The notes under the pieces: model-generated
Database searches by the model: none
What the model was told of the DNA's origin: nothing
Seen by the model: only the letters and a program-made list of their open reading frames with translations
Part shown: positions 1 through 64,000 of the stretch, in pieces
How positions within the stretch are numbered: the stretch's first letter is position 1
Layout of the letters: every line of letters begins with the position of its first letter
Position numbers and translations under genes: made by a program
NCBI RefSeq assembly: GCF_038396845.1
Contig: NZ_CP151587.1
Location: 3,797,608 to 3,861,607 of the forward strand
Direction: 5' to 3'
DNA from: Gymnodinialimonas sp. 57CJ19
Lineage (GTDB): Bacteria; Pseudomonadota; Alphaproteobacteria; Rhodobacterales; Rhodobacteraceae
DNA length: 64,000 nt

Positions 1-515
1 ATCCGGGCCTGGTTGTAAAAAATGCGCCCGAAATGGTCTCGGTCGGGAAAAACCTCATCCTGGTTGGGCAGGTTCGCCCCGCCACTATCGACCAGATAGA
101 CGCAGGTCAGACCACATTCCTCGGCAATCTCCTGGGCGCGCAAATGCTTCTTCACGGTGATCGGGTAATACGTGCCGCCCTTCACGGTGGCATCGTTGCA
201 AATCACCATTACCTCGCGCCCATGCACCCGGCCCACACCGGCAATCACACCGCCACAGGGCGCCGCCCCGTCATAAAGCCCATGGCCCGCCAAAGCCCCA
301 ACCTCCAGAAACGGCGATCCCGCATCCAGCAGGTTCGCCACGCGCTCCCGGGGCAGCATCTTGCCTCGGCCCACATGCCTTTCCCGAGACCGCGCCCCGC
401 CCCCCGCCGCCGCCAATCCGGCCGCCTCCGAGATGACATCCAGCGCCTCCAGATGCGCCGCGCGGTTGACTTTGGCCTGCTCCGAGCCGCCGATGAATTG
501 AGAGTTCAGTTTCAC
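1..515 (-). CDS. mccB: Methylcrotonyl-CoA carboxylase, carboxyltransferase (beta) subunit, N-terminal part
   Basis: The gene runs off the left edge, so only the first 171 residues are visible. The product is the carboxyltransferase subunit that moves CO2 from carboxybiotin to 3-methylcrotonyl-CoA in leucine breakdown. Recognisable pieces are a carboxyltransferase core with [18 protein letters not shown] and the segment [20 protein letters not shown], typical of MCC beta. I chose the GTG at 515 because the ATG at 523 meets a stop after three codons, and AAAGGGAA precedes the GTG at usable spacing. It is the last visible gene of a minus-strand run starting with ivd, which fits the leucine/isovalerate pathway. 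Confidence 0.93.
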
Positions 516-593
516 AGTTTCATTCCCTTTCGCCCGCCCGATCCACGGCGGCACCTAATCCAAATCCTGTTGCGCCGTGCCCGCGCCGCGCCG

Positions 594-1160
594 CTATTGC
601 GCGGCGTCCAAGTCACTCAACACGGCCCAATCCAACGGCCCCAGGACCCCCATCAACCGTGCCACCTGCCAGGCATGCACCGCCTCTTCAAACTTCAACG
701 CGGCCTGAAAACTCTCGCACCACAAGGCGCGTCTGGCGTCCCATCCCGCGCAGGAATCCCCCGCGTCCTGGCCATGGGCCAAGGCCCAGACCCTCTCGTA
801 CAATGGCGCCAACGCGCCCCCCCCCACAGCTTCCGGCTCTGGCAACAGCGCCCGCATCTGCGCGCCTCTGGCTTCAAACGCCGCCCGCAGCCGCCGCTGG
901 CAGTCCATCGCCCCGGTCGAGACCTCACAGATCCCCATCGCCAAGTAGCCGCAATGCTGCACCCAATGGGCATTCATCGCCCCGATCTCCCAGTCCGCCC
1001 CGTAACCGGGGCCCCGCACCGCCCCTTCAAACTCCGCCATAGCCCCCGGCAAACAGACCCCAAACCTTGGCGTCTCCGGTGCCCCATCTCCCCACGACTG
1101 CGCCGCACCCTCGCCGGTGCCCAGCGCCAGAACCCCGCAGAGCACCAGCCACAACCTCAC
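594..1160 (-). CDS. Exported cysteine-containing protein of unknown function
   Basis: A 188-residue protein that I do not recognise. It begins with a short hydrophobic signal-like segment (residues 1-20, ending GAAQ), so it is probably exported to the periplasm. The rest is mostly helical-looking, with six cysteines beyond the signal region that could form disulfides, and several Trp residues. The GTG start at 1160 overlaps the TGA of the upstream gene (GTGA), implying translational coupling. It lies between ivd and mccB, but nothing in the sequence ties it to leucine catabolism. A lysozyme-inhibitor-like or DUF1311-like role is possible but unsupported. Confidence 0.75.
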   Translation of the reverse strand: MRLWLVLCGVLALGTGEGAAQSWGDGAPETPRFGVCLPGAMAEFEGAVRGPGYGADWEIGAMNAHWVQHCGYLAMGICEVSTGAMDCQRRLRAAFEARGAQMRALLPEPEAVGGGALAPLYERVWALAHGQDAGDSCAGWDARRALWCESFQAALKFEEAVHAWQVARLMGVLGPLDWAVLSDLDAAQ

Positions 1161-1459
1161 GTTGCATCCTCCCCTAAGATCAACGCCTCATCCACCGGCT
1201 CCCCTCGGGCGTCGACCGCCACGAACCACGCTTCCGATCCCTCGGCCTCGCAGATCACCATCAACCTCACGCCCTCCACACCCGCCGGCACGCCGTAGCA
1301 ATCACTCAAATCACCCCCGGTCTCCGCCACATAGACGGCGCCGTGCCGCGCGATGATATCCCCCTCCGAGATCGGTGCCGATAGAACGCCCAAGTACAAC
1401 CCGAACGCCCCCGCCAAAGCCAGCGCCGCCGCCAACGGCAAGATCAGCCCCCGGGTCAT
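1157..1459 (-). CDS. Small membrane-anchored protein of unknown function
   Basis: A 100-residue protein starting MTRGLILPLAAALALAG. One N-terminal hydrophobic segment (about residues 4-25) would act as a signal anchor, followed by a small acidic domain containing two cysteines (SDCYG and MVICEAEG). The frame is open further upstream, but the ATG at 1459 is preceded by GGGGAGGAG, a strong ribosome binding site, so I use it. Its stop overlaps the GTG of the next gene. It sits about 100 bp downstream of ivd and is probably co-transcribed. No function can be assigned. Confidence 0.7.
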   Translation of the reverse strand: MTRGLILPLAAALALAGAFGLYLGVLSAPISEGDIIARHGAVYVAETGGDLSDCYGVPAGVEGVRLMVICEAEGSEAWFVAVDARGEPVDEALILGEDAT

Positions 1460-1522
1460 CACGCGCGCATCTCCTCCCCTGCCCGCAAGCGCAAAGCCCG
1501 CAAACCAGACACAACGCCCCCG

Positions 1523-1543
1523 TTCACCTTGGCCATACAACTC
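1523..1543 (+). repeat. Dispersed 21-bp motif, copy 1
   Basis: Matches the consensus TTCAYCTTGGCC followed by (A)WTACAACTC. It lies between the end of ivd and the next minus-strand gene. Five more clear copies (10860, 26616, 30414, 47023, 48621) are all written on this same strand. Confidence 0.8.
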
Positions 1544-1562
1544 ATCGCAACAGCTGCCACAC

Positions 1563-2723
1563 TCACATCATTCCCATAAGTTCCCGCCCGACCAGCATGC
1601 GCCGGATCTCCGACGTCCCGGCTCCAATTTCCATCAGCTTGGCATCGCGGAACATCCGGCTCACGGGCGCGTCGTTCATAAACCCCGCGCCCCCCATGGC
1701 CTGCACCGCCTGATGGGCCACCTTCATCCCCTCTTCGCTTGCGTATAGCACACAAGCCGCCGCATCCTGGCGTGTGACCTGCCCCCGGTCACAGGCCTTG
1801 GCGACCTCGTAGGCGTAAGCGCGCGCCGAGTTCATCGAGGTATACATATCCGCAATCTTGCCCTGCATCAGTTGGAAATCCCCAATCGACTGCCCGAACT
1901 GCTTGCGTTCCTTCATGTAAGGCATGACCTCATCCAGACAGCCCGCCATGATGCCGATGTTCACGCCCGACAGCACCACGCGCTCATAATCCAACCCGCT
2001 CATCAGCACGCGGACACCGCGTCCTTCTTCGCCAAGCACATTCTCGAACGGCACTTCCACGTCTTCGAATACCAGTTCCGCCGTGTTCGACCCGCGCATA
2101 CCCATCTTGTCGAAATGCGGGCTGGTGCTGAAACCAACCATCTCCTTTTCGATGATGAACGCGGTCATCCCCTTGCTGCCGGCCTCCGGGTCCGTCTTGG
2201 CATAGACAACCAACGTGTCGGCATCGGGCCCATTTGTGATCCAGTACTTCGTGCCATTCAGCACATAGCGATCGTTGCGCTTTTCTGCCCTCAACGACAT
2301 CGACACCACGTCCGATCCCGCGCCCGCCTCGGACATCGCCAAGGCGCCTACGTGTTCACCGGATACCAGTCGCGGCAGGTACTTTTCCTTCTGCTCGACC
2401 GAACCGTTCAACTTGATCTGGTTCACGCAAAGGTTCGAATGCGCCCCGTAGGACAACCCGATCGAGGCAGAGACCCGGCTGATCTCTTCCACCGCCACCA
2501 GATGCGCCAGATAGCCCATACCCGCGCCGCCATAGGCCTCGTCAACGGTCACGCCCAAAAGGCCCAACTCACCCATCTCGGGCCACAACTCGTTGGGGAA
2601 AGCATTGTCGGCATCGACGGCGGCGGCCATGGGCTTCACCCGCTCCTGCGCCCACGTATGCACCATGTCACGCAAGGCATTCACATCCTCGCCCAGATCA
2701 AAACTCATCGAACCCAGAAACAT
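1563..2723 (-). CDS. ivd: Isovaleryl-CoA dehydrogenase
   Basis: A 386-residue acyl-CoA dehydrogenase, the normal length for the family. It oxidises isovaleryl-CoA to 3-methylcrotonyl-CoA with FAD, passing electrons to ETF. Family features are the [13 protein letters not shown] and WITNG flavin-binding segments, and a catalytic glutamate (about residue 247) in [12 protein letters not shown], the position used by isovaleryl-CoA dehydrogenases. The C-terminus carries [16 protein letters not shown]. The frame is open for 56 codons upstream, but the ATG at 2723 has GGGAGAG in front and gives the standard N-terminus. A 14-bp perfect palindrome lies 20 bp upstream. mccB follows in the same direction, making a leucine-degradation cluster. 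Confidence 0.95.
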
Positions 2724-2740
2724 CGCCCATCTCTCCCGGT

Positions 2741-2760
2741 AATTGAACGCTCGTTCATTT
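2741..2760 (-). promoter_or_regulatory. Palindromic operator candidate upstream of ivd
   Basis: TGAACG-CT-CGTTCA at 2744-2757 is a perfect 14-bp palindrome. Adding the AA/TT at each end gives 18 of 20 symmetric positions. It starts about 20 bp before the ivd ATG. The shape resembles operators of TetR-family fatty/branched-acid regulators, but the regulator is not in this window, so the identity is inferred. Confidence 0.55.
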
Positions 2761-3200
2761 AATGGCACAGCCCCCGCGTCCGAGTCAAAGGATATTGCCT
2801 CCCTCAAGCCCGTGCCCCCACCGCGCGCACCATAAGGCTTTGGCGCAACACCCCATTTTTCCGCGCTATAGAGGCTTTTGAAGATCTTCACCGGGCGTGG
2901 GTCAACACCCGCCCAACTTTACGGCCCTGTGGCCGTGTTGCCCCAGACCGCCCCCTCATTGGGCGCAGGCGCACGGCTCGGATCGCGCATATCTCCGACC
3001 CGCCGGGTGACGCCGGTGGGGGCAATCCCGTTTCAAAGCGGGCCCGCTTTTCTTTACGCCGCAATACCGCTGCCACCCATTCCGCAGCCCCCGCCAGACA
3101 GAGGCCCCCGGCAATGACACCTATCACGGATCGTCATGGCCCCCGCCCTTGTGCACCGCGCCCAAGCGCGTAACCCTGTGCCCAAAGCGCAGGAGGTCTC
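2761..3200. other. Intergenic region between divergent ivd and the PhzF-family gene
   Basis: About 440 bp with no convincing gene. A GTG-initiated minus-strand frame (2888-3127, 79 codons) begins with a hydrophobic stretch (IGVIAGGLCLAGAAEWVAAV) and could encode a tiny membrane protein. It lacks a Shine-Dalgarno sequence and the rest is low-complexity Arg/Gly/Pro, so I do not call it. The region should hold promoters for both flanking genes. Confidence 0.5.
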
Positions 3201-4061
3201 ATGCTCAATTTCCATATCTATGATGTCTTCACCGACACGGCGTTTACCGGCAATCCTCTGGCCATCGTCGAAGGGGCAGACGGCCTGACCACGGCGCAGA
3301 TGCAAACCATCGCGCGGCAGTTCAACCTGTCGGAAACCATCTTCATCCAGACGCACGATGACCCTTCGCACACCGCGAAAGTACGCATCTTTTTTCCCAC
3401 TGCGGAAATCCCCTTCGCGGGGCATCCCACCATCGGCTGCGCCCTGCATCTGGCCAACGGCGCCCCCACCGTCACCCTGGAGGAGGTCGCAGGCCTCGTG
3501 CCCGTGACCATCTCCGATGGCACCGCCGAATTCACCGCCCCGATACTCCCCCGTGCGCTGAACACCACCCCAGACCGCGCGACCATGGCCGCGGCTCTCG
3601 GGCTGGCTGAACACGATCTCGCGCCCACCGCGTTCGGGAATTTTGAGGGTGGGCCGTCCTTTCTCTACGTCGAGCTCACCACGCTCGAGGCCCTGTCCCG
3701 CTGCAAAATCTCCGAACCCGCCTTCTCGGAAACCCGCAAGACTGCTGGCGACACCGGCGCGATCTATGCCTATGTGCCCACCGGGCCAAATACGATCCAA
3801 GGCCGGATGTTCGATCCCCCCGCTGGCATCGCGGAAGATCCCGCCACAGGCTCTGCCACGGCCCTTCTGGCGGGCCACCTGCACGCGACCGGGCGCTTGC
3901 CCGCCTCCGGCACAACCACCTTCACCCTGCGCCAAGGGGTCGAAATGGGCCGCCCCTCGGACCTGCGGCTGACCATCGACACGGCCTCGAATGCCCTCAC
4001 CGCTGTGCGTGTCGCGGGCCAGGCGGTTCCCGTGGCCTCCGGCCAGATCCGCATCCCCTAA
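3201..4061 (+). CDS. PhzF-family isomerase/epimerase
   Basis: A 286-residue protein of the PhzF (phenazine biosynthesis-like, diaminopimelate-epimerase fold) family. Family marks are GNPLAIV near the start, the catalytic-glutamate region NLSETIFI, FAGHPTIG, and EDPATGSA in the C-terminal half. It is probably a soluble cytoplasmic enzyme, but the substrate is unknown. No phenazine genes are nearby, so it should not be taken as a phenazine enzyme. A strong AGGAGG precedes the ATG. The next gene (TerB-like) starts 146 bp downstream on the same strand. Confidence 0.9.
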   Translation: MLNFHIYDVFTDTAFTGNPLAIVEGADGLTTAQMQTIARQFNLSETIFIQTHDDPSHTAKVRIFFPTAEIPFAGHPTIGCALHLANGAPTVTLEEVAGLVPVTISDGTAEFTAPILPRALNTTPDRATMAAALGLAEHDLAPTAFGNFEGGPSFLYVELTTLEALSRCKISEPAFSETRKTAGDTGAIYAYVPTGPNTIQGRMFDPPAGIAEDPATGSATALLAGHLHATGRLPASGTTTFTLRQGVEMGRPSDLRLTIDTASNALTAVRVAGQAVPVASGQIRIP

Positions 4062-4207
4062 GACGCCTCCGCCCGCGCTACCGCCCCCTCCTCGGCGCTG
4101 TCACATCGGCCCACGCCACCGAAAAAATGTCGTCCTGCACCGCAGGGCACTTCTTAAGGGCGCTCCGGGGCCTTCCCCCCGCGCCACGCCGTGCCTATAG
4201 TCGACCG

Positions 4208-4648
4208 ATGATTTCAGATCTGCTCAGCCGCCTTCTGGCCCCCGCCCCTGAACCGCTTCCCCAAGCCGACGCCCGCCTTGCGCTTGCCGCCCTTCTGGTG
4301 CGTGTTGCCCGTTCCGACGGGGATTACGCCGCCGTGGAAATCGCCCGCATTGATGCGCTTCTGGCCGATCGCTACGGGCTTCTTCCGGGCCAAGCCAAGA
4401 CCCTGCGCGCGCAGGCCGAGGCGCTCGAGGCTCAGGCCCCCGACACCGTCCGTTTTACCCGCGCCATCAAGGAGTCGGTTGATCATGACGACCGTCTGGA
4501 TGTGGTCGAGGCGCTTTGGGACATTGCCCTTGCCGATGGCGAGCGTGACGAGGATGAAAACGCCCTGATGCGCCTGGTCGCCCCGATGCTCGGCATCAAT
4601 GATCGCGACAGCAATCTGGCCCGACGCCGGGTCGAGGCAAACCTTTAA
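4208..4648 (+). CDS. TerB-family (tellurite-resistance-like) protein
   Basis: A 146-residue all-helical protein of the TerB/DjlA-like family. Two acidic repeats typical of the fold are visible, DGDYAAVEIARIDALL and DGERDEDENALMRLV, each placing Asp/Glu residues that may bind metal. The ATG at 4208 gives the usual short N-terminus; codons further upstream (from 4127) do not look like protein. No other ter genes are present, so a role in tellurite resistance is doubtful and a stress or membrane-associated role is equally possible. Confidence 0.85.
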   Translation: MISDLLSRLLAPAPEPLPQADARLALAALLVRVARSDGDYAAVEIARIDALLADRYGLLPGQAKTLRAQAEALEAQAPDTVRFTRAIKESVDHDDRLDVVEALWDIALADGERDEDENALMRLVAPMLGINDRDSNLARRRVEANL

Positions 4649-4680
4649 GGGACTATGCAGGCCTCCGCCCGCCGCCTCCC

Positions 4681-4701
4681 CCCCGGCCATCTCCGCCGGG
4701 G
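4681..4701 (+). terminator. Hairpin after the TerB-like gene
   Basis: CCCCGGC and GCCGGGG form a 7-bp stem with a 7-nt loop, 33 bp after the stop codon. There is no T-run, so this is only a possible terminator. Confidence 0.3.
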
Positions 4702-4941
4702 CGCACCGGTCCTGACCATGTGCGCCACCGTCCCGATATGTCTGCGTGCCCAAACCCGGGTGGCTTGTGATGCGTGCGACACCCTCCCCCCCATTTAGGT
4801 TTCGGCGACCACGGCCATGGCCGCAAGCTGGCCCGGCATACGGCCGAAATCGACAACTTCCCCTGCGGCACCCACCCCTTGCCCGTTGCATTTCTTGGCC
4901 ATTTCGGCACAACTCAGACGAAACATCAGGGACAAGACCAC

Positions 4942-5721
4942 GTGACAACCGCCTCCCCCCCCGTGATCGAGATCAACGGATTGCACAAAAGCTTCGGTAC
5001 GCTCGACGTGCTCAAAGGCGTCGACCTCTCCGCCCATGCGGGCGATGTGGTGTCGCTGATCGGCTCTTCGGGGTCGGGGAAATCCACGCTTCTGCGCTGC
5101 GCCAACCTTCTGGAGGACAGCCAGCAGGGCGAGATCATTTTTGAGGGCGATCCGATCCGTTGGACTGGCACCGGCGACAACCGACGCCCCGCCGACTCCG
5201 AGCAGGTCCGCCTGATCCGCACCAACCTGTCGATGGTGTTTCAAAGCTTTAATCTATGGTCCCACATGACCATTTTGCAGAACGTCATGGAAGCGCCGGT
5301 TACGGTTCTGGGCGAGGATAAGGCCGAGGTCGAAGACCGCGCGCGCCGCCTGCTCGACAAGGTGGGCATCGGCGCGAAATGCGACGCCTGGCCGTCAGAG
5401 CTGTCCGGCGGGCAACAGCAACGCGCCGCCATCGCGCGGGCACTCTGCATGGAGCCGCGCGCCCTGCTGTTCGATGAGCCGACATCGGCCCTCGATCCCG
5501 AGCTGGAGCAAGAGGTGATCCGCGTCATCCGTGATCTGGCCGAGGAAGGCCGCACGATGATTCTCGTGACCCACGACATGCGCATGGCCCGCGATATCTC
5601 CTCTCACGTGATATTCCTGCACCAGGGCCTGATCGAGGAACAAGGCGCCCCGGCCGAGCTGTTCGGCCACGCCAAATCCGCGCGGCTGCGCCAATTCCTC
5701 AGCCACTCCGACGCCGCCTGA
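4942..5721 (+). CDS. Polar amino-acid-type ABC transporter ATP-binding protein
   Basis: A 259-residue ATPase of the HisP/GlnQ/AotP type. Walker A is GSSGSGKST (residues 41-49), the signature is LSGGQQQR, and Walker B with the D-loop reads LLFDEPTSALD, followed by a switch histidine in LVTHDM. The GTG at 4942 gives the family N-terminus (VIEINGLHKSFG follows). The frame is open back to 4774, but that part is not conserved-looking. It energises the importer formed with the permeases at 7563 and 8560. The next gene starts directly after its stop codon, so the genes form one operon. Confidence 0.93.
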   Translation: MTTASPPVIEINGLHKSFGTLDVLKGVDLSAHAGDVVSLIGSSGSGKSTLLRCANLLEDSQQGEIIFEGDPIRWTGTGDNRRPADSEQVRLIRTNLSMVFQSFNLWSHMTILQNVMEAPVTVLGEDKAEVEDRARRLLDKVGIGAKCDAWPSELSGGQQQRAAIARALCMEPRALLFDEPTSALDPELEQEVIRVIRDLAEEGRTMILVTHDMRMARDISSHVIFLHQGLIEEQGAPAELFGHAKSARLRQFLSHSDAA

Positions 5722-6480
5722 ATGCCGCGCTTTCTGGCTCTTGTGCTGGCCGTGATCGCCCCCCTGTGCGCCAAGGCTGAAACCCTGCGCCTCGCCACTT
5801 CTGCCGCCTATCCGCCGATGATAATTCACAACGGCGCGCCGCCCGTCAGCGGGCTCGAGGGCGATCTTCTGGCTGCCCTTTGCGCCCGCGCCGGGTGGGA
5901 TTGCCAGTGGCAAATCATGCCTTTTGATGCGATCTTTGTGGCGCTGGAGGCAGGCGAAATCGACATTGCGGCCAATTCCCTTGGCTATACCGCGGCCCGA
6001 GCGGCGCGCGTGCACATGACCTGCCCCTATCGCCCCTCCTCATCCGATGGCGCTCAGGGGACGTTCTATGTGCTCGATCCCTCCCATGACCCTCGCAGCG
6101 GCCCGATTGCAGTGCTGCGCGAAACGCTGCACGCCACCGCGCTGGCGCGTGCCGGGCTGGAGGCGCGTCCGTTTTCCGACGATCACACCGCGCTCGATGC
6201 CGTCGTGGCGGGCGACATTCCCGCCTATTTCGGGGCCGACCCGGCGGTCGAAAGCTACCCCGACCGGGGCCTTCTTGCCGCCTCGGGCGCGATGGCGATC
6301 GAAAGCGGCGGCACCTCTATCGCCGTAACGCCGTTGCGTCCCGACCTCGCGGCAGAGGTTGACGCGCAGCTGGCAAATCTATCCCGTGACGGTACCATTA
6401 CGCGCCTGACCACCCTCTGGACCGGGACGGGCGTAGACGACCCAATCGCTCTATGCGACATTGGCCTACCAATAAGCTAA
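5722..6480 (+). CDS. Periplasmic amino-acid-binding-like protein (first of two)
   Basis: A 252-residue family 3 solute-binding protein. Residues 1-19 form a signal peptide (cleavage after AKA), then LRLATSAAYPPM, the usual start of this fold. It follows the ATPase with no gap and precedes a second, more typical binding protein. It is divergent from that neighbour, so it may bind a different ligand for the same permease. Its ligand cannot be read from the sequence. Confidence 0.88.
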   Translation: MPRFLALVLAVIAPLCAKAETLRLATSAAYPPMIIHNGAPPVSGLEGDLLAALCARAGWDCQWQIMPFDAIFVALEAGEIDIAANSLGYTAARAARVHMTCPYRPSSSDGAQGTFYVLDPSHDPRSGPIAVLRETLHATALARAGLEARPFSDDHTALDAVVAGDIPAYFGADPAVESYPDRGLLAASGAMAIESGGTSIAVTPLRPDLAAEVDAQLANLSRDGTITRLTTLWTGTGVDDPIALCDIGLPIS

Positions 6481-6500
6481 CCAACAGGGAGTATCCCAAA

Positions 6501-7229
6501 ATGAAAAAACTGATCCTCGCCACTACGGCACTGACCATGACCGCTGGCATGGCCTTGGCCGATGGCCATTCCGTCGTGCGCATGGGCACCGAAGGGGCCT
6601 ACCCTCCGTATAACTTCATCAACGATGATGGCGAAGTGGACGGTCTGGAACGCGCTCTGGGCGATGAACTCTGCGCCCGTGCCGAACTGACCTGCGAATG
6701 GGTCACCAACGAGTGGGACAGCATCATCCCGAACCTGACTTCCGGCAACTACGACACGATCATTGCCGGCATGTCGATCACCGACGAGCGTGACGAAGTC
6801 ATCGACTTCACCCAAGCCTATATCCCCAACACACCCACACTTTTCATGGGCATGGACGAGGATCTGGAACTGGACGGCGCGGTTATCGCGGCTCAGACCA
6901 ACACGATCCAGGCAGGCTACATCGCCGAGCTGGAGAACGTGACACTGATCGAATTCGCCACCCCCGATGAAACCGTCGCGGCGGTACGCAACGGCGAAGC
7001 GGATGCCGTATTTGCCGACAACGACTTCATCCTGCAAGTCGCAGCCGAAGACGATGACTTGATGATCATCCTCGATCCCGTGACCCTCGGCCAGGGCGTT
7101 GGCATGGGCCTGCGTGAAGGCGATGAACTGATCGCCGTCTTTGATGCTGCCATCACCTCGATGAAGGAAGACGGCTCTCTGAACGCGCTCCTGCTGGAAT
7201 GGTTCGGCGAAGACGCCATCACCTGGTAG
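6501..7229 (+). CDS. Periplasmic polar amino-acid-binding protein (second of two)
   Basis: A 242-residue family 3 solute-binding protein with a clear signal peptide (MKKLILATTALTMTAGMALA). The mature part opens VVRMGTEGAYPPYNFI and contains the ligand-clamping segments GMSITDERDEVIDFTQAY and VRNGEADAVFADN, as in lysine/arginine/ornithine- and glutamine-type binders. The ATG at 6501 follows AGGGAG; the frame start at 6453 is inside the preceding gene. It is very acidic, as expected of a marine periplasmic protein. It is probably the main receptor of the importer. Confidence 0.92.
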   Translation: MKKLILATTALTMTAGMALADGHSVVRMGTEGAYPPYNFINDDGEVDGLERALGDELCARAELTCEWVTNEWDSIIPNLTSGNYDTIIAGMSITDERDEVIDFTQAYIPNTPTLFMGMDEDLELDGAVIAAQTNTIQAGYIAELENVTLIEFATPDETVAAVRNGEADAVFADNDFILQVAAEDDDLMIILDPVTLGQGVGMGLREGDELIAVFDAAITSMKEDGSLNALLLEWFGEDAITW

Positions 7230-7562
7230 GGCCGCTTCAACGCAACAATGAAAGCGCGGGCTGCTGAAGGCTTGGCTCGCGCTTTCAATCCTCCGGACCT
7301 TGCGGATTGCGACCTACCTGACCTACGTGCTCTGCGACAAGCTCTACAGGGCGCCGATCAGCGGCCTGCTTATTGCCTTGACCCTACTATACCCTCTACC
7401 GTTGGGCACTCTGCCTCTCGTCCGCAACTTCGCGCTCGGCGCGCGCATCATCGGGATCATCGACCACCTTCACCCTCCTCACACCGCCCAGTTTTGAAAC
7501 GCCCCCCCTTCGCGCTTCACCTTTTTATAAATATCGAAAAAACGGCCCGCTCCACACACCCC
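7230..7562 (+). other. Gap between the binding-protein and first permease genes
   Basis: This 333-bp gap lies inside the ABC operon. It holds a strong hairpin (7250-7286) just after the binding-protein gene. A 65-codon TTG-started frame (7300-7497) with one hydrophobic stretch has no ribosome binding site and is left uncalled. Near 7515 there is a degenerate relative of the dispersed motif (CTTCACC then ATAAATATC). Confidence 0.5.
7250..7286 (+). terminator. Stem-loop behind the binding-protein gene (partial terminator or mRNA stabiliser)
   Basis: GAAAGCGCG (7250-7258) and CGCGCTTTC (7278-7286) form a perfect 9-bp stem with a 19-nt loop, 20 bp after the stop. There is no T-run. Such stems commonly protect or attenuate the transcript so that binding protein outnumbers permease. 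That role is inferred from position. Confidence 0.6.
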
Positions 7563-8444
7563 ATGTTCAGCTTTTGCTCCGATCCCTCCACCCTCGACAC
7601 GTTCCGCTGGTTCAGCTGCTACCTGACCAACGGCGTTCATATCCTGTTTTATCAGAGCTTTCTGACCGTCGGCCTGCTGCTGTTAATCGCCGCCCCCCTG
7701 TCGCTTGGCATCGGCTTTGCCGCCGCCACCGCCAGCCGCGCCCGTAACCTGCCCGCGCGACTGATCGGCAAAACCTACACCGCCATGGTGCGTGGCGTGC
7801 CCGATATCGTGTTCTTCCTGTTCTTCGTGCTCGTGCTGGATCAAGGGATCGAATACATCCGCCATATCGTAACCTGCCCCGACTGGGACGAGCCGATCCG
7901 CCAAGGCGCCAACTTCCTCGTGTGCGACGCGGCCCGCACGCCCCAAGGCAACGCCCCACAATGGGTACATGAAAGCTACAACTTCGCCCTGGCTACATTC
8001 ACCTACGCCATCGTCTTCGGCGCATTTTGCGGCAACGTGCTCTACGGCGCGATGGGCGCTGTTCCCAAAACTCAATTGGAGACCGCAAGCGCATATGGCA
8101 TGTCTCAACGGCAAATCTTCTGGCGCATCTTGGTGCCGCAAATGTGGGTCTACGCGCTGCCGGGCCTATCCAACATCTGGATGATCCTGATCAAGGCGAC
8201 CCCCCTGCTGTTCCTCCTGGGGATCGAAGATATCGTCTACTGGGCCCGTGAAATCGGTGGCTCTCGCAATTCCCGCTTTGCGTATCCGCACCCGGATTGG
8301 CGCTTCTGGTACTTCCTTGGGCTGTTGATCTTCTATCTCTGCTTCACTCGTGTGTCGGAACTCGTCCTCTCTCGCCTCACCCACCGCCTCTCCCGGGGCC
8401 AAGCCACCGCGGGCGGCGAAGCCCTGCGCAAGGCCGCCCCATGA
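7563..8444 (+). CDS. Amino-acid ABC transporter permease (HisQ type)
   Basis: A 293-residue inner-membrane permease with about five to six hydrophobic segments. The EAA loop that contacts the ATPase reads GAMGAVPKTQLETASAYGMS, followed by QRQIFWRILVPQMW. The ATG at 7563 starts MFSFCSDPSTLDTFRW; the frame remains open to 7248 without coding character. It pairs with the permease at 8560. A four-unit TTGCAA palindrome array fills the short gap between them. Confidence 0.92.
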   Translation: MFSFCSDPSTLDTFRWFSCYLTNGVHILFYQSFLTVGLLLLIAAPLSLGIGFAAATASRARNLPARLIGKTYTAMVRGVPDIVFFLFFVLVLDQGIEYIRHIVTCPDWDEPIRQGANFLVCDAARTPQGNAPQWVHESYNFALATFTYAIVFGAFCGNVLYGAMGAVPKTQLETASAYGMSQRQIFWRILVPQMWVYALPGLSNIWMILIKATPLLFLLGIEDIVYWAREIGGSRNSRFAYPHPDWRFWYFLGLLIFYLCFTRVSELVLSRLTHRLSRGQATAGGEALRKAAP

Positions 8445-8467
8445 GCGCCCGCCGCCCCGCTCCGCCA

Positions 8468-8553
8468 AAGACTTTTGCAAAAGTCTTCCCAGAGCCTTGC
8501 AAGGCTCTGCCCACGCCCTTGCAAGGGCGTGCCAAATCCTTTGCAAAGGATTT
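8468..8553. repeat. TTGCAA palindrome array 1 (four units, 22-bp period)
   Basis: Four perfect 20-bp palindromes share the core TTGCAA but have different arms: AAGACTT at 8468-8487, CAGAGCC at 8490-8509, CACGCCC at 8512-8531 and AAATCCT at 8534-8553. Their centres are exactly 22 bp apart. Each could fold into a 7-8 bp RNA stem or bind a symmetric protein. The array ends 6 bp before the next ATG. Confidence 0.9.
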
Positions 8554-8559
8554 CCCCGC

Positions 8560-9399
8560 ATGACCTGCATCGACGCGATCCAAGCCTACGCCCTGCGTGC
8601 CATCGGCATCGGCGAACGCGCCTTGCCCCAGGGCGAAATCAGCCTTTGCGAACAATTCGTTCTGATCGGCTCCGGCATGATCTGGAACGTCTACTTCGGC
8701 GTCCTCGCCCTCTCCTTCGGCTTCTTCTTCGCCCTGGCCCTCGCCTTGGCGAAAACCTCGCCGCGCTGGCTGATCCGCAAACCGGCAGAATGGTTCATCT
8801 TTCTGTTCCGAGGCTCGCCTCTCTTCATCCAATTCTTCATGGCCTATGAAGCCTTCGTGATGATCCCCCGCATGGGCTACGAATTCGAGCTGTTCGGCAT
8901 CGCGATCGAAGCTGAAACCCGTTGGTTGGCCCGGGCCTGGCTTGGCGCCCTGATCGTCTTGTTTTGCAACACCTCCGCCTATGCCGCCGAGATCTTCTAC
9001 GGCGCGCTCCGCTCCGTTCCCAAAGGTGATCTGGAAGCCGCCGATGCCTACGGCCTGACCGGCTGGAAAAAGTTTCGCCGCATTACCTTCCCCACTACCA
9101 TGCGCCTCGCTTGGCCTGCCTACACTAATGAAGCGATCTTCCTGTTTCACGCCACAGCGTTGGTGTTCTTCAGCTCTTTCCCCGCTTTCCAACAGCGCGG
9201 CGACGCGCTCTATTACGCCTCATATTTCGCCGACCGGACGTTCAACCCCTTCATCCCCTACCCCATCGTGGCGGGCTATTTCATCGCCGTGGCTCTGCTG
9301 GTCATTGCGCTATTTGGCGCCATCAACCGCCGCCTCAACCGTCACCTCCCCTCTGACCAGAAGCGTCGCCTCCGCATCCGCCCCACTCTCATCCGCTAA
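8560..9399 (+). CDS. Amino-acid ABC transporter permease (HisM type)
   Basis: A 279-residue permease, the second half of the heterodimeric membrane channel. The EAA loop is GALRSVPKGDLEAADAYGLT, followed by GWKKFRRITFPTTMRLAW. Hydrophobic segments are spread through the length, with an Arg-rich C-terminal tail. I choose the ATG at 8560 (MTCIDAIQAYAL); everything upstream in this frame is the palindrome array and the end of the other permease. That array would sit in the 5' leader of this gene and overlap its ribosome-loading region. Confidence 0.91.
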   Translation: MTCIDAIQAYALRAIGIGERALPQGEISLCEQFVLIGSGMIWNVYFGVLALSFGFFFALALALAKTSPRWLIRKPAEWFIFLFRGSPLFIQFFMAYEAFVMIPRMGYEFELFGIAIEAETRWLARAWLGALIVLFCNTSAYAAEIFYGALRSVPKGDLEAADAYGLTGWKKFRRITFPTTMRLAWPAYTNEAIFLFHATALVFFSSFPAFQQRGDALYYASYFADRTFNPFIPYPIVAGYFIAVALLVIALFGAINRRLNRHLPSDQKRRLRIRPTLIR

Positions 9400-9485
9400 G
9401 CCTGCCCCCACAAACGGCACTTGCGAGGTCACCGCCTCAGGCGTAAGGCTCATGCATCTCAACCCTCTTTACCCCCCTGTGTCCC

Positions 9486-10838
9486 ATGACCGCTCCCCAG
9501 GCTCCGGCCGACTTCCTTCACGATAATCCGCAAATCAAATCCATCCGTATGGTCGCCTCTGACCTGAACGGCCAAGCCCGTGGCAAACGGGTTGCCCGGC
9601 GTTTCGCGGGCAAGGCGATCAAGGACGGTACCCGCTTTCCCTATTCGGTCCTTAACCTCGATATCTGGGGCGAAGACATCGACGACAGCCCCCTGGTGTT
9701 CGAGGCCGGTGACCCCGATGGCATCCTCTACCCCACCTCCCGTGGCCTGGTGCCCGTCCCTTGGCTGGAAACCCCTACGGCGATCCTGCCGATCTGGATG
9801 TTCCACGACGACGGCACCCCCTATATGGGCGACCCTCGCCACGCCCTGGCCCGTGTGGTCGACCGCTACAAGGCGCGCGGCCTCACCCCCGTGGTCGCCA
9901 CGGAGCTGGAGTTCTACATCATCGACGACCGGGGCCGCGAACTCCGCGTGCCGCCCTCGCCGCGCTCCGGCATCCGCCGCCAACAGGCCGAGATCCTCGC
10001 CCTGCGCCAACTCGACGCCTTCGACACCTTCCTCACCGCGCTCTATGACGCTTGCGAGGCGATGGATATCCCCGCCGACACGATGATCTCCGAAGCCGGC
10101 CCCGGCCAGTTCGAGATCAATATGGACCACCAGCCCGATGCGATGAAAGCCGCCGACGACGCTTGGCTGTTCAAGGTCCTGACCCGGGGCCTCGCCCGCT
10201 CCCATGGGTTTGCCGCCAGCTTCATGGCCAAACCCTACCCCGATTACGCCGGTAATGGCCTCCATACGCACTTCAGCGTCCTCGACGCCGACGGGAACAA
10301 CATCTTCGACAACGGCGGCGCTGAAGGCTCCGACACGCTGCAGCACGCCATCGCCGGCTGCCTCGCCGCCATGCCCGGCTCCATGCTGATCTTTGCGCCC
10401 CATGCCACCAGCTACGACCGCTTCGTGCCCGGTGCCCATGCCCCCACCGCCGCCGCTTGGGCCTATGAGAACCGGACCACCGCCCTGCGTATCCCCGCGG
10501 GCAACCCCTCAGCGCGCCGGATCGAACACCGCGTCGCGGGCGGCGATATCAATCCCTACCTCTTCCTCGCCGCCGTCCTCGGCGCCGCCCTCGATGGGAT
10601 CGAACAAGGCCTCCCCCCCGCCCCTGCGATCCAAGGCAGCGCCTACACGGCCGAGCTGCCGCAACTGCCCCTTACCTGGGCCGATGCCATCACAGCTTTC
10701 GACCAATCCCCTGAGATTCAACGCATCTTCGCCCCCGAACTGCGCGAAACCTTCCTCGCCACCAAACGCCAGGAACTCAAATACATGGCCGACCTCTCCC
10801 CCGAAGAACAACAGGAGCTCTACCTCGACACCGTCTGA
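9486..10838 (+). CDS. Glutamine-synthetase-family gamma-glutamyl ligase (PuuA-like), copy 1
   Basis: A 450-residue member of the glutamine synthetase superfamily (shortened class I form). Conserved pieces are VVATELEFYI, the ammonium/ATP region SEAGPGQFEINMDH, GNGLHTHFSV, and the arginine-rich ENRTTALRIP with RRIEHRVAGGDINPYL. In bacterial amine catabolism such proteins join glutamate to an amine (PuuA on putrescine, GmaS on methylamine, and others). The position downstream of an importer and upstream of a PuuB-like oxidase supports polyamine or amine gamma-glutamylation. The exact amine is unknown. A second homologue lies at 11680. Confidence 0.9.
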   Translation: MTAPQAPADFLHDNPQIKSIRMVASDLNGQARGKRVARRFAGKAIKDGTRFPYSVLNLDIWGEDIDDSPLVFEAGDPDGILYPTSRGLVPVPWLETPTAILPIWMFHDDGTPYMGDPRHALARVVDRYKARGLTPVVATELEFYIIDDRGRELRVPPSPRSGIRRQQAEILALRQLDAFDTFLTALYDACEAMDIPADTMISEAGPGQFEINMDHQPDAMKAADDAWLFKVLTRGLARSHGFAASFMAKPYPDYAGNGLHTHFSVLDADGNNIFDNGGAEGSDTLQHAIAGCLAAMPGSMLIFAPHATSYDRFVPGAHAPTAAAWAYENRTTALRIPAGNPSARRIEHRVAGGDINPYLFLAAVLGAALDGIEQGLPPAPAIQGSAYTAELPQLPLTWADAITAFDQSPEIQRIFAPELRETFLATKRQELKYMADLSPEEQQELYLDTV

Positions 10839-10859
10839 CCCTCACGCAACGCTCCCCCA

Positions 10860-10880
10860 TTCATCTTGGCCTTACAACTC
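10860..10880 (+). repeat. Dispersed 21-bp motif, copy 2
   Basis: TTCATCTTGGCC followed by TTACAACTC, then CCGGGGG and two GC hairpins (10888-10935). It lies between two plus-strand genes. Confidence 0.8.
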
Positions 10881-10887
10881 CGGGGGT

Positions 10888-10935
10888 TTGGGGGCTGGCC
10901 CCCAATGAAGGTTGCGTTTGGGGGCTGGCCCCCAA
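10888..10935 (+). repeat. Twin direct-repeat hairpins
   Basis: TTGGGGGC-TG-GCCCCCAA occurs twice, at 10888-10905 and 10918-10935, exactly 30 bp apart. Each is an 8-bp palindromic stem. They follow the dispersed motif and may act as weak terminators between the ligase and amidotransferase genes. Confidence 0.7.
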
Positions 10936-10981
10936 GTCGCCAACCAATCCACCCACCACTCCAAACCACACGAGCTTCCCC

Positions 10982-11683
10982 ATGCACCTCGGCATCTTGC
11001 AAACCGGACACGTCCCCACCGAAGTCGCTTCCACCGATGGCCCCTATGCCACACTGTTCCGCAAGCTCTTTGCGCACCGCGGCTTCAGCCAAACGCTATG
11101 GTCCGTGGTCGATGGAGAATTCCCCTCCGGCCCCGAAGCGGCCGACGCTTGGCTGGTGACGGGCTCCAAACACGGTGCTTATGAAGATCACGCCTGGATC
11201 CCCCCGCTGGAGGACCTGATCCGCGCGATCCGTGAAGCGGAAATCCCTCTCGTGGGGTCCTGCTTCGGGCACCAGATCATTGCCCAAGCGCTCGGCGGCA
11301 CGGTGGAAAAATACGCCGAGGGTTGGTCCGTGGGCCGCACTCAATACAAGGTCGGCGACCAGACCCTGAACCTCAACGCCTGGCACCAGGACCAAGTCAC
11401 CCAGCTGCCCGACGGGGCGACGGTCCATGCCTCTTCCGACTTCTGCGCCAACGCGATCGTGGCCATCGGGCCGCGCATCCTGACCACACAACCGCACCCG
11501 GAATTCGCCAACTCGGTCATCGAGTCGTTGATCGACCTGAAAGGCGACGCCGTGGAACCCGACCGTTTGGCCATCGCCAAAACCCTGCTGTCCGAGCCCA
11601 ACGACAACCGCCTGATCGCCGATTGGCTCGCCGACGTGCTAGAAGGGGCGGACGCCACAAAACCAAGGGACTTTTCCCAATGA
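10982..11683 (+). CDS. Class I glutamine amidotransferase (GuaA-N-like)
   Basis: A 233-residue Triad amidotransferase. The nucleophile Cys sits in VGSCFGHQIIAQALGG and the His-Glu pair in TQPHPEF. This motif is of the GMP-synthase-amidotransferase type and not the GICRG form of PuuD, so it may hydrolyse a gamma-glutamyl compound by a different family. It is placed between two gamma-glutamyl ligases, and its TGA overlaps the ATG of the second one (ATGA), suggesting coupled translation and a joint pathway. Release of glutamate from a gamma-glutamylated amine or acid is the likely role, by context only. Confidence 0.88.
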   Translation: MHLGILQTGHVPTEVASTDGPYATLFRKLFAHRGFSQTLWSVVDGEFPSGPEAADAWLVTGSKHGAYEDHAWIPPLEDLIRAIREAEIPLVGSCFGHQIIAQALGGTVEKYAEGWSVGRTQYKVGDQTLNLNAWHQDQVTQLPDGATVHASSDFCANAIVAIGPRILTTQPHPEFANSVIESLIDLKGDAVEPDRLAIAKTLLSEPNDNRLIADWLADVLEGADATKPRDFSQ

Positions 11684-13041
11684 TTCCCGCCGAATTTCTC
11701 GCCAAACTGCCCGATGTCGCCCGCACCTACCTGGAGGGCCGCACCCTGGATGAGGTCGAATGTATCGTCTCGGACCTTGCGGGCGTGGCGCGGGGCAAGG
11801 CGATGCCGGGTACGAAATTTGCGCGCCAGACCCAGTTCTACCTGCCCAACTCGATCTTTTTCCAGACCATTACAGGGGATTGGGCCGATGAGGTCGGCGA
11901 TGGCTTCACCGAGCCGGACATGATCCTGACCCCGGATTTTGACACCGCCCTGCCCGCCCCTTGGACAGCCGATTGGACGCTTCAGGTGATCCACGACATC
12001 CACGACCAACAGGGCGACCCGGTCTCTTTCGCGCCGCGCAACGTGCTGAAACGGGTGGTGGAGCTCTACAACGCGCGGGGCTGGCAGCCGATTGTTGCCC
12101 CCGAGATGGAATTCTACCTCGTCGCCCCCAACACCGACCCGGCGCAGGAAATCGTGCCGCCCATGGGCCGCTCTGGCAGACGCGCGGCGGCGCGGCAGGC
12201 GTATTCCATGTCCGCCGTGGATGAATACGGTCAAGTCATTGATGATATTTACGATTTCGCCGAGGCGATGGGGCTGGAGATTGACGGCATCCTGCAAGAA
12301 GGCGGCGCAGGCCAGATCGAATTGAACCTGCGTCACGGCGATCCGGTCAAGCTCGCCGATGAGATGTTCTACTTCAAGCGGATGATCCGGGAAGCGGCGC
12401 TGAAGCACGATATGTACGCGACTTTCATGGCCAAACCCATCGCCGGAGAGCCGGGGTCCGCGATGCATATCCACCACTCGGTCGTGGACGCGGCGACGGG
12501 GCAAAACATCTTCTCGGACGCCGATGGCGCGGAGACCCCCGCCTTCATGCATTTCATCGGCGGCATGCAACGCAACATGCCCGCCGTGATCGCCCTTCTG
12601 GCGCCCTATGTGAACAGCTATCGCCGCTATGTACCTGATTTCGCCGCCCCAATTAACCTCGAATGGGGGCGCGACAACCGGACCACAGGGCTGCGGGTGC
12701 CGGTCTCCGGCCCCGAGGCGCGGCGGGTGGAAAACCGTCTTCCGGGGATGGATTGCAACCCTTATCTGGGTATCGCCGCCAGCCTTGCGACAGGCTATCT
12801 GGGCTTGGTGGAGGGCAAAGGTCCGTCCGAGGAATTCAAGGGCGACGCCTATTCCGCCGAAAGCGGTGTGCCGCGCGGGTTGGGTGACGCTCTGGGCCTG
12901 CTGGAGGCCAACCTGGGCGTGCGCCAATGCTTGGGAGAGGACTTCTGCCGCGTCTATTCCGGCGTCAAGCAGTTGGAATATAACGAGTTCCTGCACGTCA
13001 TCAGCCCTTGGGAGCGGGAGCATTTGTTGCTGAATGTCTAG
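11680..13041 (+). CDS. Glutamine-synthetase-family gamma-glutamyl ligase (PuuA-like), copy 2
   Basis: A 453-residue paralogue of the gene at 9486. It shows the same active-site segments: IVAPEMEFYL, EGGAGQIELNLRHG, GSAMHIHHSV, DNRTTGLRVP and RRVENRLPGMDCNPYL. The ATG overlaps the stop of the amidotransferase. The N-terminus (MIPAEFLAKLPDVARTYLEG) differs from copy 1, so the two ligases have diverged and may accept different amines or act as mixed oligomers. Neither is likely to be the housekeeping GlnA, which is longer and usually sits next to glnB. Confidence 0.9.
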   Translation: MIPAEFLAKLPDVARTYLEGRTLDEVECIVSDLAGVARGKAMPGTKFARQTQFYLPNSIFFQTITGDWADEVGDGFTEPDMILTPDFDTALPAPWTADWTLQVIHDIHDQQGDPVSFAPRNVLKRVVELYNARGWQPIVAPEMEFYLVAPNTDPAQEIVPPMGRSGRRAAARQAYSMSAVDEYGQVIDDIYDFAEAMGLEIDGILQEGGAGQIELNLRHGDPVKLADEMFYFKRMIREAALKHDMYATFMAKPIAGEPGSAMHIHHSVVDAATGQNIFSDADGAETPAFMHFIGGMQRNMPAVIALLAPYVNSYRRYVPDFAAPINLEWGRDNRTTGLRVPVSGPEARRVENRLPGMDCNPYLGIAASLATGYLGLVEGKGPSEEFKGDAYSAESGVPRGLGDALGLLEANLGVRQCLGEDFCRVYSGVKQLEYNEFLHVISPWEREHLLLNV

Positions 13042-13345
13042 ACACGCGCCCGGCAGCAAGGATTGGTGGCTTGAGACCGCCCTGATCGCGGGCAGCGGCG
13101 TTGCTCTGGCGGCTTTCCTTTGGGACGGGCCGATATTTGCGGGCGGCGACGCCGTGTCTGCGGCCACGCCAATGGTCGCGCCCGGACCTGCGCGCGCCCC
13201 CGCGCCTGTGCCTGTGCCTGTGCCTCGAACGGTGGCGGACCTGGTGGATGCGGGCTGCCTGACCCAGGAAAACCTTCGCGCCATGGTGGAAGGCCGAACG
13301 ATCTACGTGGCCTGCCCGTTGCATCCGCAGGATCCCTCGCCATGA
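13034..13345 (+). CDS. Small single-pass membrane protein of unknown function
   Basis: A 103-residue protein whose ATG overlaps the last codons of the ligase and whose TGA overlaps the ATG of the oxidase (ATGA). It has one hydrophobic segment (about residues 15-32), then an Ala/Pro/Val linker with a short PVPVPVP repeat, and a small C-terminal domain with two cysteines (DAGCLTQENL, YVACPLHP). The tight overlaps on both sides say it belongs to the operon. I do not recognise the family. Confidence 0.75.
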   Translation: MSRHAPGSKDWWLETALIAGSGVALAAFLWDGPIFAGGDAVSAATPMVAPGPARAPAPVPVPVPRTVADLVDAGCLTQENLRAMVEGRTIYVACPLHPQDPSP

Positions 13346-14637
13346 ACGCGCTTTATCGCAACGACCGCCCCGGACGCCACGCGCCTTCGGTCTATGCAGC
13401 GGGCGTCAGTGCGCCGGAACGCGCCCCCCTGACCGGAGAAATCAGCGTTGATGTGGCGGTGATCGGCGCGGGCTTCACCGGGTTGTGGGCCGCGTTGACC
13501 TTGGCGAAAGCCGGGCGGTCTGTGGTGGTGCTGGACGCGCACCGCGTGGGTTTTGGCGCCTCTGGGCGCAACGGCGGGCAGGTGCATTCGGGCTTCAACA
13601 TGGGCCAACGGGCGTTGGAGGACCGCTTGGGCAAGGACCGCGCCCACGCCCTGTGGGACTTGGCGGAAGCGGGCAAGGACCAGCTCCGCGCTTTTTGCGA
13701 AACGGCCCCGGAAACCCACTATCGCCCCGGCGTGGCCCATGGCGAATACAGCCCCCTGTCTTTGGCAGAGGCCCGCCTGGAGGCCGATCATATGGCCCGG
13801 AACTACGGGCTGAAAACCGACGTCATGGGCCGTGACGCCTTTGCAGAATTGGTCAAAGCCCCCGCCTATGTGGGTGGCACTTTGGACGAAAGCGGCGGGC
13901 ATTTGCAGCCTTTGGCCTATGCCTTGGCTTTGGCCCGCGCCGCCGAGGCCGCAGGCGCGGTCATATTCGAGCGGACCGAAGTGCTGAGCGTGACAGAGGG
14001 GACGCGGGTGCGCCTGACCACGCCGCGCGGGCGCATCAATGCGGGCCACGTGATTGCCGCGGGCAATGGCTATCTGCCGAACCTGTTGCCGCAGGTAAAC
14101 CGCAGGGTCATGCCGATCAATTCCTTCATCGCCGCGACCGAGCCGCTTCCCGAGCGCTGGCACGAGGTCATGGCCCGAGACATCGCCGTATCCGATAGCA
14201 AGTTCGTGGTGAATTATTATCGCTTCGACCACGAGAGGCGGTTCCTGTTTGGCGGGCGGGAAAGCTACTCCATCGGATTTCCCAAAGACATTAAGACGGC
14301 CCTCGTTGCGCGGATGGCGCAACTGTTCCCGCAGCTCTCCGGCGTGAAGGTGGATTACGTGTGGGGCGGATCGCTGGGAATAACGCCAAGCCGCCTGCCC
14401 CATGTGGCCCGCGTCGGCTCCAAGGTGCTGTCTGGGGCCGGATTTTCCGGCCACGGGGTCGCGCTGAGCGGGATGGCGGGCCGGGTAATGGCCGAGGCTG
14501 TTCTGGGCCAAGAAGACGGCTTGGCCACGTTCGACACCCTGAAAATCCCTGCGTTTCCAGGGGGTACGGCCCTGCGCACGCCGATCCTGACGCTGGCCAT
14601 GTCGTGGTTTGCGTTGCGCGATCGCATCGGCCTCTAG
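13342..14637 (+). CDS. puuB: FAD-dependent amine oxidoreductase, gamma-glutamylputrescine oxidase type
   Basis: A 431-residue DAO-family flavoenzyme, the size of PuuB. The dinucleotide-binding motif is VAVIGAGFTGLWAALTLAKAG (from about residue 36), followed by GFGASGRNGGQVHSGFN, a hallmark of the PuuB/OrdL group, and a C-terminal FAD segment GAGFSGHGVALSGMAGRVMAE. It would oxidise a gamma-glutamylated amine to the aldehyde. It follows two PuuA-like ligases and shares an ATGA overlap with the preceding small gene. The substrate is inferred from context. Confidence 0.88.
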   Translation: MNALYRNDRPGRHAPSVYAAGVSAPERAPLTGEISVDVAVIGAGFTGLWAALTLAKAGRSVVVLDAHRVGFGASGRNGGQVHSGFNMGQRALEDRLGKDRAHALWDLAEAGKDQLRAFCETAPETHYRPGVAHGEYSPLSLAEARLEADHMARNYGLKTDVMGRDAFAELVKAPAYVGGTLDESGGHLQPLAYALALARAAEAAGAVIFERTEVLSVTEGTRVRLTTPRGRINAGHVIAAGNGYLPNLLPQVNRRVMPINSFIAATEPLPERWHEVMARDIAVSDSKFVVNYYRFDHERRFLFGGRESYSIGFPKDIKTALVARMAQLFPQLSGVKVDYVWGGSLGITPSRLPHVARVGSKVLSGAGFSGHGVALSGMAGRVMAEAVLGQEDGLATFDTLKIPAFPGGTALRTPILTLAMSWFALRDRIGL

Positions 14638-14664
14638 GCAAAAACCGGACAATTTCCGCTGACG

Positions 14665-14681
14665 GCGACGTTGTCGCTTTT
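14665..14681 (+). terminator. Short terminator-like hairpin after the oxidase gene
   Basis: GCGAC-GTT-GTCGC followed by TTTT, starting 28 bp after the stop codon. The 5-bp stem is short but the T-run follows directly. It separates the ligase/oxidase operon from the DegT gene. Confidence 0.5.
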
Positions 14682-14742
14682 CTGTGCCGTTCTTCTGCAT
14701 ATATAAGCAAAACGAAATATCACATTTTGAAATGGTGAATAT

Positions 14743-15954
14743 ATGTCCACGCTGTCCGCTCCGAACGTCTACGACGCCGAACCGATCCCCGAGGCCGCCC
14801 GCGCCGAGATTGACCGTCTTCTGCAAAGCGGCGACCTGTTTCGCTACACCGCCCCCGAAGACGCGCCCGTAGCCCTGCTGGAGCGTGAATTCGCCGCGAT
14901 GATGGGCACGAAATACGCGCTGGCGGTGTCGAGCTGTTCGGCCGCGCTGTTCTTGTCGTTGGAGGCGCTGGATCTGGGCAAGGACGCCAAGGTAATGATC
15001 CCCGCGTTCACCTTTGCCGCCGTCCCGTCGTCCATCGTGCACGCGGGCTTGCAGCCGGTCCTGTGTGAAGTGGCCGACAACTACCGCGTCGATATGGTTG
15101 ATTTCATGGAGAAACTACCCGGCGTGCAAGCGGTTCTGATCAGCCACATGCGGGGCCATACCTCGGACATGGACGCGATCTCGGCCGCCTGTGAAGCGGC
15201 GGGCGTGCCACTGATCGAAGATGCGGCCCATTCCCTGGGAACCGAGTGGCACGGCAAGAAGATCGGCACGATCGGCAAGGTTGGCTGCTTCAGCTTCCAG
15301 TCCTACAAATTGATTAACGCGGGCGAAGGCGGGATCATGATCACCGACGACGCAGATCTGGTGGCGCGCGCCGTGATCATGTCGGGCGCCTATGAGCATA
15401 ATTGGGCGAAGCACGGCGATGACACTGCGCTGGTAGAGGCCTTTGGCCGCTGGCAGAACAAGCTGCCGCTCTACAACCTGCGGATGCAGAACCTGAGTGC
15501 AGCCGTGATCCGGCCCCAATTGCCCGAAGTGGCGCGTCGGGTACGCGACGGCCGCAAGAACCACGACTACGTAGCTGCGGCGCTGAACACCTCGGATTGG
15601 CTGAATGTGCCGGACCCCCTTGGCCCGGAAGAGCGCGCACCGGATTCAATCCAGTTCAACCTGCAAGGCTTTGACAGCGACGCCGAGGCCCGCGCCTTCG
15701 CGGACGCCGCCGCCGCAAGGGGCGTGAAGGTGCAGATCTTCGGCCTGAGCACGGACAACGCACGGGCCTTCTGGAACTGGCAATTTATCCCCGGGGACCT
15801 GCCCGAGCTGCCCCAAACCCGAGCGATGCTGATGCGCGCCTGTGACGCCCGTTTGCCCGCGAGGCTGCAAAAAGCAGACCTCGACCACATCATCGGGGCG
15901 CTCCTGTCCGCCGCCGAAGACGTCAAAGGCACCGCTCGCGCCTACGGCACGTGA
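14743..15954 (+). CDS. DegT/DnrJ/EryC1/StrS-family PLP aminotransferase
   Basis: A 403-residue PLP enzyme. The Schiff-base lysine is in SFQSYKLINAGEGG, preceded by the aspartate segment PLIEDAAHSLGTEW; MIPAFTFAAVPSSIVHAG matches the family core. Members usually aminate nucleotide sugars, but no sugar genes are near and the flanking genes concern amine catabolism. The AT-rich leader (14700-14742) carries an imperfect inverted repeat (CACATTT and AAATGGTG) just before the ATG, a possible operator, so it may have its own promoter. The substrate is unknown. Confidence 0.88.
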   Translation: MSTLSAPNVYDAEPIPEAARAEIDRLLQSGDLFRYTAPEDAPVALLEREFAAMMGTKYALAVSSCSAALFLSLEALDLGKDAKVMIPAFTFAAVPSSIVHAGLQPVLCEVADNYRVDMVDFMEKLPGVQAVLISHMRGHTSDMDAISAACEAAGVPLIEDAAHSLGTEWHGKKIGTIGKVGCFSFQSYKLINAGEGGIMITDDADLVARAVIMSGAYEHNWAKHGDDTALVEAFGRWQNKLPLYNLRMQNLSAAVIRPQLPEVARRVRDGRKNHDYVAAALNTSDWLNVPDPLGPEERAPDSIQFNLQGFDSDAEARAFADAAAARGVKVQIFGLSTDNARAFWNWQFIPGDLPELPQTRAMLMRACDARLPARLQKADLDHIIGALLSAAEDVKGTARAYGT

Positions 15955-15960
15955 GCCGCA

Positions 15961-16050
15961 CAAATCTTTTGCAAAAGATTTGCGAACGCCCTTGCAAGGG
16001 CGTTGGACAGAGCCTTGCAAGGCTCTGTTCAGGGTTTTGCAAAACCCTGA
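15961..16050. repeat. TTGCAA palindrome array 2 (four units, 22-23 bp period)
   Basis: Four perfect palindromes are centred on TTGCAA at 15971.5, 15994.5, 16017.5 and 16039.5, with arms AAATCTT, AACGCCC, CAGAGCC and CAGGGTT. Read on the other strand, array 1 has the arm order AAATCCT, CACGCCC, CAGAGCC, AAGACTT. Array 2 is therefore an inverted homologue of array 1 with paired changes in the arms. Confidence 0.9.
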
Positions 16051-16164
16051 TGCCGGACGGGAGAGAAGGGCGGCGGGTGAGATAATGCGCCGTCTCGATA
16101 ATCCCTATTGAGGGAGGCGCGGCGCAGGCGTACCTTCGGGCAACCTTGTTTGAGAGTGTTCGAC

Positions 16165-17526
16165 ATGACGACAAATCCCCCCAACTCCTGGGAAGCCCGT
16201 GCCGAGGAATATTCGCTTTACGGCTTCACTGATCTGCCTTCGATCCGAGACCGTGGCACGGTGGTCGTGACCCATGGCGAGGGTCCGTATATCTATGACA
16301 CCAATGGCAAAAAGTACCTCGATAGCAATTCCGGCCTGTGGAACATGGTGGCCGGATTTGATCACAAAGGTTTAGCCGAGGCCGCCAAGGCGCAGTATGA
16401 TCGCTTCCCCGGCTACCATGCCTTTTTTGGCCGGATGTCAGATCAGACCGTCGCGCTATCGGAGCGGCTTATCGATGTCAGCCCTTGGGACCGGGGCAAG
16501 GTATTTTACACCAACTCGGGATCTGAGGCCAATGACACCATGGTCAAGATGCTGTGGTTCATGGGTCGCGCAGAAGGAACGCCGCAGAAGCGGAAAATCC
16601 TGACACGGGGCAACGGGTACCATGGGGTAACGGCGGTCGCGGCCTCGATGACGGCGAAGCCCTACAATGAGGTGTTTGGCCTACCGATGGACGGGTTCAT
16701 TCATCTGACCTGTCCACATTATTGGCGTGAGGGCGCTGAGGGGGAGACTGAGGCCGCCTTTACCGCCCGTCTTGCCCGTGAGTTGGAGGATGTGATCGCG
16801 CGCGAAGGCGCGGACACCATCGCCGGTTTCTTTGCCGAGCCGGTTCTGGGTGCGGGCGGTGTGATCCCGCCGCCGGAAGGCTATTTCCAAGCTATGCAGG
16901 CGGTGCTTGAGAAGCATGACATTCCCTTGATCTCTGACGAGGTTATCTGCGGGTTCGGCCGAACGGGCAATACGTGGGGGTGCGAGACCTATGACTTTGT
17001 GCCGGATGTCATCATCTCCTCTAAGGCTCTGACCGCCGGGTATTTTCCCATGGGCGCGGTGATGCTTGGGCCGCGGATGGCGGACCGTTTGCTGGCCGCC
17101 ATTGATCCGATTGAGGAGTTCCCGCACGGGTTCACCGCCAGCGGCCATCCGGTGGGCTGTGCAGTGGCGTTGAAGGCCATCGACGTCGTGCTTGAGGAGG
17201 GCCTCCTGGACATGGTGCGCGCGGGCACGGGCCGGATGGAGGCTGGCCTTCGAGACATCGCCAAGCACCCCAACATCGGAGAGTTGCGCGGCGTGGGATA
17301 CATGTGGGCGTTGGAGGCGGTGCGAGAGGGCAAGATTCCGTTTGAAGGCCATTTGAGCGTCTCGGAGCGGATTGCAAATGCCTGCACGGATCACGGGTTG
17401 ATCTGTCGTCCCTTGGGACAAGCGGTGGTGTTGTGCCCGGCGTTTACGCTGACGGATGGGCAGATGGACGAGATGTTTGAAAAGCTCGACGCTGCGTTGC
17501 AGCAGGTATTCTCCGAGATCACGTGA
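16165..17526 (+). CDS. Class III omega-aminotransferase (putrescine/polyamine-pyruvate type)
   Basis: A 453-residue PLP aminotransferase of the class III fold. The PLP lysine is in SSKALTAGYFPMGAV, the aspartate in LISDEVICGFGRTG, and the phosphate loop in YTNSGSEANDTMV. Closest in pattern are SpuC-like polyamine, beta-alanine or taurine:pyruvate aminotransferases. Adjacent amine-uptake and gamma-glutamylation genes make a diamine or polyamine the likely substrate. The ATG at 16165 gives MTTNPPNSWEARAEEYSLYG, the usual N-terminus; codons upstream (from 16108) are not used. Confidence 0.9.
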   Translation: MTTNPPNSWEARAEEYSLYGFTDLPSIRDRGTVVVTHGEGPYIYDTNGKKYLDSNSGLWNMVAGFDHKGLAEAAKAQYDRFPGYHAFFGRMSDQTVALSERLIDVSPWDRGKVFYTNSGSEANDTMVKMLWFMGRAEGTPQKRKILTRGNGYHGVTAVAASMTAKPYNEVFGLPMDGFIHLTCPHYWREGAEGETEAAFTARLARELEDVIAREGADTIAGFFAEPVLGAGGVIPPPEGYFQAMQAVLEKHDIPLISDEVICGFGRTGNTWGCETYDFVPDVIISSKALTAGYFPMGAVMLGPRMADRLLAAIDPIEEFPHGFTASGHPVGCAVALKAIDVVLEEGLLDMVRAGTGRMEAGLRDIAKHPNIGELRGVGYMWALEAVREGKIPFEGHLSVSERIANACTDHGLICRPLGQAVVLCPAFTLTDGQMDEMFEKLDAALQQVFSEIT

Positions 17527-17584
17527 GGTGCTGGTTGAGGGTGCGGGAGTCGATATTTATGAAAAGGTGAAGGGAGGCGGCGCG

Positions 17585-17830
17585 ATGGATATTCGGGCGT
17601 TGCCGAGTGGATTTTCGGTAGGTGAGCTTGCGGGCGACCGAGTGTCTGTCAGCCCTTTGGCTTGCGCGGATCACAAGGCGTTGGCGGAAGCGGCCAGCGA
17701 CCCCGGCATTTGGGCCGGACATCCGGAGACATACCGGTATCGGGCACGGGTTTTTGAGCCCTAGTTTGACGGAATACTGTCGGCGGGAGGCGGTGTCTTT
17801 TTCCGAGAAGGCGATGGCCAAGCTTGGGCC
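17585..17830 (+). pseudogene. GNAT acetyltransferase remnant with an in-frame TAG
   Basis: The ATG at 17585 has GGGAGG in front and opens a normal GNAT N-terminus, including the family pattern ASDPGIWAGHPETYRYRARVFEP. Codon 60 is TAG (17762-17764), exactly where relatives carry an aromatic residue. The same frame then continues with GNAT-like sequence, FDGILSAGGGVFFREGDGQ, before losing resemblance near 17830. The convergent minus-strand gene ends at 17927, so the acetyl-CoA-binding half is missing. This is a decayed gene, or a 59-residue fragment that is still translated. Confidence 0.7.
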
Positions 17831-17926
17831 CGGGCCAGAGGACAGCCGGGACTTGGATCTCGGGGCCGGGCCGACGGAATGGGTGCGGATGCGGTTGCAA
17901 AAGGCGCAGTGGCACGCGGCCCGGCA

Positions 17927-18241
17927 TCAGCGTGCCAGGAGGGCTTCCTGACACCGGGCGTTTGCCGCCACGACGCGGTCCATCTCGTAGAAATGATCTG
18001 GATTGGTGGGCTGCACCACGGCGGTCATGGTGTTTGCCGCCGCAGCCAAACGCGCGCCTGCGGCGGCACGGTCGGCGGGGTTTGGCGCGGTTTCGCACAG
18101 GGAGAAATCGGCCATCGCGGCGTCATAGGTGCTGAGATCGTCAGGGGGGCTGTCGAGCCCGAAAATCGGCGCGAGGATCGAGCAGGACGCCGTGGTCGAG
18201 ACCACGAGGACGGAGAGGGTAATACGAATCAAGGGGGTCAC
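17927..18241 (-). CDS. Small lipoprotein-like protein of unknown function
   Basis: A 104-residue protein with a signal sequence ending VSTTASC, a weak lipobox, so it is probably a lipoprotein. The mature part is Ala-rich and helical, with cysteines in FSLCETAPN and NARCQEALL. The GTG start overlaps the TGA of phaR (GTGA), indicating coupled translation with the PHB regulator. I know of no role for it in PHB metabolism. Confidence 0.7.
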   Translation of the reverse strand: MTPLIRITLSVLVVSTTASCSILAPIFGLDSPPDDLSTYDAAMADFSLCETAPNPADRAAAGARLAAAANTMTAVVQPTNPDHFYEMDRVVAANARCQEALLAR

Positions 18242-18792
18242 AACTTGCTGAGTTTGCTTTGTAATTCGGCGAGTTGGCGTTTGATGGCATCCAACTCTTC
18301 CGAGGGGGTGGCGTCGTCGGACGCAGCGGGTGGAGCGCTTTGCCCTGACCCGCCTGTGGCGGCGCCGGACATGGCGTTGAAGAACGCTTCTTGCTGCGCG
18401 CGCATGGCGTCGAAACCGGGCATCGCGGCCATGGGATTGATCGCCGCCATATTGTCCATGATGGTCGATTGCCCCTCTTTCAGCATCTCGAAGGACGAGG
18501 CGAGGAACTCGGGCACCACGGAATGGGCTTGGGTGGTGTAGCTGCGCACCAGATCGGTCAGCACCGAGATTGGCAGCACCGATTCCCCGCGCGATTCGTG
18601 GTCGGCCACGATTTGCAGAAGGTATTGGCGGGTCAGGTCGTCGCCGGACTTGAGGTCCACGATTTTCACCTCGCGGCCATCACGGATGAAGCCTGCAATG
18701 TCTTCCAGCGTCACATAGTCAGAGGTTTCCGTGTTATAGAGCCTCCGGCTGGCGTAGCGCTTGATGAGAAGCGGCTCGGGTGTGTTGGTCAT
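18238..18792 (-). CDS. phaR: PHB synthesis repressor PhaR
   Basis: A 184-residue protein. The N-terminal 65 residues are the PHA-accumulation-regulator DNA-binding domain (KRYASRRLYNTETSDYVTLED, then GREVKIVDLKSGDDLTRQYL). The middle is the granule-sensing part, followed by a Ser/Ala/Gly-rich linker and a C-terminal coiled coil (ELDAIKRQLAELQSKLSKL). The ATG at 18792 follows GGAGGG. PhaR represses phasin and PHB genes until it is titrated onto PHB granules. Two boxes of the type it binds lie before the phasin gene at 19551-19588. Confidence 0.93.
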   Translation of the reverse strand: MTNTPEPLLIKRYASRRLYNTETSDYVTLEDIAGFIRDGREVKIVDLKSGDDLTRQYLLQIVADHESRGESVLPISVLTDLVRSYTTQAHSVVPEFLASSFEMLKEGQSTIMDNMAAINPMAAMPGFDAMRAQQEAFFNAMSGAATGGSGQSAPPAASDDATPSEELDAIKRQLAELQSKLSKL

Positions 18793-19035
18793 GGCTGGCC
18801 CTCCTCTGGTATTGCGGTGCAGCATTCGCAGCCTACGCTCCTTATCTGAGAATGCAAACGGGCCATTTTGTGGCGCATTCTTTCATAAGATTTAAAACAG
18901 CACGCGAGAGTCAGAAAAGGCGGACCTGCGCATGCGGGTCCGCCTTATCCGGTTCAGCGATATATAAGGGGGGAGGACCCTTTATCGCCTATGTGAAAGC
19001 CGTTCGCGCCTGGGAGGATGGCGCGAAGGGGCCGC

Positions 19036-19491
19036 TTACTTGGCGGTTGCGGCTTTCTTGGCAGCAGTCGTCACGTCAGCAGTTGCTTTCTTGACGGCGG
19101 CAGTTGCTTCTTCGGAAGCTTCTTTGCCAGCTGCCATCATCAGCTCAACTGTTTCCATCTGAACTTTTTTCGCGATCTCAGCGAAAGCGGCCATGGACTC
19201 GGAAGCCATTTCAGCTTGAGCGGAGGCGAAGTCAGTCATGGATTTGGTGTAGTCAGCAGGCTGGTCCTTGACGGCTGTGACGTCACCGATTTTGGCGATG
19301 GTGTCTTTTGTCCACTTGGAAGAAACCTCGGTGGATTTCTCAGCAGCTTCCAGAGCGACTTTGGACATTTTCTCGGACACGGCGGCCTGAGTTTTGAACG
19401 AGTCGGAAATGGAGGACATGTCTACAGGGAAAGACGCCATCATTTCGGTCATGTACTTCGAGAAGTCGGGGGTTGTTGCAGTTTTAGCCAT
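19036..19491 (-). CDS. phaP: Phasin (PHB granule-coating protein)
   Basis: A 151-residue phasin-family protein, almost entirely helical and rich in Ala, Lys, Met and Thr, with an alanine/lysine C-terminal tail (KKATADVTTAAKKAATAK). It coats PHB granules and limits their coalescence. The ATG at 19491 follows GGAGA; the longer frame is upstream DNA. The leader carries two perfect CTGC-N3-GCAG sites, so it should be repressed by PhaR, encoded 240 bp downstream. Codon use is that of a highly expressed gene. Confidence 0.92.
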   Translation of the reverse strand: MAKTATTPDFSKYMTEMMASFPVDMSSISDSFKTQAAVSEKMSKVALEAAEKSTEVSSKWTKDTIAKIGDVTAVKDQPADYTKSMTDFASAQAEMASESMAAFAEIAKKVQMETVELMMAAGKEASEEATAAVKKATADVTTAAKKAATAK

Positions 19492-19550
19492 TGGAATTCT
19501 CCGATTTGAGTACCCGTGCCGGGTGTTTGAATATGGAGAATATATGTATG

Positions 19551-19588
19551 CTGCACTGCAGAAAGTCAACCTTTATTCTGCAGCGCAG
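19551..19588 (-). promoter_or_regulatory. Two PhaR-type boxes upstream of phaP
   Basis: CTGC-ACT-GCAG at 19551-19561 and CTGC-AGC-GCAG at 19578-19588 are perfect matches to the CTGC-N3-GCAG site known for PhaR of Rhodobacter. Their centres are 27 bp apart and lie 65-92 bp before the phaP ATG. Tandem boxes suggest cooperative binding. Confidence 0.8.
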
Positions 19589-19624
19589 CATAACCCAGGG
19601 TTAAGCCAAAAAAACTGATTGAAA

Positions 19625-21451
19625 TCAGAGCTTTTTGCCTTCTTTTACGTAAGACCCGGGGGCTGGAGCCAGAATTTCCCGCCCATTATCTCCGGGTGCA
19701 CGTGCAGCAATTTGCGCTCCGGAGCGTGGTTTCAGCCACGAATCCCACTGCGGCCACCAAGACCCCTCGTTGAAGTCCGCGGCCTCCAGCCAATCCGCCG
19801 CCTCGCCCGAGACCTTGGGGTTGGTGAAGTGGCCGTATTTCTTTTTGGAGGGCGGGTTCACGATGCCTGCGATGTGGCCGGATTCCGAGACGATGAAGGT
19901 TTTGTCCTTCGACCCCATCTTGGTTACGCCGCGGAAGCAATCCACCCAAGGGGCGATATGGTCCGTTTTGCAGGCAATCGCGCAGACTGGCACGGTCACG
20001 TCCTTCAGGGACAGGGTTTCACCGCCAAGCTCAAACCCGTCCGTGGCCAGCGCATTGCTTTGGCACAACCCGCGGAGATATTCCTTTGCCATCTTGCCGG
20101 GCAGGTTGGTGCTGTCGCCGTTCCAGTAGAGCAGATCAAAGGCCGGGGGCGTTTCGCCCATCATGTAGCTGCGCACGGCGGGGCCGTAGATCAGGTCCTT
20201 GGAGCGCAGGAACGACATCGTCTTGGACATGAAATAGCTGCTCAGGACACCATCCTGAGCGATCTGCCGTTCAATGGCGTCGACGAAATCGTCTTGCAGG
20301 AACGGAGTGAATTCCCCCTGCACCGAGAAGTCGGTCAGCGTGGTGAAGAAGGTGGCCGATTTGATCGACTTGTCGCCGCGCTTCTTCATCAGGCCAAGGG
20401 TCAAGTTCAGGGTCGTGCCGGCGATGCAGTAGCCCACGGCGTTTACCTGTTTCTCGCCGGTGATCTCTTTCACCTGTTCGATCGCCGCAAGATAGCCGTC
20501 TTCGACGTAATCTTGCAGGCCCACATCAGCATAGGTTTCGTCGGGGTTCTTCCAGCTCGCTACGAACAGGGTGTAGCCCTGATCCACCGCCCATTTGATC
20601 AGGCTGTTCTGCGGCTTCAGGTCCAGCACGTAGAATTTGTTGATCCACGGGGGGAAAATAATGAGCGGGATTTTATGCACTTTTTCGGTCGTCGGAGCGT
20701 ATTGGATAAGCTCCAGCATCCGGTTGCGATAAACGACCGAGCCTTCGCAGGTGCCAATGTTCACGCCCACTTCAAAGGCATCGGGATCGGCGAGGGTTGG
20801 AAGCAGCTCTCCGCCATGGGCTTCAAAATCCCGAACGAGGTTTTCGAGACCCTGAACAAGGCTTTCGCCCTCGGTCTCCACCGCCTTTTCCAGGGCATCG
20901 GGGTTGGTCGCGAAGTAGTTGGTGGGGGAGAACAATTCGATCACCTGAGAGGCGAAGAACTCGACCCGCTGCTTGTCTTTGCTATCGAGTCCTTCAAGTT
21001 CCGTCACCGCCTTGCGGATCGCGTCGGAGCCCAAGACATATTGGTGGCGCACGAAGTTGAAATAGGGGTGCGTTTTCCAAAGCGGGTTCGCGAAGCGCTT
21101 GTCATCGGGCAGGTCGCTGTCGGCGATCACAGGCATCTGCCCCGCGGCCAGCGCGTCGCGCATTTCCATGTATTGAGCCATCGCCTGGCCCCAATACATC
21201 GCCTGTTGCTCCAGCAGCTTGCCGGGGTTGGCAATGGCTTCGGTCCAATAGGCGGCACCGGCTTTCAGGTAGAGGTCCTGGCTTGGCCCCGAAAGCCCCT
21301 GATCGGACGGTGTCCGCTGGCCCATGGCAGCCACAAGACGTGTGGAGAGGGCTTCAACCTTGGCCAGATTTGCGTTCAACTTCTCCAGCGCTTCGGCACC
21401 ATCTGGGGCTGTGTCTTTTGTTGCGCCGTCATTTTCTGTTTTCTGTGACAC
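19625..21451 (-). CDS. phaC: Class I poly(3-hydroxyalkanoate) synthase
   Basis: A 608-residue class I PHA synthase that polymerises (R)-3-hydroxybutyryl-CoA. The lipase-like box with the catalytic cysteine is VGYCIAGTT (about residue 340), the aspartate region is CKTDHIAPW, and the histidine is in SESGHIAGIVN. The alpha/beta-hydrolase core includes LIIFPPWINKFYVLDL. I choose the GTG at 21451 (GGGGAAA 5-11 bp before). An ATG at 21493 in the same frame would add 14 residues but has no ribosome binding site. It is divergent from phaZ. Confidence 0.93.
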   Translation of the reverse strand: MSQKTENDGATKDTAPDGAEALEKLNANLAKVEALSTRLVAAMGQRTPSDQGLSGPSQDLYLKAGAAYWTEAIANPGKLLEQQAMYWGQAMAQYMEMRDALAAGQMPVIADSDLPDDKRFANPLWKTHPYFNFVRHQYVLGSDAIRKAVTELEGLDSKDKQRVEFFASQVIELFSPTNYFATNPDALEKAVETEGESLVQGLENLVRDFEAHGGELLPTLADPDAFEVGVNIGTCEGSVVYRNRMLELIQYAPTTEKVHKIPLIIFPPWINKFYVLDLKPQNSLIKWAVDQGYTLFVASWKNPDETYADVGLQDYVEDGYLAAIEQVKEITGEKQVNAVGYCIAGTTLNLTLGLMKKRGDKSIKSATFFTTLTDFSVQGEFTPFLQDDFVDAIERQIAQDGVLSSYFMSKTMSFLRSKDLIYGPAVRSYMMGETPPAFDLLYWNGDSTNLPGKMAKEYLRGLCQSNALATDGFELGGETLSLKDVTVPVCAIACKTDHIAPWVDCFRGVTKMGSKDKTFIVSESGHIAGIVNPPSKKKYGHFTNPKVSGEAADWLEAADFNEGSWWPQWDSWLKPRSGAQIAARAPGDNGREILAPAPGSYVKEGKKL

Positions 21452-21470
21452 CTTGATTTCCCCGTCCCGA

Positions 21471-21563
21471 TGCTGCATCTGCATAATGACCATAATTATA
21501 CGGGGACCAGGGTGAGGCGGTCCACGTGACGAAATGATCCGGCTTGTATGCAGATCATCTGCA
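21471..21563. promoter_or_regulatory. TGC-rich control region between phaC and phaZ
   Basis: The divergent promoter region has TGCTGCATCTGCA at 21471-21483 and a perfect 15-bp inverted repeat, TGCAGAT-C-ATCTGCA, at 21549-21563. PhaR proteins of this group bind TGC-rich sites, so both are candidate PhaR sites, less exact than those of phaP. The second lies 20 bp before the phaZ ATG. Confidence 0.55.
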
Positions 21564-21582
21564 CCGGACGCTTGGAGTTACT

Positions 21583-22863
21583 ATGCGACAGCTACTCACC
21601 TATGACCTAATGGAATCGATGCGCGTCACAAATCAGTGGATGGGCGCGTCGGCCCGGGCGCTGTGCAGCTACCCGCAGCTTGGCCTTGCCGCGAACCCCT
21701 TCATTCAGCTGACCGCCGCTTGGGGCGAAGTCACAGAGCGCAGTTTTGAGCGTATGGCAGCCAAGCCCGATTGGGGCATCTCCTCGATCCCCGGCAAAGA
21801 CGGTCGCGACCACATTGTCTCGATCGAGCCCGTGGTGAAACGCCCCTTCGGCGACCTGATCCGCTTCGACGTGCAGGGCCGAGAGCCCACAGGCCGCAAG
21901 ATCCTGCTCGTGGCACCGATGTCGGGCCACTACGCCACGCTGCTGCGCAAAACGGTGATCTCGCTGCTGCCCGATGCCGATGTCTACATCACGGATTGGC
22001 ACAATGCGCGCGATATTCCGGTTAGCGAGGGCAAGTTCGATATTGAGGATTACACCCTCTACCTTGTTGATTTCATGCGCGAGATGGGTCCCGAAACCAA
22101 TGTGATCGCGGTTTGTCAGCCGGCGCCACTGGCGCTGGCCGCCACGGCCTATCTGGCCGAGGAAGACCCCAAGGCGCAGCCCCGAACCCTGACGCTGATC
22201 GGCGGGCCGATTGACCCTGACGCCGCCGCAACCGACGTGACCGACTTTGGCCGCCGGGTGACGATGGGCCAGTTGGAAAAGTTCGTCGTCCAGCGCGTCG
22301 GCTTCAAATACGCGGGCGCAGGACGGATGGTCTATCCGGGCATCCAGCAGCTTTCCAGCTTCATGGCGATGAACGCCGAGAACCACGCCAAGGCGTTCGC
22401 CAACCAGATCGTTGCCGTGTCCAAGGGCGAGGCCGGCGACCACGACAAGCACAACGCTTTCTACGACGAATACCTCGCCGTGATGGACATGACCGCAGAG
22501 TTCTACCTGACGACGGTGGAACGCATCTTCAAGAACCGCGAGATCGCCAAGAACACCTTCGTGGTGGATGGCAAGCCGGTGGATATCGGCAAGATCACCT
22601 CGGTCGCCGTGAAAACGGTTGAAGGCGGCAAGGATGACATCTCGGCCCCCGGCCAATGCGTCGCCGCGCTGGATATGCTGACCGGTTTGCCGGACGAGAA
22701 AAAGGCCAACTACATCGAGCCCGAGGCCGGCCACTACGGTATTTTCGCGGGCAAGTCCTGGCGCAATAATATCCGCCCCCTCGTGCTAGACTTCATCGAC
22801 ACCAACGCGGCCCCAGCACCGAAAGTGGTGCCAATGACGGCCACGAAAAAAGCCGCTAAATGA
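21583..22863 (+). CDS. phaZ: Intracellular poly(3-hydroxybutyrate) depolymerase
   Basis: A 426-residue intracellular PHB depolymerase, the family's usual size. It breaks down native PHB granules to hydroxybutyrate. The nucleophile cysteine lies in NVIAVCQPAPLALA (CQP box), and the end of the domain carries the histidine in EPEAGHYGIFAG. The N-terminus MRQLLTYDLMESMR is typical. The ATG at 21583 follows TTGGAG. It is divergent from phaC, and its stop overlaps the start of the next gene (ATGA). Confidence 0.94.
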   Translation: MRQLLTYDLMESMRVTNQWMGASARALCSYPQLGLAANPFIQLTAAWGEVTERSFERMAAKPDWGISSIPGKDGRDHIVSIEPVVKRPFGDLIRFDVQGREPTGRKILLVAPMSGHYATLLRKTVISLLPDADVYITDWHNARDIPVSEGKFDIEDYTLYLVDFMREMGPETNVIAVCQPAPLALAATAYLAEEDPKAQPRTLTLIGGPIDPDAAATDVTDFGRRVTMGQLEKFVVQRVGFKYAGAGRMVYPGIQQLSSFMAMNAENHAKAFANQIVAVSKGEAGDHDKHNAFYDEYLAVMDMTAEFYLTTVERIFKNREIAKNTFVVDGKPVDIGKITSVAVKTVEGGKDDISAPGQCVAALDMLTGLPDEKKANYIEPEAGHYGIFAGKSWRNNIRPLVLDFIDTNAAPAPKVVPMTATKKAAK

Positions 22864-23423
22864 GCGCAAGCGCCCTGCCGTGGTCCTGCCGTTGCGGGGC
22901 CACTCACGGGACGTTGGCAGTGGCGCATGGAACGGGCACGCCCGCCATTTGCCATTGCGAAAGCTGCACAAGGGCGCAGCGCCACTTCGGCGTGAAGGCG
23001 ACCCAACAGGAAGGTGTGGGCGTCTTTCAGACCACCCCGGACCGTTTCAAGATTGACGCAGGCACTGACAATCTGGCCATCGCGCGTTTGTCGCCCAAGG
23101 GGCCGTATCGCTGGTATGCCGCGTGCTGCAACACACAGTTGGGGGTTTCCTCCACCACGCCCAAGTTCGCTTTCTTCAGCCCCGTTCACACGATCTTTGC
23201 TGACCCAAGCGCCCTCGGCCGGGTTCGCACCCATGCGTTCGTCGCACAGCCCGGGGGCGGGGTGAAGCACACGCGGTTGATGCCCGCGATCATGGCGTTG
23301 ATGTCGCGCAGCGTGGCGGCGTTTGTGTCGGGGCGTTGGCGCGACACGCCGTTTTTCGATGTGAGCACGGGGCAGCCCGTGGCGACGCCCGAGCTTCTGC
23401 CGCGCGATGCGGGGCGCGGCTGA
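22860..23423 (+). CDS. GFA-like zinc-binding protein (DUF6151 type)
   Basis: A 187-residue protein with a cysteine pattern of the glutathione-dependent formaldehyde-activating (GFA) fold: WSCRCGATHG, ICHCESCTRAQ and YAACCNTQLG, which would hold two zinc ions. The lack of an obvious glutathione site and the longer C-terminus suit the DUF6151 group. Translation is coupled to phaZ by an ATGA overlap. Function unknown. Confidence 0.8.
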   Translation: MSASALPWSCRCGATHGTLAVAHGTGTPAICHCESCTRAQRHFGVKATQQEGVGVFQTTPDRFKIDAGTDNLAIARLSPKGPYRWYAACCNTQLGVSSTTPKFAFFSPVHTIFADPSALGRVRTHAFVAQPGGGVKHTRLMPAIMALMSRSVAAFVSGRWRDTPFFDVSTGQPVATPELLPRDAGRG

Positions 23424-23496
23424 ACCTATCGCTTTCGCGATTTGCTCACAGCGTTATCCCCTGAGTTACCCCCAGAAACCTAGGATAATTCGCACA

Positions 23497-24525
23497 TCAA
23501 TCCGTCTGCCCGGACGGCGTTGTGTCTGCTGCGAGTGCGAAGCTGTCTCCATCCCAGACCTGCGGCCCCGGACACAGTCCGGTTTCTCCGCACAGGGAGA
23601 ACGTGCCCGAAATCTGCACGCCCGTCCGGCCATCGGCCATGGGAACAAGGCCCGCGTTTGTGCCCAGAAACGCCTCTCTCCGCGCGAAATCTTGAGAGGA
23701 CAGGAACGCATCAATCGAGCAGTTGGCCGCGCCGCACCATCCGTTCATCCCGTCCACGCAACCCGCGCTGCCATGGTGCAACAAATAATCGTCGGTCCCG
23801 TCACCATCGAGGTCGGCAATGCGCAGGTCCGCCGCGTCCAACGTGTAGCCCGAGGCGCTGCACCCCGTTGCGGCAGCCTCTGCGATAAACGGCGGGATCG
23901 TATCGGGCGGCGGTGTGGCGGGCGCGATGACCGGATCGGGCGCAATCGCGACGCCCGCCACCTGCCCTGCCCCCTGATATCGGTCAAGCGCAGGAGGCAA
24001 GGGATTGCCCATCTCCACCCACCGCCCCACGCAATAGGAAAACGCCGTGTCCAGCGCTTGGGTCAGCCCATCCACGGGGTATTCATAAGCCACCCCCTGC
24101 CCCGGATTAAGGACGAGCCGCTGCGCCTCGAACAGGGCAAGGACCATCTGATCCGTCATTGGCAGATAAACGGCAGAACCTTGTAGTTCATTGAGTTGTA
24201 GCGGCGGCAGGCCGTAGCCCACATCGTCGACAGAAAGCACAATGCCTTCAATGGTGTAGGGCGGCTCCCACGTGATTATGGAGTCACTGATCTCCACAAG
24301 TATCTCGAACGGGTCGGTCAGGTGACTTTCGTGGCTTCCCGTCTCCATCAGCCCAAGCCCCTGGGGCGACGGTGCGGTGCAGCCAAAGCCCAAGGTTCGC
24401 CCCTCCACTTGGGCATAGGCGAACAGGATCGCCCCGGAATCCGAGGTCAGCGGTGTCCACGACTCGGCACCAACGGGCGCCGTCGCCAAAGAAAGGGTCA
24501 CCAAAGCGTGAAAGGCTGATTTCAT
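23497..24525 (-). CDS. Exported protein with a calcium-loop-like repeat
   Basis: A 342-residue secreted protein with a signal peptide (MKSAFHALVTLSLATAPVGA). The first 200 residues have no feature I recognise. A Pro/Ala linker follows, then a domain with LRIADLDGDGTDDYLLHHGS, an FG-GAP/EF-hand-like calcium loop often seen in VCBS-type repeats, and six cysteines in the last 130 residues. Probably periplasmic or extracellular. Function unknown. Confidence 0.75.
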   Translation of the reverse strand: MKSAFHALVTLSLATAPVGAESWTPLTSDSGAILFAYAQVEGRTLGFGCTAPSPQGLGLMETGSHESHLTDPFEILVEISDSIITWEPPYTIEGIVLSVDDVGYGLPPLQLNELQGSAVYLPMTDQMVLALFEAQRLVLNPGQGVAYEYPVDGLTQALDTAFSYCVGRWVEMGNPLPPALDRYQGAGQVAGVAIAPDPVIAPATPPPDTIPPFIAEAAATGCSASGYTLDAADLRIADLDGDGTDDYLLHHGSAGCVDGMNGWCGAANCSIDAFLSSQDFARREAFLGTNAGLVPMADGRTGVQISGTFSLCGETGLCPGPQVWDGDSFALAADTTPSGQTD

Positions 24526-24642
24526 GATGTTACCCCTTGCACCGTTCCCCGGCCGCCTCGGCGTAACGGCCCATTAACTTTCCTTTGGCAGCATCCGGGC
24601 CATGCTTGCGACTTTTGAATGACCCAAACCACAAGAAGGAGA

Positions 24643-24693
24643 ATGACGCGAAGGGAGCTATGTTTCAACAATCGTGCCGTGGTGCACGAGTGA
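24643..24693 (+). CDS. Possible 16-codon micro-ORF
   Basis: The ATG at 24643 follows AAGAAGGAGA, an excellent ribosome binding site, and encodes MTRRELCFNNRAVVHE before TGA. It lies between divergent-facing flanks (exported protein to the left, end of the LacI gene to the right). It could be a leader peptide, a gene remnant or chance. Confidence 0.25.
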   Translation: MTRRELCFNNRAVVHE

Positions 24694-24696
24694 TCA

Positions 24697-25737
24697 TCAA
24701 CCCAAAGGCGATAACCGGGCCGAGGCGCGGCGGATCAATTCGCCCTCAATCTCAACCCTCGTGCCAGGCGTGCGCCCGGTTTCGATCTCTGCCAACAGCG
24801 TCCTGACTGCGGCCTCCACCATCCGGTTCACCGGCTGGCGCAATGTGGTGAGGTTATAGGACGGCCACGCCGCCATGGGCACGTCATCATAGCCGATGAT
24901 CGACACCTCACCGGGAACGTCCACGCCCATCTCGAAGCGCAACGTGTCCATCACGGCCAGCGCCATATGATCGTTCCCCACAAAGATCGCATCGGGGGGC
25001 TGCGCGCTTGCCATCATGGTCCGCGCTGCCTCCGCCGCGATTTCGCGCTTGAACATCCCGTCCGCTTCCGCGTGCACAGCGGCGCCACGAGCCTTCAAGG
25101 CCGCCACGAACCCATCGCGGCGGTCACGCCCGGTAGAGGCCCCCAGCCAGCCGGAAATCGTGGCGATCCGTCGGTGTCCCGCGTCCAGCAAGGCATCGGC
25201 CACCATTGCACCGCCGACACGATTGGCAGAGGTCACCGCGCTCAGCCCCGAGCCTTCGATGCCCCGGTTGAACAACAGAACCGGAAGGCCCGCGGCGCGG
25301 CAACGATCGGTCAGCTCTCCGCTCAAGTTGATCGAGGCGGTGATGATCCCATCCACCTGATAATCCATCAGATTTTGGACGACCTCATCCACCTCGTCCA
25401 CGTGATCCCGAGAGTTTCCAGCCAGAAAAATCAGGATATGATAGCCCTTTTCCTGCAAGGCCGCGCTCAGCTTTTCCAGCGCATCGGGGTAGAAGGGGTT
25501 GTCCAGATAGGCCACCACCAACCCGATGATCCTGGAGCGCCCGGTAATCAAGGAACGTGCCAAAACGTTGGGCCGATAGCCCAACGCATCCGCCGCCTCA
25601 TGCACCCGTGCGGCCATCTTTTTTGATACGCTGGCCCCGGGGGTGAACACCCGGCTGACCGCCGATTGGCTCACCCCGGCCCGCTGCGCCACGTCGGTCG
25701 AGGTGACCTTACCGGTGCCCCCGTTCTGCTCGGTCAT
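24697..25737 (-). CDS. LacI-family transcriptional regulator
   Basis: A 346-residue LacI/GalR regulator. The helix-turn-helix and hinge are at residues 10-60 (VTSTDVAQRAGVSQSAVSRV, then ADALGYRPNVLARSL). The periplasmic-binding-protein-like effector domain follows (GLVVAYLDNPFYPDALEKL; DAIFVGNDHMALAVMDTLR; VSIIGYDDVPMAAW). The ATG at 25737 overlaps the stop of the SDR gene. It most likely controls the SDR and HisD-like genes upstream of it. The frame extends upstream but only inside the SDR gene. Confidence 0.92.
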   Translation of the reverse strand: MTEQNGGTGKVTSTDVAQRAGVSQSAVSRVFTPGASVSKKMAARVHEAADALGYRPNVLARSLITGRSRIIGLVVAYLDNPFYPDALEKLSAALQEKGYHILIFLAGNSRDHVDEVDEVVQNLMDYQVDGIITASINLSGELTDRCRAAGLPVLLFNRGIEGSGLSAVTSANRVGGAMVADALLDAGHRRIATISGWLGASTGRDRRDGFVAALKARGAAVHAEADGMFKREIAAEAARTMMASAQPPDAIFVGNDHMALAVMDTLRFEMGVDVPGEVSIIGYDDVPMAAWPSYNLTTLRQPVNRMVEAAVRTLLAEIETGRTPGTRVEIEGELIRRASARLSPLG

Positions 25738-26489
25738 CCAGCGGTCCAACCGCCGTCCACCAGGATCGAGGTGCCGGTCACCATGGCGCTCGCCTCCGAT
25801 GCAAGGAACAGGACCGCGCCCATGATATCTTCCACTTCGGCCACGCGGGGCAGTTTGATCTTGCTCTCGATCCAGGCGCGCTTCTCCGGGTCGGCGAAAG
25901 TCGCCGCGGTCAGGGGGGTGCGGATGAACGTAGGACACAGCGTGTTGACGCGAATGTTGCGCGGCCCCCACTCAATCGCCATCGCCTTGGTAAACCCTTC
26001 AACCGCATGTTTCGTACCGCAATACACCGCCCTGTCGATGCCCCCCACATGGCCCATCTGGCTCGACACCTGAATGATCGACCCGCCCCCCTCCATCTTC
26101 GCTGCCGCCGCCTGGGCAAGGAAGTACGCCGCCCGCACGTTGACATTACTCACCGCATCGAAATCCTCCGGCGTCGTCTCCGTCGCCGCGCCGTGCCGCG
26201 CCAACCCGGCAGAGTTACACAGCACATCCAACCGCCCCATCCCCGCAACCACCGCGCCCATGGCGTCGATGTCCGTGATGTCCAGAACCACCCCCTCGGC
26301 CGAGAGCCCCGCTTCCGTCATCTCGGCCACAGCCCCATCCACCGCCGCTTGCCCGCGGGCGGCGATAATCACATGGGCCCCCGCCTCGGCCAAGGCCACA
26401 GCGCACCCAAGCCCAATCCCCCGCGAGCCCCCCGCAACAAGGGCCCGCTTTCCGGCAAGCGAGAACGACGGTGTCTGCGGCAATGTCAT
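25734..26489 (-). CDS. Short-chain dehydrogenase/reductase
   Basis: A 251-residue classical SDR. The NAD(P)-binding motif is GGSRGIGLGCAVALAEAG, NAG appears as CNSAGLARHG, and the catalytic Ser-Tyr-Lys are in IQVSSQMGHVGG and AVYCGTKHAVEG. The C-terminus is SILVDGGWTAG. The ATG at 26489 follows TTGGAGGTTTTAAG, a strong site. Coupled by ATGA to the LacI gene and downstream of the HisD-like gene, it probably acts in oxidation of the same alcohol or sugar-acid substrate. Confidence 0.92.
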   Translation of the reverse strand: MTLPQTPSFSLAGKRALVAGGSRGIGLGCAVALAEAGAHVIIAARGQAAVDGAVAEMTEAGLSAEGVVLDITDIDAMGAVVAGMGRLDVLCNSAGLARHGAATETTPEDFDAVSNVNVRAAYFLAQAAAAKMEGGGSIIQVSSQMGHVGGIDRAVYCGTKHAVEGFTKAMAIEWGPRNIRVNTLCPTFIRTPLTAATFADPEKRAWIESKIKLPRVAEVEDIMGAVLFLASEASAMVTGTSILVDGGWTAG

Positions 26490-26615
26490 CTTAAAACCTC
26501 CAAAAACCCTCAGCTCAACATGAGCTTATATCCAAGGAATTTCTCCCTTAGCCATGGGGCATTTGTCTACGCCCCCGGTGCCTCTCCCGCAACGTCCCCG
26601 CCGCTCGAACGCTCC

Positions 26616-26637
26616 TTCATCTTGGCCCATACAACTC
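26616..26637 (+). repeat. Dispersed 22-bp motif, copy 3
   Basis: TTCATCTTGGCCC followed by ATACAACTC, then CCGGGGG. Here it lies between two minus-strand genes yet keeps the top-strand orientation. Confidence 0.8.
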
Positions 26638-26645
26638 CGGGGGTA

Positions 26646-26682
26646 TGCGCATCCCTTGGATGCGCAAAGGGGGCTGGCCCCC
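26646..26682. repeat. Two adjacent hairpins behind motif copy 3
   Basis: TGCGCATCC-CTT-GGATGCGCA (26646-26666) and GGGGGC-TG-GCCCCC (26669-26682). They lie downstream of the HisD-like gene on its strand and could terminate or stabilise that transcript. Confidence 0.6.
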
Positions 26683-26720
26683 CAAAGCGCTCCGCCCGCC
26701 CCAATCACGGCGCCCGCGCA

Positions 26721-28043
26721 CTACTCGGCCGCGCGATACGGCGCCCCTTCTCCATAAGGCACATTCACCCCGCCATAGCGCCGGACCCGGATATTGCACT
26801 GCTCGGCGTGGCCCACGAAGCCCTCCAACATGCAGAGCCTTGACCCATATTCCCCCATCAACGTCGCAGCCTCATCGCTCACAATCCTCTGGTAAGAATG
26901 CGTCTTCAGAAACTTCCCGACCCATAAGCCGCCCGTATAGCGCCCCGCCTTCTTCGTCGGCAGCGTGTGGTTGGTGCCAATAACCTTGTCCCCATTCGCC
27001 ACATTGGTGCGCGGCCCCAGAAAAAGCGCCCCATAGCTGGTCATATTCTCCAAAAACCAATCATCCCGGTCCGTCATCACCTGAATATGCTCCGAGGCGA
27101 TCTCCTCGGACACGGCCAACATCTCGTCATAGCTGTCGCACAGGATCACTTCGCCGTATTCCTCCCAACTCACCCGCGCCGTCTCTGCCGTCGGCAGGAT
27201 TTGCAGTATCCGCGCGATCTCCGCCAATGTCGCCTCTGCCAAGGCACGAGAGTTGGTGATCAACACCGCCGGAGAGTTATATCCATGTTCCGCCTGCCCC
27301 AGCAGGTCCGTGGCGCATAATTCCGCATCCACCGTGTCATCGGCGATCACGCAAGTCTCCGTCGGCCCGGCAAACAGATCGATGCCCACACGTCCAAACA
27401 ACTGCCGCTTGGCCTCCGCCACAAAAGCGTTGCCCGGCCCCACAAGCATATCGACCGCCTCCACGCTCTGGGTTCCCAAGGCCATCGCCCCAACAGCTTG
27501 CACACCCCCAAGCACCAGAATCTCGTCCGCGCCGCCTTCCTGCATCGCCGCCACGATCGCCGGATGCGGCGCGCCGTTGACCGGCGGGGCCGAGGCCACG
27601 ATCCGCTTCACCCCGGCAACCTTGGCCGTCAGCACCGACATATGCGCCGAGGCCACCATCGGGAACTTGCCCCCCGGCACATAGCACCCGACCGAGTTCA
27701 CGGGGATATTCTTATGGCCAAGGATCACCCCCGGCATCGTCTCCACCTCTATATCGGTCATCGAGGCCCGCTGCGCCTCGGCAAAGCGCCGGATTTGTTT
27801 CTGTGCGAAGCGGATGTCTGCCATCTCCCGGCTCGACACCTTCTGCATCGCCGCTTCAATCTCCGATGTACTCAGCCGAAACGCCTCCGGCTCATAGCCG
27901 TCGAACTTGGCCGATAAATCGCGCACCGCCGCGTCGCCTCGGGCCTCGATATCCGCCAATATCCCCTCCACGGTGCCACGCACCTTGGCGTCGTCATCTG
28001 CCCGCTCCTGCGCAGGCTTTCCACGCTTTAGATATTCGGCCAT
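26721..28043 (-). CDS. HisD-family alcohol dehydrogenase (HpsN-like), not biosynthetic HisD by context
   Basis: A 440-residue zinc dehydrogenase of the histidinol dehydrogenase family. Zinc-ligand and catalytic positions are kept: [31 protein letters not shown], and a late His in FVGHAEQCN. It has the motifs of HisD homologues recruited to catabolism (HpsN, which oxidises dihydroxypropanesulfonate). Neighbours are a LacI regulator and an SDR, with no his genes, which argues against histidine synthesis. The ATG at 28043 follows GGGAGGG. The substrate is unknown; a sulfonated or sugar-derived polyol is a reasonable guess. Confidence 0.85.
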
Positions 28044-28287
28044 CTGGCATCCCTCCCCTGTCATTCCCCCCAAGGATACAAACGCCGCGCCCTGCTTCAA
28101 GACGATTCTGCATACGAATGCAAAGAATGCCAAATCGCCTCCAAGCCAACGCGCCACACCCACGCTTCCTTGTTCGAAAAATATCCTCGGGGGATTTGAA
28201 AGGGGGCAGACAGCCCCCTTCACGGGGGTGTGGGGGCAGCGCCCCCACGCGGTCGGCGGCAAAGCCGCCGAACCCCCGAGCTATCGG
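28044..28287. other. Promoter and hairpin region between the HisD-like and hydrolase genes
   Basis: Three consecutive perfect stems lie at 28200-28220 (AAGGGGGC arms), 28230-28248 (GTGGGGGC arms) and 28254-28270 (CGGCGGC arms), just after the end of the minus-strand hydrolase gene and probably ending its transcript. A degenerate dispersed motif (CTTGTTCG then AAATATCC) precedes them at about 28167. Nearer the HisD-like gene, TGCAT-ACGA-ATGCA (about 28109-28122) is an inverted repeat and possible operator. Confidence 0.55.
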
Positions 28288-29271
28288 TCAATACAACGTC
28301 TCGCGCAGCCACGCCGTCACGTCTTCCACCACCCGATCCGTCAGGGCCGGGCTCAGGATATCGCCCGCAATCACATGGTGGACCGGGTCGCCCCCCTGTT
28401 CCGGCACAGCCACGGGAACCAACGTCACCTCCCCACCCCAACCTTGGGCGAATGCCCGCAGCGCCGGGGCCGAAATCACCTGATCCGTATCAGCAAACAT
28501 AAATAGCGCGGGCGTCCTCACGCTGCTGTAATCCCTCGCCCTTGTCTCCCTCAGCAAGGTGCCAAGGGTCACTGTCGCCTCTGTGGGATAGGCCGTCGTC
28601 CAATAGGCTTCGTGGTTCTCATTCACCGCCTCAAAAGACCGTTCTGCCCCGGCAATCCATGGCCCCCAGACCCTTGCCAGCGGTAATTCCAACAACGCTC
28701 CCGCCGGATTGGCCAACTCGTAATTCGCCGAGATCAGCACCATCGCCGCCACGTCCTGTGCCATTTCCGTGTCGCTGGCAGCCCAGGACGCCAAGGTCGC
28801 CCCGGTAGAGGTTCCAATCACCACAACCCGGTCGCCAATGCCCCGTGCCAATCGCAACATCGCCACGGTCTCGTCCAGCCAATCCCCGGCGCGGGGTTCC
28901 GCCAGCGCCACCCCGGACCTGCCGTGGCCGGGCAGCCTTGCAAAGATCAGGTTCGCCCCCAACGCCTCGGCTACCCGGTCAGGCACCGGGCGGATTTCCT
29001 CCGATGTGGCCGAGAACCCGTGCAGATACAGCACCACAACATCGCTTTGCGCACCCGGTTCCGTCGCCCAGACAATCCGCGCCTCTGTGCCTTCGGTGAT
29101 GTCATCAAACCGGGCTTCCCGCGCCGCGAGCCAGCCATCGGGATCGTCCAGATCGGGTGCCTCGACGGCTCCACGCTGGACCTGCTCCACCGGCCCAAGA
29201 TACAGGAAGGCGACCATCACAATCGCCACCAGCACGATGATCCGCACCAAGCCCCGGATCATCCTAGCCAT
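28288..29271 (-). CDS. Membrane-anchored alpha/beta hydrolase
   Basis: A 327-residue protein. An N-terminal hydrophobic segment (about residues 5-25) anchors it. The hydrolase domain has the oxyanion region YLHGFSATSEE, LPGHGRSG, the nucleophile elbow VIGTSTGATLASW (Ser), and probable acid FADTDQVIS with a late histidine in DPVHHVIAG. The ATG at 29271 overlaps the end of the upstream hydrolase gene and follows GGAGG at normal spacing; an ATG at 29262 is a weaker alternative. Likely an esterase or lipase facing the periplasm. Substrate unknown. Confidence 0.87.
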   Translation of the reverse strand: MARMIRGLVRIIVLVAIVMVAFLYLGPVEQVQRGAVEAPDLDDPDGWLAAREARFDDITEGTEARIVWATEPGAQSDVVVLYLHGFSATSEEIRPVPDRVAEALGANLIFARLPGHGRSGVALAEPRAGDWLDETVAMLRLARGIGDRVVVIGTSTGATLASWAASDTEMAQDVAAMVLISANYELANPAGALLELPLARVWGPWIAGAERSFEAVNENHEAYWTTAYPTEATVTLGTLLRETRARDYSSVRTPALFMFADTDQVISAPALRAFAQGWGGEVTLVPVAVPEQGGDPVHHVIAGDILSPALTDRVVEDVTAWLRETLY

Positions 29272-30013
29272 GGGCCAGGACCTCCTCCACAGACCGCGTG
29301 ATCGTGTCCAGACAGGCAGGGTCCGAGAACCGGTGATCGGCATTTTTCACCAGTTCCAACCGCACATCCGGCCCCTCGATATGGTCCAGCACCCCAAGGG
29401 CCACATCCATCGTCACATCCACATCCGCTGTGCCCTGCAACATCCGAACCGGCACGTCGATGCGCAACGGCTCGGTCAAGACCAGATGATCCCGCCCGTC
29501 CTCGATCAACCGCTTGGTAATGATCATCGGCTCGCCGTATTCCGAAGGCAGCGCAACCTGCCCCTCCTCCATCAAGGCCTTGCGTTTTTCCTCGTCCCAT
29601 ACCTTCCAATAGCCGTTCTCGGTGAAATCGGGCGCGGCCGCGACGGTCACAAGCCCCGCCACCCGGTCGGGCCGGTGCTTGGCCATCAACAGGCTGATCC
29701 AGCCGCCCATGCTGGAGCCCACAATCACCTGCGGCCCTTCGGTCAGCGCATCAATCGCCGCCATGGCATCCTCGGCCCAATCACCAATGCACCCTTCGGT
29801 AAACTGCCCCGAGCTCGCCCCGTGGCCCGAGTAATCGAACCGCAAGAACTCCCGTCCAGACCGCCGCGCCCAAGCCTCCAGATGCATCGCCTTGGACCCG
29901 GTCATATCCGAGCGCAGACCGCCCAGAAACACCACGCCCGTCCGGCGGCCCGAGAATTTGTGATAGGCAAGACGGCGTCCCGCGTCGGTCTCTAGATACT
30001 GCATCTCGGCCAA
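29264..30013 (-). CDS. Alpha/beta hydrolase (ABHD10-like)
   Basis: A 249-residue soluble hydrolase. Typical segments are VVFLGGLRSDMTGSKA, DYSGHGASSG, the nucleophile elbow VGSSMGGWISL, and a terminal histidine in KNADHRFSD. The pattern resembles the ABHD10 acyl-protein thioesterase / esterase group. I use a TTG start at 30013 because GGAGGG lies 7 bp before it, whereas the ATG at 30004 would be 16 bp away. The downstream hydrolase overlaps its last codons, so the two are co-translated. Confidence 0.87.
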   Translation of the reverse strand: MAEMQYLETDAGRRLAYHKFSGRRTGVVFLGGLRSDMTGSKAMHLEAWARRSGREFLRFDYSGHGASSGQFTEGCIGDWAEDAMAAIDALTEGPQVIVGSSMGGWISLLMAKHRPDRVAGLVTVAAAPDFTENGYWKVWDEEKRKALMEEGQVALPSEYGEPMIITKRLIEDGRDHLVLTEPLRIDVPVRMLQGTADVDVTMDVALGVLDHIEGPDVRLELVKNADHRFSDPACLDTITRSVEEVLAHG

Positions 30014-30050
30014 GGATTATCCCTCCGGTTCTGGCGCTGATTTTCGGCGC

Positions 30051-30167
30051 TTAATTTCTCGCGCAGACCCTGCCCCGCCGGGCCCGTTTCCGCAATCCCG
30101 CCCGTCCCCCATGGGCGGAGCATTGCCAAACTCCCGTGGCCATCAAATCATCGGCCAGCCTGTCCAT
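30051..30167 (-). CDS. Candidate 38-residue small protein
   Basis: The ATG at 30167 is preceded by AGGAGGGG and encodes MDRLADDLMATGVWQCSA, then a basic Arg/Gly-rich tail, before TAA at 30051. It sits 37 bp upstream of the hydrolase gene on the same strand. The first 17 residues look like protein; the tail may be out of frame. The function is unknown and it may be a fragment. Confidence 0.35.
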   Translation of the reverse strand: MDRLADDLMATGVWQCSAHGGRAGLRKRARRGRVCARN

Positions 30168-30556
30168 GGCCCCTCCTGAAAACGCTCAGCGACCCGGCCC
30201 GCCGCACCTGCCTCATCCCTTCGCGTTCTCCCATGGCCGGTCCCCCTCCCCGATCTGAAACCTCAATCCCCCACGGCCCACTTCGACGTCATGAACCACA
30301 TCCAACTAGCGCGGTTCTCCCTTCGCGCCCTCACCGCCCTGCCCTTGCAAGAAACGCGCGACCGTCGCCCCCCCAAGGGCGGTGTTCCCAAGCAGCGTTA
30401 CCCCGCCCGCTCCTTCATCTTGGCCAATACAACTCAATCCAGCCCCCTCGCCGCGCGTAGCCGTTGACATTTCCCACCCCCGCCGCGAAAACGCGGCCAC
30501 ATACATACCCGCAACCGGGCGTTTCGTAGGCGCCAAACTGACGAGGAGCCGGAAAA
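30168..30556. other. Leader region of thrS
   Basis: About 390 bp without a convincing gene. It is C-rich and contains dispersed-motif copy 4 (30414-30435) and, directly before thrS, the ribosome binding site GAGGAGCC. No leader peptide or riboswitch-like fold was recognised. Confidence 0.5.
30414..30435 (+). repeat. Dispersed 22-bp motif, copy 4
   Basis: TTCATCTTGGCC followed by AATACAACTC. It is preceded by GCTCC, as in copies 3 and (nearly) 6. It lies between divergent genes, in top-strand orientation. Confidence 0.8.
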
Positions 30557-32503
30557 ATGGCCCAAATCTCCCTCACTTTCCCCGATGGCAACGCGCGTGA
30601 CTTTGACGCTGGCATTACCCCCGCCGAAGTCGCCTCCAGCATCTCTTCATCTCTGGGCAAGAAAGCCATCTCTGCCACGGTCAACGGCGAACACCATGAC
30701 CTCCAGTGGCCGATTGAGGCCGACGCCACCGTGGCCATCCACACCCTCAAAGACGACGCTCAAGCGCTCGAGCTGATCCGCCACGACTGCGCCCACATCA
30801 TGGCCCGCGCGGTGCAGGAACTGTGGCCCGATGTCAAAGTCACCATCGGCCCCGTGCGTGACAACGGTTGGTTCTACGACTTTGACCGGGAAGAGCCTTT
30901 CACCCCCGATGACCTCGGCGCGATCGAGGCGAAGATGAAGGAAATCATCAACGCCCGTGACGCCGTTCGCACCGAAGTCTGGGACCGCGACCGGGTCCGC
31001 GCCCATTACGAATCCACCGACGAGCCTTACAAAGTCGAACTCCTCGACCGCATCCCCGGGGATGAGCCGATCCGCATGTATTGGCACGGCGAATGGATGG
31101 ACCTCTGCCGGGGTCCGCACCTGCAACACACGGGCCAGGTGCCCGCCGATGCATTCAAACTCATGTCCGTGGCTGCCGCCTATTGGCTTGGCGACAACAC
31201 CCGCCCGATGTTGCAACGCATCTACGGCGTGGCGTTCAAAAACCGGGACGACCTCAAGAAACACCTGAACTTCCTGGAGGAAGCTGCCAAGCGCGATCAC
31301 CGTCGCCTGGGCCGGGAAATGGACCTGTTCCACATGCAGGAAGAAGCGCCCGGGCAGGTTTTCTGGCACCCCAACGGCTGGACCGTCTACACCGAGCTGC
31401 AAGACTACATGCGCCGCAAGCAACGCGCCGGCGGCTACGTCGAGGTCAACACCCCCCAACTGGTGAACCGCAAACTGTGGGAGGACTCCGGCCATTGGGA
31501 CAAATACCAGGAGAACATGTTCATCGTCGAAGTGGACGAGGATCACGCCCGTGAAAAGGCGGTCAACGCCCTTAAGCCAATGAACTGTCCCTGCCACGTT
31601 CAGATTTTCAACCAGGGCCAGAAGTCTTACCGGGATTTGCCCCTGCGTATGGCTGAATTCGGCTCTTGCGCGCGGTATGAGCCTTCGGGTGCGTTGCACG
31701 GCATCATGCGGGTGCGCGGCTTTACCCAAGACGATGGCCACATCTTCTGCCGCGAAGATCAGATCGAGGAAGAAACCAAGGTCTATATCGACTATCTGAC
31801 CTCGATTTACCAAGATTTGGGCTTCCCCGAATTCCGGGTCAAATTCTCCACCCGCCCCGAGGTCCGCTCGGGCAGCGATGAGATCTGGGACAAGGCCGAA
31901 GACGCGCTTTTGCGCGCCACCCGTGCCGCCGGGATCGAGCCAGAGATGAACCCCGGCGAAGGCGCCTTCTACGGCCCCAAGCTGGAGTTCGTCCTGACCG
32001 ACGCCATTGGCCGCGATTGGCAATGTGGCACCCATCAGGTGGATTTCGTCCTGCCCGAACGGCTCGACGCGACCTTCATCGCCGAGGATGGTGCCAAGCA
32101 TCGCCCCGTCATGTTGCACCGGGCTTGTCTTGGCAGCTTTGAGCGGTTCATCGGCATCTTGATCGAGGAACACTCGGGCAAGCTGCCGTTCTGGCTGACA
32201 CCGCGTCAGGTCGTTGTGGCCTCTATCGTGTCCGACGCCGATGATTTCGTTCACGACACCGTCGCAGCCCTGCGTGCCGCCGGGGTCCGGGCCGAGGCCG
32301 ATATCCGCAACGAGAAGATCAACTTCAAGGTGCGCGAGCATTCCGTGGGCAAAGTGCCCGTGATCCTTGCCGTGGGCCGGCAGGAGGTTGAGAACCGCAC
32401 CGTGACCCTGCGCCGACTGGGCGAGAAACAGACGCAGGTCGTGCCTTTGGCAGAAGTGATCGACAGCCTCTCAGCCGAGGCCGTCGCACCAGATTTGCGT
32501 TAG
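30557..32503 (+). CDS. thrS: Threonyl-tRNA synthetase
   Basis: A 648-residue full-length ThrRS. Domains in order are TGS (1-62, [13 protein letters not shown]), the editing domain with [10 protein letters not shown] and [10 protein letters not shown], the class II catalytic core (zinc cysteine in [10 protein letters not shown]; motif 2 with [20 protein letters not shown]; motif 3 near [15 protein letters not shown]), and a C-terminal anticodon-binding domain. It charges tRNA-Thr in the cytoplasm. The ATG follows GAGGAGCC. It is separated from the genes on both sides and probably transcribed alone. Confidence 0.97.
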
Positions 32504-32657
32504 TTTGTTGACGCCGCGCGCCTTGTGTTGGCGCGCGGCATTAACGTTCGGTTAACCTACAATCGCACTTTCGCCACATTTCGGCCCCCCTTCCGTCCCA
32601 CCTTGTCCGGTATACAGCTTTCGACGCCGGAGAACCGGCGCAAGGTAGGTTTCGAGT

Positions 32658-33254
32658 ATGCAATTAACTAACCAACTTTCGCACTCAGCAGAGCTGTGTC
32701 TGGACGAGAGATCGGAAGCCTCAGAACCGGTCCAGGTGCCGACGCTTCCCAAACAGGCTTTCGCCGCACAGACCCCCGTCCAAACCGAGCAAGGCTTTCA
32801 GGCGCTAAGCGAATTGTCCGTTGGGCAACTGGTCTTGACCCGTCTTGGCACGTTGGAGCCGATCACCAAAATCGAGCATTTCCACTTCACGAAGCGCCAG
32901 CTTCACGACATGCCCGACGCCGCGCCGGTGCGCTTTGACCCCGATGCGCTGCCCTCCATGACCGCGACATCGGCCGTTCTCCTCTCAGCTGATTGTCCGG
33001 TTTCGTGGACGGAAGACCCCAACAGCCTGACCCGGTTTCCCGCCAAAGCGTTTTGCGATGGTGGCATGATCCGCCGGGTGATCCCGGAAGAAGGCATCCA
33101 CTTCATCCGTCTGCACCTGCCCTCTACGCAACAAATCTGTGCGGGCGGTATTTGGGTGGAATTGGATGTCGACGGCACCACCGATGAGGCCCGCGATGTG
33201 CAGGTGCCGCAGTTGGTTCAGGACATCCGTATTTTCCGGCCTATCCCGGCCTAG
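32658..33254 (+). CDS. Hint-domain-like (hedgehog/intein) protein, degenerate
   Basis: A 198-residue protein. Residues 35-65 (TPVQTEQGFQALSELSVGQLVLTRLG) match the start of bacterial Hint_2 domains, which normally read GTxVxTxxG followed by LxxGDxVxTxD. The catalytic cysteine expected just before the first strand is absent (QAFAAQTPVQT). Later segments (VLLSADCPVSW, FCDGGMIRRV, FIRLHLPS) fit the rest of that fold. Roseobacters often have Hint proteins on large secreted polypeptides; this one stands alone and lacks a signal peptide. It may be inactive for self-processing. Confidence 0.65.
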   Translation: MQLTNQLSHSAELCLDERSEASEPVQVPTLPKQAFAAQTPVQTEQGFQALSELSVGQLVLTRLGTLEPITKIEHFHFTKRQLHDMPDAAPVRFDPDALPSMTATSAVLLSADCPVSWTEDPNSLTRFPAKAFCDGGMIRRVIPEEGIHFIRLHLPSTQQICAGGIWVELDVDGTTDEARDVQVPQLVQDIRIFRPIPA

Positions 33255-33352
33255 CCGCGTCGGCCGCCGTATCTCTGCAATCTGGGGCAGGACGGCGGAC
33301 ACGAAGCGGCCGGAACCGCAGTGGCATTCTGCCCGCGGCACCTGGCGATCGC

Positions 33353-33721
33353 CTAGAAGTGGGCGCGTTCTTCGTCCGGACGCCCTGCGGCGATCGCCAG
33401 AACCCCACCCAGACCACACATGGCAATAGGGAACATGGTAAAGACGCCGAACCCGAAGCCATAAAGCATCCCCGCAGCGGCCAGCAGCATCAACACGCCG
33501 CCCCAAAGCGCCCGCGCCTTGGCCATGGCCCCGCCGGCAATCGCCAGAAGCGGCGACACGAACGCCATCGTGCGGTAAAGCTGTGGGTTATCAACCTGAT
33601 ACGCAAGGTCCGGGATTTCCCCAAACCAATCAATGAACACCGTGTAGCCGTAGACAAAGAAGCCCACGATCATGGCGAGAACGCCGCCAATCAATCCAAG
33701 AACAAGGGCCGCGTTGCGCAT
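33353..33721 (-). CDS. Four-helix inner-membrane protein of unknown function
   Basis: A 122-residue protein with four hydrophobic segments (starting near residues 5, 50, 70 and 95), resembling small DUF4064-type proteins. The loop after helix 1 is acidic and aromatic (WFGEIPDLAYQV). The ATG at 33721 follows GGAGA. It is convergent with the Hint-like gene and downstream of the ArsC-like gene. Role unknown. Confidence 0.8.
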   Translation of the reverse strand: MRNAALVLGLIGGVLAMIVGFFVYGYTVFIDWFGEIPDLAYQVDNPQLYRTMAFVSPLLAIAGGAMAKARALWGGVLMLLAAAGMLYGFGFGVFTMFPIAMCGLGGVLAIAAGRPDEERAHF

Positions 33722-33813
33722 TTAGGTGTCTCCGTCATTGTTGCGTTGGATATCAGATGGGGCCACGGAGGCCGTGTCAGCAGGGTGAAACACGGCGTCC
33801 GTTTCCCCCCTGC

Positions 33814-34125
33814 TCAGACGCCGTAGTGTGCTTGCACGTCCTTGGTCCAGCCCAGGGTCAGCGCGCCATCCTTTTCGATCACCGGGCGTTTCATCACCGT
33901 GGGATGCGCCGCGATCAGAGCCACCGGGTCCATCGCCCGCTCCGCCTCGGACAACCCGCGCCATGTGGTGGAGCGTGTGTTGACCAGCGCCTCTCCGAAG
34001 GTGCTGTGGAAAGCCGCGATCTGCGCGGCGTCCAAGGGCGTGGCCCGGATATCCACCAGTTCTGCCCCCAATGCCTTCGCCGCCTTGCGGCAGGTGTCGC
34101 AGGCCTTAACCCCGTATACGCGCAT
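33814..34125 (-). CDS. ArsC/Spx-family (YffB-like) thioredoxin-fold protein
   Basis: A 103-residue ArsC-family protein. The redox cysteines are in VKACDTCRKA (residues 9 and 12), and the C-terminal half has the family stretch HPTVMKRPVIEKDG. Without the arsenate-binding arginine pattern of true ArsC or neighbouring ars genes, a general thiol-redox role such as that of YffB is more likely. The ATG at 34125 follows AAGGAAA. Confidence 0.87.
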   Translation of the reverse strand: MRVYGVKACDTCRKAAKALGAELVDIRATPLDAAQIAAFHSTFGEALVNTRSTTWRGLSEAERAMDPVALIAAHPTVMKRPVIEKDGALTLGWTKDVQAHYGV

Positions 34126-34313
34126 GATCTTTTCCTTCGGTCCCTTTGTCCGCCCAATACATAAGCAAACTCGCGCCGCTGTACCACCGGGGCAAAACAG
34201 GGTCTTGAGTTCCGCGAAAATCCCCGCATCATTTCACCATGCGCTGCACGCAACCGCGCATCACACCGCCGCAACGTCTGTGGGCGGGCTTTATTATGGG
34301 AAGACACGGGAAC

Positions 34314-34520
34314 ATGCCGACTGGGACAGTGAAGTGGTTTAACACCACGAAAGGTTTTGGATTCATCGCACCTGACACAGGCGGGAGCGACGTTTTCGTC
34401 CACATCTCTGCCGTGGAGCGGGCGGGCTGGACGGACCTGCCGGACGACACGAAGCTAAGCTATGAGCTGCGCGAGGGCCGCGACGGCCGCGAAAGCGCGG
34501 TGGAGTTGGTTAAGGTATAA
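34314..34520 (+). CDS. Cold-shock domain protein
   Basis: A 68-residue CspA-family protein that binds single-stranded RNA/DNA. RNP1 is KGFGFIAP and RNP2 is VFVHISAVE, within GTVKWFNTTKGFGFIAPDTG. The ATG at 34314 gives the standard length; upstream ATGs in the same frame (34239, 34296) would add atypical residues. A perfect 12-bp stem follows at once. Confidence 0.94.
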   Translation: MPTGTVKWFNTTKGFGFIAPDTGGSDVFVHISAVERAGWTDLPDDTKLSYELREGRDGRESAVELVKV

Positions 34521-34523
34521 ACC

Positions 34524-34549
34524 GTAGACCGGGCCTCGGCCCGGTCTAC
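34524..34549. terminator. Perfect 12-bp palindrome after the cold-shock gene
   Basis: GTAGACCGGGCC-TC-GGCCCGGTCTAC starts 4 bp after the stop. There is no T-run, so it is a possible terminator or mRNA stabiliser. A damaged relative (GTAGACCGGGCT-CT-AGCCC) occurs at 54986-55004. Confidence 0.6.
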
Positions 34550-34572
34550 AGGGGCGGACACGTTAGACCACC

Positions 34573-35040
34573 GTCGAGTGTCCCCCCCTAGCCGCGCATC
34601 GGCGGGCCGTGGTACGGCGATCGGACGAGTGTTTTTGCCACTTTATGGTAGCTGCTTAGGCGCTTTCTATCGGAGGAGCGCCAAGCCTTGTCGAGTGTCC
34701 CCCCACAAGCCGCGCATCGGCGGGCCGCGGTGCGGCGATCCTGCGGGTTTTTTTGCCACTTTATGGCAGCCGCTTAGGCGCTTTCTACCGGAGGAGCGCC
34801 AAGCCTTGTCGAGTGTCCCCCCACAAGCCGCGCATCGGCGGGCCGCGGTGCGGCGATCGGACGAGTGATTTTGCCACTTTATAGTAGCCGCTTAGGCGCT
34901 TTCTATCGGAGGAGCGCCAAGCGTTGTCGACGTCCCCACAAGCCGCGCATCGGCGGGCCGCGGTGCGGCGATCCAACGGGTGTTTTTGCCACTTTATGGT
35001 AGCCGCTTAGGAGCTTTCTATCGGAGGAGCGCCAAGCCTT
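34573..35040. repeat. Tandem array of four 117-118 bp units
   Basis: Units start at 34573, 34690, 34808 and 34926, each opening GTCGA(GTGT)CCCC and ending GGAGCGCCAAGCCTT or close to it. They differ at only a few positions each. Every unit holds potential stems: GGCGCT with AGCGCC (for example 34659-34682), and two short GCCG/CGGC-type stems in the GC-rich middle. The fourth unit breaks the first stem (GGAGCT). A partial inverted relative follows at about 35061-35090. The period is not a multiple of three, so it is not coding. Confidence 0.9.
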
Positions 35041-35138
35041 GAGGAATCGCCGTGCCGGGGGGCGGCCCGGCGATGCGCGGCGGCCTGTGGCCTTGATTCC
35101 GCGCTTGGGGGGATTAGCGCCTTGGAAAGCGGTTGAAA

Positions 35139-36002
35139 TCACTGGAATTTGGAAGCCACGTAGTTAACAAAAGCCGAACACAGAACAAGCATTAGTCTTG
35201 CTTCGTGTTCCGTTACACCATCGCTTCCACCTAAAAGTGCATGACGGACCCCGCTTTCGTCAGATGTCCATCCGTACAGGTTTAATATACCAGATCGTAG
35301 TGCCGGTTGGAGAACCAATCCGTTTTTCTCGGCTGCGGATAGCGCAGCTGACATGTTTTTATTCTTTTCCCCGTTAAAGGCCGTGAACGCCGACTCAACA
35401 GCAGATATGCTCTCCTTGACAGAGTTCCTATAATCCGGCGCTTCGCGATCGGAGTATTTTCTTAATGCCATCGAAATATGCGCCTTCGCGTCTGAATATT
35501 TGTTCGGTGCATTAAGCGCGGACTCAATTTCTACTATTTCAGACTCGTCAGTAATCTCTGAAAGAGTGTCGCCGACAAACCGATAAGCAGATTTCTCACT
35601 TTGCAGTAGATCATTAACAGCGGAAGTAAATTTCTCGGAGGAATTTCGAAGTTCGTTAGCCGATGTGCTGTTTTCCTGAAGGTGCTGCAAATCCGAAAAG
35701 AATTGAATCAGGTCGTACTTCTCGTTCCACTTCGATTGATCATACCAATCCCGAATAACAGCGACAGTTGTGTTAACAGTTTCAGGAATTTCATCAACCC
35801 GAGCGCCAAAGAAATCGTCCCACAACAGAAAGAAAAGCAATCTCGAAACCGAGTCTTCATTGAGAAAATAAGCTCGTTCCTGGATGAAGTGGCGGAGGAA
35901 TAAGGACCAAGCCCGATTGGCGAGGCGCTCGTCCATATCTTCACGTTGGACGCTTGTCCTAGGTGAGATTAAGCCAATGCGTTGGGAAAAGCGTCTACTC
36001 AC
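35139..36002 (-). CDS. AbiJ-type HEPN protein (AbiJ_NTD4 family), putative phage-defence effector
   Basis: A 287-residue protein of the AbiJ_NTD4/HEPN type. The N-terminus [10 protein letters not shown] with [14 protein letters not shown], the middle [18 protein letters not shown], and the C-terminal [34 protein letters not shown] and [15 protein letters not shown] match that family. HEPN proteins are often RNases in abortive infection; I do not see a textbook R-x4-6-H motif, only the conserved RHA. The GTG at 36002 overlaps the thyX stop (GTGA). The gene is visibly more A+T-rich than its neighbours and looks acquired. A 4-unit tandem array lies just downstream. Confidence 0.8.
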
Positions 36003-36904
36003 TCAAACGCCCCCATCAGCTCCCGCCATTCGCCTTTGCTCATGCCTGACGACTCCTGCGTCACCTCTTCGCCCGCAAGCCGCCGCTTCAGCACTTCGAC
36101 GCCCTTGGCGGACAGGTTGATCCCGCCCATGCGGTAGTCCTCGAAGGCGCCGTAGGCGGCGGGGACCCAGTCTTTGACCATTTCGCAGATGGCGTCGGCG
36201 TAGACGCGGATCTCGTATTGGGCGTGCTCATCGGCGCGCAGGCGGAGGAAGTGGAACAGGTTGTGCAGGTCCACTTTCCAGTACCATTGGGTGTAGATGT
36301 TGGCGGGCAGGTTCATGCGGGCCAACTCGCGGGCGAGGCCTTGTTGGCCATCATCGGACAGCATCTCTTGGTAGTGATCGTAGGCGCGGGTCGCGTCGTC
36401 TTTGAGCATGCGCAGGACACGTTCGGCCTCTTCGCCCTCCAAGGTCGCGCCGCGGCCTTGGTTGTTCACCACGCTTTGTGCGGCCAGTTGATCAGGCTGG
36501 GGGATGTAGAACTCCCGGTCGAGGATCGAGTAGCGGGCGGAGTATTCGTTCACGTTGGCGGTGCGGTGGCGGATCCACTGACGGGCCACGAAGACGGGCA
36601 GTTTGACGTGGAGCTTCAGTTCACACATCTCAAACGGGGTAGAGTGCCAGTGACGCATCAGGTAGCGGATCAAGCCACTGTCATCACGGGCTTTTTTGGT
36701 GCCTGCGCCGTAGGACACACGGGCGGCTTGGACGATGGCGGCATCGTCGCCCATATAGTCGATGACCCGAACGAAGCCATGGTCCAGCACCGGCTTGGCC
36801 TCGTAGAGGTGCTGTTCCATCCCCGGAGCAACGGCCCGAAGGGTGGGCTGGGGATTGGCGCGAGAGGCTTGGATATCCTCCAGTTGTTCAGGGGTCAGGG
36901 GCAT
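35999..36904 (-). CDS. thyX: Flavin-dependent thymidylate synthase
   Basis: A 301-residue ThyX, which makes dTMP from dUMP using FAD and methylene-tetrahydrofolate. The signature [14 protein letters not shown] matches the ThyX motif RHRxxSxNExSxR with Thr in place of the first Ser. Other segments are [17 protein letters not shown] and [18 protein letters not shown]. The ATG at 36904 follows AAGGA. The adjacent AbiJ-like gene overlaps its stop codon, so read-through transcription would feed that gene. Confidence 0.95.
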
Positions 36905-36997
36905 GACATTTGTCCTTGTGGAGGAATCAGGTTGGCGAGGGCCTTAAGGCCACATATTGCCCTAAGCGGCAAACCAATCGCAAGATAATGAGGCACG

Positions 36998-37831
36998 ATG
37001 ACAAGCGACGGCGTGGCGAAACTGGAACGGATGACAGCGGGATGGCCCGGCGTCATGGTGTTTTTCGCCAAGCTTTTATGGGCGGCGCTGTTTGGCGTGA
37101 TGATCTTGTCGGCGATCATCGCCACAAGATTGATCTGGAACGACGACTGGCCCCTTGCACGGTATGACGCATTGGTGGTGTTCGCCGTGGTCACGCAGAT
37201 CGTGTTCATCTGGCGCGGGTTGGAAACGTGGGAGGAGGCGAAAGTCATCCTCATCTTCCACATCACCGGCACCTTGATGGAGATCTTCAAGCTGGCGCAG
37301 GGATCATGGGATTACCCCGACCAAGGCATTCTGGAAATCGGTGGGGTGCCGCTGTTTTCGGGCTTCATGTACGCCAGCGTCGGCAGCTTCATTGCCCGCG
37401 CGATCCGGTTCTTTCACATCCAGTTCGCCCCCTATCCGCCGTTCTGGGCGACCTATGTGCTGGCCGTGGCCATCTACGCGAATTTCTACACGCACCATTA
37501 CACTTACGATATTCGGTGGGTGCTGTTTGCGGCCACGTTGGTCTTGTTTTGGCGCACCAGGATCTGGCTGTTTATCCGGCGCAAGCCCATCGCCATCCGC
37601 CTGCCCGTCGGCGCGTTCGCGTCGGCATGGTTGCTGTGGATCGCAGAGAACGTGGGCACCTTCACCCAGACGTGGAGCTACGCGGTGCAAGGCGACATTG
37701 GCCTTGTGGATATCGGCAAGTTCGGGTCGTGGTATTTGCTGCTGTTCGTGGCCTTTGTGACGGTCACACTGGTGGTGCGTGACGCCATGTACGACGCCGA
37801 AATCCACCCCTCCCCTCGCAAATGTGACTGA
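36998..37831 (+). CDS. DUF817 integral membrane protein
   Basis: A 277-residue protein with about seven transmembrane helices, matching the DUF817 family. Characteristic stretches are KLAQGSWDYPDQGILEIGG and GSFIARAIRFFHIQFAPYP, with a short acidic C-terminus. It is divergent from thyX. Function unknown; it may be a membrane enzyme or carrier, since charged residues lie within predicted helices. Confidence 0.85.
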   Translation: MTSDGVAKLERMTAGWPGVMVFFAKLLWAALFGVMILSAIIATRLIWNDDWPLARYDALVVFAVVTQIVFIWRGLETWEEAKVILIFHITGTLMEIFKLAQGSWDYPDQGILEIGGVPLFSGFMYASVGSFIARAIRFFHIQFAPYPPFWATYVLAVAIYANFYTHHYTYDIRWVLFAATLVLFWRTRIWLFIRRKPIAIRLPVGAFASAWLLWIAENVGTFTQTWSYAVQGDIGLVDIGKFGSWYLLLFVAFVTVTLVVRDAMYDAEIHPSPRKCD

Positions 37832-37933
37832 ACGGCGGGGTAGTTTTTGCCCCCTCCATGGCGCTACACTGTCGTGTAAAGCCGATCCCGCCCCATTCCT
37901 GAGAGGCGCGACGGCACAATGGAGACTTTGACT

Positions 37934-38362
37934 ATGGCAATTCGCTACCTGCATACGATGGTGCGCGTGAAAGACCTGGACGCCTCGATCGCGTTCTTCA
38001 AACTTCTGGGGCTGGAAGAGACCCGGCGGATCGAGAATGAGGGCGGGCGGTTCTCGCTCATCTTCATGTCGCCTCCGGGCCAAGAGAACGCCAGTGTCGA
38101 GCTGACCTATAACTGGGACGGCGACGAAGGCTTGCCTTCGGACAGCCGCCACTTTGGCCACCTCGCCTACCGTGTCGATGACATCTACGCCACCTGCCAG
38201 CATTTGCAGGACAATGGCGTCACCATCAATCGCCCCCCGCGCGACGGCCATATGGCCTTTGTACGCTCGCCCGACAACGTCTCGATTGAGTTGTTGCAGG
38301 AAGGGGAGCCTTTGGCCCCGGCGGAGCCCTGGGCCTCCATGGAAAACACGGGGCATTGGTAG
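37934..38362 (+). CDS. gloA: Glyoxalase I (lactoylglutathione lyase), VOC family
   Basis: A 142-residue VOC protein. The metal ligands typical of GloA are present: His in YLHTMVRV, Glu in ASVELTYNW, His in HFGHLAYRV, and Glu in VSIELLQ. It detoxifies methylglyoxal with glutathione. I prefer the ATG at 37934 (GGAG 9 bp before) over 37919, which would add METLT. The following gene starts inside its last codons. Confidence 0.93.
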   Translation: MAIRYLHTMVRVKDLDASIAFFKLLGLEETRRIENEGGRFSLIFMSPPGQENASVELTYNWDGDEGLPSDSRHFGHLAYRVDDIYATCQHLQDNGVTINRPPRDGHMAFVRSPDNVSIELLQEGEPLAPAEPWASMENTGHW

Positions 38363-39069
38363 GTCAGCGCCTCCTCGGCGCGTCGGCTTACGCCGCTTGC
38401 CTCCTCGCAGCTGCGCCGATTGCGGCGCAGGAAGACTGTCGTCTGGCCCTGCAATTGGGGCTGGACGTATCCGCCTCGGTCGATACGGCTGAATACCGGT
38501 TGCAGGCGGATGGCCTTGCCGCCGCGCTGATTGATCCGGTGGTGTCAGATGCCTTCTTCAGCGCTCCCGGCCCGGTTGCGCTGTCGGTCTTTGAATGGTC
38601 CGGGCGATTTCAACAGGATGTGCTGGTCGACTGGACGCTGATCCGGTCCGAGGCCGACCTGCTGCGCATCGCAGAACGCATCTCCGGATCACAACGGGGC
38701 ACCCAAGATTACCCCACGGCCCTTGGCTATGCCCTGGGCTTTGCCGCCACCCGCTTCGACGAAGCGCCGGACTGTCTGTTCCAAACCCTCGACATTTCGG
38801 GCGATGGGCAGAACAACGACGGTTTCGCCCCTGCTGCCGCCTTCGAGCATTTCGACTTCAACGGGGTCACGGTGAACGGCCTCGCCATTGGCGGCGCGTC
38901 AAGAGAGATTGAGGATTACTTCGCCGCCGAGGTCATCCACGGCCCCGGTGCCTTCGTGGAATACGCCCTGAACCACGACCATTTTGCCGAGGCCATTCAG
39001 CGCAAATTGGAACGGGAACTGCGAGCGATGATCTTCGGCGGCCTTATCCCGCCCGCCCTGACCCCCTGA
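38356..39069 (+). CDS. Exported DUF1194 protein (von Willebrand A-like)
   Basis: A 237-residue protein with a signal peptide (cleaved after PIAA) and a vWA-like fold. The metal-binding motif is LDVSASVD, with later TLDISGDGQNN. It matches DUF1194, a group of alphaproteobacterial periplasmic proteins. The start is TTG at 38356, overlapping the gloA stop. The ribosome binding site is weak, so expression may depend on coupling with gloA. Function unknown. Confidence 0.85.
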   Translation: MVGQRLLGASAYAACLLAAAPIAAQEDCRLALQLGLDVSASVDTAEYRLQADGLAAALIDPVVSDAFFSAPGPVALSVFEWSGRFQQDVLVDWTLIRSEADLLRIAERISGSQRGTQDYPTALGYALGFAATRFDEAPDCLFQTLDISGDGQNNDGFAPAAAFEHFDFNGVTVNGLAIGGASREIEDYFAAEVIHGPGAFVEYALNHDHFAEAIQRKLERELRAMIFGGLIPPALTP

Positions 39070-39097
39070 AACCCAGGCGCCCTGAAACCGTGGCACC

Positions 39098-39451
39098 CTA
39101 GACGGGCAACATCGCAGCGCCCACGCGGCGGCCTTCAGCCAGCAACACGTTATAGGTCCGACACGCCGCCGGAGAGGCCATGACCTCCAGCCCCAAACCG
39201 GCCGCTTCCACGGCGCGGCGCAGGGCGGCGGGGGGATGGGCGATCTCGGCCCCGGTGCCGAGCAGCAACACGTCCACCTCGGTCGCGGCGGCAACCAAGG
39301 CATCGGCATCCTCGTAGCCGCCCCAAAGCGCCGCGCCCGAGGGCAGCAGCAAAACCGCGCCGTCAAACTTCTCTCCGCCGACGCGGAAGAAGCCCGGCCC
39401 ATAGCCGTCCACGGGGTTGCTTTCATCAAACTGCACTTCGTTCATTCGCAT
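39098..39451 (-). CDS. Mth938-like (DUF498) protein
   Basis: A 117-residue protein of the Mth938/NDUFAF3-like fold. Family features are a VDGYGPGFFRVGGEKFDGAV start, LLLGTGAEIAHPP in the middle, and MASPAACRTYNVLLAEGRRV near the end. In Rhodobacteraceae it is often beside secDF, as here. A helper role in membrane-complex assembly is possible by analogy to NDUFAF3. It starts 4 bp after the TauE/SafE gene. Confidence 0.88.
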   Translation of the reverse strand: MRMNEVQFDESNPVDGYGPGFFRVGGEKFDGAVLLLPSGAALWGGYEDADALVAAATEVDVLLLGTGAEIAHPPAALRRAVEAAGLGLEVMASPAACRTYNVLLAEGRRVGAAMLPV

Positions 39452-39455
39452 CGCT

Positions 39456-40208
39456 CTATCCCCATATCGGCAGGCCCATCACGCCTGCCACCCCGATCAA
39501 CACAAACGCAATTGTTCGGTATAGCGCCACGTTACCGGGGCGGAACAATTGCACCCCTACAAAACCACCAAGCGCGTAGGGCAGCAACAAGATCAGCCCC
39601 AAAAACAACGCCCGCGCGTCCACCAGCCCTTGCGCCCACATCATCGGCATCACGAAGAGCGAATTCAACGTCAGGAAACAGGCAAGATTGCCTCGGGTCA
39701 CCGCCACGGGCTGATCGGTGCCAAGGTTGAACAAGATCACCGGGGGGCCGTTCAGGCCGGTCGAGCCGCCGGTAATGCCAGCCAAGGCGCCAACGCCCAG
39801 TTGCAGCCCCCGCCCGCCCCGCAAGGGGACTTTCCAACCCGAAACCAGCAGGGCCAGCGTCAGCAGGGTCACCACGCATACGGCGGTGCGGATTGTCACT
39901 TCGGAGGCGATGCGCAGAAGGAAGATACCCACCGGCATGAACACGATGGACATCGCCACGACCATCAGCGTTTGGCGTCGGTCAGCCGATTTCCACGCGC
40001 CGGGGAAAACTGTCACCAGTGACCCAAGCGCCGACAGGGAAAACGCCGCAATCGCCAGGGCCGGCGACATGAAGATGGTCGCCAGCGGCATGAAGATCAG
40101 CGCCGAGCCGAAGCCCGCAAAGCCGTAAACCAATGCCGCTAGAAAGCCCGCACAGATAACCCACTCCAACCCCGGCGTTTGCAGGGCCAGAGCAAGGGCC
40201 TCAGGCAT
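39456..40208 (-). CDS. TauE/SafE-family anion exporter
   Basis: A 250-residue inner-membrane protein with about seven to eight helices. Family repeats are visible in YGFAGFGSALIFMPL and GGSTGLNGPPVILF. Such proteins export sulfite, sulfoacetate or related anions. The ATG at 40208 overlaps the last codons of secF (8 bp); a TTG at 40211 is possible. Specific substrate unknown. Confidence 0.87.
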   Translation of the reverse strand: MPEALALALQTPGLEWVICAGFLAALVYGFAGFGSALIFMPLATIFMSPALAIAAFSLSALGSLVTVFPGAWKSADRRQTLMVVAMSIVFMPVGIFLLRIASEVTIRTAVCVVTLLTLALLVSGWKVPLRGGRGLQLGVGALAGITGGSTGLNGPPVILFNLGTDQPVAVTRGNLACFLTLNSLFVMPMMWAQGLVDARALFLGLILLLPYALGGFVGVQLFRPGNVALYRTIAFVLIGVAGVMGLPIWG

Positions 40209-41181
40209 CAATATTGGCGAACTGGGTGCCCGATGCGCCGCCGCCGTCCGATGGCTTGGACCAGTCGCGTTTCACGCCGATCATCAGCACCACGTTCTTG
40301 GCCACATAGATCGAGGAATACGTCCCCACAACAACGCCCCAAGCGATGGCGAAGACAAAACCACGGATCACATCGCCGCCCAGAACCAGCAGCGCAATCA
40401 ACGCAATCAGCGTGGTCCCCGATGTCATCAGGGTCCGGCTCAGGGTTTCATTGGCGGACAGGTTCATCACGTCGCGCAGGGCCATCTGTTTGTATTTGAT
40501 CAGGTTCTCGCGCAGGCGGTCGAAGATCACCACGGTATCATTGATCGAATAGCCCACAATGGTCAGCAGCGCCGCCACGGTGGCCAGCTCAAACCGGATC
40601 TGGAACAGGCTGAACACGCCGATGGTCAGGATCACGTCATGGATCAGGGCCGCAACCGCGCCGACGGAGAACTGCCATTCGAACCGCAGCCAGATGTAGA
40701 CAAGGATCGCCCCGAGCGAGGCCAGGACCGCGATGATCGCGGTCTGAATCAACTCTCCCGAGACCTTGGGGCCGACGGATTCGACCGACGGGAAGGTCAT
40801 CGCGGGGTCCACGGCCTCTTGCAGGGCGGTCTGGATGGCGGTGATAATTTCGGGTGTCACCGCCTCGGCGCCCTCTTGGGCCTGGATGCGCACGGTGACA
40901 ACGTGCTGGTCGTCGGCAAAGTTCGGGTCGAACACCTCGGAAATCACCACGTCGCCAAGGTCCAAGGGGTCCAAGGCAGTCCGGTATTCCCCGACATCAA
41001 CCTGCACCGTACTGTCGGTGCGGATCGTCGTGCCGCCCAGAAAGTCGATACCGAAGTTCAGGCCGACCATGGCCCAGATCACCAGCGACGCGATGACCGC
41101 CACGATTGACGCGCCAAAAGTCAGGCGGGCGTGTTTGAAGAAATCGAAGTTGGTCTCTTGCGGGACTAGACGAAGACGCAT
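40201..41181 (-). CDS. secF: Protein translocase subunit SecF
   Basis: A 326-residue SecF with six transmembrane helices and a periplasmic loop. GIDFLGGTTIRTD is the family signature, and the C-terminal helices include VGYSINDTVVIFDRLREN. With SecD it uses the proton gradient to pull exported proteins through SecYEG. I use the ATG at 41181; a GTG at 41184 immediately follows the secD stop and is possible. Co-transcribed with yajC and secD. Confidence 0.95.
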   Translation of the reverse strand: MRLRLVPQETNFDFFKHARLTFGASIVAVIASLVIWAMVGLNFGIDFLGGTTIRTDSTVQVDVGEYRTALDPLDLGDVVISEVFDPNFADDQHVVTVRIQAQEGAEAVTPEIITAIQTALQEAVDPAMTFPSVESVGPKVSGELIQTAIIAVLASLGAILVYIWLRFEWQFSVGAVAALIHDVILTIGVFSLFQIRFELATVAALLTIVGYSINDTVVIFDRLRENLIKYKQMALRDVMNLSANETLSRTLMTSGTTLIALIALLVLGGDVIRGFVFAIAWGVVVGTYSSIYVAKNVVLMIGVKRDWSKPSDGGGASGTQFANIDA

Positions 41182-41184
41182 CAC

Positions 41185-42855
41185 TTATACCTCGATTTTC
41201 TTCGGGCGTTTCCGCTCGAACCAGTAGACCACCAAAAGGCGTGTCACGTAGATTGCCGTGAAGACCGATGTCACGATCCCGATCCCCAGCGTGACCGAGA
41301 AGCCGCGCACGGGACCCGAGCCGAGCACGAACAGGATCGTGGCAATGATGAACGTCGTGATGTTGGCGTCGATGATGGCGGACAAGGCGCGTTCATAACC
41401 CAACTCGATGGCCCTTGCGGGGCCCTTGGCGGTCTTGAGTTCCTCTCGGATACGCTCAAACACCAGCACATTGGCGTCAACGGCCATGCCGATGGTCAAC
41501 ACGATCCCCGCGATGCCGGGCAATGTCAGGGTGGCCCCGATCAGGGACAGGACACCAAAGATCAGCCCCACGTTCAGGATCAACGCGATCGAGGCGAAGA
41601 CCCCAAACAGGCCGTAGCTGGCAACCATGAAGATCAAGACGGCGGCAAAGGCGATCAGTGCCGCGGTTTGGCCTGCCTGCACGCTGTCCGCGCCAAGCTC
41701 GGGCCCGATAGTGCGTTCTTCAAGGAAGGTCATTTCCGCAGGCAATGCCCCGGCACGGAGCAGAATTGCCAGCTCGGTCGAGCCTTCCACGGTGAAGTTG
41801 CCGCTGATCTGACCCGCACCGCCGGTAATGGCCGAGCGGATGACCGGGGCGGAAATCACCTCTTCATCCAGTACGATCGCAAAGGGCGCGCCCACGTTGG
41901 CGGCGGTGTATTCCCCAAAGGCCCGCGCGCCGGTGGGGTTGAAGCGGAAGGTAACGATGGCCTCTCCGGTCTGTTGGTCAAAGCCCGGTTGGCTGTCCAC
42001 AAGGTCATCGCCCGTCACGACGGGGGTTTCCTCAAGGATATAGTAGCCGTCCCCCTCATCCACCGACGGCAGCACCATCTGGCGCGAGTCGGTGTCCGCA
42101 TCGGGGCCGCTGGCGCGCCCGACAACGGGGTGGAAGGTCAACCGGGCGGTGGTACCGATCAGCTCTTTAAGTTCCTGCGCTGACCCGATGCCCGGCACCT
42201 GGATAAGGATACGGTCCGCGCCTTGGCGCTGAATGGTCGGCTCCCGCGTGCCAGCCTCATCCACACGGCGGCGCACGATCTCGATACTCTGCTGCAAGGT
42301 ACGGTCGTTGGTGGCGGCTTGCTCGGCTTCGCTGAGTTGCACCGTGATGACGTCACCGGCCCCGCTGACATCCAAGGTGCTTTCGCCAAAACCACCGGTC
42401 AGGCTGACAACCGGCTGGCCCAGTTCGCGCACGGCGGCGAGGGCCGATACCATGCCCTCGGGCTGACTGATGCGCACCTGAAGCAACCCCGGCTCTGCGT
42501 CGATGCGGCGGATCGTGCCGACCACATCACGCAGCCCGCGCAGGGCGTCACGCACTTCCGGCCACAGGCTGTCCATGCGCTGAACATAGACGTCTTCCAC
42601 CTGCACTTCGGCCAGCAGATGCGCCCCGCCCCGCAGGTCCAACCCCAGATTAACCAGCGTCGCAGGCAGGTAACTGGGCCAGGCCGCGACATCCTCGGTC
42701 TGTTGCGGTGTTTCCGCGCCCGTCCGCTCAATCTCAGCCAACGCGTCATTGTGCCGTTCTACGGTGCCATAAAAGAAGTTGGGCATCGCAAAACTAAGGC
42801 CCACAAGAACCGTCAGTATGATGAACAGCCGGTTCCAGAGAGGGATCTGCAGCAT
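41185..42855 (-). CDS. secD: Protein translocase subunit SecD
   Basis: A 556-residue SecD. The first helix (residues 8-25) is followed by LGLDLRGGAHLLAEV, the P1 periplasmic domain, and a C-terminal five-helix bundle containing GMAVDANVLVFERIREE. It is the partner of SecF. The gene ends 1 bp before the secF GTG and lies 45 bp after yajC, forming the standard yajC-secD-secF operon. Confidence 0.96.
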   Translation of the reverse strand: MLQIPLWNRLFIILTVLVGLSFAMPNFFYGTVERHNDALAEIERTGAETPQQTEDVAAWPSYLPATLVNLGLDLRGGAHLLAEVQVEDVYVQRMDSLWPEVRDALRGLRDVVGTIRRIDAEPGLLQVRISQPEGMVSALAAVRELGQPVVSLTGGFGESTLDVSGAGDVITVQLSEAEQAATNDRTLQQSIEIVRRRVDEAGTREPTIQRQGADRILIQVPGIGSAQELKELIGTTARLTFHPVVGRASGPDADTDSRQMVLPSVDEGDGYYILEETPVVTGDDLVDSQPGFDQQTGEAIVTFRFNPTGARAFGEYTAANVGAPFAIVLDEEVISAPVIRSAITGGAGQISGNFTVEGSTELAILLRAGALPAEMTFLEERTIGPELGADSVQAGQTAALIAFAAVLIFMVASYGLFGVFASIALILNVGLIFGVLSLIGATLTLPGIAGIVLTIGMAVDANVLVFERIREELKTAKGPARAIELGYERALSAIIDANITTFIIATILFVLGSGPVRGFSVTLGIGIVTSVFTAIYVTRLLVVYWFERKRPKKIEV

Positions 42856-42900
42856 GGGGTCGTCCTTACGTTCTCGGGCCTCGGGGGAAGCGCCGAGAGA

Positions 42901-43182
42901 TCAGTCGTTGGCAGGCTCGGTCTTGGAACGGACCTGAGCAATCGTGGGGCGCAAAACGCGAATCTTCACGTCCTTGGCAATCTCGACCTCAACCTCGGTC
43001 TCGTCCTTGACCTTGGTGATCTTGCCGATCAGGCCACCTTGGGTGACAACTTCATCCCCGCGCCGCAGCGCCTCGACCATCGCCTGATGATCTTTCACCT
43101 TCTTTTGCTGAGGGCGGATGAGGAAGAAATACATGATCACGAGGATCAGGATCAGCGGAACTACCTGGCCGAAGGCTTCCAT
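42901..43182 (-). CDS. yajC: Preprotein translocase accessory protein YajC
   Basis: A 93-residue single-pass membrane protein. The N-terminal helix LILILVIMYFFLIRPQQKK and the following GDEVVTQGGLIGKI are family marks. It binds SecDF. First gene of the yajC-secD-secF operon. The ATG at 43182 follows AAGGAC. Confidence 0.96.
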   Translation of the reverse strand: MEAFGQVVPLILILVIMYFFLIRPQQKKVKDHQAMVEALRRGDEVVTQGGLIGKITKVKDETEVEVEIAKDVKIRVLRPTIAQVRSKTEPAND

Positions 43183-43408
43183 GGGCTTGCGTCCTTAAAG
43201 TTTCTTGGGTGTCAAACACCCGATGTTGAAAAGTTGCGGCACCCTAAGGGCGCGGTTGACTGAGTGCAATAAGCGCTAACCGCCAAATGGGCATCCCCAC
43301 CCTGCCGCACAACCCGCGCCTGCAATTCGGTGGCCGGGACTTGCGGCCCCCTGTTGCGACAACGCCGAAAACCGGGTTGGATGACCCAGCCCCAGAAAGA
43401 CCGCGCCC

Positions 43409-44848
43409 GTGCAAGAAACGATAACCCTCCCCCTCTCGCCCCCGACCTTCTGGTTGATCGTCCTCGCCGGGCTCATCGCCCTCGGGGTATCACTCGCCAT
43501 CGCCACAAGGCCGGACACGCCGCCCGGCCCCACGGACAGCCCATGGCAACGCTTCCTCACCCGCAACGGCCTCGGGCAATTCCCGCCCGCCGCTGCCCTG
43601 TTCGCGGGCGCGTTCTGGCTGATCCTCGCCCTGACCCTCGCGGGCGGCATCCTGACCACCATCTTCACCGTCCCCTCCGCGTTCTCGGCCTTAACCGACG
43701 ACCCGGATGATACTACCCTTCGCTGGACCCTCCTCACCCTCACCGCCATGACAGGCGCCTTGGGCGCGGTCGTGGCCTTCCCCTTCACGCTGATCCGCAT
43801 CGGCCAAACCAAACGCCAGACCGATCTGCAGGACGAGGCGCTGTTCAACGACAAGATCAACGCCGCCGCCACGGACCTCGCCGCGCGCCGCACGGTAACC
43901 CGCGTCATTGGAAGGGGAGCGAAAACCCAAGTCTTATCCGAAGAAGAAGATGATCTCGTGACCCGCGCCGCTGCGATTGACCGACTGGAAGGCCTCGCCC
44001 TGGAGCGTGCCGACGTCGCCCCCCGCATCGCGCGGATGCTGTCGATCTATGTGCAGGAACTCAGCCGCGATCCGGCCCGTGCCGCCAAACCGACGCCCGC
44101 GTTTGAAGGCCGGGCGCAAATGCAGGAATGGGCCAGAGCCCTGCGCCCAATTCAACGCACCGATATGGAACGCGCCGTTCAAAGCCTCGGGCGGATCAAC
44201 CCAAAAGACGACGACGCCCGCGAAGCCTTTGACCCCAAGAACATCGACCTGCGCCGCTGCAACCTGCAAGGCTTCGACCTGCGCGGTCTGAACTTCCAAG
44301 GCATTCAGTTGGGCGAGGCACAAATGCAGGGGGCGAACCTCATCGAGGCGAAGATGCAGGGGGCGTACCTCTTCGGGGCGAAGATGCAGGAGGCGAACCT
44401 CTTCGGGGCGAAGATGCAGGGGGCGAACCTCTTCGGGGCGGAGATGCAGGGGGCGGACCTCCGCGAGGCGAAGATGCAGGGGGCGGACCTCCGCGAGGCG
44501 AAGATGCAGGAGGCGTACCTCTTCGGGGCGGAGATGCAGGGGGCGAACCTCTTCGGGGCGGAGATGCAGGGGGCGAACCTCTTCGGGGCGGAGATGGATT
44601 CATCCACGGATCTGACCGGCGCATCCCTCTGGGGTGTCGCGGTCAGATCCGTGGATGATACGACATTAGCACAGTTACGCCCCCATTGGGACGCCATCAT
44701 AAACTTCGCAGAGACCCTGCCCGAAGATGCCCCCGCCCATTGGGTCCAGACAGACGACTTCGACTACAACACCTTCCTCACCCAATGGCGCGCCTTCGCT
44801 GCTTCCCTCGACCCGCCCGTCACCATCGCCCACGACTACACGCCCTAA
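43409..44848 (+). CDS. Membrane protein with pentapeptide repeats
   Basis: A 479-residue protein. Three hydrophobic segments lie in the first 135 residues, then a helical cytoplasmic domain, then pentapeptide repeats from about residue 280 (LRRCNLQGFDLRGLNFQG, then decapeptides such as AKMQGANLFG), and a 60-residue C-terminal domain. The repeats should form a right-handed beta helix. The start is GTG at 43409. It is divergent from yajC. Its repeat region is a nearly exact DNA minisatellite (44318-44587). The function is unknown; some relatives act in membrane-associated signalling. Confidence 0.85.
   Translation: MQETITLPLSPPTFWLIVLAGLIALGVSLAIATRPDTPPGPTDSPWQRFLTRNGLGQFPPAAALFAGAFWLILALTLAGGILTTIFTVPSAFSALTDDPDDTTLRWTLLTLTAMTGALGAVVAFPFTLIRIGQTKRQTDLQDEALFNDKINAAATDLAARRTVTRVIGRGAKTQVLSEEEDDLVTRAAAIDRLEGLALERADVAPRIARMLSIYVQELSRDPARAAKPTPAFEGRAQMQEWARALRPIQRTDMERAVQSLGRINPKDDDAREAFDPKNIDLRRCNLQGFDLRGLNFQGIQLGEAQMQGANLIEAKMQGAYLFGAKMQEANLFGAKMQGANLFGAEMQGADLREAKMQGADLREAKMQEAYLFGAEMQGANLFGAEMQGANLFGAEMDSSTDLTGASLWGVAVRSVDDTTLAQLRPHWDAIINFAETLPEDAPAHWVQTDDFDYNTFLTQWRAFAASLDPPVTIAHDYTP
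44318..44587 (+). repeat. 30-bp minisatellite inside the pentapeptide gene (9 units)
   Basis: Nine in-frame 30-bp units, each encoding two pentapeptides (A-x-M-Q-x-A-x-L-x-x). Most units are nearly identical in DNA (GCGAAGATGCAGGGGGCG start), differing mainly at the 8th to 10th residues (NLFG, YLFG, DLRE). A tenth partial unit (44588) runs into unique sequence. This regularity suggests recent expansion by slippage or recombination. Confidence 0.9.
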
Positions 44849-45001
44849 CCTCTTCGCCCCACCCGGGGCTCCGCCCGTTCGCGGCTCGATGCGTCCACTG
44901 GACGCCTCGTCGGCTTTCAGCCGAACCACCGCTCCCCCTCTTCCCCCCTGCGCGCTCCTCTGGCATACCGCGTCCACCACACCATACCGGAGGCACAACC
45001 C

Positions 45002-46294
45002 ATGCACGACATCCGCGCGATCCGCGAAAACCCCGCCGCTTTCGACGCCGCACTGGCGCTTCGGGGTCTGTCTCCTGTGTCCTCCGACATTCTCGCCATT
45101 GACGCCGCCCGACGCGACGCGATCACGCAGGCCGAAACCGCTCAGGCCGACCGCAACGCCGCCTCCAAGGAAGTGGGCCGTGCGAAAGCCTCGGGCGATG
45201 AGGCCGAGTTTGAGCGTCTGCGCGCGCTCGTCTCTGCCAAGAAAGACGAAATCGCCCGCCTCGATGAAGAGGCAAAGGCAAAAGACGCGGAGCTGACCGC
45301 GATCCTGGAAGCCTTGCCCAACCTGCCCCACCCCGACGTGCCCCCCGGCGCGGATGAGGATGACAACGTCGAGCAGCACCGCCGCGGCACCCCACGCAGC
45401 TTCGACTTCACCCCGAAAGAGCATTTCGAGATCAAGGGCGTCGCCGCATCGATGGATTTCGAGACCGCCGCCAAGCTGTCCGGCGCGCGTTTCGTCACGC
45501 TCAAGGGCGCCGTGGCCCGCGTCCACCGCGCCTTGGCGCAATTCATGCTCGACACCCACACCGAGGAAAACGGCCTGCAAGAGGTCAACGCCCCTGTGCT
45601 GGTGCGCGACGAAACCATGTATGGCACCGGCCAGTTGCCCAAGTTCGCCGAGGACAGCTACCAGACGACCGATGGCTGGTGGCTGATCCCCACATCCGAG
45701 GTCACGCTCACTTCTCTCGACAGCGGCAATACCGTAGACGAAGCCACCCTGCCCCGCCGCTACACCGCCCATTCGCTCTGCTTCCGGTCCGAGGCAGGCA
45801 GCGCGGGCCGCGACACCGCCGGAATGCTGCGCCAGCACCAGTTCGAGAAGGTGGAGATGGTCTCGGTCACTCACCCAGACACGTCCGACGACGAACAAAT
45901 GCGGATGCTGGCCTGCGCCGAGGGTATCCTCGACAAGCTGAACATCCCCTATCGCACGGTCCTGCTCTGCGCCGGTGACATGGGCTTCGGCGCGACGCGG
46001 ACGTTCGATATCGAGGCTTGGCTGCCCGGCCAGGATACCTACCGTGAGATCTCCTCGGTCTCCACTTGCGGCGCGTTCCAGGCCCGTCGTATGAACGCGC
46101 GGTTCAAGCCCACCAGCGGCGGCAAGCCCGAATTCGTCCATACGCTCAACGGTTCTGGCCTCGCGGTGGGGCGCTGCCTGATTGCGGTGCTGGAAAACGG
46201 CCAGAACGCCGACGGCTCCGTCACCCTGCCCGAGGCCCTGCACCCCTGGCTGGGCGGCAAGACGCAAATCACCGCGGATGGCGACCTTGCCTGA
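45002..46294 (+). CDS. serS: Seryl-tRNA synthetase
   Basis: A 430-residue class II synthetase. The N-terminal long coiled-coil arm (residues 30-105, lysine/glutamate-rich) contacts the tRNA-Ser variable arm. The core has [21 protein letters not shown] (motif 2) and [20 protein letters not shown] (motif 3). The ATG follows GGAGG. The downstream membrane gene starts inside its last codons. Confidence 0.97.
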
Positions 46295-47009
46295 TCTCTC
46301 GTCCAAAACGATGGCGGCCCTCGTCCTGATGGCTGCCATCGCCTTCGCAGTCTCACCTTTCCTGACCGAGCCGTTCTCGGGCTTTGACCCCAGCCAATTG
46401 CCCCGCCCCGTGGATGATCCCCCAATCCAACCGGCGGGCTATGCCTTCTCGATCTGGGGGGTGATCTATGTCTGGCTCATCATCAGCGCCGCCTACGGCC
46501 TGCTGTCGCGTGACAGCGCTCCCGATTGGCAAAAGATGCGCCCGGCGCTGCTCTTGTCCCTCGTCATCGGGGCAAGCTGGATTCCCGTGGCGCTCTCCGC
46601 CCCCGTCACCTCAACGGTGCTCATCCTCGCAATGCTGGTCACCGCCCTCATCGCGCTGTTCAACGCGCCCGCCGCCCAACCGGCCCTCGCCGCCGCGCCC
46701 ATCGCCCTCTACGCGGGCTGGCTGTCGGCCGCCGCCATCGTTGCCAGCGCCACCATCATCGCCGCCTACACCGGCATCTCCACCACCATCGTCAGCATCG
46801 GCGGCCTGATCGTCATCGGCGCTGTCGCCACCCTCGTGATCCGTGCCACCGCCCATCCGCTCCCCTACGCCGCCGCCGTGCTCTGGGCGCTCATCGGTGT
46901 CGTGGTCGCCAACGCCCCCAACGGGGCCACCCTCTCCCTCGGGACCACCATCGCCGTCATCGCGATCCTCAGCATCCAGACCCTCCTGCGCCTCCGCCAA
47001 AAATCCTGA
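46278..47009 (+). CDS. TspO/MBR-like tryptophan-rich membrane protein
   Basis: A 243-residue protein with about seven hydrophobic helices. [18 protein letters not shown] matches the conserved opening of a bacterial tryptophan-rich sensory-protein-like group. The start is uncertain: ATG 46278 (within serS), TTG 46287 or ATG 46311. I give the longest plausible form. Overlap with serS implies co-expression. Function unknown. Confidence 0.75.
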
Positions 47010-47022
47010 CGCGCCCTGCAAT

Positions 47023-47043
47023 TTCACCTTGGCCATACAACTC
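47023..47043 (+). repeat. Dispersed 21-bp motif, copy 5
   Basis: TTCACCTTGGCC followed by ATACAACTC, identical to copy 1. It lies 14 bp after the TspO-like gene. Confidence 0.8.
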
Positions 47044-47141
47044 ACTGCGCAGCGCCCCCCCAGACGCAAGGGTCAAAAGGACACGCCCCGCCCCCTTGCC
47101 ACCGCTTGCCGCACTGGCGGCCACAAGCTACACCCACACCC

Positions 47142-47933
47142 ATGCGCATTCTCATCACCAACGACGACGGCATCAACGCCCCCGGCCTTGAAGTCCTCCA
47201 CGCCATCGCAACCGACATCGCCGGCGACACCGGCGAGGTCTGGACCGTCGCCCCCGCCTTTGAACAATCAGGCGTGGGCCATTGCATCTCCTACACCCAT
47301 CCCACGATGATCTCGGAATTCGGCCCCCGTCGCTTCGCCGCCGAAGGCAGCCCAGCCGATTGCGTCATCGCCGCCCTCCACGATGTGCTGATGGACACGC
47401 CCCCGGACCTGATCCTCTCCGGCGTCAACAAAGGTAATAACTCCGCCGAGAACACCCTCTACTCCGGCACCATCGGCGCCGCGATCGAGGCCGCAATCCA
47501 AGGCGTTCCCGCCATCGCCCTGTCGCAATACTACGGCCCCGGCAACGTGAGCCTCGAAAACCAGTTCGAAGCCGCCAGCGCCCATGGTGCTGACGTCATT
47601 CGCAAAATCCTCTCCACGCCGGACGCCTTCACCAGCCACCCCTACAAACTGTTCTACAATGTCAACTTCCCGCCCCTTCCCGCCGCCGAGGTCAAAGGCA
47701 TCCGCGCCGTGGCCCAGGGCTTCCGCGAAGGCGGCACCGGCATGGGCATGCGCGCCGACACCGCCCCCAACGGGCGCAAATTCCTCTGGATCACCGGCTC
47801 TGCGCAAAATGTCCCCTCCGGCGACAACACCGATGCCACGGCCAATCTCGACGGCTATATCTCGGTCACCCCGATGCGGGCGGATCTCACAGCCTACGAC
47901 AGGCTCTCCAGCCTGAAAGATGCCATCGAATGA
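47142..47933 (+). CDS. surE: 5'/3'-nucleotidase SurE
   Basis: A 263-residue SurE. It removes phosphate from nucleoside monophosphates and helps in stress survival. The metal-binding start [15 protein letters not shown] and the loop [19 protein letters not shown] are diagnostic. The ATG at 47142 places NDDG correctly. The TGA overlaps the pcm ATG (ATGA), the classical surE-pcm pair. Confidence 0.96.
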
Positions 47934-48589
47934 CCGACCGCGAAGGCGCCGGCTTCGATCCGGAACGCAAAATGCAGTTCCTCTACCAATTGCGCCAAAA
48001 AGGCGTGATGGACAAACGCGTGCTCACCGCGATGGAGCGCGTCGATCGCGGCGCCTTCGTGCGCGGCCATTTCGCCGCCCGCGCCTACGAGGACATGCCC
48101 CTTCCGATCAGCTCGGGCCAAACCATCAGCCAACCCTCCGTTGTCGGCCTGATGACCCAGGCCCTCAATGTGCAACCCCGTGACACCGTGCTCGAAGTCG
48201 GCACCGGCTCCGGCTACCAGGCCGCCATCCTCAGCCACCTCGCCCGGCGCGTCTACACCATCGACCGCCACCGCAACCTGACCCGTGAAGCGGAAATCGC
48301 CTTCACCAAACAAGGCCTCGTCAACATCACCGTGCTCACCCGTGACGGCTCCTTCGGACTGCCCGACCAAGGCCCCTTCGACCGCATCCTCGTGACCGCC
48401 GCCGCCGAAGATCCCCCCGGCCCCCTGATGCAACAACTCAAAATCGGCGGCATCATGGTGGTGCCCGTGGGCCAGTCCGATACCGTTCAAAGCCTGATCA
48501 AAGTCACCCGCCACGACACCGGCTACGACTACGACGAACTGATGCCCGTGCGCTTTGTCCCCCTCATCGAAGGCACCGCCCGCGACTAG
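47930..48589 (+). CDS. pcm: Protein-L-isoaspartate O-methyltransferase
   Basis: A 219-residue methyltransferase that repairs isoaspartyl residues using S-adenosylmethionine. Motif I is [14 protein letters not shown]; the acceptor region is [18 protein letters not shown]. Translation is coupled to surE by ATGA. The order surE-pcm-nlpD matches many proteobacteria. Confidence 0.96.
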
Positions 48590-48620
48590 CCCCCGCCAAT
48601 GGCACGCGCACCGCTCCCCC

Positions 48621-48642
48621 TTCATCTTGGCCAATACAACTC
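48621..48642 (+). repeat. Dispersed 22-bp motif, copy 6
   Basis: TTCATCTTGGCC followed by AATACAACTC, identical to copy 4 including the following AATCC. It lies between pcm and nlpD. Confidence 0.8.
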
Positions 48643-48783
48643 AATCCCACCCCCTCCCCCCGAGCGCCCTTTCGCCACTGGGAAACCGCCCCCGTCTGTC
48701 CCCCTTCCGAAACCCGACGTTTCTGTGTAAACTACGCGCAAAGAGGGCCGCAGCCCCGCATCATTGAGGAAGGTTCGAGCGCC

Positions 48784-49917
48784 ATGCGCCTGATCACACA
48801 GTATTTTCCCGCCCGTAGGCTCCCCCTGCTGGCGCCCGTCTTTCTTGCAGCCTGCGTCGGTGCGCCCGCGGAATGGGACTTCGACTTCCGCCCCAACGCG
48901 CCGCGCACCAATGTCACCGTGGCCGATCGGCCCGATCCCGACAGCCGGGGGCTCATCTCCTACGACAGCTACCAGGTCGCGGTCGCCCGGCGCGGGGACA
49001 CCGTTGCCGATGTGGCCGCGCGGATTGGCCTGTCTTCCTCGGAACTGGCCTCTTTCAACGGCCGCTCTGAAACCGATGAGCTGCGCAACGGCGAGGTTCT
49101 GGCCCTGCCAAGCCGTGTGGCCGGCGCGGCCTCTGCGACCGGCACCGGGACCGACATCGCCTCCATCGCGGGGGCGGCGATTGATGCTGCGGGCAGCGGC
49201 TCGCCCTCGGCCTCTGGACCGCAACTCCCCGATGGGCAGGAACCCGTCCGCCACCGTGTCGGGCGCGGCGAAACGGCCTACTCCGTCGCCCGCCTCTACG
49301 GCGTCTCGGTGCGCAGCCTGGCCGAATGGAACGGCCTCGGCCCCGATCTGGCGGTGCGCGAAGGCCAACACCTGCTGATCCCCATCGTGATTGAGTCCGC
49401 TGAAGCCGCCGACGACAGCCGCCCCGGCGATAGCGTGGCCCCCCTGCCGCCCTCGGCCGCCAATCCCCTGCCCGGCAGCATTGAAACCGCCGCCCTGCCC
49501 GCCCTTGACGGCGCGGGCACCGGCACTGCCACCCCTGCCCCAGCACCCGCCGCCGCCGCGACCCGCGACGCGGCACCGCTGATCCGACCCGTTTCGGGCT
49601 CGATCGTGCGCGGCTACGGCTCGGGCAATGAGGGCATTGATATTGGCGCTTCCGCTGGCACCGCCGTACAAGCGGCCGCCGATGGCACCGTGGCCGCCAT
49701 CACCCAAGACACCGACCAGGTGCCAATCCTTGTGATTCGCCACTCCGGTGGGCTTCTGACCGTCTACGCCAATATCCAGAACATCGCCGTGTCGCGCGGC
49801 GACCGGATCAGCCAAGGCCAGACCGTGGCCCAGGTGGGCAGCGGCGACCCGGCGTTCCTGCACTTTGAAGTGCGTCGCGGGTTCGAGGCGGTGAACCCGG
49901 CGGAGTTCCTGCCCTAA
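48784..49917 (+). CDS. nlpD: NlpD-like lipoprotein with two LysM domains and a degenerate LytM domain
   Basis: A 377-residue lipoprotein. The lipobox is LAAC (Cys 24). Two LysM domains follow (residues about 62-105, VARRGDTVADVAARIGLS; and 152-197, VGRGETAYSVARLYGVS), then a Pro/Ala linker, and a C-terminal M23/LytM domain (PVSGSIVRGYGSGNEGIDIGA). The zinc ligands are largely missing: the first histidine is replaced (GNEGID), and only one histidine remains in FLHFEVRR. It is thus likely a regulator of cell-wall amidases, like E. coli NlpD, and not an enzyme. Confidence 0.9.
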   Translation: MRLITQYFPARRLPLLAPVFLAACVGAPAEWDFDFRPNAPRTNVTVADRPDPDSRGLISYDSYQVAVARRGDTVADVAARIGLSSSELASFNGRSETDELRNGEVLALPSRVAGAASATGTGTDIASIAGAAIDAAGSGSPSASGPQLPDGQEPVRHRVGRGETAYSVARLYGVSVRSLAEWNGLGPDLAVREGQHLLIPIVIESAEAADDSRPGDSVAPLPPSAANPLPGSIETAALPALDGAGTGTATPAPAPAAAATRDAAPLIRPVSGSIVRGYGSGNEGIDIGASAGTAVQAAADGTVAAITQDTDQVPILVIRHSGGLLTVYANIQNIAVSRGDRISQGQTVAQVGSGDPAFLHFEVRRGFEAVNPAEFLP

Positions 49918-49927
49918 GCGCTCCCGG

Positions 49928-49990
49928 CCCAGACCCAGACCCAGACCCAGACCCTTGCAAGGGTCTGATCAGGCTCTTGCAAGAGCCTGA
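49928..49990. repeat. TTGCAA palindrome array 3 (two units) with a hexamer repeat
   Basis: CCCAGA is repeated four times from 49928. The last repeats merge into the palindrome CAGACCC-TTGCAA-GGGTCTG (49948-49967). A second palindrome with TCAGGCTC arms follows (49969-49990). Centres are 22 bp apart, as in array 1. It lies just after nlpD. Confidence 0.85.
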
Positions 49991-50137
49991 AGCCGTGCCG
50001 TCGCCGACCTGAGCTCACTGGCTCGGGTTGCCCTACGGCAACAAGGGCCGCGCAATTAAACCCCGACGCTGAAAAACATCGCCTCTATCCTCCCCGCCCT
50101 CTACTGATGAGGGGGATTTAAAAAGTGGATTCTTTCA

Positions 50138-50806
50138 ATGCGCAAACACCTCTTCGCGGCTGCCTTAATACTGACAGCAACCGCCACCCAAGCCACAGCA
50201 CAGGATTGGTCCGGGGCCTATGCTGGCGGTCAGCTCGGATTCAGCCAAGCTGCCAACACTGGCGCCAATCCCAATCCAGCAATCAATTTCTTTTGGGACG
50301 ACGAAGTGACTGGCGCGGTGGCCGGTGCATTCGCAGGCTATAACTTCCAATATTCAAACGGTGCAGTCATCGGCGTGGAAGCAGATGTCATGTTTGGCGA
50401 TGTGTCTGGCGAAGTTTTGGCGCAGGGCACCTTCCCAAACAACTTCATGGGCGTGGCTTACGGTACAACCGCCTCGCTCCGCGCCCGCGCGGGTTACGAT
50501 ATGGGTCGCTATATGCCGTACATCGCCATCGGTGTGACATCCGCCAACGTGGAGTACGGAGTTTACGCTGCGTCTGCCAACGCACGTGGGTCGTTGTCCC
50601 GTACGGAAACGGCACCGACCGTCGCAATCGGGGCGGACATCGCAATGGGCGCGTCAGGCTCTCTTCGCGTTGAAGTGCGCCACACGGATTTTGGCACCGT
50701 TGCCGTCCCTGAAATTCAAACAGACGTACCTGGCCTTGTCTTCCTTCCCAATGAACGCGAACTGTCCCGGACCGATTTACTTGTCGGCTACGCGTTCCGC
50801 TTCTGA
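50138..50806 (+). CDS. Outer-membrane beta-barrel protein
   Basis: A 222-residue protein with a signal peptide (cleaved after ATAQ, giving DWSGAYAGGQLGF). The body alternates hydrophobic and polar residues with aromatic girdles and ends in YAFRF, the C-terminal phenylalanine of outer-membrane barrels. It is of the OmpA-like/Opacity small-barrel type. The region is richer in A+T than its neighbours. A strong terminator follows. Function unknown. Confidence 0.88.
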   Translation: MRKHLFAAALILTATATQATAQDWSGAYAGGQLGFSQAANTGANPNPAINFFWDDEVTGAVAGAFAGYNFQYSNGAVIGVEADVMFGDVSGEVLAQGTFPNNFMGVAYGTTASLRARAGYDMGRYMPYIAIGVTSANVEYGVYAASANARGSLSRTETAPTVAIGADIAMGASGSLRVEVRHTDFGTVAVPEIQTDVPGLVFLPNERELSRTDLLVGYAFRF

Positions 50807-50828
50807 TACCTTCGCCAACCGCTTCCGA

Positions 50829-50857
50829 GGCCGCGCCATCAATCGCGCGGCCTTTTT
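50829..50857 (+). terminator. Rho-independent terminator
   Basis: GGCCGCGC and GCGCGGCC form a perfect 8-bp stem with an 8-nt loop, followed by TTTTT. It starts 22 bp after the barrel-protein stop. Confidence 0.93.
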
Positions 50858-50940
50858 CGTAGCCCGCTCCGCTTCCACCCTTGCGCCCCACAACGGCCCG
50901 TTTATAACGCCGACAGTTTGCGCACATGTTGGGGGCTACC

Positions 50941-53900
50941 ATGCCAAAAAGATCAGACATCAACTCGATCATGATCATCGGTGCGGGGCCTATTGTGATC
51001 GGCCAAGCCTGCGAATTTGACTACTCAGGCGCGCAGGCCTGCAAGGCGCTCCGCGAGGAAGGCTACCGGGTCATCCTCGTCAACTCCAACCCCGCCACGA
51101 TCATGACCGACCCGGAACTGGCCGATGCCACCTATATCGAGCCGATTACCCCCGAAGTCGTCGCCAAGATCATCGAGAAGGAACGCCCCGATGCGCTTCT
51201 GCCAACCATGGGCGGGCAAACCGGCCTGAATACGTCTTTGGCGCTGGAAGAAATGGGCGTGCTGGAAAAATTCGGCGTCGAGATGATCGGCGCCAAACGT
51301 CCCGCCATCGAAATGGCCGAGGACCGCAAGCTGTTCCGCGAGGCGATGGACCGGATCGGGCTGGAAAACCCCAAGGCGACGATCATCACCGCCCCCAAGG
51401 GCGATGACGGCAAGTTCGACATCAACGCGGGCGTGGCCGAAGCCATCGAGGCCATCGAATACGTGGGCCTGCCCGCCATCATCCGCCCCGCCTTCACGCT
51501 TGGCGGCACCGGCGGCGGCGTCGCCTACAACCGGGAACAGTACGAGTTCTTCTGCCGCTCCGGCATGGAAGCCTCGCCCATGGCGCAGATTCTGGTCGAT
51601 GAATCTCTGCTCGGTTGGAAAGAGTTCGAGATGGAGGTCGTGCGCGACAAGGCCGACAACGCCATCATCGTCTGCGCCATTGAAAACGTGGACCCCATGG
51701 GCGTCCACACCGGTGACAGCATCACCGTCGCCCCCGCGCTGACGCTGACCGATAAGGAATATCAGATCATGCGCAACGGCTCCATCGCCGTGCTGCGCGA
51801 GATCGGGGTTGAGACGGGCGGTTCCAACGTGCAATGGGCGATGAACCCCGCCGATGGCCGCATGGTGGTGATCGAGATGAACCCCCGCGTCTCTCGCTCC
51901 TCCGCGCTGGCCTCCAAGGCCACGGGCTTCCCGATTGCCAAGATCGCCGCGAAGCTGGCCGTGGGCTATACGTTGGACGAGCTGGACAACGACATCACCA
52001 AGGTCACGCCCGCGAGCTTCGAGCCGACGATTGACTATGTCGTCACCAAGATCCCGCGCTTCGCGTTCGAGAAATTCCCTGGCTCCGAGCCGAACCTGAC
52101 CACCGCGATGAAGTCGGTGGGCGAGGCGATGGCCATTGGCCGCAGCTTCCACGAGTCGATGCAGAAGGCGCTGGCCTCCATGGAGACCGGGCTGACCGGC
52201 TTCGATGAGATCGAGATCGAAGGCGCCGACGCAGACCCTGCCGCGATCACTAAAGCACTGGCGAAACAGACCCCGGACCGCATCCGCGTGATCGCCCAGG
52301 CCATGCGCCACGGTCTGTCCGACGACGATATCCACGCCGTCACCAAGTTTGACCCTTGGTTCCTTGCCCGTATCCGCGAGATCATCGAGGAAGAGGCCCG
52401 CATCCGCGATAAAGGCATGCTCGCCACCGAAGAAGAATTCCGCCACGTGAAGATGATGGGCTTCACCGATGCCCGCCTCGCGACGCTGACGGGCCTGACC
52501 GAGGCTGAAATCCGCCGCGCCCGCGTCGGCGCGGGCGTTCACGCGCAGTTCAAGCGCATCGACACCTGCGCCGCTGAGTTCGAGGCACAGACCCCCTATA
52601 TGTACTCCACCTACGAGACCCCCGTGATGGGCGAGCCCGAATGCGAAGCGCGCCCCTCGGACGCCAAGAAGGTCGTCATTCTGGGCGGTGGCCCGAACCG
52701 GATCGGCCAGGGGATCGAGTTTGATTACTGCTGCTGCCACGCCTGTTTCGCCCTGTCCGACGCGGGCTATGAGACGATCATGGTCAACTGCAACCCCGAG
52801 ACGGTTTCGACCGACTACGACACCTCGGACCGCCTGTATTTCGAACCGCTAACGCTGGAGCACGCGCTGGAAATCCTGCGGGTAGAGCAAGCAAACGGCA
52901 CGCTGCACGGCGTCATCGTCCAGTTCGGCGGCCAGACCCCCCTGAAGCTGGCCAATGCGCTGGAAGAGGCCGGGATCCCGATCCTCGGCACCACGCCCGA
53001 CGCCATCGACCTGGCCGAAGATCGTGAGCGTTTCCAACAGCTTGTCCAGAAGCTGGACCTCAAGCAGCCCGAAAACGCCATTGCCACCACCGATGACGAA
53101 GCCAAAGCCGCCGCCGAGGCGCTCGGCTATCCGCTGGTGATCCGCCCCTCCTACGTTCTGGGCGGGCGCGCGATGGAGATCGTGCGCGATACGGCGCAAC
53201 TCAACCGCTATATCCGTGACGCCGTGGTTGTCTCCGGCGACAGCCCCGTCCTGCTCGACAGCTACCTTGATGGCGCGACCGAGGTGGACGTGGATGCCCT
53301 TTGCGACGGCACCGACGTGCATGTGGCGGGCATCATGCAACACATCGAAGAAGCGGGCGTCCACTCCGGTGACAGCGCCTGTTCCCTGCCCCCCCATACG
53401 CTGAGCGTTGAGGTGCAAGACCGCATCATCGCCCAGACCGAGGCGCTGGCAAAGGCGCTGAACGTCGTCGGCCTGATGAACATCCAGTTCGCCGTCAAAC
53501 CCGATGGGAACGGCAACGATGACATCTACCTGATCGAGGTTAACCCCCGCGCCTCGCGCACCGTGCCGTTTGTGGCCAAGGCCACCGATAGCGCCATCGC
53601 CTCCATCGCCGCGCGCCTCATGGCGGGTGAGAAACTGGCCGATTTCCCCAAGGCCAAACCCCACGTCCCCGTGGACGAGGACACGCCGATCATCCCCGGC
53701 GAGCCGATGGCGCTGGCCGATTTCCGCACCCCTTGGTTCTCGGTCAAAGAGGCCGTCTTGCCCTTCGCCCGCTTCCCCGGCGTCGATACGCTTCTGGGGC
53801 CTGAAATGCGCTCCACCGGCGAGGTCATGGGCTGGGACCGCTCCTTCCCCCGCGCCTTCCTGAAAGCGCAACTCGGCGCGGGCGTGTCCCTGCCTGAGCG

Positions 53901-54288
53901 CGGCACCGCCTTCCTGTCGATCAAAGAGGCCGACAAGACCGCCGACCTGGTGGATACGGCCAAGATGCTGAAAACATTGGGCTTCCACATCCTTGCCACC
54001 TCCGGCACTGCCGCCTTCCTGGGCAAGCACGGGATCGAGGCCGAGGTGGTGAACAAGCAATACGAGGGCGGCCGCACGATCGTCGACATCCTCAAGGACG
54101 GCGGCGTGCAATTGGTGATGAACACCACCGAAGGCGCCCAAGCGGTCGAAGACTCCCGCTCCATGCGGACGGTCACGCTGATGGACAAGATCCCCTATTT
54201 CACCACGCTCGCAGGCAGCCACGCGGCGGCTCAGGCGATGGTATCAGCCCGTGAAGGCGAGACTGTGGTTCGGGCGCTGCAGGGGTGA
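50941..54288 (+). CDS. carB: Carbamoyl-phosphate synthase large subunit
   Basis: A 1115-residue CarB making carbamoyl phosphate for arginine and pyrimidine synthesis. It has two homologous ATP-grasp halves (first: [14 protein letters not shown]; second: [16 protein letters not shown]), each with a preATP domain ([34 protein letters not shown]), and a C-terminal MGS-like allosteric domain ([15 protein letters not shown]). I choose the ATG at 50941 over 50926 because GGGGGC precedes it at good spacing. carA is not in this window. An inverted-repeat element overlaps its stop codon. Confidence 0.97.
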
Positions 54289-54343
54289 ATTGACGGACCC
54301 GCCACGCGGGCGAAAGGTCCAGTGGACCTTTCGGTCAATTCAC
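54285..54343. repeat. Compact inverted-repeat element with three stems
   Basis: Outer arms GTGAATTGAC (54285-54294) and GTCAATTCAC (54334-54343) pair perfectly. Between them lie CCCG/CGGG (54298-54310) and a perfect 11-bp stem CGAAAGGTCCA-G-TGGACCTTTCG (54311-54333). The whole can fold as a three-way junction. The carB TGA (54286-54288) is inside the outer arm. Confidence 0.85.
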
Positions 54344-54376
54344 GGGCGGAGCCCCGCCTCTACAGGAGGGATATTA

Positions 54377-54667
54377 ATGTTCTTTACCAAGGTCGGGCGC
54401 TTTGTCGCTGCGCTGCTATTCACCGTAGCCGTCGCACAACTGTTGCTTGGCTTCGCCATCCTCTTTGGCACTGAGAGCATGGAAGACAACCGCTATTTCT
54501 CTCAGCGAATTGCGGGGGAGGCAACCTCCGGCGCAATCATCGACAAGGCGTCATTATACATTTTCATCGCCATAGCCCTTGGCATCGCGACCGAGATCAG
54601 CCGCAACGTCCACCTACTCCGCGCAGATCGAGAGCGCGTCGAGGACACTATCGAAGAAGACGTCTGA
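54377..54667 (+). CDS. Small two-helix membrane protein of unknown function
   Basis: A 96-residue protein with two hydrophobic segments (about residues 8-28 and 55-72) and a charged, acidic C-terminus (RADRERVEDTIEEDV). The ATG at 54377 follows AGGAGGG, a very strong site. It lies 88 bp after carB, separated by the three-stem element. No family recognised. Confidence 0.75.
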   Translation: MFFTKVGRFVAALLFTVAVAQLLLGFAILFGTESMEDNRYFSQRIAGEATSGAIIDKASLYIFIAIALGIATEISRNVHLLRADRERVEDTIEEDV

Positions 54668-55015
54668 CCCCTCACCCCGGCCGCCCCTCCAAAAACGCCA
54701 CAGCCCGCTCTGCGTCCGCGCATTTTAGCGATCGCGAAATCCGAATTACAAACGGTTCATCCAAGAGCCGAATATGATGTAACCCGACGCAACCGTTCAT
54801 ACTCAAGACGGGCGAGCGCCAGCCCGCCGGGGAGGCGCTGCAACCTCCCAACTCGGCACTTTATTCTTGCCAAACCCGCCCTCCCTCTCAACTCGGCACG
54901 ACACTCGCAAAAGCGCCACCCCGGTGGGGCGGGCTGGCGCTCGCCCGGCGGCCTGCGGCCTCGTTCCGGGCGGGTCCGCATGTCCGTAGACCGGGCTCTA
55001 GCCCAATGCCCCCCC
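54668..55015. other. Intergenic region with a long inverted repeat
   Basis: No gene is called. A perfect 20-bp inverted repeat is present at 54809-54828 and 54928-54947 (arm starts CGGGCGAGCGCC). Its 99-bp spacer contains AACTCGGCAC twice. A damaged relative of the palindrome at 34524 occurs near 54986. The minus-strand frame 54757-54981 is only a reading of this GC-rich repeat. Confidence 0.6.
54809..54947. repeat. 20-bp perfect inverted repeat with 99-bp spacer
   Basis: The arms CGGGCGAGCGCC-AGCCCGCC and GGCGGGCT-GGCGCTCGCCCG pair fully. The spacer has no open frame of note. The size and termini are compatible with a small non-autonomous element, but target duplications were not seen. Confidence 0.7.
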
Positions 55016-55408
55016 TCACTCCCCCCGAGCCCGAGCTATATCTCCCCATTCCGGCTTGCGCGCGCCGTCAAACATCGGGTCGCGGAACATGTCGAGGGTC
55101 TCATCTCCCTGCAACAGCCCCATCAGTTTGGCGTGCATGAAGGACCGAAGCACCGCGTTCAGGCGGGGTTGGTAGCCCGGACCCATGGATTTGAACCACT
55201 TCACCACATCGGTATCCAGCCGCACGGTCACGCGGGTCTTGGCGGTGTCTCGTTTCGATGACAGGTCGTGCCAAGCGGGCGGCACGCGGCCGTGCAGCGC
55301 GATGGCGTTGTGCATGTCGTATTCGAACCGCCGCATCGCATCGACCATGTAGAAGTGGTGGAAGCGCTCGGTCTTGGTGGGGGATTTGTCGATGAATTTG
55401 GGGGGCAA
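55016..55408 (-). CDS. BrnA-like antitoxin/DNA-binding protein without a BrnT partner
   Basis: A 130-residue protein. The central stretch VTVRLDTDVVKWFKSMGPGYQPRLNAVLRSFM matches the ribbon-helix-helix C-terminus of BrnA antitoxins. The long N-terminal part (MPPKFIDKSPTKTERFHHFY) is unlike short BrnA. The start is TTG at 55408 with AAGGA 8 bp upstream. No BrnT toxin gene lies on either side, so it may be an orphan regulator. Three phased GTGTACG sites lie upstream. Confidence 0.75.
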   Translation of the reverse strand: MPPKFIDKSPTKTERFHHFYMVDAMRRFEYDMHNAIALHGRVPPAWHDLSSKRDTAKTRVTVRLDTDVVKWFKSMGPGYQPRLNAVLRSFMHAKLMGLLQGDETLDMFRDPMFDGARKPEWGDIARARGE

Positions 55409-55482
55409 TTGTCCGGTCCTTGAAGCCTTGGGTCCGGCCAGAATCGCACAAATCGGTTAAAATTTTATGGATGTGGGGGCGG

Positions 55483-55512
55483 TGTACGGGGTGTGTACGC
55501 CCCAGTGTACGC
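55483..55512. promoter_or_regulatory. Three phased GTGTACG sites
   Basis: GTGTACG occurs at 55483, 55494 and 55506, spaced 11 and 12 bp, about one helical turn. They lie between the divergent BrnA-like and protease genes. This is a candidate operator, possibly for the BrnA-like protein itself. Confidence 0.45.
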
Positions 55513-55628
55513 GTGTCACTGGAGGTTTTCCGTCCCCGATTCCCGAACATTCCCCGCAAGCCAAACCTTGCCCAAGCGCCACTGCTACCCCTACGTTATG
55601 TCCATACTTTTCTTAACGGAGGTGACCC

Positions 55629-56837
55629 ATGCGCCACCTGACCCTTGTTGCAGCCACCGCCCTCGCGGCGTCCCTGACACCTGCCCACGCGCAAGACCCG
55701 TCGTTAAACCCGACGTTCGGCGTCTTGAACTTGGAGGCAGGCTTTTCCAACGATCCCAATTGGGTTTATTTGCTGGCGGGCGGGCTCGATCAACGCACGT
55801 TCACCGATGCCGCAAGCGGCGATGTGTGCCGGGGTTATTTCGCCGATGCCCCTGATTTTCGGATGGTTTTTGATGCCACTAATGGCGATCCTTTCTCGAT
55901 CACGGCGGAATCCTACGCGGATCCTGTGTTGTTGGTGAACGGCCCCGATGGGCGGTGGTATTGCAACGACGATACCTTTGGTCTCGACAGTGCGGTGACA
56001 TTTGAGGCCCCCCAAAGCGGCGTCTATGACGTCTGGGTCGGCACCTATAACGATCCACAAGGCGACTATCCCGGCGCGCAACTGGGCTTCACCGCACAAG
56101 AGCCGTTCGAGCCGCAGCGCAGGCGCTCGTTCTTCGGGGAAGACGACCGCATCGTCATGGACCCCACGGAAACACCGTGGAACATGATCGGCTTGGTGGA
56201 AATGCAATCGGGCAGCTGCACAGGCACGCTGATCGGGCCCAACGTTGTGCTTACCGGCGGCCATTGCCTTGTGGGTCTGGGAGAGCCCGACAACCCGCCG
56301 ATGTTGTTCAGCGCGGGCTTTGAGAATGGCAACGCCGTGGCGACATCGCGCGTGACCAGCTACTACGTCCCCCAGCTGTGGCGTCTGGCGGAACAAGAGG
56401 GCATGGATTTCGGCTTTTTCTATCTGGAACAACCCCTTGGCGATCAGTTGGGGTGGATGGATATTGGCACGTTGACCCAGGCCGAGCTGGCGGGTTTCGC
56501 CAATGGCTCGGGCCCTGACATCCTGCAAGCAGGGTACAGTGCCGATCAACCGGGCGTGCTGACCGGCAACCTGAGCTGTCCGTTCGTCGAGCTGGCCAGC
56601 CAGAACCGACTGGTGCACCAATGCGATACGGTGCAGGGGGACAGTGGCTCTCCGCTGTTCGTGCAGGACGGCGACCGCTACCGGATCATTGGCGTGGAAT
56701 CCCACACCAACTTCCTGCCCGAGCAGGAGTTCGACATGAACGTCGCGATGTATATTGCGAACGTCGTGGCTGAGTATCAGGCCTTGAACGGCCAGGCCCC
56801 GGCAACCACGGCGCTGCCAGAGCCTGTGGTGAAGTAG
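55629..56837 (+). CDS. Secreted trypsin-like serine protease, copy 1
   Basis: A 402-residue exported protease. The signal peptide ends near residue 21 (AHAQ). An N-terminal beta-sandwich-like domain of about 140 residues (CRGYFADAPDF, GRWYCNDDT, GVYDVWVGTY) resembles pre-peptidase domains. The chymotrypsin-fold domain then carries the triad: His in VLTGGHCLVG, Asp in EGMDFGFFYL, Ser in VQGDSGSPLF. The ATG follows GGAGG. A paralogue follows in the same orientation. Confidence 0.9.
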   Translation: MRHLTLVAATALAASLTPAHAQDPSLNPTFGVLNLEAGFSNDPNWVYLLAGGLDQRTFTDAASGDVCRGYFADAPDFRMVFDATNGDPFSITAESYADPVLLVNGPDGRWYCNDDTFGLDSAVTFEAPQSGVYDVWVGTYNDPQGDYPGAQLGFTAQEPFEPQRRRSFFGEDDRIVMDPTETPWNMIGLVEMQSGSCTGTLIGPNVVLTGGHCLVGLGEPDNPPMLFSAGFENGNAVATSRVTSYYVPQLWRLAEQEGMDFGFFYLEQPLGDQLGWMDIGTLTQAELAGFANGSGPDILQAGYSADQPGVLTGNLSCPFVELASQNRLVHQCDTVQGDSGSPLFVQDGDRYRIIGVESHTNFLPEQEFDMNVAMYIANVVAEYQALNGQAPATTALPEPVVK

Positions 56838-56978
56838 ACCTTCAACTGCGGTGGGGGGGCATCCCCCTCGCCGCCGTTCACCCGGCGCATTGCGCCCCCT
56901 AACCCCTTTCATCCTCATTGCCGGAAAACGGCCGCCCGCGTAGTCTTTGCGGGTGTCTCCTTCATATTGGATAGCGCC

Positions 56979-58199
56979 ATGACATTGCCTAACCCCATCG
57001 CCCTTGCCGCAGGCCTCCTGCTGGTCACCGCCCCCGTTGCCATGGCGCAGGATTACACCCTGCCCCCGACCTTTGGCGAAATCTCGTTGGAAACAAACTT
57101 CCAGCCCGACCCCCATCGCGTGACCATCGCGGCCGGCGGCCCGGTTTATGGCGCATATACCGATGCCGCCAGCGGCGGTGCTTGCCGCGGCTTTTTCGCC
57201 GACGCCCCTGACCTCCGGCTCCAGTTCACCGATGGCGACTTTGGCTTTCCGCTGTCGTTCTACGTGGAATCCGGGGCCGATACGGTGATGCTGATCAACG
57301 CGCCGGACGGGCAGTGGTACTGCAACGACGACACCGTTGACCTGAACCCAGCATTGAACTTCGACACGCCCCTAGGCGGCCAATACGACATCTGGATCGG
57401 CACCTATCAGGAAACCGCGCCGAACTTCCCGACTGCTGATGTCTTCATCACCGAGTTGGGCATGCCAGAGATCAACTATGACCGTGCCTTCTTTGGCAAC
57501 GACGACCGGGTCATCATCGACGCCGCCACCGCGCCCTGGAACATGATCGGCTTCGTGGACCTGTCCGAGGCCAGCTGCACCGGCACCTTGATCGGCCCTG
57601 ACGTGGTGCTGACCTCGGCCCATTGTATTGTAGAGAATGGCGTCGTGGCCACGCCCCCGGTCGAGTTCCTTGCGGGGTTCCAGAACGGCGCCCATGTGGC
57701 GCGCTCGGGCGTGCGCGATTTCTTCGTGGCCGAGGGCTATGTGAACGGCGAACAAGAGGGCACGGATTACGCCTTCATCTACCTCGACCAGCCCTTGGGC
57801 AATCAGTTGGGCTGGATGACTGTCGCCCCCCTGACCCAAGGCCAAATCGCCGAGATGTTGCAGGGCCGAGGGCCGGAAATCTTGCAGGCGGGATATAGCT
57901 ATGACCAGCAAGGGGTGCTGACCGGGAACCTCGGCTGCCCCCTGATCGAGGTCGCGCCCCAGAACGTGTTGGAGCATGAGTGTGATACGCTTTCCGGCGA
58001 TAGTGGCTCTCCGCTGTTTATCGCTACGGACAGCGGCGGCCATCAGATCATCGGCGTGGAATCCCGCACCGATCCGCAACCGGACGAACCCTTTGACCGC
58101 AACGTCGCCATGTATGTCGACTACATCGTGGCCGATCTGGCGCGGCTTGCGGGCGCGGCGTCCGCCACTGTGACAGCGCCTGCGCCCGAGACTAAGTAG
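56979..58199 (+). CDS. Secreted trypsin-like serine protease, copy 2
   Basis: A 406-residue paralogue of the preceding gene with the same layout: signal peptide (to AMAQ), N-terminal domain (CRGFFADAPDL, GQWYCNDDT, GQYDIWIGTY), and triad His in VLTSAHCIVE, Asp in EGTDYAFIYL, Ser in LSGDSGSPLF. The ATG at 56979 is chosen; a TTG at 56967 would add four residues. The two genes arose by tandem duplication and have since diverged moderately. A bidirectional hairpin follows. Confidence 0.9.
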   Translation: MTLPNPIALAAGLLLVTAPVAMAQDYTLPPTFGEISLETNFQPDPHRVTIAAGGPVYGAYTDAASGGACRGFFADAPDLRLQFTDGDFGFPLSFYVESGADTVMLINAPDGQWYCNDDTVDLNPALNFDTPLGGQYDIWIGTYQETAPNFPTADVFITELGMPEINYDRAFFGNDDRVIIDAATAPWNMIGFVDLSEASCTGTLIGPDVVLTSAHCIVENGVVATPPVEFLAGFQNGAHVARSGVRDFFVAEGYVNGEQEGTDYAFIYLDQPLGNQLGWMTVAPLTQGQIAEMLQGRGPEILQAGYSYDQQGVLTGNLGCPLIEVAPQNVLEHECDTLSGDSGSPLFIATDSGGHQIIGVESRTDPQPDEPFDRNVAMYVDYIVADLARLAGAASATVTAPAPETK

Positions 58200-58206
58200 A
58201 CAGCAA

Positions 58207-58234
58207 AAGAGGGCGCAACTGACTGCACCCTCTT
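58207..58234. terminator. Bidirectional terminator between convergent genes
   Basis: AAGAGGG-C-GCA pairs with TGC-A-CCCTCTT around a 6-nt loop, with one mismatch. It lies between the protease stop and the end of proS, so it can serve both strands. Confidence 0.7.
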
Positions 58235-58264
58235 CCACATGTTCAACGGCCTTTTAGGCGCGGT

Positions 58265-59623
58265 TCAGGCGCCTGCTGTCCCGATCCCGTGGGCGGCGTA
58301 GACCTCTGCCACGCGGGCCACGGCGGCCTCGGGCGACACTTCTTCGCTTTCGCCGGTGCGGCGGTCGGTGAGTTCCACCACGCCGTTTTTCAGGCCACGG
58401 GGGCCGACGGTGATGCGCCATGGCAGGCCGATCAAGTCCATCGTGGCGAACTTGCCGCCTGCGCGTTCATTGCGGTCATCGTAGAGTGGCTCCAGCCCTG
58501 CATTCTCCAGCGCGGTCTCCAGCGCTTCACAGGCGGCATCTGCCTCGGCGTCGCCTTGCTTGAGGTTCACAATCCCGCAGTGGAACGGCGTGACACCTTC
58601 GGGCCAGATGATGCCCTTGTCGTCGTGGCTGGCTTCAATGATCGCGCCCAACAGGCGGCTGACGCCGATCCCGTGAGACCCCATGTGAAGCGGCACCCGT
58701 TCGCCTTCGTCGTTTTGCACGAACGCGCCCATCTTCTCGGAATACTCGGTGCCGAAATAGAAGATCTGCCCCACTTCGATGCCCCGCGCGGACCGCTGAC
58801 GATCTTCTGGCACGGCGGCAAATTCTGCCGCGTCGTGGGTTTCATCGGTGCGGGCATAGCGCGAGGTGAACTCGGTCAGCACCTCGGCGCATTCATCCCA
58901 GTTGTCATAGTCAATCTCGCGGTCGCCGAACTTCAGATCGGTGATCTCGGCGTCATAGAACACCTCGGATTCGCCGGTGTCGGCCAGCACAAGGAATTCG
59001 TGCGTGTAATCGCCGCCAATCGGGCCAGAGTCCGCGCGCATGGGGATGGCTTGCAGGCCCATCCGCTCGTAGGTGCGCAGGTAGGACACCAGATGGCGGT
59101 TGTAGGCGTGCAGCGCGGCTTCCTTCGTCAGATCGAAATTGTAGCCGTCTTTCATCAGAAACTCGCGGCCCCGCATGACGCCGAAACGGGGACGGACTTC
59201 ATCGCGGAACTTCCACTGCACGTGGTAGAGCGTCAGGGGCAGGGATTTATACGAGGTCACGAAGGTGCCGACCATGTCGGTAATCATCTCTTCGTTGGTG
59301 GGACCGTAGAGCATGTCACGGTCGTGACGGTCCTTCAGGCGCAGCATTTCGGGGCCATAGGCGTCGTAACGTCCGGATTTTTGCCAAAGCTCGGCCGATT
59401 GCAACGTGGGCATCAACATGGGGATGTGACCGGCACGGATCTGTTCTTCGTGAACGATCTGCTCGATCCGCTTGAGAACTTTGAACCCCAGAGGCAGCCA
59501 GGAATAGATGCCCGCGCTGGATTGCTTGATCATCCCGGCGCGCAACATCAGCCGGTGGCTGACGATCTGCGCCTCGGCGGGCGTTTCTTTGAGGACGGGC
59601 AGGAAGTAGCGGCTGAGGCGCAT
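58265..59623 (-). CDS. proS: Prolyl-tRNA synthetase (short alphaproteobacterial type)
   Basis: A 452-residue class II ProRS, the short form lacking the large editing insertion found in E. coli. Motifs are [52 protein letters not shown] (motif 2 region) and [17 protein letters not shown] (motif 3). The anticodon-binding domain is at the C-terminus. ATG at 59623. Likely transcribed alone. Confidence 0.96.
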
Positions 59624-59679
59624 GTTGGCGAACCTTGGGATATGGGTGTTCCCTGCGGTCTACGCCAAAGGGAAAACTC

Positions 59680-59823
59680 TCACAAGGTAGCGATGGTTTG
59701 CGGTATCTCTGCGGGGACCGCACTGGCCTGCGCTGCGACAGAGCGAACCCCGATAATCAGGGCAAGCATAGCGCCAAGGATTAGGGCGATTAGGGTGATG
59801 GACAGCACGTTCATGATAGACAT
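59680..59823 (-). CDS. 47-residue single-pass membrane protein
   Basis: The ATG at 59823 follows AAGGAG at 8-bp spacing. It encodes MSIMNVLSITLIALILGAML and one further hydrophobic turn, then a short Ala-rich tail to TGA at 59680. A single transmembrane helix spans about residues 5-28. Too short for a known family. A terminator on its strand lies about 100 bp upstream, so it should have its own promoter. Confidence 0.6.
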   Translation of the reverse strand: MSIMNVLSITLIALILGAMLALIIGVRSVAAQASAVPAEIPQTIATL

Positions 59824-59918
59824 TTGGGCAGCTCCTTCTCTCCGATGTCATCACGATAGCGTGCTGAAACGCGGCGCGAAATGCAGGCATTCCATACCCT
59901 GACGCCGCACTGCATCGC

Positions 59919-59946
59919 AAAAAAACGGCCCCGCGAAGGGACCGTT
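59919..59946 (-). terminator. Rho-independent terminator (minus strand)
   Basis: Read on the minus strand, AACGGTCCC pairs with GGGGCCGTT (one G-T pair) around a 5-nt loop, followed by seven Ts. It is placed to end the transcript of the small gene at 60021-60119. Confidence 0.85.
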
Positions 59947-60020
59947 GAGGCAGTGTGAACAGGAAAGTCGGTGTGGCGGGACAAGGGACAGAAGCCCACC
60001 ACACCTGAGGTACACGCGTG

Positions 60021-60119
60021 TCAGAACGATCCGGCAGAGACAGGGGCAGCTATCATGATCGTGAACATCACAAGGATCAGCAGGACGGCTGAGCAGGCGA
60101 TGGCGTTCAGGGCGATCAT
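60021..60119 (-). CDS. 32-residue single-pass membrane protein
   Basis: The ATG at 60119 follows GGAGAG at 5-bp spacing and encodes MIALNAIACSAVLLILVMFT, then IMIAAPVSAGSF and TGA. One hydrophobic helix makes up most of the chain. The dedicated terminator at 59919-59946 supports a real transcription unit. Function unknown; small hydrophobic proteins like this can regulate membrane complexes. Confidence 0.6.
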   Translation of the reverse strand: MIALNAIACSAVLLILVMFTIMIAAPVSAGSF

Positions 60120-60198
60120 GGGGTCTCTCCGGTTGGGCGCTCATTTGCGATACACCAGAGATAGGGCGCGCCAGCGAATTGGCAAATGGCGGGAATCC

Positions 60199-61749
60199 CT
60201 ACCGTCGCTTTCTTAGCCCCTTCACAATGGCTTCCGCCCCCATCGCGTTCGCCAGCGACTTGAAGCGCGATTGGGCCACTTCGCCGAACAGGTCGCGCCC
60301 CTCTTCCGAGGTCAGCGTCAGGACCAATTCGCGCCGTTTGGGGTGGTACTTCAGCCGCCCATGATCGACCGGGTTAGCGGTGGCGAACATCGCGCCAAAG
60401 CGCATGGCGCGGCCCAGGTTCTCGGCCTCTTGCACGCGGGCGTCAGAAAGGAGGTTCAACAGGTTCGGATCAAAGCCGGTGCCTGACCGGTTGGATTTAT
60501 AGCGGTGCAGCAACGCCAACCCCAGATAGATACGTTCGCCATGGGTCAGCCCGCCCAGGTTGGCCCGCGTGGCGTTATCAAAGCAGACCTCGGCGCGGTA
60601 ATCGGGATGGGCGCGCCAGCTGACGTCATGGAGCAGACAAGCCGCCCGCACGAGGCGCTTTTTCTCGGGTCGAGCGCCCGAGAACAGTGGCTCCACAAAG
60701 CGGTAAAGCGCCCGGCCAAAGCCCGGATGCCGCGCCGATGATGCCTCGGCATGGCGGGCAGCTTCGATCAACGGATCACGGTGGCGCAGGGCGTCCGACA
60801 TCTGGTCGTAAAGCAGACCCTCGCGGATGCCATAGCTGGAGATCGCCACCTCTTTCGGGCGCACTTGACGCACCAGTTCTTTCAGCACGAGCGAGGCAAT
60901 GGGCACCAACCGCATCCGCTCCGCGGAGGTGCCGGTCTCGGCCCGCAGCGCGTCGGGGTCGACTTCGCCGATGTGCTTGATCGTGTTCATGATCGCCTTG
61001 GGCGTCATCCGGTATTCGTGCAGAACCCGCAGCGGATAATCGCGGCGCACCATGTCCACGCGCGCAATCGCCCGCCATGATCCCCCCACCAGGAACAGGC
61101 GCTTGGGGGCCGTTGGAAACTCGGCCACCAGGGCGGCGACCTTTTCGCGAATATGCTTGCGGATGGCCTTCTTGCCACCCTTCATCCCCATCAATTTCAA
61201 CGGTGCCAAATCCGAGGTGCGCCGTGTGCCCACGATGCCGTCACCCAACAGCTCGGCCAATTCCATGGACGAGCCGCCGATGTCGCAGATCAACCCTTCC
61301 GCGCCGGGCCACCCCAGCAGCACCCCTTGGGCCGACAGGCGGGCTTCTTCCGCGCCGGTGAGGATCTGGATCTCCAACCCGGCGTCCCGCAGAACGTCGG
61401 CCCGGAAATCTGGCCCGTCTACGGCATCGCGCACCGCCGCGGTCGCGACGGTCAGCATGGGGGTTACGTCCATCTCCTTGGCCAGCACCGCAAAGCGCTT
61501 CAACGCGCTTAACGCCCGCACCCGGCCCTCGGCATTCAGGCGGCCCGTTTCGGCGAAGCCTGCCCCCAACCCGCACAGGATTTTCTCGTTGAAATAATAG
61601 GCCGGAGACCGCGCCGCACCGTCGAAAACCACGAAACGGACCGAGTTTGATCCGATGTCGATCACCCCCACGCGGGCCAGAGATCGCGCCTCGGGGCCAT
61701 CAAACAACGGCAACCCAAAGGGACCGAAATCGGGGTCTTGTTCACCCAT
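60199..61749 (-). CDS. ppx: Exopolyphosphatase (Ppx/GppA family)
   Basis: A 516-residue Ppx/GppA phosphatase. The ASKHA-fold motifs are VIDIGSNSVRFVVFDG and CDIGGSSMELAEL, with an HD-like C-terminal domain (ACLLHDVSWRAH). It degrades inorganic polyphosphate or pppGpp. The ATG at 61749. It lies 54 bp downstream of ppk, forming a ppk-ppx operon that balances polyphosphate. Confidence 0.95.
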   Translation of the reverse strand: MGEQDPDFGPFGLPLFDGPEARSLARVGVIDIGSNSVRFVVFDGAARSPAYYFNEKILCGLGAGFAETGRLNAEGRVRALSALKRFAVLAKEMDVTPMLTVATAAVRDAVDGPDFRADVLRDAGLEIQILTGAEEARLSAQGVLLGWPGAEGLICDIGGSSMELAELLGDGIVGTRRTSDLAPLKLMGMKGGKKAIRKHIREKVAALVAEFPTAPKRLFLVGGSWRAIARVDMVRRDYPLRVLHEYRMTPKAIMNTIKHIGEVDPDALRAETGTSAERMRLVPIASLVLKELVRQVRPKEVAISSYGIREGLLYDQMSDALRHRDPLIEAARHAEASSARHPGFGRALYRFVEPLFSGARPEKKRLVRAACLLHDVSWRAHPDYRAEVCFDNATRANLGGLTHGERIYLGLALLHRYKSNRSGTGFDPNLLNLLSDARVQEAENLGRAMRFGAMFATANPVDHGRLKYHPKRRELVLTLTSEEGRDLFGEVAQSRFKSLANAMGAEAIVKGLRKRR

Positions 61750-61803
61750 ATCGGGCCCTCCAAGGTCGTCTGGATCATTTTTGGCACGGGCGCGCCGCTT
61801 GGG

Positions 61804-63972
61804 TCAATCTTCGCTGTGCGTCAACTCGGGCACATCCTTCGCGCCGGCACTTCCGCGCCCGGACAGTGAAGGGTTTTCCATGAAGAAGCGGTGGCAATTG
61901 AACGGGTTATCCAATTCGCTCAGATCGGGACGCAGATAAGTCCCATCGGGTTGCAGAACCCAGCTTTGCGCCACATCGGCCAGATTGGCGGCCATGATCT
62001 GGCTGACAATCTGCGCCTTCACGGTCGGGTTCGTACATTCCACCAGCGTTTCGACCCGGCGGTTCAGGTTGCGTCCCATCCAATCGGCCGAGCTGATGTA
62101 AACCCGCGCCTTCTTGGCCGGAAGCCCGTGGCCGTTGCCAAAGCAGACGATGCGCGAATGTTCCAGAAAGCGGCCTACAATGGACTTCACGCGGATCGTC
62201 TCGCTCAACCCTTCGATGCCGGGGCGCAAGCCGCAAATGCCGCGGATCACCAGATCAATCTGCACCCCGGCCTGGCTGGCCTTGTAGAGCGCATCGATCA
62301 CGTCCGGCTCGATCAGGGAATTCATCTTCGCCCAGATCATCGCAGGCTTCCCATTCCGGGCGTGCTCGGCTTCGGCCAAGATCCCGTCGATCAGGGTCTT
62401 CTTCAGCATCAACGGCGAGATAGAGAGGTTTTCCAGCGACTCCGGCTCGGCGTAACCGCCGATGTAGTTGAACACCTTCGTGGCGTCCCGCCCAAGAGAC
62501 GCATCGTTGGTGAACAGGCTCAGGTCCGTATAAAACCGCGCTGTAATCGGGTGGTAATTCCCGGTGCCGTAATGGGTATAGGTGACCAGCTTGTCGCCTT
62601 CGCGGCGCACCACGGTGCTGATTTTCGCATGGGTTTTGTAGTTGATGAACCCATAGACCACATGGGCACCGGAACGTTCCAGCTTGCGCGATTGGCGGAT
62701 GTTGGCGGCCTCGTCGAAACGGGCCTTCAATTCGACCAGCGCGGTGACGGATTTCCCGTTTTCCGCCGCTTCGCATAACGCCTCTACGACCGGGCTTTCG
62801 TTCGAGGTCCGGTAGAGCGTCTGTTTAATGGCCACCACGTTGGGATCACGGGCCGCTTGGGCCAGAAAGCGGATCACCATGTCAAAGGTTTCATAAGGGT
62901 GGTGGAGCAGCATGTCCTTCTTGCTGATCGCAGCGAACATATCGCCATCGTGGTCCTGCACCCGTTCCGGCACGCGGGGGGTGAAGCTGCGCCACAGAAG
63001 ATCCGAGCGGTCATCACGCACCAGTTCCTTCAAGGAAACCAAGCCGATCATGCCCTTGACTTCGACGACCTCGTCGCCGGTGACGTGCAGTTCTTCGATG
63101 ATCTCACGGGCCAGCTTTTCCGGTGCCCCTTCGCTGATTTGCAGGCGGACGACTTCGCCCCGGCGGCGGCGCTTCAAGGCAGTTTCAAATTCGCGCACAA
63201 GGTCTTCGGCTTCTTCCTCGACCTCCAGGTCCGAGTCGCGCAGAACGCGGAACATGCAGGACCCGCTGAGTTTATAGCCGGGAAACAGCTCGACAATATT
63301 CAGCAGCAACAGCTCTTCCAGCGGCAACATGCGGATTGAGCCTTCTTCGGCAGGCAGCGAAACAAAGCGGTCAATCTGGCCGGGAATCGGCAACAGCGCC
63401 TGCAACACGCGCCCGTCGCGGTCGCGTTTGAGTTGCAGCGCCAAGGCGATGCCCTCATTCGGGATGAACGGAAACGGATGGGCTGGATCAATGGCCAAGG
63501 GCGACAGCACAGGGAAGACCTGCGCAAGGAAGATTTCCGCCAAGTGCCGTTCGTCGGCAGAGGTCAGGTCTTCGCGGGTGACCACGGTGATGCCCGTGGC
63601 CTCCAGCTCGGTGCGCACGTCGATCCAGGCTTCTTGCTGTTTGCGCATCAATTGGCGGGCGTTGGCGTTGATAAGTTTCAACTGCTCTGCCGGGGTGCGC
63701 CCGTCGTGGGCGGGGGTATGGTTGCCCTCTTGCGCCAGTTCGCGCAGGCCCGCCACCCGGACGGTGTAGAATTCATCAAGGTTGCCCGCAGAGATCGAGA
63801 TGAAGCGCACCCGTTCCAGCAGGGGAACACGGGGGTTCACAGCCTCTTCCAGCACCCGCCAATTGAAGGCGAGCCAGCTGAGTTCACGGTTGAAAAACCG
63901 TGCCGGCCCCGCCGCATCGGGGACAGAAACGGGGGCGGGGTGTGGGGCGTTCAGGAAGTCTGCAAAGCTCAT
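61804..63972 (-). CDS. ppk: Polyphosphate kinase 1
   Basis: A 722-residue PPK1 that builds polyphosphate from ATP. Domains are N ([19 protein letters not shown]), H, and two PLD-like catalytic domains. The autophosphorylated histidine lies in [19 protein letters not shown], with a second conserved His near [15 protein letters not shown]. The C-terminus is [23 protein letters not shown] at 63972. First gene of the ppk-ppx pair. Confidence 0.96.
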
Positions 63973-64000
63973 GGGCGGGGCCTATCGGCAAAGTGTGACG

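Follow-up and report, generated by a model that had tools for sequence, protein, structure and literature searches.

The Permease Junction

The window, a stretch of 64,000 nucleotides, contains at 8468-8553 an array of four perfect 20-bp palindromes with centres at 8477.5, 8499.5, 8521.5 and 8543.5, each built on a TTGCAA core, following one another in exact 22-bp steps, as the initial annotation had described; the spacers are 2 bp long and read CC. An ABC-transporter operon had been proposed as the setting, in agreement with the assignment of both flanking genes as BPD_transp_1 permeases. The features referred to in the text are the following:

7248..8444, + strand, first permease, BPD_transp_1; the listed start is uncertain, and the stop is the gene end adjoining the array
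8441..8563, + strand, linking ORF of 40 codons, traversing the whole 8468-8553 array
8468..8487, no strand, palindrome unit 1, AAGACTT-TTGCAA-AAGTCTT
8490..8509, no strand, palindrome unit 2, CAGAGCC-TTGCAA-GGCTCTG
8512..8531, no strand, palindrome unit 3, CACGCCC-TTGCAA-GGGCGTG
8534..8553, no strand, palindrome unit 4, AAATCCT-TTGCAA-AGGATTT
8560..9399, + strand, second permease, BPD_transp_1 (domain assignment)
15961..16050, no strand, second window array, four units, following the stop of a gene for a DegT-type aminotransferase by 7 bp and preceding the upstream region of the gene after it
49948..49990, no strand, third window array, two units, 30 bp past the stop of a LysM/M23 peptidase gene

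The array begins 23 bp past the first permease stop and ends 6 bp before the second permease ATG. The ATG of the linking ORF overlaps the first permease stop and its TGA overlaps the second permease start, in each case as ATGA. At the empty site, found in G001, G003, G006, G008, G009 and G010, the two permeases overlap directly by ATGA. Inserts with arrays occupy the junction in the genome of the window (G000) and in G002, G004, G007, G011 and G012, where the linking ORFs measure 40 to 47 codons and the one of G011 begins with TTG; the linking ORF was in frame in 8/8 examined genomes with an insert. Since the insert lengths differ and the reading frame is nevertheless retained, these sequences suggest that the translational coupling of the permeases is kept by translating through the array. 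The junctions of G005 (L092) and G014 (L099) carry unrelated hairpin-bearing inserts, GGGGGCAGAGCCCCC and GGGGGCTCTGCCCCC, with linking ORFs in frame of 51 and 32 codons.

The RNA fold predicted for 8468-8553 consists of four separate 8-bp hairpins, each with a UGCA loop (z −3.75). In the whole window, five TTGCAA-N16-TTGCAA pairs were counted, and the mean of 100 shuffles was 0.01, none reaching five. Ten of the 21 TTGCAA hexamers of the window make up the three arrays, each lying at the centre of a palindrome whose arms are perfect for 10 bp or more; the remaining 11 have at most 3/7 arm positions matching.

Abundance, Phase and Position of the Arrays

The G000 chromosome (3.86 Mb) contains 43 TTGCAA-N14-18-TTGCAA pairs, as compared with 0 for the reversed control. 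A few of these 43 are not palindrome pairs; a stricter pattern gave 40 against 0, and a looser single-unit pattern 85 matches against 12 in the control. In this genome-wide search the units were clustered and phased far above chance, which speaks against the possibility, raised with the first description, that such palindromes occur singly and unspaced at chance frequency.

A total of 145 arrays of at least two units, 142 in fetched loci and 3 in the window, were analyzed as a sample and not as the full set of each genome. The genomes G000 (window included), G002, G003, G004, G011 and G012 supplied 95 of them, and 50 came from other pattern-matching loci; G000 was sampled in 20 regions, one with a single unit, and the G002 arrays are those among the matches listed. 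Among the 145 are orthologues (21 groups, assembled where at least one flank was similar), and two arrays enter the count twice, L130 and L174 being one genome, as are L142 and L232; L113 is likewise identical to L119. Array positions are based on gene calls by a simple ORF and GC3 script.

Two units were found in 47 arrays, three in 37, four in 58 and five in 3. The step between neighbours (n = 307) was 22 bp in 195 cases, 23 bp in 74 and 24-25 bp in 15, with one step each of 20 and 21 bp and 21 steps of at least 40 bp; spacers measured 2-5 nt in 284/307 steps. A gene 3' end points at the array within 50 bp in 136/145 cases, at a median distance of 9 bp and at 15 bp or less in 104. Forty arrays lie between convergent gene ends, both of them near, 96 serve one near gene, and 9 have none within 50 bp. 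The initial annotation had tied the possible role to the second permease start or to this operon, which is not supported, the same arrays following the stop codons of many other genes. Since arrays generally sit at gene 3' ends, the 8468-8553 array, though near both permeases, belongs to the 3' end of the first rather than to the start of the second.

Arm Pairing and Covariation

In the 21 groups of orthologous arrays, located at common gene junctions, the units stand out as conserved islands. Over 13 species pairs the spacers differ at 162/301 sites and the flanks at 811/1700, whereas 1626/1743 arm pairs are unchanged, in counts that are mutually non-independent and leave out five too-dissimilar unit comparisons and the array pairs of unequal unit number. 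All of the two-sided arm changes (101/101) replace one Watson-Crick pair by another, 45 by transition and 56 by transversion, and one-sided changes number 16. In unit 4 of the permease array (8534..8553), G012 has C-G in place of the core-adjoining T-A pair, both sides having changed. Between G000 and G002, which are the closest pair, changes were found in 1/322 arm pairs, 17/71 spacer sites and 52/300 flank sites. Neutral template-switch repair of imperfect palindromes was rejected as the sole cause, as by our reasoning it should change arms about as fast as spacers (seen, 1/322 against 17/71). Because old same-site copies keep their arms while spacers and flanks diverge, the alignments indicate that the arrays are maintained in place by strong selection. 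Related genomes keep the self-complementarity of the arms, the point on which the first description could have failed in a comparison of orthologous gaps.

Among 129 distinct units, 873/903 arm pairs are Watson-Crick (765/774 of the internal ones); the others are 9 internal (2 G-T, 2 A-C, 5 other) and 21 terminal (5 G-T, 2 A-C, 14 other), and 420/452 units are perfect. The percentages paired are partly produced by construction, because units were accepted only with at least 5/7 arm pairs. When TTGCAA hexamers in or near arrays (n = 461) were taken, 421 matched at 7/7 arm positions, 32 at 6, none at 5 and 8 at 4 or fewer; elsewhere in the same loci, 117/119 matched at 4 or fewer. The covariation score was 0.93, as compared with 0.24 for shuffled and at most 0.31 for slid partners, in 70 units chosen from the 129 distinct ones; this set holds mostly the commonest units and leaves out most units with terminal mismatches, so that its values of 99.3% paired and 1 G-U in 560 cells flatter the pairing. 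These results support the proposed set of stems, which have a loop and a fixed phase in common and whose arms vary but remain, with few exceptions, self-complementary.

One-gene arrays, taken in the sense orientation of that gene, show 7 internal mismatches among 1866 pairs (1 G-U, 3 A-C, 2 T-T and 1 A-A). The mismatches, small in number, do not show the G-U excess predicted for one-strand RNA, and it therefore seems that selection requires both strands, or else the DNA itself, to pair.

Core, Arm Diversity and Folding

Only the core is common to the copies: 112 distinct 5' arms occur among 452 units, and 93% of units have A as the second arm base. The centre is non-complementary in 11/476 units, and internal arm pairs in 10/2712. 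One G364 unit has CC/GG at its centre in 17/25 copies (intact arms being required for a copy to be counted), the arms being kept in the alignment. These non-complementary centres suggest, at the sequence level, a hairpin rather than a plain dyad.

A repeated arm was found in 2/145 arrays, orthologues included, as compared with 15.6 expected by random dealing (minimum 5 in 1000 trials). When every unit was given the GC-richest arm of its array, 0/98 arrays folded as separate hairpins, against 55/98 native ones; in 43/98 the minimum-energy fold differs from the row of separate hairpins. The inner units of four-unit arrays have a GC content of 0.72 and the outer ones 0.47 and 0.50, and the mean unit energy is −9.6 kcal/mol. 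All TTNNAA cores fold equally well, and therefore hairpin stability does not explain the GC centre.

A stop triplet occurs in 3/452 units against 123 expected. Stop-codon avoidance was rejected as the driver of the arm sequence, since TG is depleted in general too (4 against 81), so that a purine-to-pyrimidine pattern explains the scarcity of stop triplets equally well.

Distribution among Genomes

Within the genus, seven genomes (G000, G002, G003, G004, G007, G011 and G012) are rich in arrays, with pair counts of 43, 37, 16, 42, 15, 26 and 29, and six (G001, G005, G006, G008, G009 and G010) are poor, with 0-2 pairs (control 0-3). No palindrome clusters were found in the matching 16-20 kb stretches of array-poor relatives. 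As 6/13 genus genomes hold 0-2 pairs, the element is dispensable. G003 has four array junctions in common with G000, G004, G011 or G012, and yet it groups with the array-poor G006, G001 and G005; in view of these common junctions, arrays were probably lost wholesale more than once, as judged on a one-gene tree. On that tree (14 rows) three changes of gain or loss are needed, at least two of them forced by well-supported branches, and 5/11 inner branches are open. The array-free gap in the chromosome was considered as a replication-terminus effect and this was rejected, the gaps in G000 and among the listed G002 matches lying, by eye, not opposite rsmG, taken as the origin mark.

In the family, taken to be Rhodobacteraceae, at least one match to the stricter TTGCAA pair pattern was found in 69/394 genomes (393 genera), few of them with many, and the TTCGAA pair pattern matched in 167/394, six of which have 20 to 106 (forward count); single matches are often background according to the control columns, and the TTCGAA matches were mostly taken without palindrome inspection. 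Records of Roseibacterium, Roseicyclus and Nioella contain units. In a sample of the phylum, 63/398 genomes matched, with at most three matches each outside the family. An exact match outside the family, one of 55 pattern matches, was seen in Helicobacter labacensis (L149), possibly by chance or because the site is coding.

The design also occurs in other genera, there with other cores. G061 (L259, L262, L265, L268 and L271) has four-unit arrays with TTCGAA as the outer and TTGCAA as the inner cores. In G348 (L325, L326, L329, L333, L337 and L339), arrays of three or four units, mostly at 24-bp spacing, show GTCGAC, TTCGAA and TGCGCA cores in a fixed order; two-unit TTCGAA arrays are present in addition, and 11/20 sampled clusters of this genome lie within 50 bp of a 3' end. 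G364 (L260, L263, L266, L269, L272 and L304-L313) contains a dispersed element, some 180 bp long, whose palindromes are arranged two plus two. The palindromes are near-identical between copies and the middle of about 70 bp diverges; 11/19 examined copies lie between convergent genes, 39 of 50 listed pairs (64 in total) are letter-identical, and the 2+2 layout is common to 21 distinct fetched copies.

Comparison with Known Systems

The initial annotation had known of no named element with this design, and none was found here. The Rfam 15 search of window positions 8200-8900 gave zero matches at E up to 1, and a search of seven array loci at the gathering threshold returned two tRNAs only, so that a known structured RNA family was discarded for lack of an Rfam match to the arrays. 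A plasmid or phage origin of the window copy was also dropped, since PLSDB and INPHARED gave zero matches at E 1e-3. A CRISPR array was rejected because the repeats differ within an array and the spacers are mostly of 2-5 bp.

REP, BIME and REPIN sequences are GTAG- or CGTC-tagged palindromes with RAYT, and share with the arrays that they are dispersed, extragenic, clustered, near stop codons and patchy in copy number; the extragenic location near gene 3' ends applies to 136/145 arrays within 50 bp. Unlike them, the arrays are near-perfect, use many different arms per genome and consist of 2-5 phased units with spacers mostly of 2-5 bp. A palindrome sequence common to the copies is absent in the genus; G364 and one G348 array type do have such a sequence. 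The divergence of spacers (162/301) and flanks (811/1700) argues against a fixed GTAG/CGTC foot tag in the genus. The search for RAYT with PF01797 gave zero hits in G000, G002, G004, G011 and G012, 21.2 bits in G003 (below the cut-off of 23) and, for G007 taken with its neighbours, 23.3 bits (just over it); no Y1 transposase above the cut-off was found in the six array-richest genomes of the genus. RAYT-driven REPs were rejected with five array genomes giving no Y1_Tnp match and G003 and G007 weak ones.

Intrinsic terminators, bidirectional ones included, resemble the arrays in having hairpins past stop codons, common to convergent genes, and compensatory pair switches, and a stable hairpin does follow the stop here (median distance 9 bp). 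In contrast to terminators, the arrays are tandem and without a U-tract, G-U is rare, and 45/101 switches are transitions. TTTT was found in 0/176 gene-side flanks of 10 nt, in which T accounts for 13%. For terminators of B. cereus, the consulted part of PMC5381666 gives 79% A-U/G-C switches, with a G-U intermediate in 89.5% of the resolved ones. By the criterion of this study, a U-tract terminator is present at 1/52 gene ends of the window, and a looser scan of positions 1-20000 found 19 terminator-like sites against 17.2 in shuffles.

Clusters of hairpins have been proposed as terminators for which poly-U is unneeded, with 98% of the correctly identified sites at most 80 bases past the stop (Gupta and Pal 2021, PMC8355165, consulted part). 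By their spacers and position the array hairpins are likewise grouped close past the stop; however, the clusters described in that part are predicted ordinary hairpins, whereas the arrays are sequence-defined, phased and dispersed, with a fixed core and covarying arms. Among the top-ranked literature matches, in the parts consulted, tandem phased hairpins with a constant apex and free Watson-Crick arms differing within an array are not described. Hairpin repeats past stop codons as such are already known.

The attC sites of integrons are recognised through a folded hairpin, and their arm sequence is largely free. The likeness is one of principle only, the array unit being 20 bp long, perfect and tandem.

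Proposed Function and Alternatives

The position, the phase, the strict Watson-Crick covariation, the conserved core and the differing arms within an array are best explained if the feature at 8468-8553 is one copy of a dispersed 3'-end element, made of 2-5 near-perfect 20-bp palindromes with a TTNNAA apex, mostly 22-23 bp apart, and acting as a hairpin signal on both strands. We give this reading a probability of about 0.45. Each unit would fold alone directly behind the terminating ribosome when the region is transcribed from either side, and the resulting hairpin stack would set or protect the transcript 3' end, RNA polymerase being stopped or released without a U-tract, alone or with Rho, and 3'-to-5' exonucleases being blocked. 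An element serving the transcripts of both strands would exclude G-U pairs, because a G-U pair in one transcript corresponds to A-C in the opposite one, and differing arms among the units of an array would let each pair with itself and not with its neighbour. In the permease operon, the linking ORF would keep translational coupling across the insert. We infer the molecular step of this 3'-end action, for which RNA polymerase or Rho, exonucleases, a loop-binding protein and DNA topology are all candidate readers. Several observations weigh against the reading: the missing U-tract, the 43/98 arrays with another minimum-energy fold, the GC centre that stability does not explain, the array-poor genomes of the genus, the array-free 16-kb sites of G009 and G010, which show no classic terminator, and the 11/20 clusters of G348. 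Full termination would also do damage at the permease array, which is internal to an operon and which, as the linking ORF implies, ribosomes traverse; against one-strand RNA, G-U is not favoured even in one-gene arrays, which points to DNA as much as to both-strand RNA.

More tentatively, the arrays may constitute a new class of gene-end elements in this family, mutually orthogonal hairpins acting on both strands or as DNA, in which a trans factor would read the foot and an apex that is TTGCAA, TTCGAA or GTCGAC depending on the lineage, the stem needing only to pair with itself; loss of the factor would then be followed by wholesale loss of arrays.

It is possible, though doubtful, that the palindromes act as DNA, through cruciform or hairpin extrusion or by binding a nucleoid or topology protein at gene ends, where they would absorb supercoils or insulate genes. 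The symmetry is strict on both strands (G-U 1 against A-C 3 in one-gene arrays), 56/101 pair switches are transversions, and most cores are fully self-complementary, although the arrays were found through the TTGCAA core. Gyrase binds some REP clusters in E. coli. The arms are short, however, and some centres are non-complementary, like the loop of a hairpin; and while cruciform-capable repeats are enriched past E. coli stop codons, the consulted part of PMC6060812 attributes most of those to intrinsic terminators. A REP- or MITE-like mobile hairpin that copies itself into gene ends, with arm conservation due to transposition and not to host function, is an unlikely explanation. It would fit the uneven copy number (from 0 to 43 pairs in a single genus), the letter-identical pairs (39 of 50 listed) and common 2+2 layout of G364, the constant order of units in G348 arrays of the GTCGAC type and the permease junction, which is cleanly empty in some genomes and filled in others; yet Y1 gave no match in G000, G002, G004, G011 and G012 and one weak match each in G003 and G007, and old same-site copies keep their arms while spacers and flanks diverge. 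Mobility may describe the origin of the arrays but not their present role.

Quite improbable is an action on translation, in which hairpins about 15 nt from the stop would slow the terminating ribosome and lower the output of the upstream gene. Although 104/136 arrays lie at most 15 bp past a stop, and ribosome stalling has been reported for E. coli REPs that lie at most 15 nt from a stop (PMC12306157, consulted part), such an effect accounts neither for several units nor for the scarcity of G-U, and in the window the gap to the array is 23 bp and the ribosome seems to translate the array. Least credible, and very improbable in our view, are phased operators for a symmetric protein that binds double-stranded DNA and reads TTGCAA, one of the two readings put forward initially. 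The constant core, the spacing of about two helical turns and the preference for A as the second arm base (93% of units) would suit them, but 112 distinct arms occur among 452 units, the spacing slips from 22 to 25, and the arrays are placed behind genes, not before them. Because the arms differ between sites and yet change on both sides together, a classical operator is unlikely.

In a GC-rich genome where U-tract terminators are few, the arrays offer a natural way of testing what defines a 3' end. The scarcity of G-U intermediates is a sharp probe of whether selection acts on one-strand RNA, on both strands or on DNA, and, close relatives having many or next to no arrays, a partner factor could be sought by comparison of gene content.

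The best direct hint at a terminator-like role, from one site in one genome, is found at the second array of the window (15961..16050), which has a stop codon on one side and, on the other, the upstream region that belongs to the following gene: the corresponding site of G023, a genome from another genus, carries a classic terminator with T8. No classic terminator was found at this site in the array-free G009 and G010. In the G023 record (L234, 9765-9900), two degenerate TTCGAA palindromes follow the T8 terminator. About 50 bp upstream of an ATG, CCCTATTGAGGG is found at window positions 16103-16114, with similar letters before the matching gene in G002, G012, G009 and G010, and is possibly a promoter or operator.
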